Position numbers and translations under genes: made by a program
Shown here: piece after piece, positions 1 to 64,000 of the stretch
How positions within the stretch are numbered: position 1 is the first letter of the stretch
How the letters are laid out: each line of letters starts with the position of its first letter
Notes under the pieces: generated by a model
Seen by the model: the letters and a program-made list of their open reading frames with translations, nothing else
Database searches by the model: none
Told to the model about the DNA's origin: nothing
Assembly: GCA_963971305.1 (NCBI GenBank)
Contig: OZ020304.1
Location: 16,474,103-16,538,102, forward strand
Reading direction: 5' to 3'
From: Arcuatula senhousia
Taxonomy: Eukaryota > Mollusca > Bivalvia > Mytilida > Mytilidae
Length of the DNA stretch: 64,000 bases

Positions 1-200
1 AGTGAATCTTCTAAAGGCTTGCAAAAACGACTCTTCTGATAAATTTGTAACGACTTCTAAATGAATCGCCCTCGTGGCGGCACATGTGAATAAGCAAATA
101 TATGCTTTAGATATGGTTTTGTCACAATTTCTAATGTTTAGCGCTCCTGTGAAATCCACTCCTGTTGCGGTGAAAGGTGGCGCATCTTGAAGTCTCATTT
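1..200 (-). pseudogene. BEL/Pao integrase catalytic core, N-terminal part
   Basis: Minus-strand translation from about 200 to 1 gives a short core start with PPFTATGVDFTGAL (first catalytic Asp in GVDFTG) and, further on, CAATRAIHLEVV, the second conserved block of BEL integrases. It is open to the left edge. Because of the frameshift near 200-215 it is not in frame with the zinc-binding module. Confidence 0.8.
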
Positions 201-749
201 TCGGTAACGGTGCGGTTTCTGTTTGAGGATAGGTCTTCCCATTATTTTACGACAGGTAACACATTTATGCTGAATTTTTCTCACTATCTGGCGAATGGCG
301 GGAATCCAATATTTCTGTCTTATAACGGTAACGGTCGCATTTACTCCCGAATGCAACGATCGGTGATGAGCGTCTATAACGATCAACTCGGACAGTCTAT
401 GATTTGACGGTAGAAGATACGGGAACTTAGTAGAATTCGGTAGTGGCGCATTGTGAATCCGTCCTTCACATCTTAACAGGTTTTCCTCGTCCAGAAATAA
501 GCGCAACTGTACTATACGTGGAAAATTCTGCTTTCTAACGTTCGGTGATCTTAATGCGTCTATTTCATCGCTAAATGCATTCTCTTGGCAATTTCTAATC
601 CATATAATTGACGAATTCGTTATCTCGGTACTTTCCAGTGGTCCGTATTTTCTCGATTGTCCCTCGCATTTACAATTATCTATAAATCGTAAAATATACG
701 CTGACACGCGAAGAAGATGATTATACGATCTAAATCGTTGTATGTCCAC
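195..749 (-). pseudogene. BEL/Pao integrase zinc-binding domain fragment
   Basis: 184 codons, shifted relative to the upstream RT frame. The HHCC-type integrase zinc-binding module is visible: H-x(3)-H in DAHHRSLHSG and C-x(2)-C in HKCVTCRK near the C-terminus, with the intervening YWIP segment typical of BEL integrases. It ends at a stop at 195 caused by a further frameshift near 200-215, after which the integrase core continues in a third frame. Confidence 0.85.
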
Positions 750-2812
750 AATTTTGTGTATTCCCGGTTTCGATTCGACGGTTCTAAATCGTTTTCTTCG
801 TTTTCCTCGACCAGCAGTGATACGCAGGGATCAATACATTTATCATCTGGTATAACGATCGATGGATCGGCTAAAAATGTAGGTCCTCTCAACCACAAGC
901 GGTTCGACATGAGTTGTGTATTTGAAATTCCTCGAGTCAACAAATCTGCTGGGTTTTCCGCTGTTGGACAGTATCTCCATTTACAAGTTGGGATCAGATC
1001 GTGTATTTCTCGGATTCTGTTTGCGATAAAGCGTTTTAACGGTTTAGTACTTTTGATCCAGTGTAGTACTATTTGGCTATCCGACCAAAGATTGGCTTCC
1101 TGTAATCCAAACGACACTAGTAAACGGTTAGTAAGACGTGCACCTAAAACTGCTGCCATCAATTCTAATTGTGGTAATGTTAAGGCTTTAACAGGTGCTA
1201 CCCGATTCTTTGCTAGAACGAATGATGTTTCTTGTCCGTTGCAGATATACGCTACTGCTCCATACGCCTTAACGCTGGCATCAACGAAAACGTGCAAGGT
1301 TGTGACCTTTTCGGTTGACTCTTCCGTAAAATAACTTCTCGAAATTTTCATAGTTGTTGCTTGTTCAATATCTTTCGCTATTTCTATCCATTTATCACTG
1401 ACATCTCTCGGTAATGGCTCGTCCCATTGTAATTTACTCTTCCAAAGATCCTGAAGAAGTAATTTAGCTCGTACTGTAACTGGGGTTAACATCCCTAACG
1501 GATCGTATATCCTTGACGAGTGTCGTAAGATCTCGCGCTTTGTAACCATGTCTTCTGTCGGTAAGATTTCTCGTTTCGGATATCGAACTTCATCCCTTTC
1601 TGCATCCCAAAGCATTCCTAAAATCTTCGTGTTTTCGTCTTTGTCCAATACACCTTGACTTTCGGCTAATTTGCGGACCTTTTCGTTGTTTGACGACCAC
1701 GATCTCAAGTTAAATCCGGCTTTCGACATCATTTTCCTTGATTCTGTGAAATAATTGACGGCTTCCGTTTCCGTTTTTACGCTAGACATGATGTTATCAA
1801 CGTAAAGATCTCTCTCTAGTGTTTCAGATAGTTCTGATTTGTTCGACTGCAAATGTTTCAGAAGTGTTGCACTGAGTATAAATGGTGAGCAGGTTGCTCC
1901 GAATAGCACAGATTTAAACCTATATGTCTTCAATTGACCCTCGGGGTCCTTGATGTCACTGATCCAAAAGAATCTTGTCGCATCTCTATCATCCTCGTGC
2001 AATCCAACATGCAAAAATGCTTTCTCTATGTCTGTTGCTATGGCAACTCGGTGTCGGCGAAATCTAACCATAATGTCGACTAAATCATTCAATTGTGGTG
2101 GTTCATCAGAAAGACAATTGTTCAAACTCGGATGGTTTTTCGATGGCTTGAAACTACAATCGTATACTACTCGTATGGGTGTAGTGCTCGATTCCTTCAT
2201 CACTGGGTGGTGTGGTATATAGTGCACCGTATTGGTTGTCGGTTTACTCTCATTAACGGACTCAATAAATCCTCGTCGTTCTTGGTCAATTATGATTTTA
2301 TTGTACTTCTCCAACATCACTGGATCTTGACTTAATCTCCTGATTACATTCTCGGTCCTTCTTTTTGTAACTAACAAGTTCGATTGTAATTCATCGTGGT
2401 TTGGTTTCCAAGGAAGTTTGGCTACGTACCGATTATCTCGAAATTCAATCGATGTATCTTGGTAGCGTTTGAGGAAATCGTCTTTTGTAGTCTCGACTTC
2501 AGAAGAATCTATCCCGATAGATTCAAGCTTCCAGAAATTTTCTATATCATATTCCGGTTTTGTGTCTCCTATAAACATATTGTGTATTCCTGTAACTGTG
2601 GAACTGCTCTGTTTAGACTCCATTAACGGACCGGATAATAGATAACCAAGTTTCGATTTTACAGCAACTGGTCCGTCTCCACGTACAACATGATCCTCTA
2701 TGAACTGCCAATAGTAGTCAGCTCCGATAAGTATTTCGATTTCAAATCTATCGTCTTCGGTAACGGGGTGAGCTAAGTGAAGTCCTCTTAGATAGCTGCT
2801 GTTCCGGTTCAC
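680..2812 (-). pseudogene. BEL/Pao reverse transcriptase-RNase H
   Basis: 710 codons in the same frame as the gag-protease region, separated from it only by the TAG at 2816-2818. It starts within the remainder of the protease domain, then a reverse transcriptase (about residues 150-400) with the catalytic-loop motif DLYVDNIMSS, that is YVDN where most families have YVDD, as is usual for BEL/Pao. The RNase H-like region follows (about 500-640) with HVFVDASVKAYGAVAY, LPQLELMAA and SDSQIVLHW. The reading frame then runs into a frameshift near 725-750, beyond which the integrase zinc-binding region continues in another frame. Role: copying element RNA to DNA. Confidence 0.88.
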
Positions 2813-2815
2813 ATG

Positions 2816-4486
2816 CTAAATGTGATTTTGAAGCGGGAATGCGATTGTTGGTACGATCAGAAGTTCAATAGGGATGCGGCTTTTGTTCTCAGTTTCAATC
2901 ATTATTGTTGTCTTTCCTAAGTGCCTTACGTTACTTGCATTCTTTTTCCCAAAAGTTGACAACTGTATGACTTCCGTAGTTTCTACATTGAGTTGAAGTT
3001 TCTTAGCTAGTGTTTCGCTTACAAACGAACGTTGAGCACCTTCATCGAATAAGATGTTAGCATCCATTCCTTTCACATTTGACCAAACGGGTGCGATTGC
3101 AGTTTTAAGTACTACGCCTGATCGAAATTTCGTTGCAGAATGCATTACGTTGGTTTCAGCTTCTTCGTTTTCCGTATCATTTACCAAGTTAACATTGACA
3201 TGGCTCGATCCATTCTGAGTTGCGTTTTGTCTCGAATTGTTCCGCTTTTCGTTCTCCTTTGGGTTTTCTGATCGTGGCTTACTCTGTTTTCCACGACATA
3301 TACTTGAGTGGTGTTTCTTACCACATGTGCGACAAACATGTTTCGACGGACATTCATTCACATGATGAGCTCCGAGGCAGTTAAAGCATAGGTTTTCACG
3401 TTTTACGATTTCCATACGCTCTTTGGTATCTGTTATACGTTTACAGTTGATCGGTGCGTGTATCTCTTTACAAAATACGCAAGGCTTTTCAGTAATCACC
3501 CGGTTTTCGCTCTTCGTAGAATTCCCGTAACGTTTCTGTGATTTGGCTCCGGCTAAAAAAGTACACGTAGGTGTGTAGTCTTGGTGCGTATCATCATTTT
3601 GGCTCGTTTCCATGATTTCAATTTCACGCGAAATTGAATCTCTCAGCTTTTCAAGAGTAAGGTTCTCTCGTCCGTGGTCTCTGATAATCGTTTTCCGAAT
3701 TTCATACGGTAACTTGTCAATAATAACGGGTACCAACAGCGAACCATACATCTCTTGGCGTTCACCTAACGACTCTAAGCCTCTTACGTAGCTTTCTAGC
3801 TTATCTCCGTATTTACGCAAACTAAACAGGTTATTCGACGGGGCTGGTAAATTCATCATAGCTTTCATGTACGAATGGATAAGTGTGCTAGTTTGGCCAT
3901 AGCGTTTCTTCAGTAGATTTATAGCTGTTTCGTAGTTATCATTTGTTAACGCAAATCCCTCTATTGTTTCAGCGGCTGGTCCCTGAAGTTGGGCATTGAG
4001 ATATGTAAATTTCTGTATCGGTGTCAATGTATCGTTCAAATGTATGGATGATTCATAACTGTCCCAAAAAGTCTGCCATTTCAATATGTCACCATTAAAG
4101 TACGGCAAGTCTAATCTCGGAAGTTTGTGATTATTCAATCTCGGGACTGTCGGTCTGTGTGTTTCGTTAGCTACATGTACGATCCTATTTGTGTGCATTT
4201 CTGGACTAATACGGGACGTAGATGGGTTTGAATCAAACGTGCATTCATTTGCGCAAGTATTTGTGTTGCCAAAATTTACTTCTGGACTAAAGCTTGATGC
4301 TTGTGGATTTAGTTGTCGTGTCGTTGTCTCACTTTGATCTTTTGTGGTTTTGTTCAGCAAAGATATGTGTTCTTTAATTTCTCTAATTTTGCAATCTAAA
4401 TCTAACATATACTCATCTATGTATTCGATCTCTGGCAGCATTTCTTCCTCCGGTAACGAATCAAATATTTCCTGATTTAGTTTCAC
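2816..4486 (-). pseudogene. BEL/Pao gag-protease region
   Basis: 556 codons open. A coiled acidic N-terminus (residues 1-60) is followed by a capsid-like DUF1759-type region (about 125-300, with LPYFNGD and the W-x-F-W spacing typical of BEL gag), then cysteine/histidine knuckles (about 335-400, including CFNCLGAHH and CRTCGKKHH), then an aspartic protease starting at ILFDEGAQRSFV (about 475). The active-site triplet reads D-E-G rather than the usual D-S/T-G. The frame ends at a TAG inside the protease domain and resumes in the same frame one codon later, so the break is a point stop, not a frameshift. No ATG precedes residue 16 (the frame opens through GTG), so the true start is uncertain. 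It would encode the structural and maturation proteins of the element. Confidence 0.85.
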
Positions 4487-5094
4487 AAGTAAGTCTTGTT
4501 TTTCTTCTTGTTTAACGTTTTACATATCATTTGTAGCAGGCTTCGAAAGCCTATTCTTGCACTTTTCGCGGCCCGGAGTATGTCGGGAATTCGGCGGGTA
4601 CGTTAGCGCTAACGTTCCGCACCTCTCTATTGTATCGTTTATATGTATTGTGACGTTCTCTTTGTTATAGCTTGATTACGATTCGAAATACAACGTAGAA
4701 CTGAACGCATTTTTCTTCTTTCCACATCGTCCCCACACCATTCTATAGAATCAAAGACAGAGAAAGGTTTTAAAGCAACAAACAAAAATTCTAGCTATTT
4801 CCGGAGCTGAACTATTATTTATTTTATTTCATCCTGTTACATTTCCCTCAGTGGCCCAGGGAAAGCGCACTGAGGGGCCATGTGTTACACTAACTCAGCC
4901 ACGCCCATGGATAAGCGGGAGAGAAATGGTCCAATAATAAACGTCAAAAACAGATAATCATGATAAATAATGTAATACATCTGACAATTATTCAATCTTA
5001 TCATACATGTGTGCGCACGTGCTTATAACTCATGTTCATTTTTAATGTAATTGATGAGAAATATTGGATGGAGTGCAATCTTAGAAGACCACGA

Positions 5095-5440
5095 GCAAAG
5101 GAGATATGGAGGGGGAAAATTTAGCTTATGAGATGCACAACTTGGCGGTCCACAATAGGATCCTTTACCTGCATACAGCGTGGCATTCTCAACACGTTTG
5201 TTTGATAGTTACTGTTTTTCCCCTAATTAGCATCAAGGCGATTTTGGTGATGCAGTGGAGAATACGTCGACACAAGACCAATCGGGAAGAAGAGTAATGA
5301 AAAATTGATGTGTAGGGACGGACAATTTAGCCTTCCCCGAATTGACCTTGTGTCCCCTTCATCATTTAATGTTCATTGTATCACCCTTTCATTGTTCATC
5401 TCTAGGATACAGCCAAAATCGCGCATCTTGGGAGGAAACC
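5095..5440. repeat. Rearranged SINE-like fragments (families A and B)
   Basis: 5095-5215 is an inverted internal piece of family A (compare 6250-6345). About 5240-5325 is a minus-strand piece of family B and 5326-5440 a plus-strand piece of B, so two halves of the same family face each other. All are diverged and non-coding; the short open frame here is only the repeat. Confidence 0.65.
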
Positions 5441-6026
5441 ATTAACCTACTTGGTACATCTTTATTTAATTAAGTTATAAAAATAAAGTTTAGTCATTTT
5501 TTGTCAAGAGGGAACAACCTAAAACATCTTTGATAATGCAAAGGCTCAGATGAAACAATCCAAAGCCTGGCACCCACGACAGTATGACCGTTTTTTATTG
5601 GTTCTTGCATGCCATCCTCGACACATTGCATGTATACGAGTATTTTGTCACGAATTTCAAATCGACCTAAAGGATAAGCACATGCCGATCGTGTTTAACT
5701 CTCAGGTAAAATCTAATTTTCAGCTCACTTAAGGTGGGACGATACCAAATGACATATATCCAGATTTCAATGAAAATTTGCAAACATATAGTTCTTAGTG
5801 ATATACATCCATATATAAAATAAAAAATGGGGGTACCGGACCTCGTTTTCAAAATATAAGCATCTGAAAACTGCAATTTTGGCGGGAAATTTACAAAGAC
5901 ATATAGGAAAAAAAGAGTTTCAACACCATTTATTTTTACTTTTTATACACAAAAATGGACTAACGATATCCAAATTTTGACCAAAAACTAATATAGTATT
6001 CCTTGGAAAATTTGCGCTCCACTGTA
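5441..6026. other. Unassigned AT-rich intergenic stretch
   Basis: No open frame above background, no RNA gene and no clear repeat boundary seen. Confidence 0.5.
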
Positions 6027-6513
6027 GTCCCGTGCGGGGCCCGGGTGGCGAATAGGCCCGCAGCAGAGCCTAGCTTGTCGTAAGAGGCGACTAAGGGTCT
6101 TGGGATTCTGACATCGGGTCAGTGCTCAGCCCACAGAGCGACCAAGTGTGTACCCTAAGTGGCTGAATAGGGTAGCCCTCGTCCGCGGGGGTTGTCAGGT
6201 CTATAATACGGAAACCCTGACCGCCGACCATAGTGGGCCAACGTGTGTGGAGAGTGCCACGCTTCATGCACGTAAAAGACCCCTTTGTGGACCGCCCAGT
6301 AGTGCACCACATAGGCTAAATTTTCCGCCCCTACCCACCTCTCCCCTTTTTCTGTGGTTCTTCAAAATTTACCGGTCCTTTGTTTCCCACCCCACCCCAT
6401 ATTTCATTTATCATCATCATTTCATGTTCATTTTATCATCCCTTTCATGTTCATCGCCTGTAAATAACCTATATAGCGTTGCACGGGCGTAAAACACCAA
6501 CTCACTCACTCAC
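6027..6513 (+). mobile_element. SINE-like retroposon, family A, near full length
   Basis: Begins GTCCCGTGCGGGGCCCGG and ends in the block GGGCGTAAAACACCAA followed by (CTCA)n. It matches the copies at 20738-21222 and 36413-36900 along their whole length of about 485 bp. It has no long coding frame; the GC-rich head is not tRNA-, 5S- or 7SL-like by eye. The target duplication is unclear for this copy. Confidence 0.85.
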
Positions 6514-6864
6514 CATTGATGTAAAATAAAGGATATGTCACGGACTTCGTTTTTAAGGTACGGACTCGTGAACATGGCCTTTACGTGAAAAATGCAATAG
6601 AATCTAACTAAAATTAACGTCGCGTTTCACGACGTTCAGACGGATTTTTCAGTGTACAGGGTGCCGTTTCATAAAACGATCTTTATTAGCGATTATTGTT
6701 AAATTTAACGTGCGCTCTACGATCACCTTACGACTGACAATACGTGCGTTTCATAAAACAATCGCTAAGGAAACGTTAATTTCCAAACGCTAATCAATCG
6801 CAAATCACTCGCTGTTTGTCGTTCTATTTTTAGACGTTAGGAATTCCCTTTAACTCTTTGATGT

Positions 6865-8175
6865 TGGAGTCATAGTAAGTAACTAACTAACTTACTAACT
6901 AATTTATTCAGACTAAAATCCATTACAGAAGATCATCTTTGAAAAGGAAGCAACATTCTACAATAGACAAAATATCATACAATAACAAAACACACGGAAC
7001 ACATAATATTCATATATCATTATTATAACCTAACCAATCCCTCTTGACGAATTTCGAGTCTTCATACAGTCTTCCAAGAATGAAAATAATCTTATTAGAA
7101 CATCAGTTTCAGACGCATTCATTAAATATTTAAATTTTTCAAGGATTTCTAGGTTTCGGAATTCGAATACAATTTCAGATATATCTGCGAAAAATAAATT
7201 TCGTGAATTTTCGAACAAATCGCACTCGCAGATGAAATGGAATTCATCTTCTATCTTATTTGCATTACATGATTTACAGAGACGTTCATTTGACGGAGTT
7301 TTGTTGTATCGCCCCCTTTCAATTTCAAGATTATGATTTGAAATTCGTTGTTTAGATAAAAGTTTTGTATGTTGCCTTGGTACATTCAGTTGTGTATAGG
7401 TTTCAGGTTTGTATTCTTTTTTTCAGTGTATTATATGTGCCAAGTTTGTTATGATCATCAGAAGAAAGGATGGAAAAGAAGTATCTGTTGTATCTCTCTT
7501 CAAATTTCTTTCTTAACCAGCTTGCCTTCAGATATAGTACCCTTATTATTCCACACATGAATAAATCCCATTGTTTTGAGCAGTTCAAGAATATGTATGT
7601 TAAATGAACTCGGGAAAGTTTTGTCAATACATTCCGCTGTTCTAGATGCTAATTTACCGTTATGTATAGATATAGCCAGTATTTTATAGACTGTAACATA
7701 ACAGAGATGGATATTGGATAACGGCCTAATTCGGCCATTGAGGCTATATTAGAAGCATACTTGTTTACCCCTAACACGAATTTACAAAACCCGATATGTA
7801 CTTTTTCTGGGATAAAACTGAGGAATGAATCTTCTAAGGCGTTATTTTTATCGGAAGTGAGTTTTTTTGTCTAAATTCAAAGTATATGGTCCCCACAGCT
7901 CGCTTCCATACGTTAAAACTGGTTTCACACACGAGTCAAATAATTTAAACATTAGTTGGGAGTAATTGTGATGACTCTGGAACTTCCGCTTTATCAGAAA
8001 AATTACTTTTAGTGTTTTTTTCTTCAAATTATCTACAGCGTAAGTAAAGGAGCCCGATGCTCTCATTAAGAGACCAAGGTATTTGTACTCTTGCACCGTT
8101 TTTATTATGAAAGATTAACATTTTTTAAGTAGCCTCCCCGTTTTATTGAAGACTATAACTTGTGTTTTTATAAAA
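6865..8175 (-). pseudogene. Non-LTR retrotransposon fragment, RT C-terminus and 3' tail
   Basis: On the minus strand from 8175 leftwards a degenerate frame carries QEYKYLGLLMRASG and VKPVLTYGSELWG (about 7848-8096), the end of a LINE reverse transcriptase, and further on a C-x(2)-C ... HF-x(3)-C zinc knuckle near 7215-7290. The 3' end is a run of TTAG/GTTA repeats at about 6865-6905, a microsatellite tail typical of several LINE clades. It is 5'-truncated and interrupted by many stops. Another copy of the same broad type lies at 9190-10262 in the opposite orientation. Confidence 0.75.
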
Positions 8176-9190
8176 AATATCGATTTTAATTAGTTAACTC
8201 TTTATGCATAAAGGTATGGGACTTGTGGCAAATTTTGGGAAGCAATAGTCATATTTCTTGATTTCTTGTTTTTGTATCATATCAAAATGGTCGCCAGAAA
8301 CCTTGCTTACAAAAGACCTCAACACATTTAAGCCGATTATTTTTTTTTTATTTACTAATCAAAGTACCGAGAGTTATTACCGTGTTGATTAGTAAAGCAA
8401 GAAAAAGTACCACCTGAGAAATTTACTGTCATTAGACTGGAGATTGAGGATAAAGGAAAGGTCTTTTTTTTTGCATAATTTTGGGCCTCAGTTTTCAAGC
8501 ATTGTATCTGTATACAGATATTTTTTTTTTTAAAAGGATGCGGGTTGTGAACAGCTTTATTATGGGTGAAATATCACCGACGGGGCAAACAACAATCAAT
8601 CGATCTACAACATTTAATAAGGGCAGGTACCCGTTTCAACTACATTTGTCATGATTTAGAAAATATAACCCCCCTTGGTAAAGGAGTATGTTTGGAAAGG
8701 GCAAAAAACGGCCCTAAATTTCAAATTCGAGACTGCTTCTAAATAATGCTGCTAGAATGGTCATAAGACTCTATACTTTATAAAATGTCATAAATTGTGC
8801 ATGAATTGTTTACTCTTGTGAACAACAGGACCTTTAAAGTTAGTGAATTTCTGTAAAAATCGATATTTTTGACCTATTTAGCCTCTTATTCTGTAAAAAA
8901 TGATGAATATAATGTTGGCCGCATATTCTGACCAAAATTATTTTTTGGTTAAAATATTCGCTTTTAAGTAATAAATAAATAAACAAAAATCTTTGTTGGT
9001 CAGAGCATGCGGCCACTTTTGGTTTTGTCACAATAGTGGTGAAAAGGGGTGAAAAATCGACAAAAATGAAGATTTTCCTATTTTTTCTAATATTTATGGT
9101 GCCATCGAAGGAAACAGCACAATTTTATCATTAGAGAACTATTATATTTGTTAAATATAGGTATTCTGTGGGTTATTTCCTAAGCATTCA
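8176..9190. other. Unassigned interior of the Harbinger element
   Basis: AT-rich, no supported gene. A short hairpin (TTTACTAATCAA and its complement, 8351-8396) is present. About 50 bp near 8680-8720 resembles, in inverted orientation, 10268-10325 on the other side of the plus-strand LINE fragment. Confidence 0.45.
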
Positions 9191-9195
9191 TGTAG

Positions 9196-10080
9196 ATGTA
9201 TGGTGCAGATGTTTGGGGTTGCTATTTACCTCCCTCCTTTAAATTAGAACATTTATGTGATTGGACTAGACAATCAAAATTTTCACCATCTTCTAAGATG
9301 GATTTGCATTTCAGTAAATATATTCTTGGAATTTACAAAAAAGGCTCCAATTTTGGAGTAATGTCTGAATTGGGTAGGTGTCCTATTATTCTGGACTGTT
9401 TTAAAGCTAGTATAAATTACTGGTATCGTTTGGAAAATATCCCGAACGGTTTACTAAAAGATGCTTATTTGGAATCCAAAAATATTTATGAGGAGGGAGG
9501 GAAATCATGGTTTTCAGCTATTACCAATCTATTTACTATTTTAAAGACTCCAGGAGGAAATAAGTATAAAAAATATTCAAAATCATCATTTAAACACTCT
9601 ATTAAAACAGATATACAAAATATTTATATAAAAACTTGGTATAATAACAGAAATAAACTAATTGTTGATAATGGAACTTTAAGGACCTATCTGAAAATCA
9701 AAACCAACTTTGGATTTGAAAAATATCTAGAACTTATAACTGATTCAGAACTCAGAAGGTCTATCACAAAATTCAAGATCAGTTGTCATAAATTAAAAAT
9801 TGAAACAGGTAGACATACCAAACCAAAAACTCCTTTAGAAGATAGAATTTGTGATAGGTGTAATAATTTAGAAGTAGATGACGAATTACATTTTTTTAAC
9901 CAATGCTTAAAATTCTCTGAGTCCAGAATTATATTATTTAATAAGATTAAAGAATCTAATATTAACTTTAGTACATGTAGCTTATCACAATTTAACAAAT
10001 TATACTGGACTCTCAATTGTGAAAATATAAACATACTTAATAATTTTGGCAAGTTCCTCTTGGAGTCAAGGTTGATATAA
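9196..10080 (+). pseudogene. Non-LTR retrotransposon ORF2 C-terminal fragment
   Basis: An open frame of 294 codons that begins inside the conserved block (MYGADVWG, normally preceded by reverse-transcriptase sequence) and runs to the natural ORF2 end. It has the usual post-RT region (KYILGI..., ELGRCPI...YWYRL) and a C-terminal zinc knuckle CDRCN ... ELHFFNQC. The absence of the RT palm and endonuclease shows 5' truncation at about 9190, the common fate of LINE insertions. The frame is intact, so the insertion is younger than the minus-strand copy at 6865-8175. Clade not determined. Confidence 0.8.
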
Positions 10081-10262
10081 ATGTTTTATTCTACACCACT
10101 GTTTTATATTTTGACAGATTATATAAATTCATGTACTTTACACCAGTTAAAAGGTTCAAATATTTATATGTTATCTATGTCATTAAATCATAATTGTTTG
10201 TCATGTCATTGCCCCTCGAGGGCCCTTAATTGGTCAATAAACTTGTATTCTTGTATTCTTGT
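10081..10262 (+). mobile_element. 3' UTR and tail of the LINE fragment
   Basis: After the stop, an A/T-rich 3' UTR ends in AATAAACTTGTATTCTTGTA, with a repeated TTGTATTC unit as terminal microsatellite. A 7-bp word TGTAGAT occurs at both insertion edges (9191-9197 and about 10258-10264) and may be the target duplication. Confidence 0.6.
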
Positions 10263-10479
10263 AGATTTCTTAAACATGAAAAATCAGCCCAATTACAGGG
10301 CCGATTATGGGCCTTTGTGAACATACTCCTTTAATTTGTATAAATTTCGGTGATTGCATTTCAGCATTAATTACCGACCTCATTTTTTTTAGAATGAAAA
10401 GTTAAAAATAGTATATGACATGAATAAAAATAGAATACTAATTTTACTTCCTGGAAAATTAATGTACGCGGACCTGATA

Positions 10480-10790
10480 GAAGGCACCCAACAAACGGCG
10501 TTTCAATTAACTGGATTTGACACGCTGAATGGACTATTGGCAACGCGACGGGTGTGCTATAGCAAGCAGGAACTGCTTACTCTTCCGGAGCACCTGAATT
10601 CACTCTTGTTTCGACTGGAGTTCGCGTTGTTGATTGATATTCAGTTGTTTTGTGTTTCCATGTTTTACGTGTTGTCTGTTTTTGTTCCGTTCTTGTTTGT
10701 GTTTACTGGTTTAGTCTCTGCCCTTTCGGACTTTTGACATTCGGATACCCCATTGGTACCTCTGCTTCTTTCAATATTTGACAGTTGGTT
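10480..10790 (+). repeat. Bivalve-type interspersed repeat fragment
   Basis: The segment with CAGGAACTGCTTACTCTTCC and the following GTT/TTG-rich stretch resembles a repeat I associate with mussel and other bivalve genomes. The open frame of about 100 codons over it shows no protein family and a low-complexity hydrophobic end, so I do not call it a gene. Confidence 0.4.
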
Positions 10791-10904
10791 TTGTGAAGTT
10801 GAAGTATTATTTGAAATCATTTAACAATTTAATCGTGATTTTATTGACAAAATTGAGAAAAAAATAAAACAATTTTAGTATAAGTAAGTCGAGTCCAGAA
10901 AAAG

Positions 10905-11468
10905 AAACTCCCATCAAGTTTGCATTGCAGATGGCCTGAACATTCAGGGCATGGTACCCCTTTCGGCAAACAAAAGACTGCTCATCTTCCACTGGTCTGA
11001 TGATGGGTATAAGGGTTCCGTTTTTTTGCTCCTTCTACGTTGGGCATCCCTGCAATTTGATGGAAATCTTCTTTGACCTCCCTTAAACTTCTCTGGTTGA
11101 AGCCAAACTCGATCTTTCCCACCAAAGTTGATACCAATTCATCCGTGACGCTCTCAATAACCCTTAAAACAGAAGATCTACTGATGCCATGAATGATCTC
11201 CGATAAAAATCCTCCTTTTGCGTAAAACCTCAGTGTGGTGAGAATCTGCAGAAGAGGGGAAATAGCGTGATTCCTCAATGAGGGTCTCTCCAGTCTTGGA
11301 CCTACCATATCTACCAGTTCAAAAATAGAGCCTCTTGTTTGACGGATACCTTTGAATTATCTCCACATCGTCAAGAATATCCATCACATTGGTGCGATCC
11401 CTAAATACTATTTGTCGTCTCAGCGATCTCCGGTTGTTTGCGTTTAAGATTTGAACAAGTGTCGCCAT
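10905..11468 (-). pseudogene. HARBI1-like Harbinger transposase, N-terminal fragment
   Basis: Starts at ATG 11466-11468 (MATLVQILNANNRRSLRRQI) and reads into the block ending IIQRYPSNKRLYF; a frameshift near 11330 moves to the frame carrying GPRLERPSLRNHAISPLLQI and FLSEIIHGISRSSVLRVIES, typical of HARBI1-like transposases. A second shift near 10985 leads to EDEQSFVCRKGYHALNVQAI, the approach to the first part of the DDE catalytic domain. The sequence then stops matching, so most of the nuclease domain is missing. This copy is inactive but could be mobilised in trans through its intact ends. Confidence 0.85.
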
Positions 11469-11734
11469 CTTTGAAACTAACGCTTAATTAGCGAGAGGGT
11501 CATGTACACGTTAATAGCGATTGCTATTTGCACGCTAATTGCGATCGTCGTTAATAGCGATTGTTTTATGAAACGGATTATTAGCGATGCGATTAGTTAA
11601 CGATTGAACGTTAGCTAACGATCGTTTTATGAAACGGCACCCAGGTAAATTTTATCGGTAACGTCGTTTTTAACGTAACGTCCCACCTTAAATTAATGAC
11701 ACTAGACGTCTTCGTTCGAAATGTTTAGGCATCA

Positions 11735-12008
11735 GGGGTTGTGTCCCGAGTGCGACCGGGGAGGCGACAAGGCCCGGAGCAGAGCTTAGATTGGCGTAAG
11801 AGGCGACATAGGGCCTTGGGATTCTGGACATCGGGTTAGTGCTCAGCCCATAAATGACCAAGTGTGTACCATAGGTGGATGATGGTGGCCCTTGTTCGTT
11901 GAGGTTGTCGGTCTGCAATACTTTACTAATATTTTATCATCCTTTTCATGTTCATCGCCTTTAAATATATAGCGTTGCAAGGGCGTTAAACACCAACCCA
12001 CTCATTCA
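11735..12008 (+). mobile_element. SINE-like family A, internally deleted
   Basis: The first ~190 bp of family A and its last ~80 bp (CATGTTCATCGCCT... GGGCGTTAAACACCAACCCA) are joined at about 11923, with the middle lost. Confidence 0.75.
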
Positions 12009-12650
12009 TCAGGAATTGTAGTTGACCTATTTGTGTCAAATGTATGCTACATGAGATTTCATCTAGGAGATCGAAGATGTATCCGGCCTTTCAAATACTT
12101 TCAAAACAAACAACAATTTTACTTATAAAGATCATAAAACGTTATCTGCGCTATCCGCTGGTTGGCACTTAAGTGGACTGTGTCCATTAGCCATCCGGGA
12201 TCCACATTAACATGAACATTTCACCACTTTGGCATGAATGTTTAAGGCACTTTCCTCGTCTACTAAGAAACACCACGTACATATTTAGCAAAGATTCTGC
12301 TTGAACTATGCTAGGGTCTTTCTAAACTTGTAGTGAGGTGCAAGTGTTAACTCCCAAGTTGGAAGGCCTCCCTATGACTAGGGTGAAATACAGCAATGAA
12401 AAAAGAAAGAAATGTACCGAAAAAACTACGCTATCTTCAACTAAACAGTAGTATACATATGCTATGTGTATATAAGAACAGCATTAAAAGCGTTGTTCCT
12501 TTGCTTTGTTACAATGTTTATAATGTGATTGTCATGCATATGCGCCCTATATCCTTTCATATTAAGATAACATAGAAAGCCCAAATCATTCAATACTACG
12601 TTAATAACTGTGCTAATGAAGCAGCATCCCAACCCCACATCCGAGAATCT
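12009..12650. other. Unassigned intergenic stretch
   Basis: No gene, RNA or repeat that I can support. Confidence 0.45.
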
Positions 12651-12654
12651 GATA

Positions 12655-13066
12655 GGAGAGCAAATGAAATGATGATGAAGTAGAGGAAGGAGGGACAAAA
12701 GGCCAATCGAGGAGGAGAGTTTTGATTGGCACTGGAAAAAGGAGTGATGGGTAGGGACGGGAAATTTAGCCGTCTGCGTGGGGATCCTACTCTTACCGAG
12801 ACCCACAGCAGGTTTCTAATATGCGAGGAACGTGACAATTTTTCCCCAATATGGTTTGCAGTTAGGTTTTCCGCATTATAGCCTGACGACCCCGGCATTC
12901 ATTATGACAGAGCTGTCCCATTCAAAAACCTGGGGCACACATCCCAATCGCTTTGTGGGCAAAGCAACCCGTCCCAATCTCAGGTTTCTTAGCACTCTTT
13001 TGTGGGCTTTTACCGACACGCTTAGAGCTGCGTCGGGCCTAATCGCCACCCGGAACCAGCACGGGT
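12655..13066 (-). mobile_element. SINE-like family B copy, 3' tail missing
   Basis: Minus-strand copy matching 25501-26020 from the GC-rich head (right edge, near 13066) to the CCTTGTGTCC/CATCATCATTT region. The head has several substitutions and one deletion. Confidence 0.75.
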
Positions 13067-13332
13067 TCGGTTCATTTGAACATGGAATATAGACAATTGG
13101 ACATACAAACGAAATCTCCTAGATTACCATTGAACTGTCGGGGGGATAGCCTTAGCTGCAAAATTGAACATGGATTGACATCTTCGATATAGCAGAGTCA
13201 AATAAATGAGAATTAGAGGGTTTTATTGAACTAGGACACCCATATCCCGTACACATCAGCAATATGAGTGGTATACGTAGTTTTCACTTTATTCAATAAA
13301 AACGATTGCGATAATCAATAGACAAACCCTTA

Positions 13333-13745
13333 ATTAGTTAGTCATTGCGTTACTCCCATGCAGAGCAATTTCGGCTCTATCCGTGAGATAAACACGAAAG
13401 AGATGATAAAATGAACAAAAGAGATGATACAATGAACATGCAATGATGATGAAGTGGAGAAAAAGGGGACACAGGTTCAGTCGGAGAGTCACTGCAAAAA
13501 GGAGTGATGGATAGGGACAGCAAATATAGCTTCTTGCATGGGGATCCTACGGGTCCTACTCTTACCGACACCTGCAGCAGGGCTCTTTGACGTTCGAGAA
13601 ACTGACTATTTTCCCCAACACGACACGACTTACCACTATGGTTTGCGGTCATGTTTTCCACATTATAGCCTGACGAATCCGGAATTCATTATGACAGGGC
13701 TGTCCCATTCAACCACCAGGGGAACATGTCCAAGTCGCCTTTTAG
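13333..13745 (-). mobile_element. SINE-like family B copy, head lost
   Basis: Minus-strand copy with the tail (AGTTAGTCATTGC...) at the left. The 5' part is cut at about 13745, where the hairpin-ended element 13765-14453 begins. Confidence 0.75.
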
Positions 13746-13764
13746 TCGCTTTTGATTTAAAAAA

Positions 13765-14453
13765 AGAGGCTCCCAGGAGCCTGAACCGCTCACCTGGTCT
13801 TGATGTTGACCCTTTGAAGATTTTTGTAGAGCTAACTGAGATGAAAGGTAAGCAAACAACAGCTTTTCTCTATCTGCAATAGTTTTCATTCTTTAGGCCA
13901 AAAACACTATTTTTCACCTTTAAGGGGCCAAAACCTCTATAAGGGGTCATCTGACAACTTTGACCTTATGGCGACTTTTGTAGAACTCAATGAGCTGAAC
14001 ATTTGAGCAAACAACAGCTAATCTCTATCGGCTAGTTTACATTCTGTAGGCCAAAAACATGAAAAAACGCAATTTTTCACCTTTAAAGGGCCATAAACCC
14101 TATAAGGGGACATCTGACATCTTCGACCAAATGGAAACTTTTGTAGAGCTTTAGTTGCTGAAGCGGTAATGTGGCATCGGATTTTATCTATCTCTTATAC
14201 TTTTTGATTTATAATCCAAAAACAGTAGTCTGACCCCCCTGGTCTATTTTTAGAAACGGCGGCCATGTTTTTTTATCGGATCAATTTAAAATGAGGACCG
14301 TTTATAGCCAACATACCATATATCATTCAAGCCAAGTTTCAGGCAAATTGGTTCAGTAGTTTCAGAGGAGAAGATTTTTTTAAACCGTTAATGGACGACG
14401 ACGGACGCATAGTGCTGGCATAAGCTCACATGGCCTTTGGCCAGGTGAGCTAA
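13765..14453 (-). mobile_element. Hairpin-ended tandem-repeat element, short copy
   Basis: Same family as 27917-29635, opposite orientation. The right edge is the terminal hairpin (AGCTCACATGGCC...GGCCAGGTGAGCT on the plus strand, 14422-14453) and the left edge the GGCTCCCAGGAGCC hairpin at 13768-13782. Between them lie two to three diverged units of the ~158-bp tandem repeat (repeat words near 13880 and 14035). Confidence 0.75.
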
Positions 14454-15001
14454 TAATGTATTTTATAATCCGTTATCGAAGGAGACACGCCACCTTCTTT
14501 TTATTTGATGTTCCTCGCTCATGTCATATGCGCTGACGTCATCAACGTCCTTTCCGAAAAAGACGAAGAACAAACAAGTCAGGTTTTCAGGGTCAACCAA
14601 ATATTATCGTTAAAAATGTTCTATATGTTTTAGCAATCGGTTTATTCAGTTATCATAATTGACATCTTTTATTGTTGTTGTGACCTTCGGGTAATATTTA
14701 ATTCATCGAAGGGCTATCGATATATTTTAAATTGAATTTTTTGTTCAATTTCAAGCAGCGGTTCCCTTACCGTCATAGGTTTGAGTTGCTGTCTCAAATA
14801 TTTAAATGTTAGATAGCCAATATTCACTTTAATTTATTTAGGGCCTTATTTTTGATTATTAAAGAAGTTTTATTCTTATTTCTTTCTTTCAAATGGATAG
14901 TTGATTTGTCACGTGGCACGGAGCGTTCCCCGTTTTCTTCACATTCCTTGGTTATTTTTCTTTTACTTCAACATTGACACCTTTTAGTATATATTTAGAC
15001 A
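14454..15001 (+). other. Probable 5' region of the DIRS-like element
   Basis: About 550 bases without a gene directly upstream of the gag start. The position suggests the left terminal repeat and leader of the DIRS-like element, but I found no matching right terminus to prove it. Confidence 0.35.
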
Positions 15002-15640
15002 ATGTCGAACATTTACGTCGTTCAATTAGAAAACTTTGATGATACAAATGAGCCGATCGTTACAGTTCCGGAGTCTACACCACAGAGTGACCAGACGACA
15101 CAGAGTAACCGGATGGTCATGCTACCAGAAGCATCAGCCTTGCCTCAGGTTTCGGGCCAAGCTCTAAATCCACTTTTGAGTACTTCTACAGCACCTGCCA
15201 ATTCAGGTACTAGAATGGGCCATGTTCCCATGTTAGTTTCAAAAGCTTCAGATTATTTGGGACAAAATGTCCCACAAAGTCTAAAACAAAAAACAATGGC
15301 AGGAGAATACATTGACTTAGCATTGCTATCGGTAAATTCAATGGCTAACACTGATGAAATAAAAAAGTTGGAATTAGTTAAAGGTGAATTAGCCAAAAAT
15401 CACTACGATTGAAGAATGGACGGATGCTTTTATTATATATACCAGCATTTTTTGGTCTGGGCATTCTGAAAAAATGAATGAAATCTTAAAATATATGCAT
15501 TTAATAAGGCTTGGTGCTAAAAGGTCTCCTAGTGGTTGAAAATTGTATGACGAGCAATTCCGACTTAGGGCAGCATATAACCTATTAGTATCTTGGGCAG
15601 ATATAGATTATGAATTGTGGTTTATTTACATGAACGAATT
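15002..15640 (+). pseudogene. DIRS-like gag, degenerate
   Basis: 136 codons are open from the ATG at 15002 (MSNIYVVQLENFDDTNEPIV), then the same protein continues in other frames past stops (EEWTDAFIIYTSIF near 15412-15455; YDEQFRLRAAYNLLVSWADI near 15546-15605). The EWTDAF and YDEQFR blocks are recognisable from gag-like proteins of mollusc DIRS-type elements. The stretch after about 15640 no longer fits. Confidence 0.65.
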
Positions 15641-15845
15641 AAAAAAAAACGGTAATAACGAGCATCGCAGATGCGAGCCCTACGGCATTGTGCATGTTTT
15701 GAGATGTGCCAGAAATATACTGACGATAAAACCGGAACAGGTTTACTTTCACGGAGTGAAAAACATAATAGGCACGGAGCAAGTAAAACAATCAACCCTC
15801 TGGGCATATAAAAAATACATCATAATCTGTTACGCAAAAATATAA

Positions 15846-16650
15846 AAATTGAAATTCAAAACGACAGAAATAAAACTCTCATTCATCCACTTGTTTATTT
15901 TTACACACATATATTTATTTAAACACCATTCGGTCTTTTCTGCTGAAAAACGATTTTCCGGAAATTACCGATCTAGCTTTTGGCAACATCGTCCCATTGA
16001 CTAGTCATACCAAATGCATGATACTGACCAAACTTTGTTAAATTCTATGTAAGATAAAATAAGATAAAGAAATACATAAATTTACTGAATAAAATCTACT
16101 CATAATAATAAATAAAATGTTCTTACCTGAAAATGAAAGAAGAGTCCCATCCTGTTGGGTTTCACTCACTTTCCTCAGTCCCGCATGATATTTTTACTTT
16201 ACCGTTTTTTCCGCCAGGTTTCTTAATGTACCTTCTGTTACCAATGCTTCAAATAAAACACTGTTACTCAGAAAATCTCACAAAACCTGACAGAATCTGA
16301 ATGTTGTTTTGGTCTGCTGAAGAAACGCGAAATACTCTGCCAAGGAAATGACGTCACGTAATCCATAAAATGGATAATTTCATCCCCGCTTAATGTCGTC
16401 CCAGAATGTTACAGGATTTATTATTTGCACAAATAAATAATTGAATTTTAATAAGTAGTTATTGATCCCAGATATTTTAACAACAACTTTCTCAAGTGCG
16501 CATGATTTGGGTTGTGTGGGGTCAGACTTTGCTACTATTTTAAATTCCTTTTAAAAGTTCCCTCTTTACGTTAAACTTAGCCGGTCGAGCACATGGATTT
16601 ATTTTTAAAAGGTGGGGACAAAGGTATCTAGATTTTCGATGCTCGCTAAA
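15846..16650. other. Unassigned insertion within DIRS-like gag
   Basis: Separates the two gag pieces. No coding match. A good splice-donor word on the minus strand (CAG|GTAAGAAC, about 16120-16130) suggests it could be derived from a host gene or another element, but no exon could be confirmed. Confidence 0.35.
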
Positions 16651-16954
16651 AAGGCAGGGCCTTAATCATGTTAGTTTACAATCTGCGTGGCAACGTACAA
16701 ACAAATGGTATGCTTACTACAACAATGGCACATGTTTTAAAGCTAATTGTCCGTTTAGGCATTGCTGTATAAAATGCAATTATGCACGTCCATTTTTATT
16801 TTGTTATCGTAATGAAAACAGATCTGTGCCTTCACAAAGGCCTAGGTTCACAAGACCCTCCGTACCTGTTATGAATATGCACCAAAGGGGCGTTCAACAG
16901 ACTCAAAGACCTCCTTATGGGGTCCAAAGAGGTTATTTGCCACGTAATATGTAG
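16650..16954 (+). pseudogene. DIRS-like gag C-terminus with CCCH zinc finger
   Basis: The frame WYAYYNNGTCFKANCPFRHC followed by CCIKCNYARP gives a C-x(4)-C-x(3)-H type finger, then an R/P/Q-rich basic tail ending at TAG 16952-16954. It is a nucleic-acid-binding gag end. Confidence 0.65.
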
Positions 16955-17125
16955 AACTATAGAGAACTTCTGTTTCATTCCTTATAGTTAAGCAAATTTT
17001 CATGTTCTTCGTTGTTTTTGTTTAAAAATTATATTTGTTTTTATTAATTGATCATTTGCAGGTATCCGTAATTCGGTCTGTCCATCACGAATATGGGCAC
17101 TAGGAACTAACCCGATAAGGTGGTA

Positions 17126-17369
17126 AATCCTGCTTGACCTCATTAAAGATTTTGATAAACCCCTCGATAAACAAATTTTGATTTCGGGATTTAAAGAAGG
17201 ATTTCGTCTTCAATATACAGGACGTAGATTGTCAATCGGTTCTAATAACTTAGTTTCGGTAGAAACTTTAGCTAAATTACAAAAAGAAGTCGAATTGGGT
17301 TGCATGATTGGCCCATTGGTTTCTAACTTAAGGGTCTCCCCTAAAGGGTTATTGGAGATGTCTGCTTAA
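17126..17369 (+). pseudogene. DIRS-like pre-reverse-transcriptase region
   Basis: The frame includes DKQILISGFKEGFRLQYTGR and the spacing to KEVELGCMIGPLVSNLRVSP and KGLLEMSA, which is the segment just upstream of the RT fingers in DIRS/Ngaro proteins. It is cut off near 17380, where younger sequence begins; the RT resumes at 19693. Confidence 0.65.
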
Positions 17370-17756
17370 ATTCTCTGTCGCTACGCTCCTCCAAATTTAA
17401 AACATTTCTATACTAAGTTCATATGTCTAGATTAAATGAAAACATATAAATTAGATTTGGTTGCCTGCAGTAACGTATATATATTTTCTCTTGCAAGACA
17501 ACATTTAATTAATCATTTACAAAGGCAAAATAAAAAACAATAGAAAAAAAACTTTTTTCACAGTTTTCATTTATATTAACTTCTATATCCGACATGATAT
17601 ATACGCTTCAATGCGATCGTTACTGCGAGCACCTTCGATAATGAATAGAAAACTTAAAACCTTTATATACCATTAAAAAACATTTACCCGCCAAAATAAA
17701 ACTCGTGCCACGGTAGCTCTATAGAGCCTAGCTGATAATATGAAATTAAAGTATCT

Positions 17757-18350
17757 AAAGGACTAAAGCCACGAATCCTCATATTTGGCCCTAAATCGGG
17801 TCATTTTTAAAAATTCATTTGTTAGATAAGATTTTTGTGGCCAAGTAGTCTAGAATGATTACTTATGACAAAACAAAATCAATTTTAAAGTTTTCTGTAC
17901 TTGTGACGTTGAAATGACGTTATAAAGTGACGCTAAAATTGAAAATATGCTAATTTCGGCTAAATTTCACTAAATTCCACCTGGTTTTTGGTGAAAATGA
18001 CATGGGCGCCACCCCTCGCCCATAAATATTTTTGCTTAAATTTTATAAATACATTAATTTCTTCATATTTCAACAAAAATTTCGATGGGCGAGGGGTGGC
18101 GCCACATAGAAAATTACAAAAATGTGACTGAAAAACAAGTCATTTTGGCCAAAAAGTAAAAAATCACTGATTAAGGGTATTTTTGAAGGGTTAGGGTACT
18201 TGAAAATTCATTTATACACCTTAACCAAATCTTTTCTCTTTTAACACAGACATCAAGCTATACATACACAAATTTTGGTGTAAAACAAACCAATTTTGAT
18301 ATTTGAGTATTAACAGGGCCAAATATGGGGGTTCGTGGCTCTAGTCCTTT
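17757..18350. mobile_element. 594-bp foldback miniature element, copy 1
   Basis: Terminal inverted repeats of about 36 bp (AAAGGACTAAAGCCACGAA ... end TTCGTGGCTCTAGTCCTTT) plus an internal inverted pair (GGGCGCCACCCCTCGCCCAT and its complement near 18003-18022 and 18084-18105). A GTATC word lies on both sides (17751-17755, 18351-18355) and may be the target duplication. Non-coding; a second copy of the same length is at 24771-25364. Confidence 0.8.
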
Positions 18351-18883
18351 GTATCAAGAAAAAAAACATATTCAAACGCAAAGAAATAAATTAAGACTTG
18401 GCGGTTACACAGTGTAGGAACGGAAGTGTACAGTTTTAGGGCCTATAAAGAAATGTTGAAATGAACCATTCTAGGTTGTACAGGTTTTTTTACACAATTT
18501 TTTTCAAATGACATAAAAACGAAGAAGATGTACGAATGCCGTTCGCTTCAAATTTTAAGTAGACATAACATAGAATATGATATAACTCAATAACCTGTAA
18601 TTTTTGTGATGTCAAATAGAAATTTCAATCTGCACACTTGAGTTTTAAAAAGTTCATTCCAAATTGATGTAAATAATCGGTTCGTGAACATAAATTGCAT
18701 TAAACTCGTGAACATCCTTCCCCCTATTGATAAGCTTGCACAAAGCATACATATAAAACACACTGTAAAACTCAATGGACAAAAGTTCAATTCAACAAGA
18801 GAGAACCTAAGACAAAATACTGTACGAAAACAACAAGACGAGGAGGAACTCTCTTGAGAACACTCGAAGTTACTGACAACTAG

Positions 18884-19400
18884 CTAAGAAACATTTATCG
18901 ATTGGTGTAAAAGAATCAAATACATCAATTCTAAATCCGACACCCCACGTAAAAACAAAGTTACTATCAAGCTATAAATATTTCTGCCAAAACATACCAA
19001 ATGCAAAGATTTTACTAAAACATTGAATTCGTATCCTTTTTTCAAAAGGTTTTTAAGCCAGTTTTTATTTTCCATAAGGTTGTTTTTGAATTTTTGTGCT
19101 TTATAAACTACATTGCTATAAAAATCAGGATGAGATATTCCTTTAACAATCAGAAATCTACGTGAACAATCAAATTTTTCGATGAGATGTCCATATTTAT
19201 GTGCAAATTTTGTAAAAAGATTTGACTAATTTGTGGTATCGGTAACCTTGTTTTAGCAATTTTTCTGTAATAAAACGGTTTTTATCATTAAAATCAGACA
19301 CATCACTGCAAATCCGAGCATACCTGACTAATTGTGAAATGTATACCCCGTAAGCTGGAGCTAATGGTACGTCTCCTTCAAGAAACGGAAAATTAACTAT
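18884..19400 (-). pseudogene. Reverse-transcriptase C-terminal remnants, tandem pair
   Basis: Minus-strand translation near 19130-19400 gives NFPFLEGDVPLAPAYGVYIS followed by QLVRYARICSDVSDFNDKNR and LLKQGYRYHKLVKSF, a block I know from the end of widespread invertebrate non-LTR reverse transcriptases. From 19095 to 18884 a second, more diverged copy of the last part follows (NWLKNLLKKGYEFNVLVKSL). Frames are broken. It lies in the insertion that splits the DIRS-like RT. Confidence 0.6.
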
Positions 19401-19654
19401 TGGGAATGAGCTAGCAATTTATTAAATCTGAAATGTTTATATCATTTTAGTGATCGTTTGGATAAATAATTTTTTTTCCAAACTAATTCCAGGGCTTGGA
19501 GTGATTATCGCTAATTAACCATTTCTTTATGATACCGATAATTAATTAAGTCCATGTAATTGAGTTTAAAATGTACAATGAAAAAGTAGCAAAACAATAA
19601 GTTTTCTTTTAATTTTTATCGATTAATCGATTATAGAAATTTGTTACCGGTTAT

Positions 19655-19692
19655 GATCTTTCAGACCAGATAACCGGTTAATCGTTGCCATC
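19655..19692. mobile_element. Possible hAT-type transposon end
   Basis: The segment ending GGTTAATCGTTGCCATCCCT, read in complement as AGGGATGGCAACGATTAACC, resembles a hAT terminal repeat and sits exactly where the DIRS-like RT resumes. I found no matching left end. Confidence 0.35.
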
Positions 19693-20706
19693 CCTATTAA
19701 TTACCCATTTATATCCTACCCCACTGATCAAGGTGTTAATTATTTTATAGATGAAAGATTTTGTTCTGTCCTTAATTCCTCTTTTGATGATGTGATCGAC
19801 ATGGTGTCAGCCCTGGGAAAGGGTGCTCAGTTAAAAAAAATTGACATCAAAAATGCGTTTAGACTTCTTTTAGTAAATCCGGCCGATTTTGATCTTCTAG
19901 TCGGGTCTTCTAGGTATTAAGTTTGACGGAAAGTATTATGTAGATTAGTGTCTCCCAATGGGTTGCTCAATATCGTGATCCTTGTTTGAGAAACTGCTAC
20001 GTTTTACAGTGGGTCGAGTTTATCTACGCTTGATCATTATCTAGATGATTTCTTTTTTTTTTGCTAACGCCCCCGAATCTGGCGATTGTAAAGCTTTAAT
20101 GGAAAGTTTTGATTCAGTATGCAAAACTCCTGGTGTTCCACTGGCAGATCACAAGACAGAAGGTCCCACTACAATATTGTTATATCTTGGTTTGTTGATT
20201 GATTCGGTTTAGATGAAAGTAAAATACGAAATTGAGAACTGAATTGTCATTTATTCTGTCACATAAGAAAATTAAATTGCGAAAATTGGAATCAATCGTT
20301 GGTTTGATGGCCTTTTTTTCTCGTACCATTCCATCAGGGAGGGCCTATCTGAGAAGATTTTATGATTTAATTGCTGCATTCAAACATTGACGTCCTTACT
20401 ATTATGTTAAGATTTCTATAGAGACTAAGAAAGACGCTACTGTGTGGCTTGATTTTTTAAATAATTTCAATGGTGAATGCTATATTTCTGAAAGATTTTG
20501 GTTAGCAAATGAGACCCTTCAACTTTTTACAGACAGTACAGCAACGTTCAGTTTAAAGCGAATTTTATTGAGGGTTGTAAAAATAACATAGCTGACGCTT
20601 TGTCTCGCTTTCAGGTCGACCGCTTTCGGCATTTAGCACCAGAGGCTTGCTTACAAGCAGACCCAATTCCTGTGGAGTTTCTGAGCATAATTTCCAAACT
20701 GAAGTA
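19693..20706 (+). pseudogene. DIRS-like reverse transcriptase-RNase H
   Basis: In shifting frames: IDIKNAFRLLLVNPADFDLL (RT palm, with the first catalytic Asp), LPMGCS, HYLDDFFF (YxDD-type active site), LIDSV, KLRKLESIVGLMAFFSR (thumb), and near 20580 NIADALSRFQ, the RNase H-end block ADALSR seen in DIRS/Ngaro proteins. Several stops and at least two frameshifts (near 19915 and 20235). It ends close to the SINE-like insertion at 20738. Confidence 0.75.
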
Positions 20707-20722
20707 AACGTTTTGTTGCCCA

Positions 20723-21237
20723 ACTCAGTTGCATCGAGTCCCGTGCGGGGACCGGGTGGCGAATAGGCCCGCAGCAGAGCCTAGCTTGTCGTAAGAGGCG
20801 ACTAAGGGTCTTGGGATTCTGACGTCGGGTCAGTGCTCAGCCCACAGAGCGACCAAGTGTGTACCCTAGGTGGCTGAATAGGGTGGCCCTCGTCCTCGGG
20901 GGTTGTCAGGTCTATAATGCGGAAACCCTGACCGCCGACCATAGTGGGCCAACGTGTGTGGAGAGTGCCACGCTTCATGTACGTAAAAGACCCATTTGTG
21001 GACAACCAAGTAGTGCACCACATAGGCTAAATTTTCCGCCCCTACCCACCTTTCCCCTTTTCCTGTGGTTCTTCAAAATTTACCGGTCCTTTGTTTCCCA
21101 TCCCACCCCTATATTTCATTCATCATCATCATTTCATGTTCATTTTATCACCCTTTCATGTTCATCGCCTGTAAATAACCTATATAGTGTTGCACGGGCG
21201 TAAAACACCAACTCACTCACTCACTCAGTTGCATCGA
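20723..21237 (+). repeat. 15-bp target-site duplication of SINE-like copy
   Basis: ACTCAGTTGCATCGA occurs at 20723-20737 and again at 21223-21237, flanking the family A copy exactly. The first three to four bases of the right copy could also be tail sequence. Confidence 0.9.
20738..21222 (+). mobile_element. SINE-like retroposon, family A, full length (485 bp)
   Basis: Runs from GTCCCGTGCGGGGACCGG to the (CTCA)n tail and is flanked by an exact duplication, so both ends are certain. It inserted into the tyrosine-recombinase start of the DIRS-like element. No coding capacity; the open frames over it are the same in every copy and carry no family motif. Confidence 0.92.
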
Positions 21238-21346
21238 ACACGTTGAAGGTTTATGATCAGGGTTTAAAAGCATTTGATAAATTTAGAATGAATTTCAATA
21301 GAAAGGAGCAGTGGCCATATAGTTGATTTCATTGCATATATGTATA

Positions 21347-21441
21347 GTCTTCCAGAATTCCGACCAGTACCTCCCCGTGGTGGAAGACGGGCCCTGCTCC
21401 AGCGATAACAAAGGATACTCTGGAGCAGCTAACACTGGCGG
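21347..21441 (+). ncRNA. HDV-like self-cleaving ribozyme
   Basis: All elements of the double-pseudoknot fold can be placed. P1 is 7 bp, GTCTTCC (21347-21353) with GGAAGAC (21382-21388). P2 pairs CCG-A-CCAGT (21360-21368, one bulged A) with ACTGGCGG (21434-21441). P3 is 3 bp, ACC (21369-21371) with GGT (21379-21381), closing the loop TCCCCGT. P1.1 can form between CC of that loop and GG at 21389-21390. P4 is 8-9 bp, CTGCTCCAG (21394-21402) with CTGGAGCAG (21420-21428). The joining strand that follows reads C-T-A-A (21429-21432), fitting the C-N-R-A catalytic consensus with C21429 as the presumed general acid. Cleavage is predicted just before G21347, that is at the 5' edge of the element. Confidence 0.8.
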
Positions 21442-21552
21442 TGGTGTGTCATGGGCTGGACGACCCATGGCACATAGCGAGTCTATACCTGTAGAGGTAT
21501 AAGTCGACGCAGAGGGGCTTTCCCCTAGTCGCGACTATAAATACCCATCAGT
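21347..21552 (+). mobile_element. 205-bp short retroposon with HDV-like ribozyme head
   Basis: A short non-coding insertion flanked by an exact 13-bp duplication, so both ends are fixed. The first 95 bases fold as an HDV-like ribozyme (separate entry). The remainder is a chain of hairpins: ATGGGC...GCCCAT-type stem near 21450-21470, TATACC...GGTATA at 21484-21500, AGGGGCTTTCCCCT at 21512-21525 and AGTCGCGACT at 21527-21536. It ends ATACCCATCAGT with no poly(A) or microsatellite tail. This suggests a non-autonomous retroposon mobilised by a LINE whose transcript is processed by the ribozyme, as in other ribozyme-headed non-LTR elements. I do not recognise the family. Confidence 0.75.
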
Positions 21553-21978
21553 CATATATGTATAGAAATAAGTTAACACATTCTACTATAAACTGTTATA
21601 TATCTGGGCTAAGTTATTATAGCAAGTTAAGGAAATTTCATGATAGTACTAATGCCTTTGTAGTACAAAAAATGTTGGAGGGGTTAAAAGGGTTGGTTTC
21701 AAGGGTAAAGATATAGATATATATAGACTTTATGGTTTGCCATGACCATACCATATTTAAAGAAATATTGATATTTTACTTTGCATTAGCCGCTGACACA
21801 GTCACTTTCAGGGCTATTTGACCCTATTAGCTTCAAACACTTTAAAGAAATCAAAAGTCAATTCATATTGTTTTATAAGCCTTTTAAAATGATAATAAAG
21901 CTGTGACAGCTTTCGCCAAACCCATTTGTATTTCTATTGATAAAGATAGTTATCTGTTCGGTTTTATTTGAACATTCT

Positions 21979-22020
21979 GATTCCCGAATTCCGACCAGAA
22001 CCTGCACGCGGGGAAAGATT
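21979..22020 (+). repeat. Partial second copy of the ribozyme head
   Basis: GAATTCCGACCAG (21985-21997) is identical to the copy at 21355-21367 and is followed by ACCTGCACGCGGGGAAAGA at the position of P3, its loop and P1'. The sequence before it reads GATTCCC, so the P1 strand changed from TCTTCC to TTCCC while the partner changed to GGGAA, still complementary over 5 bp. P4 and the catalytic strand are missing. Confidence 0.5.
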
Positions 22021-22237
22021 TTAGGAAAAGAGAAGAGGTGGCTAGGGTAGAAAACTTCTATCTTTCATGTTCATTTCCCTTATATAGTGTTAACACATCA
22101 ACACTCTGTTCAAATTTACTGTTCATTTATTTCCGACCACACCCCACCCAATACTTCTCATCATCATTTTTATTATATTATCCTGTTTTCATCGTCTATA
22201 AGGCGCAACACAACTCGCTCACTCAACGTACCCACTA
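22020..22237 (+). mobile_element. SINE-like family A tail fragment
   Basis: Diverged 3' part of family A (CAAATTTACTG, CATCATCATTTT, then AACTCGCTCACTCA near 22208-22225). Confidence 0.55.
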
Positions 22238-22403
22238 CTCACTTACATTTTATAAGTCCCGAGTATATCCTGTAAAACTTTATAGAATCAGCCGCGTTAA
22301 GCTTTTTGTGAATCTGCCTCATAGTGGCATTACCCTGATGATGAGTTGGCGAACTTTTATTATCATATATTTAGAGCAATTGGAATGTGTATCCAAGGTT
22401 TAA
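22238..22403 (+). pseudogene. Possible DIRS-like recombinase C-terminus
   Basis: The open frame reads YRISRVKLFV then SGITLMMSWRTFIIIYLEQL. This is reminiscent of the R-I...GRW-x-S-x-AF-x-x-YI end of tyrosine recombinases, with a Tyr in the right place, but the match is weak. Confidence 0.3.
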
Positions 22404-22414
22404 TCGGGTAGCAC

Positions 22415-22760
22415 TGTCCTTCTGTATGCCGGGGTTGTCAGGTATTTAGCGGAAGACAGGACCGAAGTCCAGAAATGCACAGTATGTGGTTAGTGAACTG
22501 CCATGTCATTCGCGCATTAAAAAAATCTGCTGCAGTTTACGGTAATTGTAGAATCCTCATAATGACCTGCTACTGGTAGCTAAAATATATATAGCCCACT
22601 TTTTCCACCTGCAGTCGAAATTCTCTTCAACGACTCTTGAGTTGTCTCCTCCCTACTTCAAAATTTCTATGTTCATTCTATCATTCCTTTCGTGTACTTC
22701 TCTCTTTCATAGCCAAACTCGGGCTGTTTTGGAGTAAAGCAATTGCTAACCTTACCAGTT
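22415..22760 (+). mobile_element. SINE-like family B, old copy
   Basis: Diverged plus-strand B copy from GCCGGGGTTGTCAGG to GAGTAAAGCAATTGCTAACC, the B tail. Confidence 0.6.
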
Positions 22761-23252
22761 TCTGTATTCAAGAGCATTCAAGTATATTTTTGTTTTAATT
22801 TTCCTATGCATGTAAAAGTAAACAATACATTTTGATTGTGTGAATACCATAAAATTTTAGCATGAAAATTTGAAAATATATTTTTGATTTATCGATAGAG
22901 CAAATAAGCAGAAAAAAGAACTGAAATTTCAACTCAGTCTGTAAATAGAAATTAGTAATTACATGAAATCGACTTTTATCAACGAAGAATAAATAATTAA
23001 TGGTGATGAACTGTAGAATTATATAATTAATTCAATAGTTTCAAACTATATGCCTGCCTTTTGCCATGGCTCATGGTCTTTAGTAATCAATGAAAATTAT
23101 TTACTGTTGAGTTTTTAAAAGCATTTAAATCAAATCCCTAATGACCACAACAGTGAAATAAATAGAGTGTATAGTAACCTTTGTACATTGAGATCGTTGT
23201 TAATTTAAACGTAATGAAGGATTTTAAACACAGTTGAAACGGACAGTTGAAA
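22761..23252. other. AT-rich upstream region of the receptor gene
   Basis: About 490 bases with no repeat or gene seen. Presumably holds the 5' UTR and promoter; I could not name a specific core promoter element. Confidence 0.4.
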
Positions 23253-24500
23253 ATGAAACGGACACTGGTGAGGTTCATATTCTTTGCTCTGTCAGTCAAA
23301 TTTAGTGTTTGCCAAACTGGAACTGATTTAAGTAATTTATGGACACAACTTTTTACAACAAATAATTACAATACTAAAGCTCGACCAAGCTCTGACCAAA
23401 GTGTTGCTACTCAAGTAACTGTTGATTTTTATTTGGCTGGTATTAGTAGCTTAGATGATATTTCAGAGAAACTAACCACTACCGGTTATTTAGTGGTTAA
23501 ATGGACAGATGATTATTTGACATGGACACCGGCTACTTATGGTAATATTCAGGAATTCAGTTATCCTCAAGGAAGCGTATGGAAACCGGATCTAAGCTTA
23601 CAAAATGGCTTCACGAAGATGCAGGAACTCGGTTCAAGTTTTGTAAATGTAAACGTTGAGCACACAGGGAAAGTCACATGGGAGCCTTTTGAACTATTTG
23701 AATCGCGATGTTCTCTGGATATAACATTTTTCCCGTACGATGTTCAGACTTGCGAACTTGTGTTCGTTTGTTGGAGTTACAAGCCAACCTCGGTCAATTT
23801 GTCTATAGGTACAAACGGGTTCCAACTGTACGAAGATTTTAACTCTAACGGGGAATGGTCGGTGGTTTCAACGTCAACAGATATGGATATCGACGTATCG
23901 GAAATTAAGGCAAACTTTAAAATAAAAATCAAGCGAAAGGCACAGTATTTTGTTCTAAACATTATGATACCAGTTTTGATGGTATCTTTCCTAAATTTGT
24001 TTACATTCATAATTCCATGCGACAGTGGGGAACGCACGGGGTATGCGATCACGGTCTGGCTCACTTTTGCCGTTTTTCTGACTATTGTGAGTACCGCTTT
24101 GCCTGCTTCAGCCACTACGACCGCGGTCCTTGCTGTGTACGTTATGTTTATGTTGGTGCTGGCTACAATAGTCGTAATGGTTTCAATTGTTCAAATTCGT
24201 GTTAATGGATTTTCAGAGGAAGACCATCCCATTCCTGTGCTTTTGAAACACATGGTAATTAAGTTAAAGAAAAAAACGAAAGTTGGTGATAAGGTGAACC
24301 CTGAACGTGTTTTTGTTAAGGAAATAAATGAAAATGAAACGAGTGAGAAAGGAAAAGAAAATGATTCTTTGAAATTTGACCTATCATCTGTGAAATGGAA
24401 GGATGTGATATCATCTCTAGATTTTATTTTATTCTGGGGAGTTTTAATTATAATAATTGTTGTAACAATTATATGCTTCGCATATATGGCTGCTGGGTGA
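23253..24500 (+). CDS. Nicotinic acetylcholine receptor-like Cys-loop channel subunit, intronless
   Basis: Complete 415-residue protein from the ATG at 23253 (AAAATGA context, A at -3); the frame extends one codon pair upstream without another ATG. Order: signal peptide (1-20), extracellular ligand-binding domain with the WKPD motif (110-113), the 15-residue Cys-loop C153...C167 with FPYDVQT, then TM1 (232-254), GE at the TM1-TM2 turn (E260, as in cation-selective channels), TM2 (262-283), TM3 (289-313), a short cytoplasmic loop and TM4 (389-413). The vicinal Cys pair of alpha-subunit loop C is absent (about 187-215), so it should not form a classical agonist site alone. Most animal homologues are multi-exon, and the single exon suggests origin by retroposition. 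A polyadenylation word AATAAA begins two bases after the stop. It probably forms a pentameric plasma-membrane channel; ligand unknown. Confidence 0.93.
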   Translation: MKRTLVRFIFFALSVKFSVCQTGTDLSNLWTQLFTTNNYNTKARPSSDQSVATQVTVDFYLAGISSLDDISEKLTTTGYLVVKWTDDYLTWTPATYGNIQEFSYPQGSVWKPDLSLQNGFTKMQELGSSFVNVNVEHTGKVTWEPFELFESRCSLDITFFPYDVQTCELVFVCWSYKPTSVNLSIGTNGFQLYEDFNSNGEWSVVSTSTDMDIDVSEIKANFKIKIKRKAQYFVLNIMIPVLMVSFLNLFTFIIPCDSGERTGYAITVWLTFAVFLTIVSTALPASATTTAVLAVYVMFMLVLATIVVMVSIVQIRVNGFSEEDHPIPVLLKHMVIKLKKKTKVGDKVNPERVFVKEINENETSEKGKENDSLKFDLSSVKWKDVISSLDFILFWGVLIIIIVVTIICFAYMAAG

Positions 24501-24770
24501 AATAAAATAAAACTATATATAATTGACTCAGGGAAACTATTTCACAAAATTCTAACCATGAATTGTAATTATTAATGTGCAAGAGTCAAAGAATGTGAAA
24601 ATTTATTATTATTTCAAGTGGTTTTTTTTATTATATTAACCAAGTTAACTATTGTGAAATTAATAATTAATGATGTTTATTCAGAATTGTAATATAAATA
24701 TCCTATAATAGGAATCTTGAAATCATTACATGAATAATTTAAAAACAAATACATGTTTAAATACTTTTAG
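24501..24770 (+). other. Probable 3' UTR and flank of the receptor gene
   Basis: AT-rich, with AATAAAATAAAAC directly after the stop. The foldback element at 24771 closes the region. Confidence 0.45.
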
Positions 24771-25364
24771 AAAGGACTAAAGCCACGAACCCTCATATTT
24801 GGCCCTAAATCGGGCCATTTTTTCAAATTCATTTGTTAGATAAGATTTTTGTGGCCAAGTAGTCTAGAATGATTACTTGTTACAAAACAAAATCAATTTT
24901 AAAGTTTTCTGTACTTGTGACGTTGAAATGACGTTTTAAAGTGACGCTTAAATTGAAAATATGCTAATTTCAGCTAAATTTCGCAATATTCCACCTGGTT
25001 TTTGGTGAAAATGACATGGGCGCCACCCCTCGCCCATAAATATTTTTGCTTAAATTTTATAAATACATTAATTTCTTCATATTTCAACAAAAATTTCGAT
25101 GGGCGAGGGGTGGCGCCACATAAAAAATCACAAAATTGTGACTGAAAAACAAGTCATTTTGGCCAAAAAGTGAAAAATCACTGATTTAGGCTATTTTTAA
25201 AGGGTTAGGGTACTTGAAAATTCATTTATACACCAAAACAAAATCTTTTCTCTTTTAACACAGACATTCAGCTATACATACACACATTTTGGTGTAAAAC
25301 ACACCAATTTTGATATTTGAGTATCAACAGGGCCAAATATGGGGGTTCGTGGCTCTAGTCCTTT
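24771..25364. mobile_element. 594-bp foldback miniature element, copy 2
   Basis: Same length and ends as 17757-18350, with about 20-25 scattered differences. TIR AAAGGACTAAAGCCACGAAC... and inverted end; internal GGGCGCCACCCCTCGCCCAT pair conserved. No obvious target duplication. Confidence 0.8.
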
Positions 25365-25500
25365 ATGTTTGCCTGGCCTCAACTAACAAATGAAATAATA
25401 TAAATTTCGATGCCATAAAATTGTTGTGAATGTTTTGTTATCACTGCACAATGCGGACACAATATGTAATAAGTTGCCTCTGTTTTAAAATCCATCTTGG

Positions 25501-26020
25501 TTAGTTAGTTAGTTAGTTAGTTATTGCTTTACTCCCAAGCAGCACGATTTCGGCTATATCCGGGAGATGAACATGAAAATGGTGATACAATGAACATGAA
25601 ATGATGATGAAGTGGAGGAAATGGGGACACAAGGCCAATCGGGTAGGATAGTTTTGACTGCCACTGGAAAAAGGAGTGATGGGTAGGGACGGGAAATTTA
25701 GCCTCCTGCATGGGGATCCTACGGGTCCTACTCTTACCGAGACCTGCAGCAGGGTTCTTTAACGTGCGAGGAACGTGACATTTTTCCCAACACGGTGCAC
25801 CACTATGGTTTGCGGTCAGGTTTTCCGCATTATCGCCTGACGACCCCGCATCTCGAAGTCGGGGCTGCCCCATTCAACCACCTGGGGCACACATCCCAGT
25901 CGCTTTGTGGGCAAAGCGGCCTGACCCCGATGTCAGGTTTCTGAGCGCTCTTTAGTGGACTTTTACCGACAAGCTTAGCGCTGCTGCGGGCCTTTTCGCC
26001 TCCCGGGCCCCGCACGGGAC
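25501..26020 (-). mobile_element. SINE-like retroposon, family B, full length (520 bp)
   Basis: Reference copy of family B. On the minus strand it starts GTCCCGTGCGGGGCCCGGGA and ends in (AACT)n. It is flanked by an exact 13-bp duplication AAATCCATCTTGG at 25488-25500 and 26021-26033. Head and several internal blocks are shared with family A (first ~40 bp, CATCATCATTTCATGTTCAT near the 3' end); the tail differs. Non-coding. Confidence 0.92.
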
Positions 26021-26337
26021 AAATCCATCTTGGTGAAACTGTATATGGGCGGATTTCAAAAAAATGTCCAATTTTGTGTCCACGATGTACAGTGATGTTG
26101 AAATTAGATATTGCGTATATTTTTAAGTGTCATTGTTTTCGTTGTACTTTTAAGTTGGGAAAGCAATAAGGTAAAGTTCAATATGTAATCAGAAAATCTT
26201 AAAAATTGAAACAAAATGACACAAAATATCCTCCAAGATCGTGTCCATATGAATAATTTCAGTCATCTCTTTATAATTCCAACCAATTTTGATCAATTTT
26301 TAAAGTATTTAATGTTGGATATATGCTGACTTACATT

Positions 26338-26505
26338 CATTATAGGATTGAACACCTATTTTCGGTCGTTCATGCATGTATGAACGGATCTTGGAGCTCA
26401 CAAACTGAATGAATGGCCGAAGGCCGTTCATGATACAGTTTGTGAGTGAAGAGATCCGTTCATACATGCATGAACGACCGAAAATAGGTGTTCAATCCTT
26501 ATAAT
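26338..26505. repeat. 168-bp nearly perfect palindrome
   Basis: Arms of about 50 bp (ATTATAGGATTGAACACCTA ... at left, inverted at right) are perfect apart from one base indel. Further in, CTCACAAACTG pairs with CAGTTTGTGAG and the centre is GGCCGAAGGCC. Looks like a foldback miniature element. A related arm piece recurs at 26632-26642 (TATGAACGGATCT). Confidence 0.8.
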
Positions 26506-26792
26506 TCTTCAAATTTATACCTTTTTTAAAAAGAAAAATAAATAAATTCGGAAACAATTCGTTATTTAGGACGACGTCATCGCCACCATATTTGTTTACA
26601 TTGGAAACGAGGCAGAGGCGTTCATGAAAGTATGAACGGATCTGGCAATGACGTTTCGACCAATCAAAAATGAGTATACGCATGAACGCATGTCTGATAA
26701 GAATTATAGTTTAAAACAAACGTCTTTACTTTAAGCTAGTCTCTCCTTAAACGTTGTTATTAGCAATTTAGTGTGTGTCCGTGAAAAAACAT

Positions 26793-27771
26793 GTCCACTT
26801 CGCAACAACAACAATAATTGATGAAAATCAAATCTTTCATGTATCAGGATTTTAATATTTTTATTTTTCGTTATAACTAATGCCACTAAAATTTATATGG
26901 CGGCAAAAACATAATCGAGGATGCTGTTTTTGTGTATGTTTGAAGGCAGTTAGTATGAGCTTTCACTATAATATTTTTGGTTTTGTCCACTTCGCAACGG
27001 GTATTTTTTAATGAATTTGAGTGGAAAGGCCATAAATTCTTCGATATTTATTAAGAAAACCAAATGATCTGACCAAATTAAGAAAAAATATATTAGTATG
27101 GCATTCAAATAAAACAAAAAGTTATGTGTAAATATGTCCACTTTGCAACGGTCCACTGTGAAACGTTTCGTTGCGAAGTGGACAAATATCGTTGCACAGT
27201 GGACACATTTCGTTGCATAGGGGACAGTGCGTTGCGAAGTGGACAATTGGCACAAAAACTTGAATTTCACAGAAAAAAATCATAAGCAGCACATAATAAT
27301 GTATTTCACAGCCTATTCTAATCAATATTAAAATCGTTAAATGAACCAAACAATTTACAGAGCGCCTCGAAGTCTAAAAAAAACCAGAAGTTTGTGAAAT
27401 AATGTCCACTTCGCAACATACGTATGTCCACTATGCAACGTGCCTCACTTTTTTAAATTATCGAAAAACTATTATTTAAAAGCATATCTTTCTTCATTGG
27501 TCCTTTATAGATTGATTTGAAGAATCATTTAACTTTATTAGAACTATATTAAAACTATATGCCTCAAATTTCAGTCTAAAGGTACACTTTTCTTAACGTT
27601 TCAAAAATCACGGCTTTGAATAATTGTTTTAGTTTATATCTTGCACTAAAATTTTCAAATTTAACAGTCGTATTGCATGCGTTGTGCTGAATTTTACATA
27701 TAATGTCAAGAAATTTTATTTAAGATGCAATTTGTGACAATAATGTCTTAAAATATTGTTGCGAAGTGGAC
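26793..27771. repeat. Cluster of a 14-bp word GTCCACTTCGCAAC in both orientations
   Basis: Copies or near copies on the plus strand at 26793, 26985, 27136, 27151, 27404 and 27426, and inverted (GTTGCGAAGTGGAC) at 27170, 27191, 27212, 27231 and 27758. The outermost copies face each other, so the whole 979 bp has an inverted-repeat outline. No coding frame of known family inside. It may be a DNA transposon remnant with many subterminal transposase sites, or another protein-binding cluster. Confidence 0.7.
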
Positions 27772-27916
27772 TTTTTCGTAACCCATGTTCCAAGTTGTAT
27801 AAATTTTATCCACATTACACTTGGATTTAAGGTTGCAAATTTTGTATTCTGTCACTATAAAGGATGAAGAAAATGTAGTTCATATTTAAAGGATATTTCA
27901 TCAACATTGCATTTTT

Positions 27917-29635
27917 TAGCTCACCTGGACCGAAGGTCCATGTGAGCTATTACCATCACTTGGCGTCCGTCGTCGTCGTCGTCGTCGTCTGTCGTCGTCT
28001 GTCGTCGTCGTCTGTTAACAATTTTTCAAAAATCTTCTTCTCTGAAACTACCAAACAGAATTTAATGAAACTTGGTATGAATGATCCTTAGGGTGAAAAC
28101 TATTGCAGATAGAGATTAGCTGTTGCTTGCTTAAATGTTAAGCTTATTTAGCTCTACAAAAGTCTCCATAGGGTCGAAGTTGTCAGATAACCCCTTATAG
28201 GGGTTACGGCCCCTGAAAAATAGTGTTTTTTCATGTTTTTGTCCTACAGAATGAAAACTATTGCACATAGAGATTAGCTGTTGCTTACTTAAATGTTCAG
28301 CTCATTTAGCTCTACAAAATTCTCCATAAGGTCGAAGTTGTCCGATGACCCCTTATAGGGGTTACGGCCTCTGAAAAATAGTGATTTTTCATGTTTTGGT
28401 CCTACAGAATGAAAACTATTGCAGATAGAGATTAGCTGTTGCTTGCTTAAATGTTCAGCTCATTTAGCTCTACAAAATTTTCCATAGGGTCGAAGTTGTC
28501 AGATGACCCCTTATAGGGGTTACGGCCCCTGAAAAATAGCGATTTTTCATGTTTTTGGCCTACAGAATGAAAACTATTGCAGATAGAGATTAGCTGTTGC
28601 TTGCTTAAATGTTCAACTCATTTAGCTTTACAAAATTCTCCATAGGGTCGAAGTTGTCAGATGACCCCTTATGGGGATTACGGCCCCTGAAAAATAGCGA
28701 TTTTTCATGTTTTTGTTCTACAAAATGAAAACTATTGCAGATAGAGATTAGCTGTTGCTTGCTTAAATGTTCAGCTCATTTAGCTCTACAAAATTCTCCA
28801 TAGGGTCGAAGTTGTCAGATGATCCTTTATAGGGGTTACGGTCCCTGAAAAATTGCGATTTTTCATGTTTTTGGCCTACAGAATGAAAACTATTGCAGAT
28901 AGAAGATTAGCTGTTGCTTGCTTAAATGTTCAGCTCATTTAGCTCTACGAAAGTCTCCATAGGGTGGAAGTTGTCAGATGACCCCTTATAGGGGTTACGG
29001 CCCCTGAAAAATAGCGTTTTTTCATGTTTTTGGCCTACAGAATGAAAACTGCTGCACATTGAGATTAGCTGTTGCTTGCTTAAATGTTCAGCTCATTTAG
29101 CTCTACAAAATTCTCCATAGGGTCGAAGTTGTCAGATGACCCCTTATAGGGGTTACGGCCCCTGAAAAATAGCGATGTTTCATGTTTTTGGCCTACCGAA
29201 TGAAAACTATTTCAGATAGAGATTAGCTGTTGCTTGCTTAAATGTTCAGCTCATTTAGCTCTACAAAATTCTCCATAGGGTCGAAGTTGTCAGGTGACCC
29301 CTTATAGGGGTTATGGCCTCTGAAAATATCGATTTTTCATGTTTTTGGCCTACAGAATGAAAACTATTGCAGATAGAGATAAGCTGTTGCTTGCTTAATT
29401 GTTCAGCTCATTTAGCTCTACAAAAGTCTCCATAGGGTCGAAGTTGTCAGATGACTCCTTATAGGGGTTATGGCCCCTTATAGGTGAAAAATGGTGTTTT
29501 TGGCCTATAGAATGAAAACTATTGCAGGTAGAGAAAAGCTGTTGCTTGCTTAAATGTTCAGCTCATTTAGCTCTACAAAAGTATAGGGTCAACATCAAGA
29601 CCAGGTGAGCGATTCAGGCTCCTGGGAGCCTCTTG
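27917..29635 (+). mobile_element. Hairpin-ended element with ten 158-bp tandem repeats
   Basis: Starts with TTAGCTCACCTGGACC and its inverted partner GGTCCATGTGAGCT (hairpin, 27917-27948), then a (GTC)n run (27967-28014), then ten repeat units starting at about 28095, 28253, 28411, 28569, 28727, 28885, 29044, 29202, 29359 and 29514, and ends with a GGCTCCTGGGAGCC hairpin (29617-29630). No protein. A core of ~160-bp tandem repeats between short structured ends is the layout of the bivalve pearl/CvA-type elements and other Helentron-associated non-autonomous elements. A shorter copy lies at 13765-14453. Confidence 0.8.
28095..29590 (+). repeat. Tandem array, 10 units of ~158 bp
   Basis: Each unit contains GAAAACTATTGCAGATAGAG, a CATTTAGCTCTACAAAA block, ACCCCTTATAGGGGTTACGG (itself a hairpin) and a TTTTTCATGTTTTTGGCC block. 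Unit lengths are 155-159 bp, with a few percent divergence between units. Confidence 0.85.
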
Positions 29636-30180
29636 TTTATTTTGCCATGTTAAAAAGTGGACACTTTTTGAAAACGTCCCATATAGAATCCTGTTGAAAA
29701 TAAGACCAATTTCAAGACAAATATAAAAGCAAAACCTTTCAATTGAACTTATAATTGAACTTTGGAAAGATTGCTTTTTAAATGAATACTGTAAATAAAC
29801 TTGACGTAAATACGAAGTTTGAATACATTTTTAATATTTAAAAATAATAATTAATTGTCATAAAATGAACCTCAACTAACCCTACTTACTGTAAAAGCTA
29901 TTTATATTGGGCTTTTAGTGTTAATAGATTAAGCTTGTAATTAATATTTAAATCCGAATGACAAGCAAAATATTTCATTCAACATAAAGTTCAATGTTTT
30001 ACTGAATTAAAAATGAAGCCTCAAGTATTGAAGCAATACTATATCAATGGAAACTATATGTTTTAATAGTCATATGTTAATGCCAACCAATGTCAATTCA
30101 GTTCTATTCCAACAATAAAATCAATTAAACATCTCAGTCAGAATAAGCCAGAAGTCGGTGAGCTGAAATTGAATCTCACT
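29636..30180. other. AT-rich intergenic stretch
   Basis: No gene or repeat supported. If the exon at 30181-30366 is real, the part just left of 30181 would be its 3' UTR. Confidence 0.4.
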
Positions 30181-30366
30181 TTATGGGATCCATGCTGATG
30201 CTGTATACCAAAGATTACCATTATCTAAAAACAGTTCCCACGTCCGTCCATGGTCCGGCATTAACCAATGAATTTTTTCGTCACTGACTGACACTGAATA
30301 TATCTGTTCGGTTGTAATCTTCATGTAACCAATGCCCAGGTCACTTTGCTCACAGATCTTAGAAAA
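30181..30366 (-). CDS. Candidate terminal exon of an unrecognised gene
   Basis: 62 codons including TAA (30181-30183), entered in phase 0 through a good acceptor (TTGATTTCAG at 30367-30376). The encoded end has a compositional look of a folded domain: GYMKITTEQIYSVSV, then WLMPDHGRTWELFL and NLWYTASAWIP at the C-terminus, rich in Trp and Tyr. I do not recognise the family. No upstream exon could be linked with confidence; a short candidate on the same strand is at 33728-33763. Confidence 0.5.
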   Translation of the reverse strand, partial: FSKICEQSDLGIGYMKITTEQIYSVSVSDEKIHWLMPDHGRTWELFLDNGNLWYTASAWIP

Positions 30367-30429
30367 CTGAAATCAATTGTTGTTAGAACATAATAAACTC
30401 GTGCGTTAGTACATGGAGGTATTATTTTA

Positions 30430-30662
30430 GAACCTGTGTGGGTTCCGCGTGGCGAATAGGCCCTCAGTAGCGCTTAGTTTGTCGGTAAAAGTCCACTAAA
30501 GAGCGCTCATAAACCTGACATCGGTTCAGGTCGTTTTGCTCACAAAGCGACTGGGATGTGTGCACTAGGTGGTTAAATGGGTCAAGCTATGCCATGATAA
30601 ATTCTGGGATCGTAAGGCTATAATGCGGAAAACATGACCGTAAACCATAGTAGTGCACCGAT
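30430..30662 (+). mobile_element. SINE-like family B, 5' half
   Basis: B head to the GTGCACCG block, diverged and cut at about 30662. Confidence 0.7.
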
Positions 30663-30841
30663 CTTCAAGTGATGGTCGGAACTTGCGTATCCAAAGGTCA
30701 TTTTCTAACCAAATTTTTCATCATTCCTTGCTTATTTTTACATATGCTCATTTTCTGAAATTTGTCCAGTTCACTTTGAACAAAATATGGGTGTATCTGT
30801 TTAGAAGCAGTACTGACGGAAATAAAAGCGTCCTAGTTTAA

Positions 30842-31130
30842 TAGGCATTCATTATACCTAATAGCAAGCACAGCTCGCAAGCGGGCACGAAGTGCCCGCT
30901 CGAGCGGAGAGCTCTACGGTATTTGTTCCCGCGAGAAATTTGCCTAATCCTGATATTGATTTTTCATGGTCCGGAAAGGCTCTCAAATTTTACAGGAACG
31001 GAGTGAATTTGAAAATAATTACCCATTTTGCTAGTCGCATTCCAAAAATTATCTATGTAATAATGTATAAAGAGAAAAATATTCTGATGACGATGAGTTG
31101 CTACATTTTTTTTTGTAGTAACCAAATTTA
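30842..31130 (+). repeat. Unidentified repeat with GC hairpin
   Basis: Contains GCGGGCACGAAGTGCCCGCT (a perfect hairpin, 30881-30900) followed by an open stretch of about 79 codons (SWSGKALKFYRNGVNLKIIT) that could be a degraded element protein. Family unknown. Confidence 0.35.
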
Positions 31131-31589
31131 ATCGATTTTTTCTTGCTTTTCTATGTAACGTTCAATCGCCCCAAGCATCTCGTCCCAAATTAAACGTTCT
31201 AGAAAATGAACCAAAACAAAAATAACTACGATGATTTCAAATCTTATTTGACTGCATCGATTCGAAATAAAATCTTTTTTATTCGTTCATTAAACAATGT
31301 TAACAATGGCACTAATAAAACATGTTGACATTACATTTATTTTACAGAATTATGCTGTGCTCGCATTAAGGTAATGCCTATTTCGTATTATTAACAAGGT
31401 CAAACTTGTATATAAAATGACCACAACCACATGTGGATAAAACAAGAGTTGGATTATAGATGAACACCAAGGATAAATTGATAAAATACGTAAGGAAGAT
31501 GGGCGAAGAGCCGGTGACTGTCAAATGTAGTTCTCGCATAGTTTATACTTTTTTTGTTATCTTATATTTAACTTCTGAATGGTGACTTT
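31131..31589. other. AT-rich intergenic stretch with a 41-codon frame
   Basis: A small plus-strand frame from ATG 31460 to TGA 31585 (MNTKDKLIKYVRKMGEEPVT at its start) has a charged, protein-like first half and a hydrophobic end. No splice partner found; I would not call it a gene on this evidence. Confidence 0.25.
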
Positions 31590-31920
31590 TAAACCCACAG
31601 CAGCCGTAAACTTGCCAATAAAAACCAAACAAAGAGCACTCAGATGCTGCATGGCGTCGGGTCGGGCCCTGTTCCTGTCATGAAATTTTATGGATGCTGG
31701 GGTTGTCATGCAATGATGTGAAAAACCTGACCGTTAACAATATAGTGCACCGTGTTTGGGGAAACTGCTATGTCACTCACACGTTGAAAAACAATGCTGT
31801 AGGTCTTGGCAAGAGTAGGATCCCTTGCAGGAACCCAAATAACCCGATCCGCTAATTTCAGATTGGCCTCTTGTCACCATTTACTGAGGCTCCACTTCAT
31901 CATTTCATGTTCATTTTATC
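31590..31920 (+). mobile_element. SINE-like family B, old copy
   Basis: Diverged B blocks in order: GGGGTTGTCATGCAATGA, CCTGACCGTTAACAAT, GTGCACCGTGTTTGGG, AGAGTAGGATCC, CATCATTTCATGTTC. Confidence 0.6.
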
Positions 31921-32061
31921 AAATCAAATTTGATTGATTTACATATGACTGTTTTAAAAAGGAACCTAGCTTATTTATCTGGGATGATGTTGATGAGTTT
32001 ATCCACCCAATTTTTGTAAAGTTGTAACTTTTTCGATACTCCATGATATCAATTTCTTGTT

Positions 32062-32205
32062 GGGTCCCTGATAATTTGCCTTGTGTCCCCTTTGTGTCCA
32101 CTAAATCATTATTTCATGTTTATTTTATCACCCTTTTATGTACACCCCGATCGCGATATCGTCAAATTCGTGCTGCTTAAAGTAACTAATCAACCGACTT
32201 GCATC
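32062..32205 (+). mobile_element. SINE-like family B tail fragment
   Basis: CCTTGTGTCCCC to GTGCTGCTTAAAGTAACTAA, the B 3' end. Together with 31590-31920 it may be one copy split by about 140 bp. Confidence 0.6.
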
Positions 32206-32400
32206 TACTAGTAATAAGATCATTGTTTCCAAGAGAATTGGTCTCGTTCGCTTCTAATGAAGTGTTTTTGATATCTGTCAATGGTAGAAAGTTCAAAGAT
32301 CATTTGTGTTTGTCTACCACTATGATCTCTATTGTCTCACAACCGTCTTGTGTTTTTGTTACTACCCCCGAAGATTGCAATGAAAAAGGAAGATTTTGAG
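32206..32400. other. Open in two frames, coding not established
   Basis: On the plus strand 66 codons are open (with FPRELVSFASNEVFLISVNG); on the minus strand an ATG at about 32403 opens MAQNLPFSLQSSGVVTKTQD. Neither matches a family I know, and I cannot decide between them. Confidence 0.25.
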
Positions 32401-32556
32401 CCATACGATCTAGTTTTATGTATATTACAGGACACACGTATATGACCAGTCTTTTGACAAAGCTAAAAAATGTGCGTTTCCTATTTTATAGAATTGGAAA
32501 ATGTGGTAGTTAGGTCGAATGTTTAATGGTTGACACGAAGCATACACTACAAATGT

Positions 32557-32832
32557 GGGCCTGGGTGGCCGAGTGATCTAAGGCGCTGGTTTAAATACCA
32601 CACTATTGATCACTAGCCGATCACCTCTCAGCTGGTGTTCCGAGTCCCGTTTGTATTTAACAAAAAAGGGACATCCCCAACTGTATGTGATTAGGCTTGT
32701 CAGTTACCTGCCCAAGGTCGGTGGTTTCCTCCGGGTACTCCGGTTTCCTCAACCATTAAAACTGACCGCCCTACATGGCCTAGGTGCGTCGACAAAGGGC
32801 GTTAAACACCAACACACACACACACACACATA
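32557..32832 (+). mobile_element. tRNA-derived SINE with a MetaSINE-like core
   Basis: The head has a tRNA-Leu/Ser-like A box (TGGCCGAGTGATCTAAGGCG, 32569-32588) and a B box (GGTGTTCCGAGTCCC, 32634-32648). The centre GTGGTTTCCTCCGGGTACTC resembles the conserved core of a broad invertebrate SINE superfamily. The end is GGGCGTTAAACACCAA plus (CA)n, the same terminal word as family A, pointing to a shared LINE partner. Confidence 0.75.
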
Positions 32833-33177
32833 CACTAAAAATGAACAATACTTCAATATATAACCGAAAAGTATAGCAACACCTTTCTGCGGCTTTGAGC
32901 AAGTATACTGAACTCATTACCTTGCTGTAAATACAATTTTTATTATTTCACCGAATTTTATTGCTTTGAATGGCGACAAGTAATGAAATAAAAATAATTT
33001 GAAAGTTTGTTTATTTAATTGCTAGTTTTTTTACAACAAAACATACACACTTGGACATAGAGCGTTCATTAATATAGAGTAACCAATTGCATTTGTTTTA
33101 GCATGAAAGCATTTGTTGTCGCTCGGTTTTAATTTTGGTTTTAGCCATTGGAATGCATGATAACCACGGTAAAGGGG

Positions 33178-33304
33178 GAGATTTGAGTAGGGACCGAAAA
33201 TTTAGCCTATGTGGTGCACTTCTTGGCAACGTGTGTGTAGCGTGGCACTATTCAGACACGTTGGCTTACTATGATTTCCGATCAAGCTTTCCTTAATATA
33301 GACC
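33178..33304 (-). mobile_element. SINE-like family A internal fragment
   Basis: Inverted internal block of A (GAAAATTTAGCCTATGTGGT, then GTGTAGCGTGGCAC). Confidence 0.65.
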
Positions 33305-33529
33305 TTACTATTGCAATGGACGACCTTTATTGCTGACCTATTCACCATGCGGGAACGCACAGGAAATTTTACAAATTCCAGTCGATGCGGACTTTCTAAA
33401 ACAAAACATACAAAATGCACCAAGACAAATTTTAAAGTAGTCCTTAGCTTTCACTGTGCTGATCCTGAAATAATTAAGACAAATAAAAAGATTCGAAAGA
33501 AAATATTACAAAACATTCTTGTTCCTTAG
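33305..33529 (+). CDS. Candidate exon or element fragment, unidentified
   Basis: 75 codons open from an acceptor-like site (CTTAATATAG) to TAG, reading through ADLFTMRERTGNFTNSSRCG and a Lys-rich end (NKKIRKKILQNILVP). Composition is protein-like, but the family is unknown and the start abuts a SINE fragment. It could equally be an old transposon piece. Confidence 0.3.
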   Translation, partial: LLLQWTTFIADLFTMRERTGNFTNSSRCGLSKTKHTKCTKTNFKVVLSFHCADPEIIKTNKKIRKKILQNILVP

Positions 33530-34668
33530 GCAGAACATAACTTTTTAAAGTTAATGCCAATTGTCTGATATGGAACACGCATAGAGCATTAAAAATTAAC
33601 CTATTTTGTGGTCAAATTATATAAGAATTTAGGCATGAAATATAACCTATTTTGCGGATAAATTATTTAAGACTGGCTTAAAGGATGTATTATGTGACAT
33701 TAATCTATAATAAATGGTTTCACTGACCTGCGTTATACGTAGCTGTACCCAAAATATGGTTACCTGCCTTTATATGGCGTTAAAACCAAATAGCTTGTTG
33801 AATTTGGTTCCCATGAAATAAATTCTACGCCAATTGTCTCTAAAACTAAAAAACAAAGCCATTTCGATTATATTTTCAAATGTTGAAGTACCATTGCTCA
33901 TCTTTAATTTTATTTACAAAAACAATTCTAATTTGACTGCAAATAGTACAAAAATGCCTTAACTTCAGTTAATAGGTAACGTGTTTTAAATCAAATACGG
34001 GTATTTTAATAAAGTGTTTGTTATTTTGAGTGGTTGGTAATTCCGAACCATTTTCAAGCTTTGTCTAGAGTCGGAAAAAGAAATTCGATTTGCTCTATTA
34101 CTATTACGACTTCTGGAACCGCATTATATAACTCCAACCGAGCAAAGATGTCATAGGAGCTAGATCATTGTAGCTAAAGGGGTCTCTTTTCTTTTTCTTT
34201 AAATTTTATGTCCTTTATTTTCTATTCTTTAAATGTTTTTGCCATTTTTCTAATGATTGATCTTTATAATAAGGGTCATTATTCTGGCTTCTTTTTATCT
34301 TTGGGGCAATTATTCTTCATATGTTTATTACTTTTGTCATATTTTGACAAATTCCCTTTTCTTTAAACCAAATCCACATCCCCATGCCATCCTCGGTAGC
34401 AATGATTTGTCGGATTTGCAGATATTACAAATGCACTTGCTCTCGTCTTGTCTTTGGACCAGAAGATGAAATTTCAACACTGCTATATTTTGTTCTTCAT
34501 ATTTTATGATACAAGTAGAACACATCAATTATTGAAGCGCCCTATTTTTCTAAGTAAACTTAAAAAAACAATAGCATTTTGTCAAAATTAAAAACAACAC
34601 AAAATTACGACTGAAATTAATACCGGTATAAACCAACTAAAAACAAATGCAGACATCGAACAGATAAT
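33530..34668. other. Probable intron or intergenic DNA
   Basis: No supported repeat or RNA. A 36-base minus-strand candidate exon at 33728-33763 has a CAG before it and GTCAGT after it, too short to trust. Overlapping frames on both strands at 34257-34528 have no family match. Confidence 0.35.
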
Positions 34669-35154
34669 GTCCCGTGTGGGTCCCAGGAGGCGAATAGGCC
34701 CGCAGCAGTGCTAAGCTTGTCGTAAAAGTCCACTATAAGAACGCTCAGAAACCTGATATCAGGTCAGGCCGCTTAGCCTATAAAGCGACTGGGATTTGTG
34801 CCCCAGGTGGTTGAAAGGGGCATCCCTTTAATAATGAATGCCAGGATCGTTAGGCTATTAACGTAAACCATAGTGGGACAACTTGTGTGGAGAGGGCCAC
34901 GCTTCATGCACGTAAAAGATCCCTTTGTGGACTGCCAAGTAGTGCACCACATAGGCTAAATTTTCCGCCCTTACCCACTTATCCCCCTTCAAAATTTACT
35001 GTTCCTTTGTTTCCCACTCGTCCCCATATTTCATTTATAATCATCATTTCATGTTCATTTTATCATCCTTTTCATGTTCATCGCCTTCAAATAATAACCT
35101 ATATAGCGTTGCACGGGCGTATTACATCAACTCACTCACTCACTATTTGCAGAG
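34669..35154 (+). mobile_element. SINE-like copy, chimeric B head and A tail
   Basis: The first ~200 bp follow family B (GTCCACTATAAGAACGCTCA, GTGCCCCAGGTGGTTGA), while the rest follows A (GAGGGCCACGCTTCATGCAC, then GGGCGTATTACATCAACTCA). The switch lies near 34860-34880. Confidence 0.75.
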
Positions 35155-35188
35155 AAATTCGAACAAATAAAGCAAATCACCCCTTCAG

Positions 35189-35278
35189 CGTCAGTCCATT
35201 AAGTGGAATCCAATATATTGTCACATACCATATGAGAAGAAACCTAGTGATTTTGGTGAATTTTACCCAAAGATTAAG
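35189..35278 (+). CDS. Exon of unrecognised plus-strand gene
   Basis: 30 codons, phase 0 at both ends, bounded by CCCCTTCAG| and |GTGAGC. Encodes RQSIKWNPIYCHIPYEKKPS followed by DFGEFYPKIK. The next exon in phase is 36965-37069. Family not recognised; upstream exons were not found. A family A/B copy ends 34 bp before this exon. Confidence 0.6.
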
Positions 35279-35514
35279 GTGAGCAAAAAATGTTATTAAA
35301 TTTCTCAAAAAGTAGCTTCTTTACACTAACTCTAGAAGAATTTTATTTAGTATTAGATTGGCATGTAATGCGTGGAACAATTTTTGCTTAATTTATGGTT
35401 AGTAAAATAATGCAACTCGGCTTATGCGCCCATGTGCATATTGATTTTTTTTTTCATTCTTATATCTTCCATATAAATTTAATAGAGTTACATTTTCCTT
35501 TTTGAACTGTTATT

Positions 35515-35868
35515 TAGTCCCCTACCGGTGAAAGCCGTAGGGAACTATAGGTTTGCGCTCTGTCCGTCTGTCTGTTTGTCTCGCTACAGTTTTCCGCACT
35601 TTTAGATAATGAACTGATTTATGGTATGTGAGTCTACCATGATGAGTTTCAGATCAAGTTTATATTTCTTTCCCATCCGCAAATTTTTACGAGAGCTATA
35701 TGGCACTTTGAAAATTGACTGAAATTTTATTTTCTGCACTTTTTTATTATGGCTTGTACACAACGAACTGATAAAGTTTAGGTTGATTTGTTTCACAAGT
35801 TTTTACTAGTAACTGGAATATGGGGCCGATATGGGACTATTGTTTTGCAATACTCTCAAACTGATTGT
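35515..35868 (+). mobile_element. Hairpin-headed bivalve repeat (AGTCCCCTACCGG type)
   Basis: Starts with AGTCCCCTACCGGTGAAAGC and its partial complement CGTAGGGAACT (35516-35546), then CTCTGTCCGTCTGTCTG. Ends near GGGACTATTGTTTTGCAATA. Non-coding. The design (terminal hairpin, then a GTC/GTCTG-rich run) resembles 27917 although the sequence differs. Confidence 0.6.
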
Positions 35869-35999
35869 TAAAATGTTGCCATTTACTTTTACATGTAGTG
35901 TTTTGTGTTCAAGCCAACGGTCAAATAAAATTAAGTCCCATTTAGTTTAACTGCTAGTGCCCTTTTGAGCTCTCTCTTTGGATTTAACTCACCTTTTCC

Positions 36000-36138
36000 G
36001 GAGATCTTGTTACCCACCTTACCCCATAATTGTAATTATCATTCCATATTCACTTTATCATCATGTTCATGTTCATTGCAAATGTATAACCTTTAGAGTG
36101 CTTCTAGGGCGTAAAACACCAACTCGCTCATTCGATCA
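36000..36138 (+). mobile_element. SINE-like family A tail fragment
   Basis: Ends GGGCGTAAAACACCAACTCG and (CTCA)n remnant. Confidence 0.65.
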
Positions 36139-36399
36139 GTTGACTTAGTACTCTAGATGACCAGATAAGGAACCCTGCTGCAAGTCTCGGTAATAGTAGG
36201 ACCCGTAGGATCCCCATGCAGGAGGCTCAATTTCCAGTCCCTACCCATCACTAATTTTCCTGTGGCTGTCAAAACTCTCCTCCCGATTGGCCTTGTGTCC
36301 CCCCTTTTATCCACTTCATCATCATCTCGTGTTCAATGTATCACCCCATTCATGTTCATCTCCCGGATATATCCAAAATCATGGCTTGGGAGTTGATGA
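36139..36399 (+). mobile_element. SINE-like family B, 3' half
   Basis: From GGAACCCTGCTGCAAGTCTC to CTTGGGAGT plus a TAAC-type tail; the tail is the insertion site of the next family A copy. Confidence 0.75.
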
Positions 36400-36412
36400 T
36401 TAACTAAATGAC

Positions 36413-36900
36413 GTCCCGTGCGGGGCCCGGGTGGCGAATAGGCCCGCAGCAGAGCCTAGCTTGTCGTAAGAGGCGACTAAGGGTCTTGGGATTCTGATGT
36501 CGGGTCAGTGCTCAGCCCACAGAGCGACCAAGTGTGTACCCTAGGTGGCTGAATAGGGTAACTCTCGTCCGCGGGGGTTGTCAGGTCTATAATACGGAAA
36601 CCCTGACCGCCGACCATAGTGGGCCAACGTGTGTGAAGAGTGCCACGCTTCATGCACGTAAAAGACCCCTTTGTGGACCGCCAAGTAGTGCACCACATAG
36701 GCTAAATTTTCCGCCCCTACCCCCTTTTCCTGTGGTTCTTCAAAATTTACCGGTCCTTTGTTTCCCACCCCATCCCCATATTTCATTTATCATCATCATT
36801 TCATGTTCATTTTATCATCCTTTTCATGTTCATCGCCTGTAAATAACCTATATAGCGTTGCACGGGCGTAAAACACCAACTCACTCACTCACTCACTCAC
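36413..36900 (+). mobile_element. SINE-like retroposon, family A, full length (488 bp)
   Basis: Flanked by an exact 13-bp duplication TTAACTAAATGAC (36400-36412 and 36901-36913). It inserted into the tail of the B copy at 36139. The right duplicate lies 52 bp before the acceptor of the exon at 36965, so it sits inside an intron of the plus-strand gene. Confidence 0.92.
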
Positions 36901-36964
36901 TTAACTAAATGACTACATTTAATATGTGACGTCCTAGCTCTTTTAAATCTTTTTTTTTGCATAG

Positions 36965-37069
36965 CCTCCAATAGATGTCAATCTAAATATTCACCTCGAA
37001 GAAATCACAGGTCGATTACATCTTGGGTCCCACTATGTATTTTACCCTACAAATCAAACAAATAAAAAG
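36965..37069 (+). CDS. Exon of unrecognised plus-strand gene
   Basis: 35 codons, phase 0 at both ends, acceptor TTTTTTTTGCATAG| and donor |GTACTT. Encodes PPIDVNLNIHLEEITGRLHL then GSHYVFYPTNQTNKK, which carries one N-glycosylation-type site (NQT). Spliced between 35278 and 37519. Confidence 0.62.
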
Positions 37070-37097
37070 GTACTTTCACATCCATTCACTATGTAAC

Positions 37098-37475
37098 AAG
37101 GTGCAGCTTCTGAGTGGCAAATAGGCCAGAGGGCATCTCTAAGCCTGTCGGTAAAAGTCCACTAAAGAGCGATCAGAAACCAAACATAAGGGCCAGGCCG
37201 CTTCGCTCACAAATCGACTGCGATGTGTGTCCCAGGTTGTTAAAATAGGCAGCCCTGTCATGATGAATGCCGGGATCGTCAGGCGTTAATGCAAAAAAAA
37301 CCTGACCGCAAACAATTGTGATTCACCATGTTGTAAAACGTGTAACGTTCCTCGCACGATTTAGAAATATGCTGCAGTTCTCGATAAGAGAAGGACCTTT
37401 ACATAGGATCCCCGTGCAGTGAATTTAATTGTCAAATCCTACCTATTTCTCGTTTTTCAGTGGCAGTCAAAGGTA
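37098..37475 (+). mobile_element. SINE-like family B, diverged copy in intron
   Basis: B head (GGCAAATAGGCC) through TAGGATCCCCGTGCAG to CAGTGGCAGTCAAAGG; tail lost. Confidence 0.65.
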
Positions 37476-37518
37476 AACTTTTAAATATGAATTGTTTTTA
37501 TAAGTTTGGAATTTTCAG

Positions 37519-37563
37519 CGACCATTTGTAAATAAATGGACATATAACTATAATGCATTATGA
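37519..37563 (+). CDS. Terminal exon of unrecognised plus-strand gene
   Basis: 15 codons including TGA, entered in phase 0 through GGAATTTTCAG|, encoding RPFVNKWTYNYNAL. A further open stretch at about 37606-37715 (KDELGFKGVVILKRNTLNLS) is either 3' UTR or an alternative exon; its acceptor phase does not match. The stop lies 527 bp from the convergent IL-1-like gene. Confidence 0.5.
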   Translation, partial: RPFVNKWTYNYNAL

Positions 37564-38089
37564 AAATGTCCAGCTCTTTTTTTATATTTTGATTTTGAAG
37601 ATCAACCTAATAAAGACGAACTTGGTTTTAAGGGAGTTGTAATCCTTAAGCGGAATACGCTAAACTTATCAGACCGATGTTCCAACAATCTGAACCCGAG
37701 CATATGAGGTGATTAACTTTTACTTTGACAGAAAACTGGAAAAACAACAAAATGTATATGGTTTTTATTAAACCAATAGATATTTACATCACAACGATAT
37801 AAATCAATTTTCTGTAATGACTGTCTTTTGTTTTGATATATAATGAACGTAAAAATACATTGATAAAAAACATTTACCACAAAATAAATCTGAAAACACT
37901 TGCATCACACAAATCACTTTAACTATGCCAAGAGAAAATTAATTCATATATCCAAAATAATATGCTCACGAGAAACAACCTTCATTTCGTAATTAAAGAT
38001 GTAGATCACAGTTCATATGTTTTACCACAACATTTTCCTTGTTAATGCTAATAACTGAACATCACTTTAAGACATCTAGTCTCAACATA

Positions 38090-38166
38090 TCAAAAAATGT
38101 TCTTTCGTCGGATGGATCAACTTTCTTTAACCGTACTTTGTCCCCTTTACAAGCAAGATAAAACTC
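38090..38166 (-). CDS. IL-1-like gene, terminal exon h
   Basis: 77 nt including TGA (38090-38092), phase 1 in, acceptor CCTTTTCTTTTCAG|. Completes the signature with E-FYLAC and ends KGDKVRLKKVDPSDERNIF. Confidence 0.68.
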
Positions 38167-41100
38167 TGAAAAGAAAAGGAGAACTTGTTTCATAAAAAAG
38201 TACCTAAGGCAGTGTAAAAAATCAAAACCAAACTACTTGTTTGTGATTAAAAAATCAAAGTACTGAAAGAACTGGTAGCCGGGATAATATACAAATTTTT
38301 AAGATTGTTTCTGTTTAGTAGTCAAGTAGAGTAGTAATTTGATATTGGAAAATTCACTATAATGCGAACGTGTATATTGATATATATGTTAATTGATATG
38401 TGACAAGGCACTACGACCGTCAGCTAGCTTTTTATTGGTCAGTTACTGAAAGGCTATCGCATCCCGGTTAAAAACATTTATTAAAAAGTTAATTCAAAAG
38501 AAACGTTATATTCAAGAGTGTTCTTGGTGACCAATTTGTTTATTTCATACCGTAGATCCCGACTTGGATATTTAGAAAGTTCTCTAATGTGTCCTCAAGT
38601 TAAGGAAGCTCACAAATCATTTTTGAATTGCACGACACATACAAAGTATCCCATATGAAGCCTTAAAACTAATGTCACGAAGAGCCACTCCATATTATTA
38701 AGTTTCCTGGTCAATATACAACCACTTCTTATTTTCCAGTGACAATCAAAATGCGGACGCGAACAGGCCATCTCTGAGCATGTTGGTAAAAGTTAACAAG
38801 TCAACTTCATATAGCTCAGAACCTGCCGGGTAATGCCGTTTTGCCCCCCCCCCCTTCCGAAGTGCGACTGGGATATTGGAAGACTGTGATCGGGTTGAAT
38901 GAAAAATCCATGTCTTAATGAATCCCAGGGTCGTCAGGCTATCATGCGGAAAAACTGACCGCTATCCATAGTGATCCATTTTGGAGAAAAAGGAGCGATC
39001 AAATGATGAAATGATGATGAAGTGGAGGAAATGGGAACACAAATCCAATCGGGGATTAAAGTTTTGACTGTCACAAAAAACCTAATGTAGCCGAATTCGT
39101 TCAGTTACATGGGTATCAAATTTAATGGTTTCATCCCAACAAAGACATTTTGCTAGATCTAAAATTTTTTGGCTTGCACATGTTGCAATAAGGAATTAAT
39201 GTAAAATCAAACTAGCAACTTAGATCCGGACGATACATTTTGTTACGCCTGTAACACATTTCGTCTATGCAAGACGTCCACCAAAATTTTACAAGTTCGT
39301 TGGATTTTCATTTTCGTGGTTGACTGTCACCTACCAAAACCACGAATAATAATAAATCCTAAATTCCTTACAGTCAAAATATGCATTACTTGGTAGTTTG
39401 ATTATTACTAAAGTGCGTTCGGGAAGCCACAAAATCCATGATTTGTTCGGTGTAAGTTAGTATTCGAGTATTACCTTTGTATATTAACGATTGAAATTGA
39501 ATGCACCCGTTAGCCGTTTTATGGAGAGTAAAAAATCTTGGGTCGGGATAGTTAGATCTTTTAACGTCGAGTTCCATTGTCTGATATACCTGAAAAAATA
39601 GAAATGTTCATGTTTACATAAAGTTACACTTTTGTAAGAAAAAAAAAACAATATTTTATTCAAAACACACCAAAATATGATACACAACAAACACTTTGCA
39701 AATTGGCATGGTCCCGATGTCAAAGAATTCAATTAATCCCTAAACGAGAGGCATCTTATCCTTTTACACAAAAAACCAATATTTAGCCACAATAAGTCCG
39801 CTTAATTTCTAACCATAGGCTAGAGTGACTCTTGTGAGTTTTGAATAGACGAAACACGCGTTCGGCGTCCGAAAAATATAGCCACGAACTGTGCTATTAT
39901 TATTTTGATTTGTAAACCATTGTTCCAACAGTTTCACATGTTTTTGCCATCACGTACGGCCTGTGCCCACAAAAGTCATGACAGGATCTCAAAACACAAA
40001 TAAACAGGCTTGATGGTATTGGTGCAGATCGCATTTGCAGTCCGTTAAATTCATAGCAGTCAAAATCCCCTGTTAAATATCGGATATTAATATGTAAAGA
40101 ATAAATATGTTAAACAATGATTTGCACTTATTTTAGTCCAAGCTTGACATGACATTATGGCATTCAAACAAGCAAATGACCGACAAGTTGGTGATGATTA
40201 GTCTATGAATTGAAAGTCTTTTCTTTTCTAAAACAATCAGAAGCACTTGAGAACGTATTAATGGGATGAAACAAATCATTGTGTTTTCAGAAAATTTGTA
40301 TTCGCCAGTTTTTTTTTAGCTGTTCTTGTCCATTTTGATCAAAGGCGGGGGGATGGGGTAAGGTAACAATTTTATAGCTATCCAGTTCAAAAGGTATAAG
40401 TATACAGAAAATCTGAAGCAAGTTTTCTTTCTTCTCTTATTAAGCATCAATAAAAGATAATAAGATATGGAATATGTCTCCATTTGGTCCAAGTTATATT
40501 TACTGGGGTCATGACCCTATGAAGATAAAATTGACTTTTTCATGTTTTCTTAATATAGGGTAATCATATAATAATCGCTTGTTAATAATTTGTAGATATA
40601 GATAAAATATCGTGATTTCCGAGTTAAATAACTTTCTAGATATTCACTGAGTGATTTACTCGGGTGCAAATTTATTTAACCCTCGTGAAGTTTCCCGCGA
40701 AAATACGTAACATAGATTAATCGATAAATATTTAATTCATTATTTTGATGATCTAGTTGCTCAGATCATCTATGTAATAAATAGTATAACTAATTTTGGG
40801 TGACGAATATAAATTTTAATGTCACTTGTCGAATCCCGGTGTTATTTGACATTTGTGACATTAAAATTGATATAAAATAAAATATTAAGCTTTAAAAAAC
40901 ACTTAACTTGCAAATATATGAACTTTCATTAAATAGATGATTTATTTCGGAGCCTGTCGTTCAAAATGTCTATGGTACAAAGTTAAATGAATTAGATATT
41001 TTCTTTTGTGGCTGTCCAAGCACAGGGACTTGCTCCCCTCTATCAATATTATGTTTAAAAAGTATCCATTTGCCATACGAAATCAAAGCGCTAAAGCGTT

Positions 41101-44100
41101 TATAGGCAAGCGCGAAATATATAAGTACTGTAAAAGATTTTTCTTCTGTTAAAGTATAATTATTGTTCATAATGTTTGCGAAATAATAATTTTGGTGAGC
41201 GAAGAAATGGTCGTCATGCATATGCTCTCAAAGTTAATGAACACAATTACAGGTATCGTGTGTAGTCGGTATCGATTGAAACACCCCTTCGATTTAAATG
41301 CACTCGTCCCATTGATGGTTATTAAGTACTAAATTTATGAATGAACAAGACCGTATCCTTGCGTTGACCAATCAAATGAGAGAAATATTTATACAAACCA
41401 ATCAATAATAGATGAATACATAATTTATATTCTATCGCCTTAAACCAAATAGTCCGTCAGTAAAATGCAAAGGAATAAATAAAACTTCTGCCGATCCTAT
41501 AAAACGCCATTAAAAATGGAGATTTATAAAAGTGTGTATCATGTTAACAAATATTGAAAAGTAATAAAGAAAATAAAGCATTTTTCCAAGACTGGATGCA
41601 GGAAGATCACTCCGTCCAGACTGAAAAAAAAACAACGCGAAAATCATCACTACTCTATAGACTCCATAAGGCTTCGCTGCGCTTGCCTAAAAAACTGACT
41701 TGCTCCCCTCTATCAATATTATATTAGTATCCATTTGCCATACGAAAAAAGTTTTTTTTCGTATGGCAAATGGATACTAACATAATTTTGATAGAGGGGA
41801 GCAAGTCCCTGTGGTCCAAGTATCATTTATCAACCCATCTATGTTCATCGACCTGACATAGATGTTCGCATAGTACAAATTTACCAATGAAATGACAAAG
41901 GTAATTTTAAAAGTCTGCAATTAAAGTTACAAGTGGTTTAATCTTGTGTGTGTTTAAGGATAAATTCGCATAAATTCAAATACTTACAGTGATCTGTTTC
42001 GTCAGTAATTTTTGCCATGATGAGTTTACCACTGTCTTCGATTTTAAGGTAACGATGTGATCCATCTATATCTTGGCTGATTTTGCACTTGAAAAGGTTT
42101 TGGAATTTAACACAACGCATTCGTGGGACATACGTTATTCTTTTAATAAAGCTTTTGATTTCTAGTAGAACACTAACTTTATCATCTCCTGAAACAACAC
42201 CAAAAATGTGTTTTATATGAAGCACTCAAATTAAAAAAAAAACGTCTTAAAATTGAATATCAATACAGCTAACCTCCGCAATAAAAGCTGTTTGGCCTAA
42301 TAGTATGTTACGCACCAATAGAACAAACGCTGAAAATTCATTCATTAAACTTTTAAAGTCGTTTTTTTTCATTTATTATGTCTCCCAAACGAAAGTTTGG
42401 AGACATATTGTTTTTACTCTGTTTCTTATTCTTTTTATTATTTTTTTTCTTCTTTCTTCCCATGAACGTGTCCGGTAGTTTTCTTGGAAACGACTTGAAG
42501 GATTTTAACGAAACATTGTACGATGATAGCAGGGTTATTGGAGGTGTGCATGGACATTTCGAAATTTTCAAAATGGCCGCCGATTCCGTGTTATTAGCTA
42601 AAGTTCATAATATAGGACATTGCAATATCTCGGTAACCTAGGTGCGTAGGAGGCTGAAATTTTGTAGGTGAATAGAGCAAAAGGAGCTCTTAAATAATAC
42701 GGAAAAAAAATTTGATGCGATATTTACGGTTTTCGAGTTATTTGCTAAAATGTGATTTTTCGGGCCCGAAAATGCGAAAATCGTCAGAATGCTTCGATTT
42801 CGACAAAATTGGTATCTAGGGGTTCTAAATGATGGCAAATCATATAACGAGGTCAAAAATGCGTTCGTTTGGGAGACATTTTGTGTTGGGCATCCCCAAC
42901 ACAGTCAGTACTTGTTTTAATTGAAAGAGGTAATTAATTGTCGTTCTCTTTATGCCCATGCAGTTGTGTCCAGATTGTGGCCATAGGTTTAGCAAAGTCA
43001 AGCAATAAGATGAGAAAAAAGGTATGAATGTCATTTTAGATTGAGAAGGATCGGTACCCTTATTTAGAACTTTCTATGATACTGGGTATCAGGCAGGCAT
43101 GGTATTGTCAACAATCAGAACTATATTGTCGTAATTGAAACGGTCAGAAACCTAACTTTGATTCAAATATTTGATTTAGAACCGTTTGCTTTAAGATACT
43201 ATAGACTATACTATATTAAAAGTTGATCTTTTTGGGGGAATGTACGAACTGATGCATTTCAAACAACAATCAATGTAAACTATTTTGGTTGTAACTATAA
43301 CTGTAATTACTTGTAACTATATTGAAGGGCAAAACGCATGTAACAGAAGAAGACGAAAAACATTATTTAAGTTAATCTACCTCTTGTTGTAAGCTCTGTT
43401 GTATCGAGAAAAATTGATATTTCGTATGCATTAACCGAGTCCTTTTTACCAACTCTTTCTACAATCTGAAACAAAAAATATTCAGTTGTTAAGATCCTGA
43501 TGTAACGTCTCATCATAAAACATGTTTCAACTCGCTTTTAATTTTGAAATGCCAGTCGAAGTCGGGACCATTTTATCTTCAATTTATCTTGTATGCTTTT
43601 GGTTTTGTTCGTATTGGTTCTTTAGCATTTTAGACTGATCATACCACTTCGGTAGTTTTGTTATTAGCTTAGTTTCAAAAAGTAGTTCCTAATACGGGAC
43701 CATAAATGTTCTTTTTGGCTAAATTCTTAAGTAAATAACATGGTTCTTTTTTTTACTTTTGTCAATAAAATTACCGCCCAATGTCACTTTTGTTACCTAC
43801 CAAAATGCCTTTAAAAGTTTGTTTAAACATTATTAGCTGAATAATATCATATTTCCGTCACACGTACTTATTTTAAAGTGCAAACGTTACCAGAGAAGCG
43901 TTTATCTTGTTTTCTGTTGTGTAAAGTAGATATTTCAGACTCTCTAATAAAATCCAGTGGTTCCAATTAATCGATAATTTGCGATTTATGGCTTTGAGAA
44001 TGTCTCCATCTCTAAAACATTAAGAACAAAATGAATATAAAAAATTAAGGCTTCGACACAATGATTGTTTGTAACTTCTTTTGTCAGTTGTTACCATAGA

Positions 44101-45117
44101 ACCACGATTACAATGATTCCTGATAAATGTTCTATTAAAGGTAAAAATAATAATAAGATGCTATAAAAGTCTTTTGAAACTTTAATTTTTGATCGTTTAT
44201 ATGTCCAGTCAAAATCGACTTGTATGAGACAAAAAAGAACACTTATTGTGTCTTCTCCACACAGTTGGAGTGTAGTTAAATGCAACAACATTCAGTTTGT
44301 TGTTTATTTATCTTTCTGTTTGTGTTTATATTCATTCTGTCTGAAAGATGAGTTAATAAAAGACGTTTTTTATATTGACTAAAAACCTACTTCAACTTGA
44401 TATCTAGCGTCTGTTCAATGCCACTTTGGTTTTGAATATAATGCCCATTGTTTGTAGTTAATAATGCAAATCCTGAATTCAATTCGTCACCATTCTGCAG
44501 TTTAAAAATGATGCTCGATCTTGTTTCTACCTGCTAAAATAAAACCGATATGTCATATGTATGTTATTCATGATCAAACTATGGCGTCTTACTTATTGAA
44601 TGGTTAAAAAATGCTAAAAAGCTTTCTCCAAAACATTATACAAGTACGATACTCTTAGGCTCGATATTCTCCCCCGGTTTCTCCACCATACCACAGTTAC
44701 TGCTTACATGGCTTATATAGTGTTTGTCATTTTTATCACACCAAATAATTCATTTCCTAGATCTTCAAGACATGCTGCGATTGATTGCGTTTGCTCTTGA
44801 AATGATCTGAAGATGATGGGCAGCATCTGAGTAGGTAAATATGTTTAATTAAGAGTTTCATTTACTGTACTCTAGAGAACATTGTTTACTTTATCATATA
44901 TCATATCACCAACATGGTTTACTCATACTTGTAAAAAAGATGACAACCGAAAAATAAGAATTAATTTGGTTTCTATACACACCTGCGAATTTTCTTCTTC
45001 TGAACATTGGCAATTTAATGCTGTGTCCCCTTCATCTTTTAAACATTTGCCCTCTTCATTATTTAACCATAAACTCGTTAAGTCTGATATACAATTTTCT
45101 TCAGCTCTGATAAGGCC
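38090..45117 (-). CDS. IL-1/IL-18-like beta-trefoil gene, 8 exons, 5' end missing
   Basis: Eight minus-strand exons with matching phases (0-0, 0-2, 2-0, 0-1, 1-1, 1-0, 0-1, 1-stop) sum to 1026 nt, exactly 341 codons plus stop. Residues ~185-341 fit the single-domain beta-trefoil of the IL-1 family: FKCKI (193-197) and RYLKIEDSGKLIMAK (206-220) for the first repeat, SSLFICVL (247-254) and VYQTMELDV (279-287) for the second, then DPRFF...CIQFQS, and FQSLIYKEFYLAC (310-322). The last corresponds to the IL-1 family signature and most closely to the IL-18 version, which also ends in LAC and lacks the Pro and Thr of IL-1. It is followed by VRLKKVDPSDERNIF, similar to the IL-18 end. Residues 1-184 would be a pro-region or another domain, with no recognised motif. 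IL-1 cytokines are usually considered a vertebrate family; a remote trefoil of another kind (for example FGF-like) is the main alternative. Confidence 0.65.
38736..39085. mobile_element. SINE-like family B, rearranged intronic copy
   Basis: 38736-39000 is a plus-strand B head and centre; about 39000-39085 is a B 3' block in minus orientation (GATGATGAAGTGGAGGAAAT). The two parts join head to tail inverted, inside the last intron of the IL-1-like gene. Confidence 0.6.
39475..39589 (-). CDS. IL-1-like gene, exon g
   Basis: 115 nt, phase 0 in, 1 out, acceptor TATTTTTTCAG| and donor AAAG|GTAATA. Carries NYPDPRFFTLHK and ANGCIQFQSLIYK, the first half of the family signature. Confidence 0.68.
39918..40069 (-). 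CDS. IL-1-like gene, exon f
   Basis: Enters in phase 1 through ATATTTAACAG|. Encodes DFDCYEFNGLQMRSAPIPSS and LFICVLRSCHDFCGHRPYVM. The donor is the weakest point of the model: the in-phase choices are ATG|GTTTAC (39918, used here), ACT|GTTGGA (left edge 39930) and TAC|GTGATG (left edge 39954). Without splicing, the frame ends at a TAA at 39900-39902. Confidence 0.5.
40070..41020. other. Intron of the IL-1-like gene
   Basis: No exon or repeat family recognised. A short inverted pair (TTTTAATGTCAC near 40816-40827 and GTGACATTAAAA near 40855-40866) is the only structure. Confidence 0.45.
41021..41812. repeat. Inverted repeat unit plus perfect palindrome in intron
   Basis: 41698-41750 and 41754-41806 form a near-perfect 53-bp-arm palindrome (ACTTGCTCCCCTCTATCAAT ... 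ATTTGCCATACGAAAAAA). One arm is present again, singly, at 41023-41081. It could form a strong cruciform or RNA hairpin. Confidence 0.75.
41988..42188 (-). CDS. IL-1-like gene, exon e (start of trefoil)
   Basis: 201 nt, phase 1 in, 1 out, acceptor GGTGTTGTTTCAG| and consensus donor |GTAAGTA. Carries FKCKISQDIDGSHRYLKIED and SGKLIMAKITDETDH; the ITDETD end can be compared with the TDSD segment of IL-18. Confidence 0.72.
42377..42880. mobile_element. Hairpin-headed miniature element (TGTCTCCCAAACGAA type)
   Basis: Inverted ends TGTCTCCCAAACGAA (42379-42393) and TTCGTTTGGGAGACA (42864-42878). The left end is itself a hairpin, ATGTCTCCCAAACGAAAG with TTTGGAGACAT. The 88-codon open frame across the Phe/Leu-rich run is judged non-coding. 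Located in an intron of the IL-1-like gene. Confidence 0.65.
42882..43380. other. Intron of the IL-1-like gene
   Basis: Nothing beyond a short hairpin next to the element (TGTTGGGCATCCCCAACA, 42884-42901). Confidence 0.4.
43381..43465 (-). CDS. IL-1-like gene, exon d
   Basis: 85 nt, phase 0 in, 1 out, acceptor TTTTTTGTTTCAG| and donor |GTAGAT. Encodes IVERVGKKDSVNAYEISIFL. Confidence 0.6.
43891..44011 (-). CDS. IL-1-like gene, exon c
   Basis: 121 nt, phase 2 in, 0 out, acceptor AATGTTTTAG| and donor CTG|GTAACG. Encodes DGDILKAINRKLSINWNHWI and LLESLKYLLYTTENKINASL. Confidence 0.58.
44391..44530 (-). CDS. IL-1-like gene, exon b
   Basis: 140 nt, phase 0 in, 2 out, strong acceptor TTTATTTTAGCAG| and donor |GTAGGT. 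Encodes VETRSSIIFKLQNGDELNSG and FALLTTNNGHYIQNQ. Confidence 0.62.
44983..45117 (-). CDS. IL-1-like gene, first visible exon (a)
   Basis: 45 codons, phase 0-0, acceptor TATTTATGTAG| and donor CAG|GTGTGT. Acidic and Cys-bearing (AEENCISDLTSLWLNNEEGK; later CLKDEGDTALNCQCSEEENS). It cannot contain the start codon, because the frame is closed upstream by a stop, so at least one earlier exon exists, perhaps beyond the satellite array. Confidence 0.6.
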
Positions 45118-45390
45118 CTACATAAATAGTGAATATTATAAATATTCATCAAGGTTAAACGGTCTTTTAAAGTCTGATGTGATATTTTAAAATCGAAACT
45201 CCAACTTAACGCTCAATGGTCAATCATTATGATAATACCATTTACCACTTGGTGTATATCAACTTTTTTTCTGTATTACAGACTGTATAACTCAAAAAGA
45301 TAGAGCATGATTGTTTAGATTAAGGAAAAACTTTGTGAAATGGTTTAAATTAATGAAAAATCCTAAATCCATATCCTTTGACAAATCTAA
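45118..45390. other. Upstream intron or promoter of the IL-1-like gene
   Basis: AT-rich DNA between the first visible exon and the satellite; no first exon found. Confidence 0.4.
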
Positions 45391-46060
45391 GGTAGTACTC
45401 CACAATTAATTTATTTAGCTCATTTTTGCATGTGCTCGACGTTGACTATTTTGTCACGGGTTCTTGCAATCGCTTAAACTGCTATATGCACTTTAAACTA
45501 AGTGGTGTTCCAAACTACGGGCATGTTTAGTCGTGTCTAGTGCCGTATTTGGTTTCTTTGTTGTACTCGTTGCCCCTAGCAACTCTTAACATTTGTCAAA
45601 AATTTGGGGACAAAAATACGCAAAAATCGGGGTTTTGTCCTTTTTTTGAACGTTGCCAGTAGTCGAGCTTTCGGTTCAGGTGAAACGTAACATGTATGAA
45701 ATGAAAGCCCGAAAACAGTCCTTTCTTTTAAGACCAAATAAACCTATCCGACTTCGGCTCTTTTTTCCGCTAAAATTGTTCAAACTTAAAAATCTAAAAA
45801 TAGCACATTTAAATTTAAGCCCATCCGCTGGTCACCATGCTCAGCCGGAAGCGACGCTTTATGATCATTGGTATTGATTTTTTCGAAATTATTCTTTAAA
45901 TCAATAACCGTGGATCGTACTTTTTATATAACGGATCCAGATTTTTCATTTGTCTTGTTTTAAGACCAAAACGAATCAATATTTTCATTTAACAAATAAG
46001 TTCACAGGGGCCACATACGAAAACAATACTGTGAAAAAATCCTAATTGTGGAGTACTACC
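45391..46060. mobile_element. 670-bp TIR-bounded block of the satellite unit (first copy)
   Basis: 18-bp perfect terminal inverted repeats GGTAGTACTCCACAATTA (45391-45408; inverted at 46043-46060). No coding capacity of known family; resembles a non-autonomous DNA transposon that became the seed of the satellite. In the inner units an AT dinucleotide lies on both sides (ccatAT|...|ATaatgc), compatible with a short target duplication. Confidence 0.7.
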
Positions 46061-49000
46061 ATAATGCTTTTGCATTTTTTGAAAATTTAACATGAGTTGC
46101 ATTTTTCTCTTCTTGAGTATGTAACCACTTGAAGAATACCGGATATTATGTTTTTTTTAGTGTTTTACCATAGTAACGCACGCTCAAAGACGGAAGCCCT
46201 TTTCTGATCAAGCTCTTTTTTGGACATTTTCCTGCAATAACGTTAGATTCTTTCCCCGTTTGTTTTGAATCAAATTTTGTATTTTCGTAACAAAATTGGT
46301 ATTCTGTTGTGCTTAAGTCATTTTCTAGCCTATTTCAAACATATTTGTGAAAATTTGGAAGATTTCCGTGAAAAAATCTGCAATAATGGCGTCCATGGAA
46401 ACACATCATCAAAATTTGCTTAAAATTTGCATAGCAAGCTATAATGCCTTGCGTTTCTATTCAAGCCGACTAAAAATTACAATTTTATGATTTACATACG
46501 GGGAAATATACTATATTGTGTAATTTTTATTTCTTCCGGGGAAATTATAAACGTTGTTAGCGTTACATACAGCATAACCAGCTGTACAAAATATAACGTT
46601 ATTGACGATATTTTCAAAAATAAGCATGTTTGGTTGCTATGGGCATTAATGCTTAATAACTGATATTTTTCCCAAAATTTTTGAAACAAGTAATTCTCAA
46701 ATATATTAGCTTTATTTTCAACAATTAAACCAAGGCCTAAAATCAAGATATACTCTCAAAATATTAATGAGAATAATGCCATATGGTAGTACTCCACAAT
46801 TAATTTATTTAGCTCATTTTTGCATGTGCTCGACGTTGACTATTTTGTCACGGGTTCTTGCAATCGCTTAAACTGCTATATGCACTTTAAACTAAGTGGT
46901 GTTCCAAACTACGGGCATGTTTAGTCGTGTCTAGTGCCGTATTTGGTTTCTTTGTTGTACTCGTTGCCCCTAGCAACTCTTAACATTTGTCAAAAATTTG
47001 GGGACAAAAATACGCAAAAATCGGGGTTTTGTCCTTTTTTTGAACGTTGCCAGTAGTCGAGCTTTCGGTTCAGGTGAAACGTAACATGTATGAAATGAAA
47101 GCCCGAAAACAGTCCTTTCTTTTAAGACCAAATAAACCTATCCGACTTCGGCTCTTTTTTCCGCTAAAATTGTTCAAACTTAAAAATCTAAAAATAGCAC
47201 ATTTAAATTTAAGCCCATCCGCTGGTCACCATGCTCAGCCGGAAGCGACGCTTTATGATCATTGGTATTGATTTTTTCGAAATTATTCTTTAAATCAATA
47301 ACCGTGGATCGTACTTTTTATATAACGGATCCAGATTTTTCATTTGTCTTGTTTTAAGACCAAAACGAATCAATATTTTCATTTAACAAATAAGTTCACA
47401 GGGGCCACATACGAAAACAATACTGTGAAAAAATCCTAATTGTGGAGTACTACCATAATGCTTTTGCATTTTTTGAAAATTTAACATGAGTTGCATTTTT
47501 CTCTTCTTGAGTATGTAACCACTTGAAGAATACCGGATATTATGTTTTTTTTAATGTTTTACCATAGTAACGCACGCTCAAAGACGGAAGCCCTTTTCTG
47601 ATCAAGCTCTTTTTTGGACATTTTCCTGCAATAACGTTAGATTCTTTCCCCGTTTGTTTTGAATCAAATTTTGTATTTTCGTAACAAAATTGGTATTCTG
47701 TTGTGCTTAAGTCATTTTCTAGCCTATTTCAAACATATTTGTGAAAATTTGGAAGATTTCCGTGAAAAAATCTGCAATAATGGCGTCCATGGAAACACAT
47801 CATCAAAATTTGCTTAAAATTTGCATAGCAAGCTATAATGCCTTGCGTTTCTATTCAAGCCGACTAAAAATTACAATTTTATGATTTACATACGGGGAAA
47901 TATACTATATTGTGTAATTTTTATTTCTTCCGGGGAAATTATAAACGTTGTTAGCGTTACATACAGCATAACCAGCTGTACAAAATATAACGTTATTGAC
48001 GATATTTTCAAAAATAAGCATGTTTGGTTGCTATGGGCATTAATGCTTAATAACTGATATTTTTCCCAAAATTTTTGAAACAAGTAATTCTCAAATATAT
48101 TAGCTTTATTTTCAACAATTAAACCAAGGCCTAAAATCAAGATATACTCTCAAAATATTAATGAGAATAATGCCATATGGTAGTACTCCACAATTAATTT
48201 ATTTAGCTCATTTTTGCATGTGCTCGACGTTGACTATTTTGTCACGGGTTCTTGCAATCGCTTAAACTGCTATATGCACTTTAAACTAAGTGGTGTTCCA
48301 AACTACGGGCATGTTTAGTCGTGTCTAGTGCCGTATTTGGTTTCTTTGTTGTACTCGTTGCCCCTAGCAACTCTTAACATTTGTCAAAAATTTGGGGACA
48401 AAAATACGCAAAAATCGGGGTTTTGTCCTTTTTTTGAACGTTGCCAGTAGTCGAGCTTTCGGTTCAGGTGAAACGTAACATGTATGAAATGAAAGCCCGA
48501 AAACAGTCCTTTCTTTTAAGACCAAATAAACCTATCCGACTTCGGCTCTTTTTTCCGCTAAAATTGTTCAAACTTAAAAATCTAAAAATAGCACATTTAA
48601 ATTTAAGCCCATCCGCTGGTCACCATGCTCAGCCGGAAGCGACGCTTTATGATCATTGGTATTGATTTTTTCGAAATTATTCTTTAAATCAATAACCGTG
48701 GATCGTACTTTTTATATAACGGATCCAGATTTTTCATTTGTCTTGTTTTAAGACCAAAACGAATCAATATTTTCATTTAACAAATAAGTTCACAGGGGCC
48801 ACATACGAAAACAATACTGTGAAAAAATCCTAATTGTGGAGTACTACCATAATGCTTTTGCATTTTTTGAAAATTTAACATGAGTTGCATTTTTCTCTTC
48901 TTGAGTATGTAACCACTTGAAGAATACCGGATATTATGTTTTTTTTAGTGTTTTACCATAGTAACGCACGCTCAAAGACGGAAGCCCTTTTCTGATCAAG

Positions 49001-50966
49001 CTCTTTTTTGGACATTTTCCTGCAATAACGTTAGATTCTTTCCCCGTTTGTTTTGAATCAAATTTTGTATTTTCGTAACAAAATTGGTATTCTGTTGTGC
49101 TTAAGTCATTTTCTAGCCTATTTCAAACATATTTGTGAAAATTTGGAAGATTTCCGTGAAAAAATCTGCAATAATGGCGTCCATGGAAACACATCATCAA
49201 AATTTGCTTAAAATTTGCATAGCAAGCTATAATGCCTTGCGTTTCTATTCAAGCCGACTAAAAATTACAATTTTATGATTTACATACGGGGAAATATACT
49301 ATATTGTGTAATTTTTATTTCTTCCGGGGAAATTATAAACGTTGTTAGCGTTACATACAGCATAACCAGCTGTACAAAATATAACGTTATTGACGATATT
49401 TTCAAAAATAAGCATGTTTGGTTGCTATGGGCATTAATGCTTAATAACTGATATTTTTCCCAAAATTTTTGAAACAAGTAATTCTCAAATATATTAGCTT
49501 TATTTTCAACAATTAAACCAAGGCCTAAAATCAAGATATACTCTCAAAATATTAATGAGAATAATGCCATATGGTAGTACTCCACAATTAATTTATTTAG
49601 CTCATTTTTGCATGTGCTCGACGTTGACTATTTTGTCACGGGTTCTTGCAATCGCTTAAACTGCTATATGCACTTTAAACTAAGTGGTGTTCCAAACTAC
49701 GGGCATGTTTAGTCGTGTCTAGTGCCGTATTTGGTTTCTTTGTTGTACTCGTTGCCCCTAGCAACTCTTAACATTTGTCAAAAATTTGGGGACAAAAATA
49801 CGCAAAAATCGGGGTTTTGTCCTTTTTTTGAACGTTGCCAGTAGTCGAGCTTTCGGTTCAGGTGAAACGTAACATGTATGAAATGAAAGCCCGAAAACAG
49901 TCCTTTCTTTTAAGACCAAATAAACCTATCCGACTTCGGCTCTTTTTTCCGCTAAAATTGTTCAAACTTAAAAATCTAAAAATAGCACATTTAAATTTAA
50001 GCCCATCCGCTGGTCACCATGCTCAGCCGGAAGCGACGCTTTATGATCATTGGTATTGATTTTTTCGAAATTATTCTTTAAATCAATAACCGTGGATCGT
50101 AATTTTTATATAACGGATCCAGATTTTTCATTTGTCTTGTTTTAAGACCAAAACGAATCAATATTTTCATTTAACAAATAAGTTCACAGGGGCCACATAC
50201 GAAAACAATACTGTGAAAAAATCCTAATTGTGGAGTACTACCATAATGCTTTTGCATTTTTTGAAAATTTAACATGAGTTGCATTTTTCTCTTCTTGAGT
50301 ATGTAACCACTTGAAGAATACCGGATATTATGTTTTTTTTAGTGTTTTACCATAGTAACGCACGCTCAAAGACGGAAGCCCTTTTCTGATCAAGCTCTTT
50401 TTTGGACATTTTCCTGCAATAACGTTAGATTCTTTCCCCGTTTGTTTTGAATCAAATTTTGTATTTTCGTAACAAAATTGGTATTCTGTTGTGCTTAAGT
50501 CATTTTCTAGCCTATTTCAAACATATTTGTGAAAATTTGGAAGATTTCCGTGAAAAAATCTGCAATAATGGCGTCCATGGAAACACATCATCAAAATTTG
50601 CTTAAAATTTGCATAGCAAGCTATAATGCCTTGCGTTTCTATTCAAGCCGACTAAAAATTACAATTTTATGATTTACATACGGGGAAATATACTATATTG
50701 TGTAATTTTTATTTCTTCCGGGGAAATTATAAACGTTGTTAGCGTTACATACAGCATAACCAGCTGTACAAAATATAACGTTATTGACGATATTTTCAAA
50801 AATAAGCATGTTTGGTTGCTATGGGCATTAATGCTTAATAACTGATATTTTTCCCAAAATTTTTGAAACAAGTAATTCTCAAATATATTAGCTTTATTTT
50901 CAACAATTAAACCAAGGCCTAAAATCAAGATATACTCTCAAAATATTAATGAGAATAATGCCATAT
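45391..50966. repeat. Four 1394-bp units without the 357-bp insertion
   Basis: Empty-site units: the uninterrupted junction GTTGCCAGTAGTCGAGC is present in all four (for example 45651-45667). Units 1-3 have GATCGTACTTTTTATA; unit 4 has GATCGTAATTTTTATA, shared with all later units. Confidence 0.95.
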
Positions 50967-51237
50967 GGTAGTACTCCACAATTAATTTATTTAGCTCATT
51001 TTTGCATGTGCTCGACGTTGACTATTTTGTCACGGGTTCTTGCAATCGCTTAAACTGCTATATGCACTTTAAACTAAGTGGTGTTCCAAACTACGGGCAT
51101 GTTTAGTCGTGTCTAGTGCCGTATTTGGTTTCTTTGTTGTACTCGTTGCCCCTAGCAACTCTTAACATTTGTCAAAAATTTGGGGACAAAAATACGCAAA
51201 AATCGAGGTTTTGTCCTTTTTTTGAACGTTGCCAGTA

Positions 51238-51594
51238 CACTGCAAACAATGCCACACATGTGAAAGACATGTAAAATGCCACACCTGTGTCACATGTGAT
51301 TCACATGCGTTCCACATGTGTGTCACATGCATTTATAGACTCACATGTGACACATGCGTGTATTACATGTGTGTCACATGTGTGAGGCACATGCGTTTCA
51401 CATATGTGAAACACATGTTGAAATTTCACATAAGCACGATGCATGCATAAAATCATATGAATATATTTCAAATTATTTTGAAATCTACACATGTGATACA
51501 TGTGTGGCAGGAAACATCTAATTCACATGCGTGTCACACATATGTGAAACACATGTGACACATATGTATCACATGCGTGGCATTTTTACCGGTG
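51238..51594. mobile_element. 357-bp CACATGTG-rich miniature transposon, copy 1
   Basis: Inserted between duplicated TA (51236-51237, 51595-51596). The ends are imperfect inverted repeats (CACTGCAAACAATGCCACAC at left; complement of the right end CACCGGTAAAAATGCCACGC). The interior is packed with CACATGTG/CACATGCG palindromes. A TA target suggests Tc1/mariner-type mobilisation, but the ends do not let me name a family. Further copies follow at intervals of 1753 bp. Confidence 0.88.
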
Positions 51595-52990
51595 TAGTCG
51601 AGCTTTCGGTTCAGGTGAAACGTAACATGTATGAAATGAAAGCCCGAAAACAGTCCTTTCTTTTAAGACCAAATAAACCTATCCGACTTCGGCTCTTTTT
51701 TCCGCTAAAATTGTTCAAACTAAAAAATCTAAAAATAGCACATTTAAATTTAAGCCCATCCGCTGGTCACCATGCTCAGCCGGAAGCGACGCTTTATGAT
51801 CATTGGTATTGATTTTTTCGAAATTATTCTTTAAATCAATAACCGTGGATCGTAATTTTTATATAACGGATCCAGATTTTTCATTTGTCTTGTTTTAAGA
51901 CCAAAACGAATCAATATTTTCATTTAACAAATAAGTTCACAGGGGCCACATACGAAAACAATACTGTGAAAAAATCCTAATTGTGGAGTACTACCATAAT
52001 GCTTTTGCATTTTTTGAAAATTTAACATGAGTTGCATTTTTCTCTTCTTGAGTATGTAACCACTTGAAGAATACCGGATATTATGTTTTTTTTAGTGTTT
52101 TACCATAGTAACGCACGCTCAAAGACGGAAGCCCTTTTCTGATCAAGCTCTTTTTTGGACATTTTCCTGCAATAACGTTAGATTCTTTCCCCGTTTGTTT
52201 TGAATCAAATTTTGTATTTTCGTAACAAAATTGGTATTCTGTTGTGCTTAAGTCATTTTCTAGCCTATTTCAAACATATTTGTGAAAATTTGGAAGATTT
52301 CCGTGAAAAAATCTGCAATAATGGCGTCCATGGAAACACATCATCAAAATTTGCTTAAAATTTGCATAGCAAGCTATAATGCCTTGCGTTTCTATTCAAG
52401 CCGACTAAAAATTACAATTTTATGATTTACATACGGGGAAATATACTATATTGTGTAATTTTTATTTCTTCCGGGGAAATTATAAACGTTGTTAGCGTTA
52501 CATACAGCATAACCAGCTGTACAAAATATAACGTTATTGACGATATTTTCAAAAATAAGCATGTTTGGTTGCTATGGGCATTAATGCTTAATAACTGATA
52601 TTTTTCCCAAAATTTTTGAAACAAGTAATTCTCAAATATATTAGCTTTATTTTCAACAATTAAACCAAGGCCTAAAATCAAGATATACTCTCAAAATATT
52701 AATGAGAATAATGCCATATGGTAGTACTCCACAATTAATTTATTTAGCTCATTTTTGCATGTGCTCGACGTTGACTATTTTGTCACGGGTTCTTGCAATC
52801 GCTTAAACTGCTATATGCACTTTAAACTAAGTGGTGTTCCAAACTACGGGCATGTTTAGTCGTGTCTAGTGCCGTATTTGGTTTCTTTGTTGTACTCGTT
52901 GCCCCTAGCAACTCTTAACATGTGTCAAAAATTTGGGGACAAAAATACGCCAAAATCGGGGTTTTGTCCTTTTTTTGAACGTTGCCAGTA

Positions 52991-53347
52991 CACTGCAAAC
53001 AATGCCACACATGTGAAAGACATGTAAAATGCCACACCTGTGTCACATGTGATTCACATGCGTTCCACATGTGTGTCACATGCATTTATAGACTCACATG
53101 TGACACATGCGTGTATTACATGTGTGTCACATGTGTGAGGCACATGCGTTTCACATATGTGAAACACATGTTGAAATTTCACATAAGCACGATGCATGCA
53201 TAAAATCATATGAATATATTTCAAATTATTTTGAAATCTACACATGTGATACATGTGTGGCAGGAAACATCTAATTCACATGCGTGTCACACATATGTGA
53301 AACACATGTGACACATATGTATCACATGCGTGGCATTTTTACCGGTG
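52991..53347. mobile_element. 357-bp miniature transposon, copy 2
   Basis: Amplified with the satellite unit, not an independent insertion; see 51238. Confidence 0.88.
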
Positions 53348-54743
53348 TAGTCGAGCTTTCGGTTCAGGTGAAACGTAACATGTATGAAATGAAAGCCCGA
53401 AAACAGTCCTTTCTTTTAAGACCAAATAAACCTATCCGACTTCGGCTCTTTTTTCCGCTAAAATTGTTCAAACTTAAAAATCTAAAAATAGCACATTTAA
53501 ATTTAAGCCCATCCGCTGGTCACCATGCTCAGCCGGAAGCGACGCTTTATGATCATTGGTATTGATTTTTTCGAAATTATTCTTTAAATCAATAACCGTG
53601 GATCGTAATTTTTATATAACGGATCCAGATTTTTCATTTGTCTTGTTTTAAGACCAAAACGAATCAATATTTTCATTTAACAAATAAGTTCACAGGGGCC
53701 ACATACGAAAACAATACTGTGAAAAAATCCTAATTGTGGAGTACTACCATAATGCTTTTGCATTTTTTGAAAATTTAACATGAGTTGCATTTTTCTCTTC
53801 TTGAGTATGTAACCACTTGAAGAATACCGGATATTATGTTTTTTTTAGTGTTTTACCATAGTAACGCACGCTCAAAGACGGAAGCCCTTTTCTGATCAAG
53901 CTCTTTTTTGGACATTTTCCTGCAATAACGTTAGATTCTTTCCCCGTTTGTTTTGAATCAAATTTTGTATTTTCGTAACAAAATTGGTATTCTGTTGTGC
54001 TTAAGTCATTTTCTAGCCTATTTCAAACATATTTGTGAAAATTTGGAAGATTTCCGTGAAAAAATCTGCAATAATGGCGTCCATGGAAACACATCATCAA
54101 AATTTGCTTAAAATTTGCATAGCAAGCTATAATGCCTTGCGTTTCTATTCAAGCCGACTAAAAATTACAATTTTATGATTTACATACGGGGAAATATACT
54201 ATATTGTGTAATTTTTATTTCTTCCGGGGAAATTATAAACGTTGTTAGCGTTACATACAGCATAACCAGCTGTACAAAATATAACGTTATTGACGATATT
54301 TTCAAAAATAAGCATGTTTGGTTGCTATGGGCATTAATGCTTAATAACTGATATTTTTCCCAAAATTTTTGAAACAAGTAATTCTCAAATATATTAGCTT
54401 TATTTTCAACAATTAAACCAAGGCCTAAAATCAAGATATACTCTCAAAATATTAATGAGAATAATGCCATATGGTAGTACTCCACAATTAATTTATTTAG
54501 CTCATTTTTGCATGTGCTCGACGTTGACTATTTTGTCACGGGTTCTTGCAATCGCTTAAACTGCTATATGCACTTTAAACTAAGTGGTGTTCCAAACTAC
54601 GGGCATGTTTAGTCGTGTCTAGTGCCGTATTTGGTTTCTTTGTTGTACTCGTTGCCCCTAGCAACTCTTAACATGTGTCAAAAATTTGGGGACAAAAATA
54701 CACCAAAATCGGGGTTTTGTCCTTTTTTTGAACGTTGCCAGTA

Positions 54744-55100
54744 CACTGCAAACAATGCCACACATGTGAAAGACATGTAAAATGCCACACCTGTGTCACA
54801 TGTGATTCACATGCGTTCCACATGTGTGTCACATGCATTTATAGACTCACATGTGACACATGCGTGTATTACATGTGTGTCACATGTGTGAGGCACATGC
54901 GTTTCACATATGTGAAACACATGTTGAAATTTCACATAAGCACGATGCATGCATAAAATCATATGAATATATTTCAAATTATTTTGAAATCTACACATGT
55001 GATACATGTGTGGCAGGAAACATCTAATTCACATGCGTGTCACACATATGTGAAACACATGTGACACATATGTATCACATGCGTGGCATTTTTACCGGTG
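54744..55100. mobile_element. 357-bp miniature transposon, copy 3
   Basis: Amplified with the satellite unit; see 51238. Confidence 0.88.
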
Positions 55101-56496
55101 TAGTCGAGCTTTCGGTTCAGGTGAAACGTAACATGTATGAAATGAAAGCCCGAAAACAGTCCTTTCTTTTAAGACCAAATAAACCTATCCGACTTCGGCT
55201 CTTTTTTCCGCTAAAATTGTTCAAACTTAAAAATCTAAAAATAGCACATTTAAATTTAAGCCCATCCGCTGGTCACCATGCTCAGCCGGAAGCGACGCTT
55301 TATGATCATTGGTATTGATTTTTTCGAAATTATTCTTTAAATCAATAACCGTGGATCGTAATTTTTATATAACGGATCCAGATTTTTCATTTGTCTTGTT
55401 TTAAGACCAAAACGAATCAATATTTTCATTTAACAAATAAGTTCACAGGGGCCACATACGAAAACAATACTGTGAAAAAATCCTAATTGTGGAGTACTAC
55501 CATAATGCTTTTGCATTTTTTGAAAATTTAACATGAGTTGCATTTTTCTCTTCTTGAGTATGTAACCACTTGAAGAATACCGGATATTATGTTTTTTTTA
55601 GTGTTTTACCATAGTAACGCACGCTCAAAGACGGAAGCCCTTTTCTGATCAAGCTCTTTTTTGGACATTTTCCTGCAATAACGTTAGATTCTTTCCCCGT
55701 TTGTTTTGAATCAAATTTTGTATTTTCGTAACAAAATTGGTATTCTGTTGTGCTTAAGTCATTTTCTAGCCTATTTCAAACATATTTGTGAAAATTTGGA
55801 AGATTTCCGTGAAAAAATCTGCAATAATGGCGTCCATGGAAACACATCATCAAAATTTGCTTAAAATTTGCATAGCAAGCTATAATGCCTTGCGTTTCTA
55901 TTCAAGCCGACTAAAAATTACAATTTTATGATTTACATACGGGGAAATATACTATATTGTGTAATTTTTATTTCTTCCGGGGAAATTATAAACGTTGTTA
56001 GCGTTACATACAGCATAACCAGCTGTACAAAATATAACGTTATTGACGATATTTTCAAAAATAAGCATGTTTGGTTGCTATGGGCATTAATGCTTAATAA
56101 CTGATATTTTTCCCAAAATTTTTGAAACAAGTAATTCTCAAATATATTAGCTTTATTTTCAACAATTAAACCAAGGCCTAAAATCAAGATATACTCTCAA
56201 AATATTAATGAGAATAATGCCATATGGTAGTACTCCACAATTAATTTATTTAGCTCATTTTTGCATGTGCTCGACGTTGACTATTTTGTCACGGGTTCTT
56301 GCAATCGCTTAAACTGCTATATGCACTTTAAACTAAGTGGTGTTCCAAACTACGGGCATGTTTAGTCGTGTCTAGTGCCGTATTTGGTTTCTTTGTTGTA
56401 CTCGTTGCCCCTAGCAACTCTTAACATGTGTCAAAAATTTGGGGACAAAAATACGCCAAAATCGGGGTTTTGTCCTTTTTTTGAACGTTGCCAGTA

Positions 56497-56853
56497 CACT
56501 GCAAACAATGCCACACATGTGAAAGACATGTAAAATGCCACACCTGTGTCACATGTGATTCACATGCGTTCCACATGTGTGTCACATGCATTTATAGACT
56601 CACATGTGACACATGCGTGTATTACATGTGTGTCACATGTGTGAGGCACATGCGTTTCACATATGTGAAACACATGTTGAAATTTCACATAAGCACGATG
56701 CATGCATAAAATCATATGAATATATTTCAAATTATTTTGAAATCTACACATGTGATACATGTGTGGCAGGAAACATCTAATTCACATGCGTGTCACACAT
56801 ATGTGAAACACATGTGACACATATGTATCACATGCGTGGCATTTTTACCGGTG
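56497..56853. mobile_element. 357-bp miniature transposon, copy 4
   Basis: Amplified with the satellite unit; see 51238. Confidence 0.88.
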
Positions 56854-58249
56854 TAGTCGAGCTTTCGGTTCAGGTGAAACGTAACATGTATGAAATGAAA
56901 GCCCGAAAACAGTCCTTTCTTTTAAGACCAAATAAACCTATCCGACTTCGGCTCTTTTTTCCGCTAAAATTGTTCAAACTTAAAAATCTAAAAATAGCAC
57001 ATTTAAATTTAAGCCCATCCGCTGGTCACCATGCTCAGCCGGAAGCGACGCTTTATGATCATTGGTATTGATTTTTTCGAAATTATTCTTTAAATCAATA
57101 ACCGTGGATCGTAATTTTTATATAACGGATCCAGATTTTTCATTTGTCTTGTTTTAAGACCAAAACGAATCAATATTTTCATTTAACAAATAAGTTCACA
57201 GGGGCCACATACGAAAACAATACTGTGAAAAAATCCTAATTGTGGAGTACTACCATAATGCTTTTGCATTTTTTGAAAATTTAACATGAGTTGCATTTTT
57301 CTCTTCTTGAGTATGTAACCACTTGAAGAATACCGGATATTATGTTTTTTTTAGTGTTTTACCATAGTAACGCACGCTCAAAGACGGAAGCCCTTTTCTG
57401 ATCAAGCTCTTTTTTGGACATTTTCCTGCAATAACGTTAGATTCTTTCCCCGTTTGTTTTGAATCAAATTTTGTATTTTCGTAACAAAATTGGTATTCTG
57501 TTGTGCTTAAGTCATTTTCTAGCCTATTTCAAACATATTTGTGAAAATTTGGAAGATTTCCGTGAAAAAATCTGCAATAATGGCGTCCATGGAAACACAT
57601 CATCAAAATTTGCTTAAAATTTGCATAGCAAGCTATAATGCCTTGCGTTTCTATTCAAGCCGACTAAAAATTACAATTTTATGATTTACATACGGGGAAA
57701 TATACTATATTGTGTAATTTTTATTTCTTCCGGGGAAATTATAAACGTTGTTAGCGTTACATACAGCATAACCAGCTGTACAAAATATAACGTTATTGAC
57801 GATATTTTCAAAAATAAGCATGTTTGGTTGCTATGGGCATTAATGCTTAATAACTGATATTTTTCCCAAAATTTTTGAAACAAGTAATTCTCAAATATAT
57901 TAGCTTTATTTTCAACAATTAAACCAAGGCCTAAAATCAAGATATACTCTCAAAATATTAATGAGAATAATGCCATATGGTAGTACTCCACAATTAATTT
58001 ATTTAGCTCATTTTTGCATGTGCTCGACGTTGACTATTTTGTCACGGGTTCTTGCAATCGCTTAAACTGCTATATGCACTTTAAACTAAGTGGTGTTCCA
58101 AACTACGGGCATGTTTAGTCGTGTCTAGTGCCGTATTTGGTTTCTTTGTTGTACTCGTTGCCCCTAGCAACTCTTAACATGTGTCAAAAATTTGGGGACA
58201 AAAATACGCCAAAATCGGGGTTTTGTCCTTTTTTTGAACGTTGCCAGTA

Positions 58250-58606
58250 CACTGCAAACAATGCCACACATGTGAAAGACATGTAAAATGCCACACCTGT
58301 GTCACATGTGATTCACATGCGTTCCACATGTGTGTCACATGCATTTATAGACTCACATGTGACACATGCGTGTATTACATGTGTGTCACATGTGTGAGGC
58401 ACATGCGTTTCACATATGTGAAACACATGTTGAAATTTCACATAAGCACGATGCATGCATAAAATCATATGAATATATTTCAAATTATTTTGAAATCTAC
58501 ACATGTGATACATGTGTGGCAGGAAACATCTAATTCACATGCGTGTCACACATATGTGAAACACATGTGACACATATGTATCACATGCGTGGCATTTTTA
58601 CCGGTG
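58250..58606. mobile_element. 357-bp miniature transposon, copy 5
   Basis: Amplified with the satellite unit; see 51238. Confidence 0.88.
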
Positions 58607-60002
58607 TAGTCGAGCTTTCGGTTCAGGTGAAACGTAACATGTATGAAATGAAAGCCCGAAAACAGTCCTTTCTTTTAAGACCAAATAAACCTATCCGACT
58701 TCGGCTCTTTTTTCCGCTAAAATTGTTCAAACTTAAAAATCTAAAAATAGCACATTTAAATTTAAGCCCATCCGCTGGTCACCATGCTCAGCCGGAAGCG
58801 ACGCTTTATGATCATTGGTATTGATTTTTTCGAAATTATTCTTTAAATCAATAACCGTGGATCGTAATTTTTATATAACGGATCCAGATTTTTCATTTGT
58901 CTTGTTTTAAGACCAAAACGAATCAATATTTTCATTTAACAAATAAGTTCACAGGGGCCACATACGAAAACAATACTGTGAAAAAATCCTAATTGTGGAG
59001 TACTACCATAATGCTTTTGCATTTTTTGAAAATTTAACATGAGTTGCATTTTTCTCTTCTTGAGTATGTAACCACTTGAAGAATACCGGATATTATGTTT
59101 TTTTTAGTGTTTTACCATAGTAACGCACGCTCAAAGACGGAAGCCCTTTTCTGATCAAGCTCTTTTTTGGACATTTTCCTGCAATAACGTTAGATTCTTT
59201 CCCCGTTTGTTTTGAATCAAATTTTGTATTTTCGTAACAAAATTGGTATTCTGTTGTGCTTAAGTCATTTTCTAGCCTATTTCAAACATATTTGTGAAAA
59301 TTTGGAAGATTTCCGTGAAAAAATCTGCAATAATGGCGTCCATGGAAACACATCATCAAAATTTGCTTAAAATTTGCATAGCAAGCTATAATGCCTTGCG
59401 TTTCTATTCAAGCCGACTAAAAATTACAATTTTATGATTTACATACGGGGAAATATACTATATTGTGTAATTTTTATTTCTTCCGGGGAAATTATAAACG
59501 TTGTTAGCGTTACATACAGCATAACCAGCTGTACAAAATATAACGTTATTGACGATATTTTCAAAAATAAGCATGTTTGGTTGCTATGGGCATTAATGCT
59601 TAATAACTGATATTTTTCCCAAAATTTTTGAAACAAGTAATTCTCAAATATATTAGCTTTATTTTCAACAATTAAACCAAGGCCTAAAATCAAGATATAC
59701 TCTCAAAATATTAATGAGAATAATGCCATATGGTAGTACTCCACAATTAATTTATTTAGCTCATTTTTGCATGTGCTCGACGTTGACTATTTTGTCACGG
59801 GTTCTTGCAATCGCTTAAACTGCTATATGCACTTTAAACTAAGTGGTGTTCCAAACTACGGGCATGTTTAGTCGTGTCTAGTGCCGTATTTGGTTTCTTT
59901 GTTGTACTCGTTGCCCCTAGCAACTCTTAACATGTGTCAAAAATTTGGGGACAAAAATACGCCAAAATCGGGGTTTTGTCCTTTTTTTGAACGTTGCCAG
60001 TA

Positions 60003-60359
60003 CACTGCAAACAATGCCACACATGTGAAAGACATGTAAAATGCCACACCTGTGTCACATGTGATTCACATGCGTTCCACATGTGTGTCACATGCATTTA
60101 TAGACTCACATGTGACACATGCGTGTATTACATGTGTGTCACATGTGTGAGGCACATGCGTTTCACATATGTGAAACACATGTTGAAATTTCACATAAGC
60201 ACGATGCATGCATAAAATCATATGAATATATTTCAAATTATTTTGAAATCTACACATGTGATACATGTGTGGCAGGAAACATCTAATTCACATGCGTGTC
60301 ACACATATGTGAAACACATGTGACACATATGTATCACATGCGTGGCATTTTTACCGGTG
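60003..60359. mobile_element. 357-bp miniature transposon, copy 6
   Basis: Amplified with the satellite unit; see 51238. Confidence 0.88.
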
Positions 60360-61755
60360 TAGTCGAGCTTTCGGTTCAGGTGAAACGTAACATGTATGAA
60401 ATGAAAGCCCGAAAACAGTCCTTTCTTTTAAGACCAAATAAACCTATCCGACTTCGGCTCTTTTTTCCGCTAAAATTGTTCAAACTTAAAAATCTAAAAA
60501 TAGCACATTTAAATTTAAGCCCATCCGCTGGTCACCATGCTCAGCCGGAAGCGACGCTTTATGATCATTGGTATTGATTTTTTCGAAATTATTCTTTAAA
60601 TCAATAACCGTGGATCGTAATTTTTATATAACGGATCCAGATTTTTCATTTGTCTTGTTTTAAGACCAAAACGAATCAATATTTTCATTTAACAAATAAG
60701 TTCACAGGGGCCACATACGAAAACAATACTGTGAAAAAATCCTAATTGTGGAGTACTACCATAATGCTTTTGCATTTTTTGAAAATTTAACATGAGTTGC
60801 ATTTTTCTCTTCTTGAGTATGTAACCACTTGAAGAATACCGGATATTATGTTTTTTTTAGTGTTTTACCATAGTAACGCACGCTCAAAGACGGAAGCCCT
60901 TTTCTGATCAAGCTCTTTTTTGGACATTTTCCTGCAATAACGTTAGATTCTTTCCCCGTTTGTTTTGAATCAAATTTTGTATTTTCGTAACAAAATTGGT
61001 ATTCTGTTGTGCTTAAGTCATTTTCTAGCCTATTTCAAACATATTTGTGAAAATTTGGAAGATTTCCGTGAAAAAATCTGCAATAATGGCGTCCATGGAA
61101 ACACATCATCAAAATTTGCTTAAAATTTGCATAGCAAGCTATAATGCCTTGCGTTTCTATTCAAGCCGACTAAAAATTACAATTTTATGATTTACATACG
61201 GGGAAATATACTATATTGTGTAATTTTTATTTCTTCCGGGGAAATTATAAACGTTGTTAGCGTTACATACAGCATAACCAGCTGTACAAAATATAACGTT
61301 ATTGACGATATTTTCAAAAATAAGCATGTTTGGTTGCTATGGGCATTAATGCTTAATAACTGATATTTTTCCCAAAATTTTTGAAACAAGTAATTCTCAA
61401 ATATATTAGCTTTATTTTCAACAATTAAACCAAGGCCTAAAATCAAGATATACTCTCAAAATATTAATGAGAATAATGCCATATGGTAGTACTCCACAAT
61501 TAATTTATTTAGCTCATTTTTGCATGTGCTCGACGTTGACTATTTTGTCACGGGTTCTTGCAATCGCTTAAACTGCTATATGCACTTTAAACTAAGTGGT
61601 GTTCCAAACTACGGGCATGTTTAGTCGTGTCTAGTGCCGTATTTGGTTTCTTTGTTGTACTCGTTGCCCCTAGCAACTCTTAACATGTGTCAAAAATTTG
61701 GGGACAAAAATACGCCAAAATCGGGGTTTTGTCCTTTTTTTGAACGTTGCCAGTA

Positions 61756-62112
61756 CACTGCAAACAATGCCACACATGTGAAAGACATGTAAAATGCCAC
61801 ACCTGTGTCACATGTGATTCACATGCGTTCCACATGTGTGTCACATGCATTTATAGACTCACATGTGACACATGCGTGTATTACATGTGTGTCACATGTG
61901 TGAGGCACATGCGTTTCACATATGTGAAACACATGTTGAAATTTCACATAAGCACGATGCATGCATAAAATCATATGAATATATTTCAAATTATTTTGAA
62001 ATCTACACATGTGATACATGTGTGGCAGGAAACATCTAATTCACATGCGTGTCACACATATGTGAAACACATGTGACACATATGTATCACATGCGTGGCA
62101 TTTTTACCGGTG
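61756..62112. mobile_element. 357-bp miniature transposon, copy 7
   Basis: Amplified with the satellite unit; see 51238. Confidence 0.88.
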
Positions 62113-63508
62113 TAGTCGAGCTTTCGGTTCAGGTGAAACGTAACATGTATGAAATGAAAGCCCGAAAACAGTCCTTTCTTTTAAGACCAAATAAACCTAT
62201 CCGACTTCGGCTCTTTTTTCCGCTAAAATTGTTCAAACTTAAAAATCTAAAAATAGCACATTTAAATTTAAGCCCATCCGCTGGTCACCATGCTCAGCCG
62301 GAAGCGACGCTTTATGATCATTGGTATTGATTTTTTCGAAATTATTCTTTAAATCAATAACCGTGGATCGTAATTTTTATATAACGGATCCAGATTTTTC
62401 ATTTGTCTTGTTTTAAGACCAAAACGAATCAATATTTTCATTTAACAAATAAGTTCACAGGGGCCACATACGAAAACAATACTGTGAAAAAATCCTAATT
62501 GTGGAGTACTACCATAATGCTTTTGCATTTTTTGAAAATTTAACATGAGTTGCATTTTTCTCTTCTTGAGTATGTAACCACTTGAAGAATACCGGATATT
62601 ATGTTTTTTTTAGTGTTTTACCATAGTAACGCACGCTCAAAGACGGAAGCCCTTTTCTGATCAAGCTCTTTTTTGGACATTTTCCTGCAATAACGTTAGA
62701 TTCTTTCCCCGTTTGTTTTGAATCAAATTTTGTATTTTCGTAACAAAATTGGTATTCTGTTGTGCTTAAGTCATTTTCTAGCCTATTTCAAACATATTTG
62801 TGAAAATTTGGAAGATTTCCGTGAAAAAATCTGCAATAATGGCGTCCATGGAAACACATCATCAAAATTTGCTTAAAATTTGCATAGCAAGCTATAATGC
62901 CTTGCGTTTCTATTCAAGCCGACTAAAAATTACAATTTTATGATTTACATACGGGGAAATATACTATATTGTGTAATTTTTATTTCTTCCGGGGAAATTA
63001 TAAACGTTGTTAGCGTTACATACAGCATAACCAGCTGTACAAAATATAACGTTATTGACGATATTTTCAAAAATAAGCATGTTTGGTTGCTATGGGCATT
63101 AATGCTTAATAACTGATATTTTTCCCAAAATTTTTGAAACAAGTAATTCTCAAATATATTAGCTTTATTTTCAACAATTAAACCAAGGCCTAAAATCAAG
63201 ATATACTCTCAAAATATTAATGAGAATAATGCCATATGGTAGTACTCCACAATTAATTTATTTAGCTCATTTTTGCATGTGCTCGACGTTGACTATTTTG
63301 TCACGGGTTCTTGCAATCGCTTAAACTGCTATATGCACTTTAAACTAAGTGGTGTTCCAAACTACGGGCATGTTTAGTCGTGTCTAGTGCCGTATTTGGT
63401 TTCTTTGTTGTACTCGTTGCCCCTAGCAACTCTTAACATGTGTCAAAAATTTGGGGACAAAAATACGCCAAAATCGGGGTTTTGTCCTTTTTTTGAACGT
63501 TGCCAGTA

Positions 63509-63865
63509 CACTGCAAACAATGCCACACATGTGAAAGACATGTAAAATGCCACACCTGTGTCACATGTGATTCACATGCGTTCCACATGTGTGTCACATG
63601 CATTTATAGACTCACATGTGACACATGCGTGTATTACATGTGTGTCACATGTGTGAGGCACATGCGTTTCACATATGTGAAACACATGTTGAAATTTCAC
63701 ATAAGCACGATGCATGCATAAAATCATATGAATATATTTCAAATTATTTTGAAATCTACACATGTGATACATGTGTGGCAGGAAACATCTAATTCACATG
63801 CGTGTCACACATATGTGAAACACATGTGACACATATGTATCACATGCGTGGCATTTTTACCGGTG
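63509..63865. mobile_element. 357-bp miniature transposon, copy 8
   Basis: Lies in the last, partial unit; see 51238. Confidence 0.88.
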
Positions 63866-64000
63866 TAGTCGAGCTTTCGGTTCAGGTGAAACGTAACATG
63901 TATGAAATGAAAGCCCGAAAACAGTCCTTTCTTTTAAGACCAAATAAACCTATCCGACTTCGGCTCTTTTTTCCGCTAAAATTGTTCAAACTTAAAAATC

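Follow-up and report, generated by a model that had tools for sequence, protein, structure and literature searches.

According to the accessible text of the reports cited, IL-1 receptor-like genes occur in invertebrates but IL-1 genes themselves are known only from vertebrates (PMC9020223), IL1 is absent from invertebrates and jawless vertebrates (PMC9382457), and the origins of IL-18 and IL-33 are described as unknown, IL-33 having been reported only from mammals (PMC5861070). For fish nIL-1F, the accessible text describes a lumpfish protein of 352 aa, encoded by 7 coding exons, in which a PDZ domain and an IL-1 domain are combined (PMC7144542). It reports caspase-1/thrombin sites, and no signal peptide for nIL-1Fm (PMC7144542, PMC4929537). 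In trout, the C-terminal 169 aa of nIL-1F are reported to inhibit IL-1beta effects in cells (PMC4929537). Among the open-literature matches listed, which gave partial coverage by titles and abstract starts, no report of a mussel gene of this sort was found.

The window, which is the whole stretch of 64,000 nucleotides of Arcuatula senhousia DNA that was analysed, contains a real gene. Its model, spliced from the window, consists of nine minus-strand exons with usable splice sites and a sum of 1140 nt including the stop. The features are as follows:

44983..45117, minus strand: exon a, 45 open codons without an ATG; acceptor tatgtag, donor gtgtgt
44740..44826, minus strand: exon b, which begins with an ATG (44826), the candidate translation start for a 334-aa protein
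44391..44530, minus strand: exon c, in which the PDZ-like region begins; phase 2 at its end; weak tblastn matches
43891..44011, minus strand: exon d, with the PDZ-like core LKDGDILKAINRKLSINWNHWILLESLKYLL; Pfam PDZ match in the N-terminal region of the paralogue
43381..43465, minus strand: exon e, in which the PDZ-like region finishes; phase 1 at its end
41988..42188, minus strand: exon f, the linker and the first third of the IL-1-like domain; phase 1 at its end
39918..40069, minus strand: exon x, 152 nt, the middle of the IL-1-like domain; from phase 1 to phase 0
39475..39589, minus strand: exon g, TMELDVKRSNYPDPRFFTLHKTANGCIQFQSLIYK, IL-1-like; phase 1 at its end
38062..38165, minus strand: exon h, EFYLACKGDKVRLKKVDPSDERTFFDMLRLDVLK and the stop
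37764..37769, minus strand: AATAAA, a candidate poly(A) signal ~290 nt past the stop

The sequence-only reading, whose observations were partly confirmed and whose interpretation was partly supported, had placed eight exons here. The strand and the splice sites hold, but exon x had been missed, and the eight exons that we take to be those of that reading add up to 988 nt, which is not a multiple of three. That reading had also flagged the exon f donor for checking; the junction problem was real, and its cause was the missing exon. The phase is 1 at the end of exon f and 0 at the start of exon g; exon x restores the frame, and its border is also suggested by the M. galloprovincialis protein P0008 and by a paralogue. 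The C-terminus is indeed divided by an intron, but its end reads VRLKKVDPSDERTFF and not ERNIF, and the stop codon ends at 38062 rather than at the proposed gene boundary of 38090. At this DNA composition, a stop-free frame of 379 codons has a probability of ~2e-13, a figure that is overstated because the exons were chosen for being open. Exon a may be coding or 5′ untranslated. The ATG of exon b, as a candidate start, gives a length near that of the mussel relatives described below, among which the exon b N-terminus is not conserved.

Seven database proteins, which are related to one another, align to the gene product with 42–44% identity over 74–91% of its length (E 2.7e-74 to 7.9e-66). Those that are named are Mytilus proteins called "uncharacterized", and the lengths are 331–373 aa. 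In four of the seven, the contigs are just 1.19–1.47 kb long and the proteins begin with M, which is the pattern that spliced transcripts would give. When the relatives were compared with the DNA by tblastn, exons d, f, x and g were matched by all seven (exon x with E down to 6e-19) and exon c weakly by six (best E 9e-5), while no match of their own was obtained for exons a and b or for e and h, which are short. For exons a and b this holds for the whole relatives over the window plus 20 kb on its upstream side, and N-terminal pieces (P0001, part of P0002) gave nothing convincing over the same stretch among the matches listed. An acidic insert, which could hold a protease site, lies between both domains in P0004 and P0005; intron e–f of the window contained no clear equivalent that might serve as an alternative linker exon. 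No relatives were confirmed in viral contigs, and an NCBIfam scan returned unrelated chance matches only.

A second, diverged gene with the same exon order and intron phases is present in the A. senhousia genome, and the two products are 26.6% identical. The least sure exon of this paralogue is h′ (about L018:9477), which was picked by eye among 24 listed candidates. The C-terminal piece of the paralogue alone matched no Pfam family. In the hunt for a third copy, the weak match C6 was dropped since it contains IPSSPAYGVYI, a motif that we take to be known from reverse transcriptases. Three further weak matches (E 0.125–1.19) were seen with P0007.

A PDZ domain ahead of the IL-1-like domain is favoured by these comparisons, though not proven. 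The N-terminal piece of the paralogue matched Pfam PDZ with E 1.1e-4 and 23.0 bits, just below the cut-off of 23.2 bits, and its full protein returned 19 PDB rows (E 0.057–1.9), all of them PDZ-bearing proteins, some judged by their names. With the N-terminal profile, Shank1 and CNK headed a list of 13 PDB rows (E 0.016 and 0.03), presumably both PDZ proteins. Against a reference set of 6 PDZ domains, the eight-member N-terminal set scored 28.6 by hhalign (maximum of 60 shuffles 19.1) and the paralogue 34.2, compared with 67.8–126.2 for true PDZ domains among themselves. The window's own N-terminal piece scored 10.7 alone and is not PDZ-like by this measure. Among seven N-terminal pieces, one matched Pfam PDZ (E 0.083), with chance matches being equally good (0.077). 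The long pro-region that had been proposed is PDZ-like rather than featureless, a likeness that the sequence-only reading had missed, and points to nIL-1F rather than to IL-18.

The C-terminal ~175 residues are most like the IL-1 superfamily, with IL-33, IL-18 or IL1 coming first in several searches of Pfam and the PDB (E ~0.01–0.2). When the window protein was compared with 24,736 Pfam models, two were listed at E<=10, IL33_bt (0.029) and IL1 (0.1), and both bit scores were under the gathering cut-offs (16.3 versus 27 and 14.0 versus 25, respectively), as was the 15.1 bits of the best full-length relative against IL1. Seven C-terminal pieces, from the window and six of the seven relatives (P0003 omitted), matched IL1 in four cases (best E 0.0098) and IL33_bt in one, with no other family listed; the full-length relatives taken singly matched IL1 in three cases, nothing in three and an unrelated family alone in one. 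In terms of the PDB, IL-33 made up the top 4 of 10 phmmer rows for the window piece (E 0.022–0.032), and IL-18 the top 2 of 3 rows for the profile of the seven pieces (E 0.11 and 0.19). The Pfam and first PDB matches span just ~40–57 residues near the C-terminal end. P0002 from M. galloprovincialis alone had no PDB match, P0007 alone returned only two entries named Tako8 (E 8), and the full-length eight-member profile returned PDZ proteins and no interleukin.

Profile comparisons by hhalign used a reference set of 7 human IL-1 proteins. The seven pieces (A7) scored 32.2 over 63 columns, a score reached by 0 of 150 shuffled profiles (mean 12.6, maximum 20.1). Similar results were obtained with the six Mytilus-type pieces alone (A6, also without P0003 and free of the earlier reader's motif choice), which scored 29.5 (maximum of 60 shuffles 19.5), with all eight pieces (30.3 over 120 columns; maximum of 60 shuffles 18.6), and with A10, our own choice of five made up of the window piece, the paralogue and 3 of the 7 relatives (33.7 over 119 columns; maximum of 60 shuffles 18.1). 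The mussel sets, at 29.5–33.7, nevertheless score under each of the seven accepted human members when that member was itself withheld from the set (34.7–130.2). The IL-1/IL-18-like character read from the sequence alone gains support from Pfam, the PDB and shuffle-controlled hhalign, but every score lies under the curated cut-off and the strict signature fails at two places, since FQSLIYKEFYLAC is without its P and T. The same two are missing from human IL-18, which belongs to the family, and the relatives' FESLIYKDYYLSW is nearer to the signature. A short form of the PROSITE signature is printed in PMC7144542.

These results suggest that the gene product is probably a leaderless PDZ–IL-1-like precursor whose freed C-terminal domain would bind an Ig-TIR receptor. 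The protein would have two domains in ~334 residues or more, a PDZ-like domain (exons c–e) and a C-terminal domain (exons f, x, g and h), a putative beta-trefoil related to IL-18, IL-33 and IL-1. Most likely the precursor would lack a secretion signal and stay in the cell, the PDZ-like part serving as a pro-domain or anchor. Once released, by a cut in the linker or through cell damage, the C-terminal domain would bind an IL-1R-like receptor as an agonist, or as an antagonist like fish nIL-1F. At least 110 TIR matches in the genome are consistent with an IL-1R-like receptor and are not specific to one.

A protein that is IL-1-related by descent could also be an intracellular PDZ scaffold and no cytokine, with its trefoil in another role, e.g. 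nuclear or sensor. PDZ domains generally bind peptides inside the cell, and the relatives (starts MSD.../MATASGN...) show no obvious signal sequence on visual inspection. However, members of the IL-1 family are commonly made as leaderless precursors. Fish nIL-1F also has a PDZ domain, and the inhibition of IL-1beta effects by its C-terminal part in trout (PMC4929537) further argues against a scaffold, which we consider rather unlikely.

Somewhat less likely still is another beta-trefoil, AbfB-like and sugar-binding or FGF-like, joined to the PDZ-like region, with the IL-1 appearance coming from a common FES-x(2)-Y-x(2)-[YF]-[YF]-L hairpin. A10 ranked RsgI5 above IL-33 in the PDB (E 0.033 versus 0.19), and the mussel-type profile placed it third (E 0.64), aligned on the same hairpin motif. 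We take RsgI5 to be an AbfB-like bacterial trefoil that is carbohydrate-related; its hairpin FES-x(2)-Y-x(2)-Y-[YF]-[LI] is common to the mussel domain. FGF is likewise a cytokine-type beta-trefoil, and FGF2 alone reached 29.9 against the IL-1 set, so that the hhalign test alone cannot separate IL-1 from other cytokine trefoils. The mussel sets exceeded their own 60 FGF shuffles in three of five comparisons (all seven 23.3 versus 19.9, A10 19.9 versus 19.2, eight pieces 18.3 versus 17.3). The FGF alignments were short, however, at 24 columns for all seven and 30 for A10, and the seven-piece profile gave FGF a prob of 5 over 24 columns versus 49 over 63 columns for IL-1. IL-1 outscored FGF in all five mussel sets, the reverse being seen only for the paralogue piece alone (18.9 versus 19.9, approximately the shuffled maxima of other sets). 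The Pfam scans of these proteins listed IL1 and IL33_bt, but none of them contained an AbfB, FGF or ricin-type model at E<=10; HMMER filters remove most matches above E ~0.1 in such scans. The pairing of PDZ and IL-1, moreover, has already been reported (PMC7144542).

It is quite improbable that the exons are real while the C-terminal domain is no trefoil and matches IL-1 by chance on ~50 residues. The E-values of single searches and the short first matches would fit this, as would AlphaFold2 on two database relatives (alignments of 7; mean pLDDT 35.2 and 35.8); Foldseek with the second of these low-confidence models found no match at E<=0.001. Against chance stand the lead of IL-33, IL-18 and IL1 in the Pfam and PDB searches, the shuffled profiles, and the lengthening of the aligned stretch to 119 columns once the paralogue is added. 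Uptake of the gene from a vertebrate by horizontal transfer, which would fit relatives found only in mussel-type sequences (by protein searches that reach only sequences sharing 5-residue words) and the PDZ and IL-1 pairing reported from fish, is very improbable, since two intron-rich genes of such low identity speak for long residence in the genome and the resemblance to vertebrate proteins is very slight.

If the gene product is a leaderless PDZ–IL-1-like precursor, its pairing of a PDZ-like with an IL-18/IL-33-like domain may point to a messenger family older than the vertebrates. We suggest tentatively, as a reading that falls a little short of probable, that IL-1-type ligands are older than the protostome/deuterostome split and that their ancestor was a leaderless PDZ–trefoil precursor, which survives as nIL-1F in fishes and, in mussels, as the gene family of which two copies were found; the PDZ domain would have been lost from IL-1beta, IL-18 and IL-33, and invertebrate Ig-TIR receptors would have had such ligands throughout. 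If true, a mussel gene of nIL-1F layout would be a candidate ligand for orphan invertebrate IL-1 receptor-like proteins and would suggest the form of the ancestor, a question that is testable in a common farmed animal.

In comparison with known systems, IL-33 is the top PDB and Pfam match of the window protein, and its N-terminal part is of another kind. IL-18 shares the motif F-x-S-x-x-Y-x-x-[FY]-[FY]-L-A-C, is the top PDB match of the mussel-type profile, and the human protein shows 22–24% identity when an alignment is forced; however, the E-values are just 0.1–0.2, and to our knowledge IL-18 has no PDZ domain. Fish nIL-1F belongs to a different phylum and, compared by description only, shares its layout with the mussel gene, to which it would be homologous: PDZ and IL-1 in one protein of ~350 aa, within the length range of the mussel relatives, and 7 coding exons in lumpfish next to the 7 exons c–h of the mussel gene.

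A spliced gene with nine placed exons lies on the minus strand of the window (45117-38062). The joined exons amount to 1140 nt, stop included, and an AATAAA is found about 290 nt past the stop codon. At the 5′ end, the ATG at exon b is a candidate start.

Exons of the gene, in window positions
45117-44983, minus strand, exon a, without an ATG
44826-44740, minus strand, exon b, with an ATG at its start
44530-44391, minus strand, exon c
44011-43891, minus strand, exon d
43465-43381, minus strand, exon e
42188-41988, minus strand, exon f, phase 1
40069-39918, minus strand, exon x, unusual donor atg/gtttac
39589-39475, minus strand, exon g, phase 0
38165-38062, minus strand, exon h

The sequence-only reading had proposed eight interlocking minus-strand exons with a length that is a multiple of three. 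The spliced minus-strand gene was borne out, but exon x had been missed and the eight exons come to 988 nt; because it was left out, exon f (phase 1) was unable to join exon g (phase 0). The border of exon x is supported by the alignment of the relatives, which is ungapped across that point, by the Mytilus galloprovincialis protein P0008, which seems to run into an intron after the same residue (VGVM/VRKY), and by a second gene of the same genome (the paralogue), which has its own donor there (atg/gtatgg). Read-through past exon x in the window gives VYKSK and then a stop, after a few codons, and P0008 ends with VRKY at this same point and, in addition, is missing the part that exon f encodes. 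Given this stop and the like ending of P0008, retention of the intron after exon x would yield a truncated form. The short forms ending at exon x are possibly truncated isoforms or annotation errors.

A tandem array occupies window positions 45388-64000 and L005 25-269, with units of 1394 bp and then 1753 bp (a 359-bp addition) that are 99.86-100% identical (base-by-base comparison of 3 and 6 units). The array begins upstream of exon a, at a distance of about 270 bp; it is either a young macrosatellite or an assembly effect, and may hide a missing first exon. BEL/Pao-type retrotransposon pieces (195-4519, minus strand; Peptidase_A17, reverse transcriptase, DUF1759 and integrase zinc-binding) were also observed, as was a single open frame of 420 aa (23238-24500, plus strand) that holds both the ligand-binding part and the membrane part of a Cys-loop receptor and may be a retrocopy or a receptor gene that has no introns.

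Seven relatives of the window protein were found when 5.8 billion proteins were searched (E 2.7e-74 to 7.9e-66, 42-44% identity, 74-91% query coverage). Three of the seven are named, as uncharacterized proteins of M. galloprovincialis, M. edulis and M. trossulus, and by its resemblance to these relatives the window comes from a mussel-like species. The other four are encoded on contigs of 1189-1474 bases and look like spliced transcripts, because the contigs fit the reading frame and are too short for such an intron-bearing gene. Further searches with the alignment and with the C-terminal region, by a method limited to sequences sharing short exact words, added P0008 alone. In P0004 and P0005, an acidic insert lies between the two domains, around DNDIEIDIGD and NDSDIEIDLG; the remaining aligned relatives do not have it, and no clear equivalent was found in the window. 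Such an insert could be an optional exon that carries a protease site.

When the gene was searched against its own genome (1.036 Gb, in which the window is C2:16474103-16538102), nine matches to the gene itself and two weak others were obtained, and one of the weak matches (C2:33.50-33.51 Mb) proved to be the paralogue. Its exons c′, d′, e′, f′, x′, g′ and h′ lie at L018 2988-8493 and about 9477, the last, h′, having been picked by eye; c′ to g′ are ordered as in the window gene, and the intron phases (2, 0, 1, 1, 0, 1) equal those of the window gene from exon c onward. The two proteins share 26.6% identity across 305 residues (E 5.7e-27). The reciprocal genome search returned seven stretches at the paralogue's own locus and, elsewhere, the window gene alone (E 0.027).

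The strict IL-1 signature requires P and T. The window reads FQSLIYKEFYLAC and six aligned relatives FESLIYKDYYLSW; at the matching exon border (exon g) the paralogue has FESLLYK. Human IL-18 (PDB) reads FESSSYEGYFLAC, and it and the mussel proteins are alike in missing both P and T at the same places. The strict signature was not found in the mussel proteins.

Profile comparisons were made with seven human IL-1 family proteins and four FGFs. The mussel C-terminal profile scored 32.2 against the IL-1 set (P 1.7e-4), a value that none of 150 column-shuffled controls attained (mean 12.6, maximum 20.1). Without the window sequence the score was 29.5, which is independent of the motif choice of the sequence-only reading because that sequence was left out. 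The window piece alone scored 30.8, the five-member set including the paralogue 33.7 across 119 columns, and all eight pieces 30.3 across 120 columns, almost the entire domain. When each human member in turn was scored against the remaining six, IL-33 scored 34.7, IL-1alpha 50.2, IL-18 50.7 and the others 96.7-130.2, so that the mussel domain scores just under IL-33, the most remote accepted member, with the caution that FGF2 alone scores 29.9 against the same set. It is unlikely that the domain is a beta-trefoil of another kind, AbfB-like or FGF-like, although the FGF comparisons speak for this rival: against the four FGFs, five mussel sets scored 23.3, 14.1, 17.5, 19.9 and 18.3, and three of the five exceeded all 60 shuffles, which slightly weakens the IL-1-like reading and the idea of an early origin and slightly strengthens the rival. 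For the paralogue piece alone, the IL-1 score (18.9) did not exceed the FGF score (19.9). Taken together, the sequence comparisons favor a cytokine-type trefoil with IL-1 ahead of FGF.

Among 24,736 Pfam models, IL33_bt (E 0.029 with the whole window protein and 0.010 with its C-terminal piece) and IL1 (0.1 and 0.04, respectively) were the sole families listed at E<=10, both under the Pfam cut-off. In seven C-terminal pieces (P0003 omitted), IL1 was listed in four and IL33_bt in one, with no other family; among the full-length relatives, three of seven matched IL1, three had no match and one matched an unrelated family only. Against PDB sequences, the best four matches of the window C-terminal piece were IL-33 (E 0.022-0.032). 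The seven-member profile placed IL-18 first and second (0.11, 0.19) and RsgI5 third (0.64), and the five-member profile with the paralogue placed RsgI5 first (0.033), followed by four IL-33 entries (0.19-0.22). No interleukin was among the matches of the full-length profile; full-length P0002 alone had no match, and P0007 alone matched two entries named Tako8 (E 8).

The sole PDB matches of the full-length profile were Shank1 (0.11) and CNK (0.16), which we take to be PDZ proteins. With the N-terminal profile alone they improved to 0.016 and 0.03, designed trefoils being next (0.16). In hhalign, this profile scored 22.3 against six PDZ domains, reached by 0 of 150 shuffles, where genuine PDZ domains score 67.8-126.2 against each other; the window's own N-terminal stretch was not significant (10.7). 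Pfam PDZ was listed in one of seven N-terminal pieces (E 0.083), with chance families as good (0.077). The paralogue's N-terminal piece matched Pfam PDZ with E 1.1e-4 (23.0 bits, cut-off 23.2) and its whole protein with E 5.7e-4, and its full-length protein gave 19 PDB rows (E 0.057-1.9), which are PDZ-bearing proteins, some judged by their names. Because of these paralogue matches, the N-terminal domain is likely PDZ-like.

The mussel protein is read as IL-1-like, probably through descent, and would likely function in the manner of an IL-1 precursor, with a putative trefoil fold. Formal family membership is not assigned, because the strict signature is lacking, the scores lie under the curated Pfam cut-offs and the fold is putative. 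The product would be a leaderless precursor in which the PDZ-like part serves as pro-domain; cleavage or cell damage could free the C-terminal domain, which would then act, as agonist or antagonist, through an Ig-TIR receptor. In the genome, TIR matches number at least 110, which agrees with this last step and proves nothing.

Published accounts place the origin of IL-1 with early vertebrates (PMC12108812), describe the gene as absent from invertebrates and jawless vertebrates (PMC9382457), state that an IL-1-like molecule from an invertebrate has yet to be characterized at the molecular level (PMC9020223), and treat as unknown where IL-18 and IL-33 came from (PMC5861070). In a literature check by title or start of abstract, no molluscan IL-1 gene was among the matches listed. 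We tentatively suggest, at somewhat under even odds, that IL-1-type ligands predate the protostome-deuterostome split, with a leaderless PDZ-trefoil precursor as the ancestral form.

Together, the two domain calls of the mussel gene, weak and separate, give an architecture known from one kind of IL-1 protein, fish nIL-1F, which is reported to have a PDZ domain and an IL-1 domain and, in lumpfish, 352 aa and 7 coding exons (PMC7144542). In favoring the IL-1-like identity, this pairing outweighs any single E-value. According to the review PMC4929537, nIL-1Fm has a pre-domain and no signal peptide, and the trout protein has caspase-1 and thrombin sites and a C-terminal 169 aa that antagonize IL-1beta. 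The PDZ + IL-1 layout of fish nIL-1F is probably that of the mussel gene as well, a likeness of architecture.
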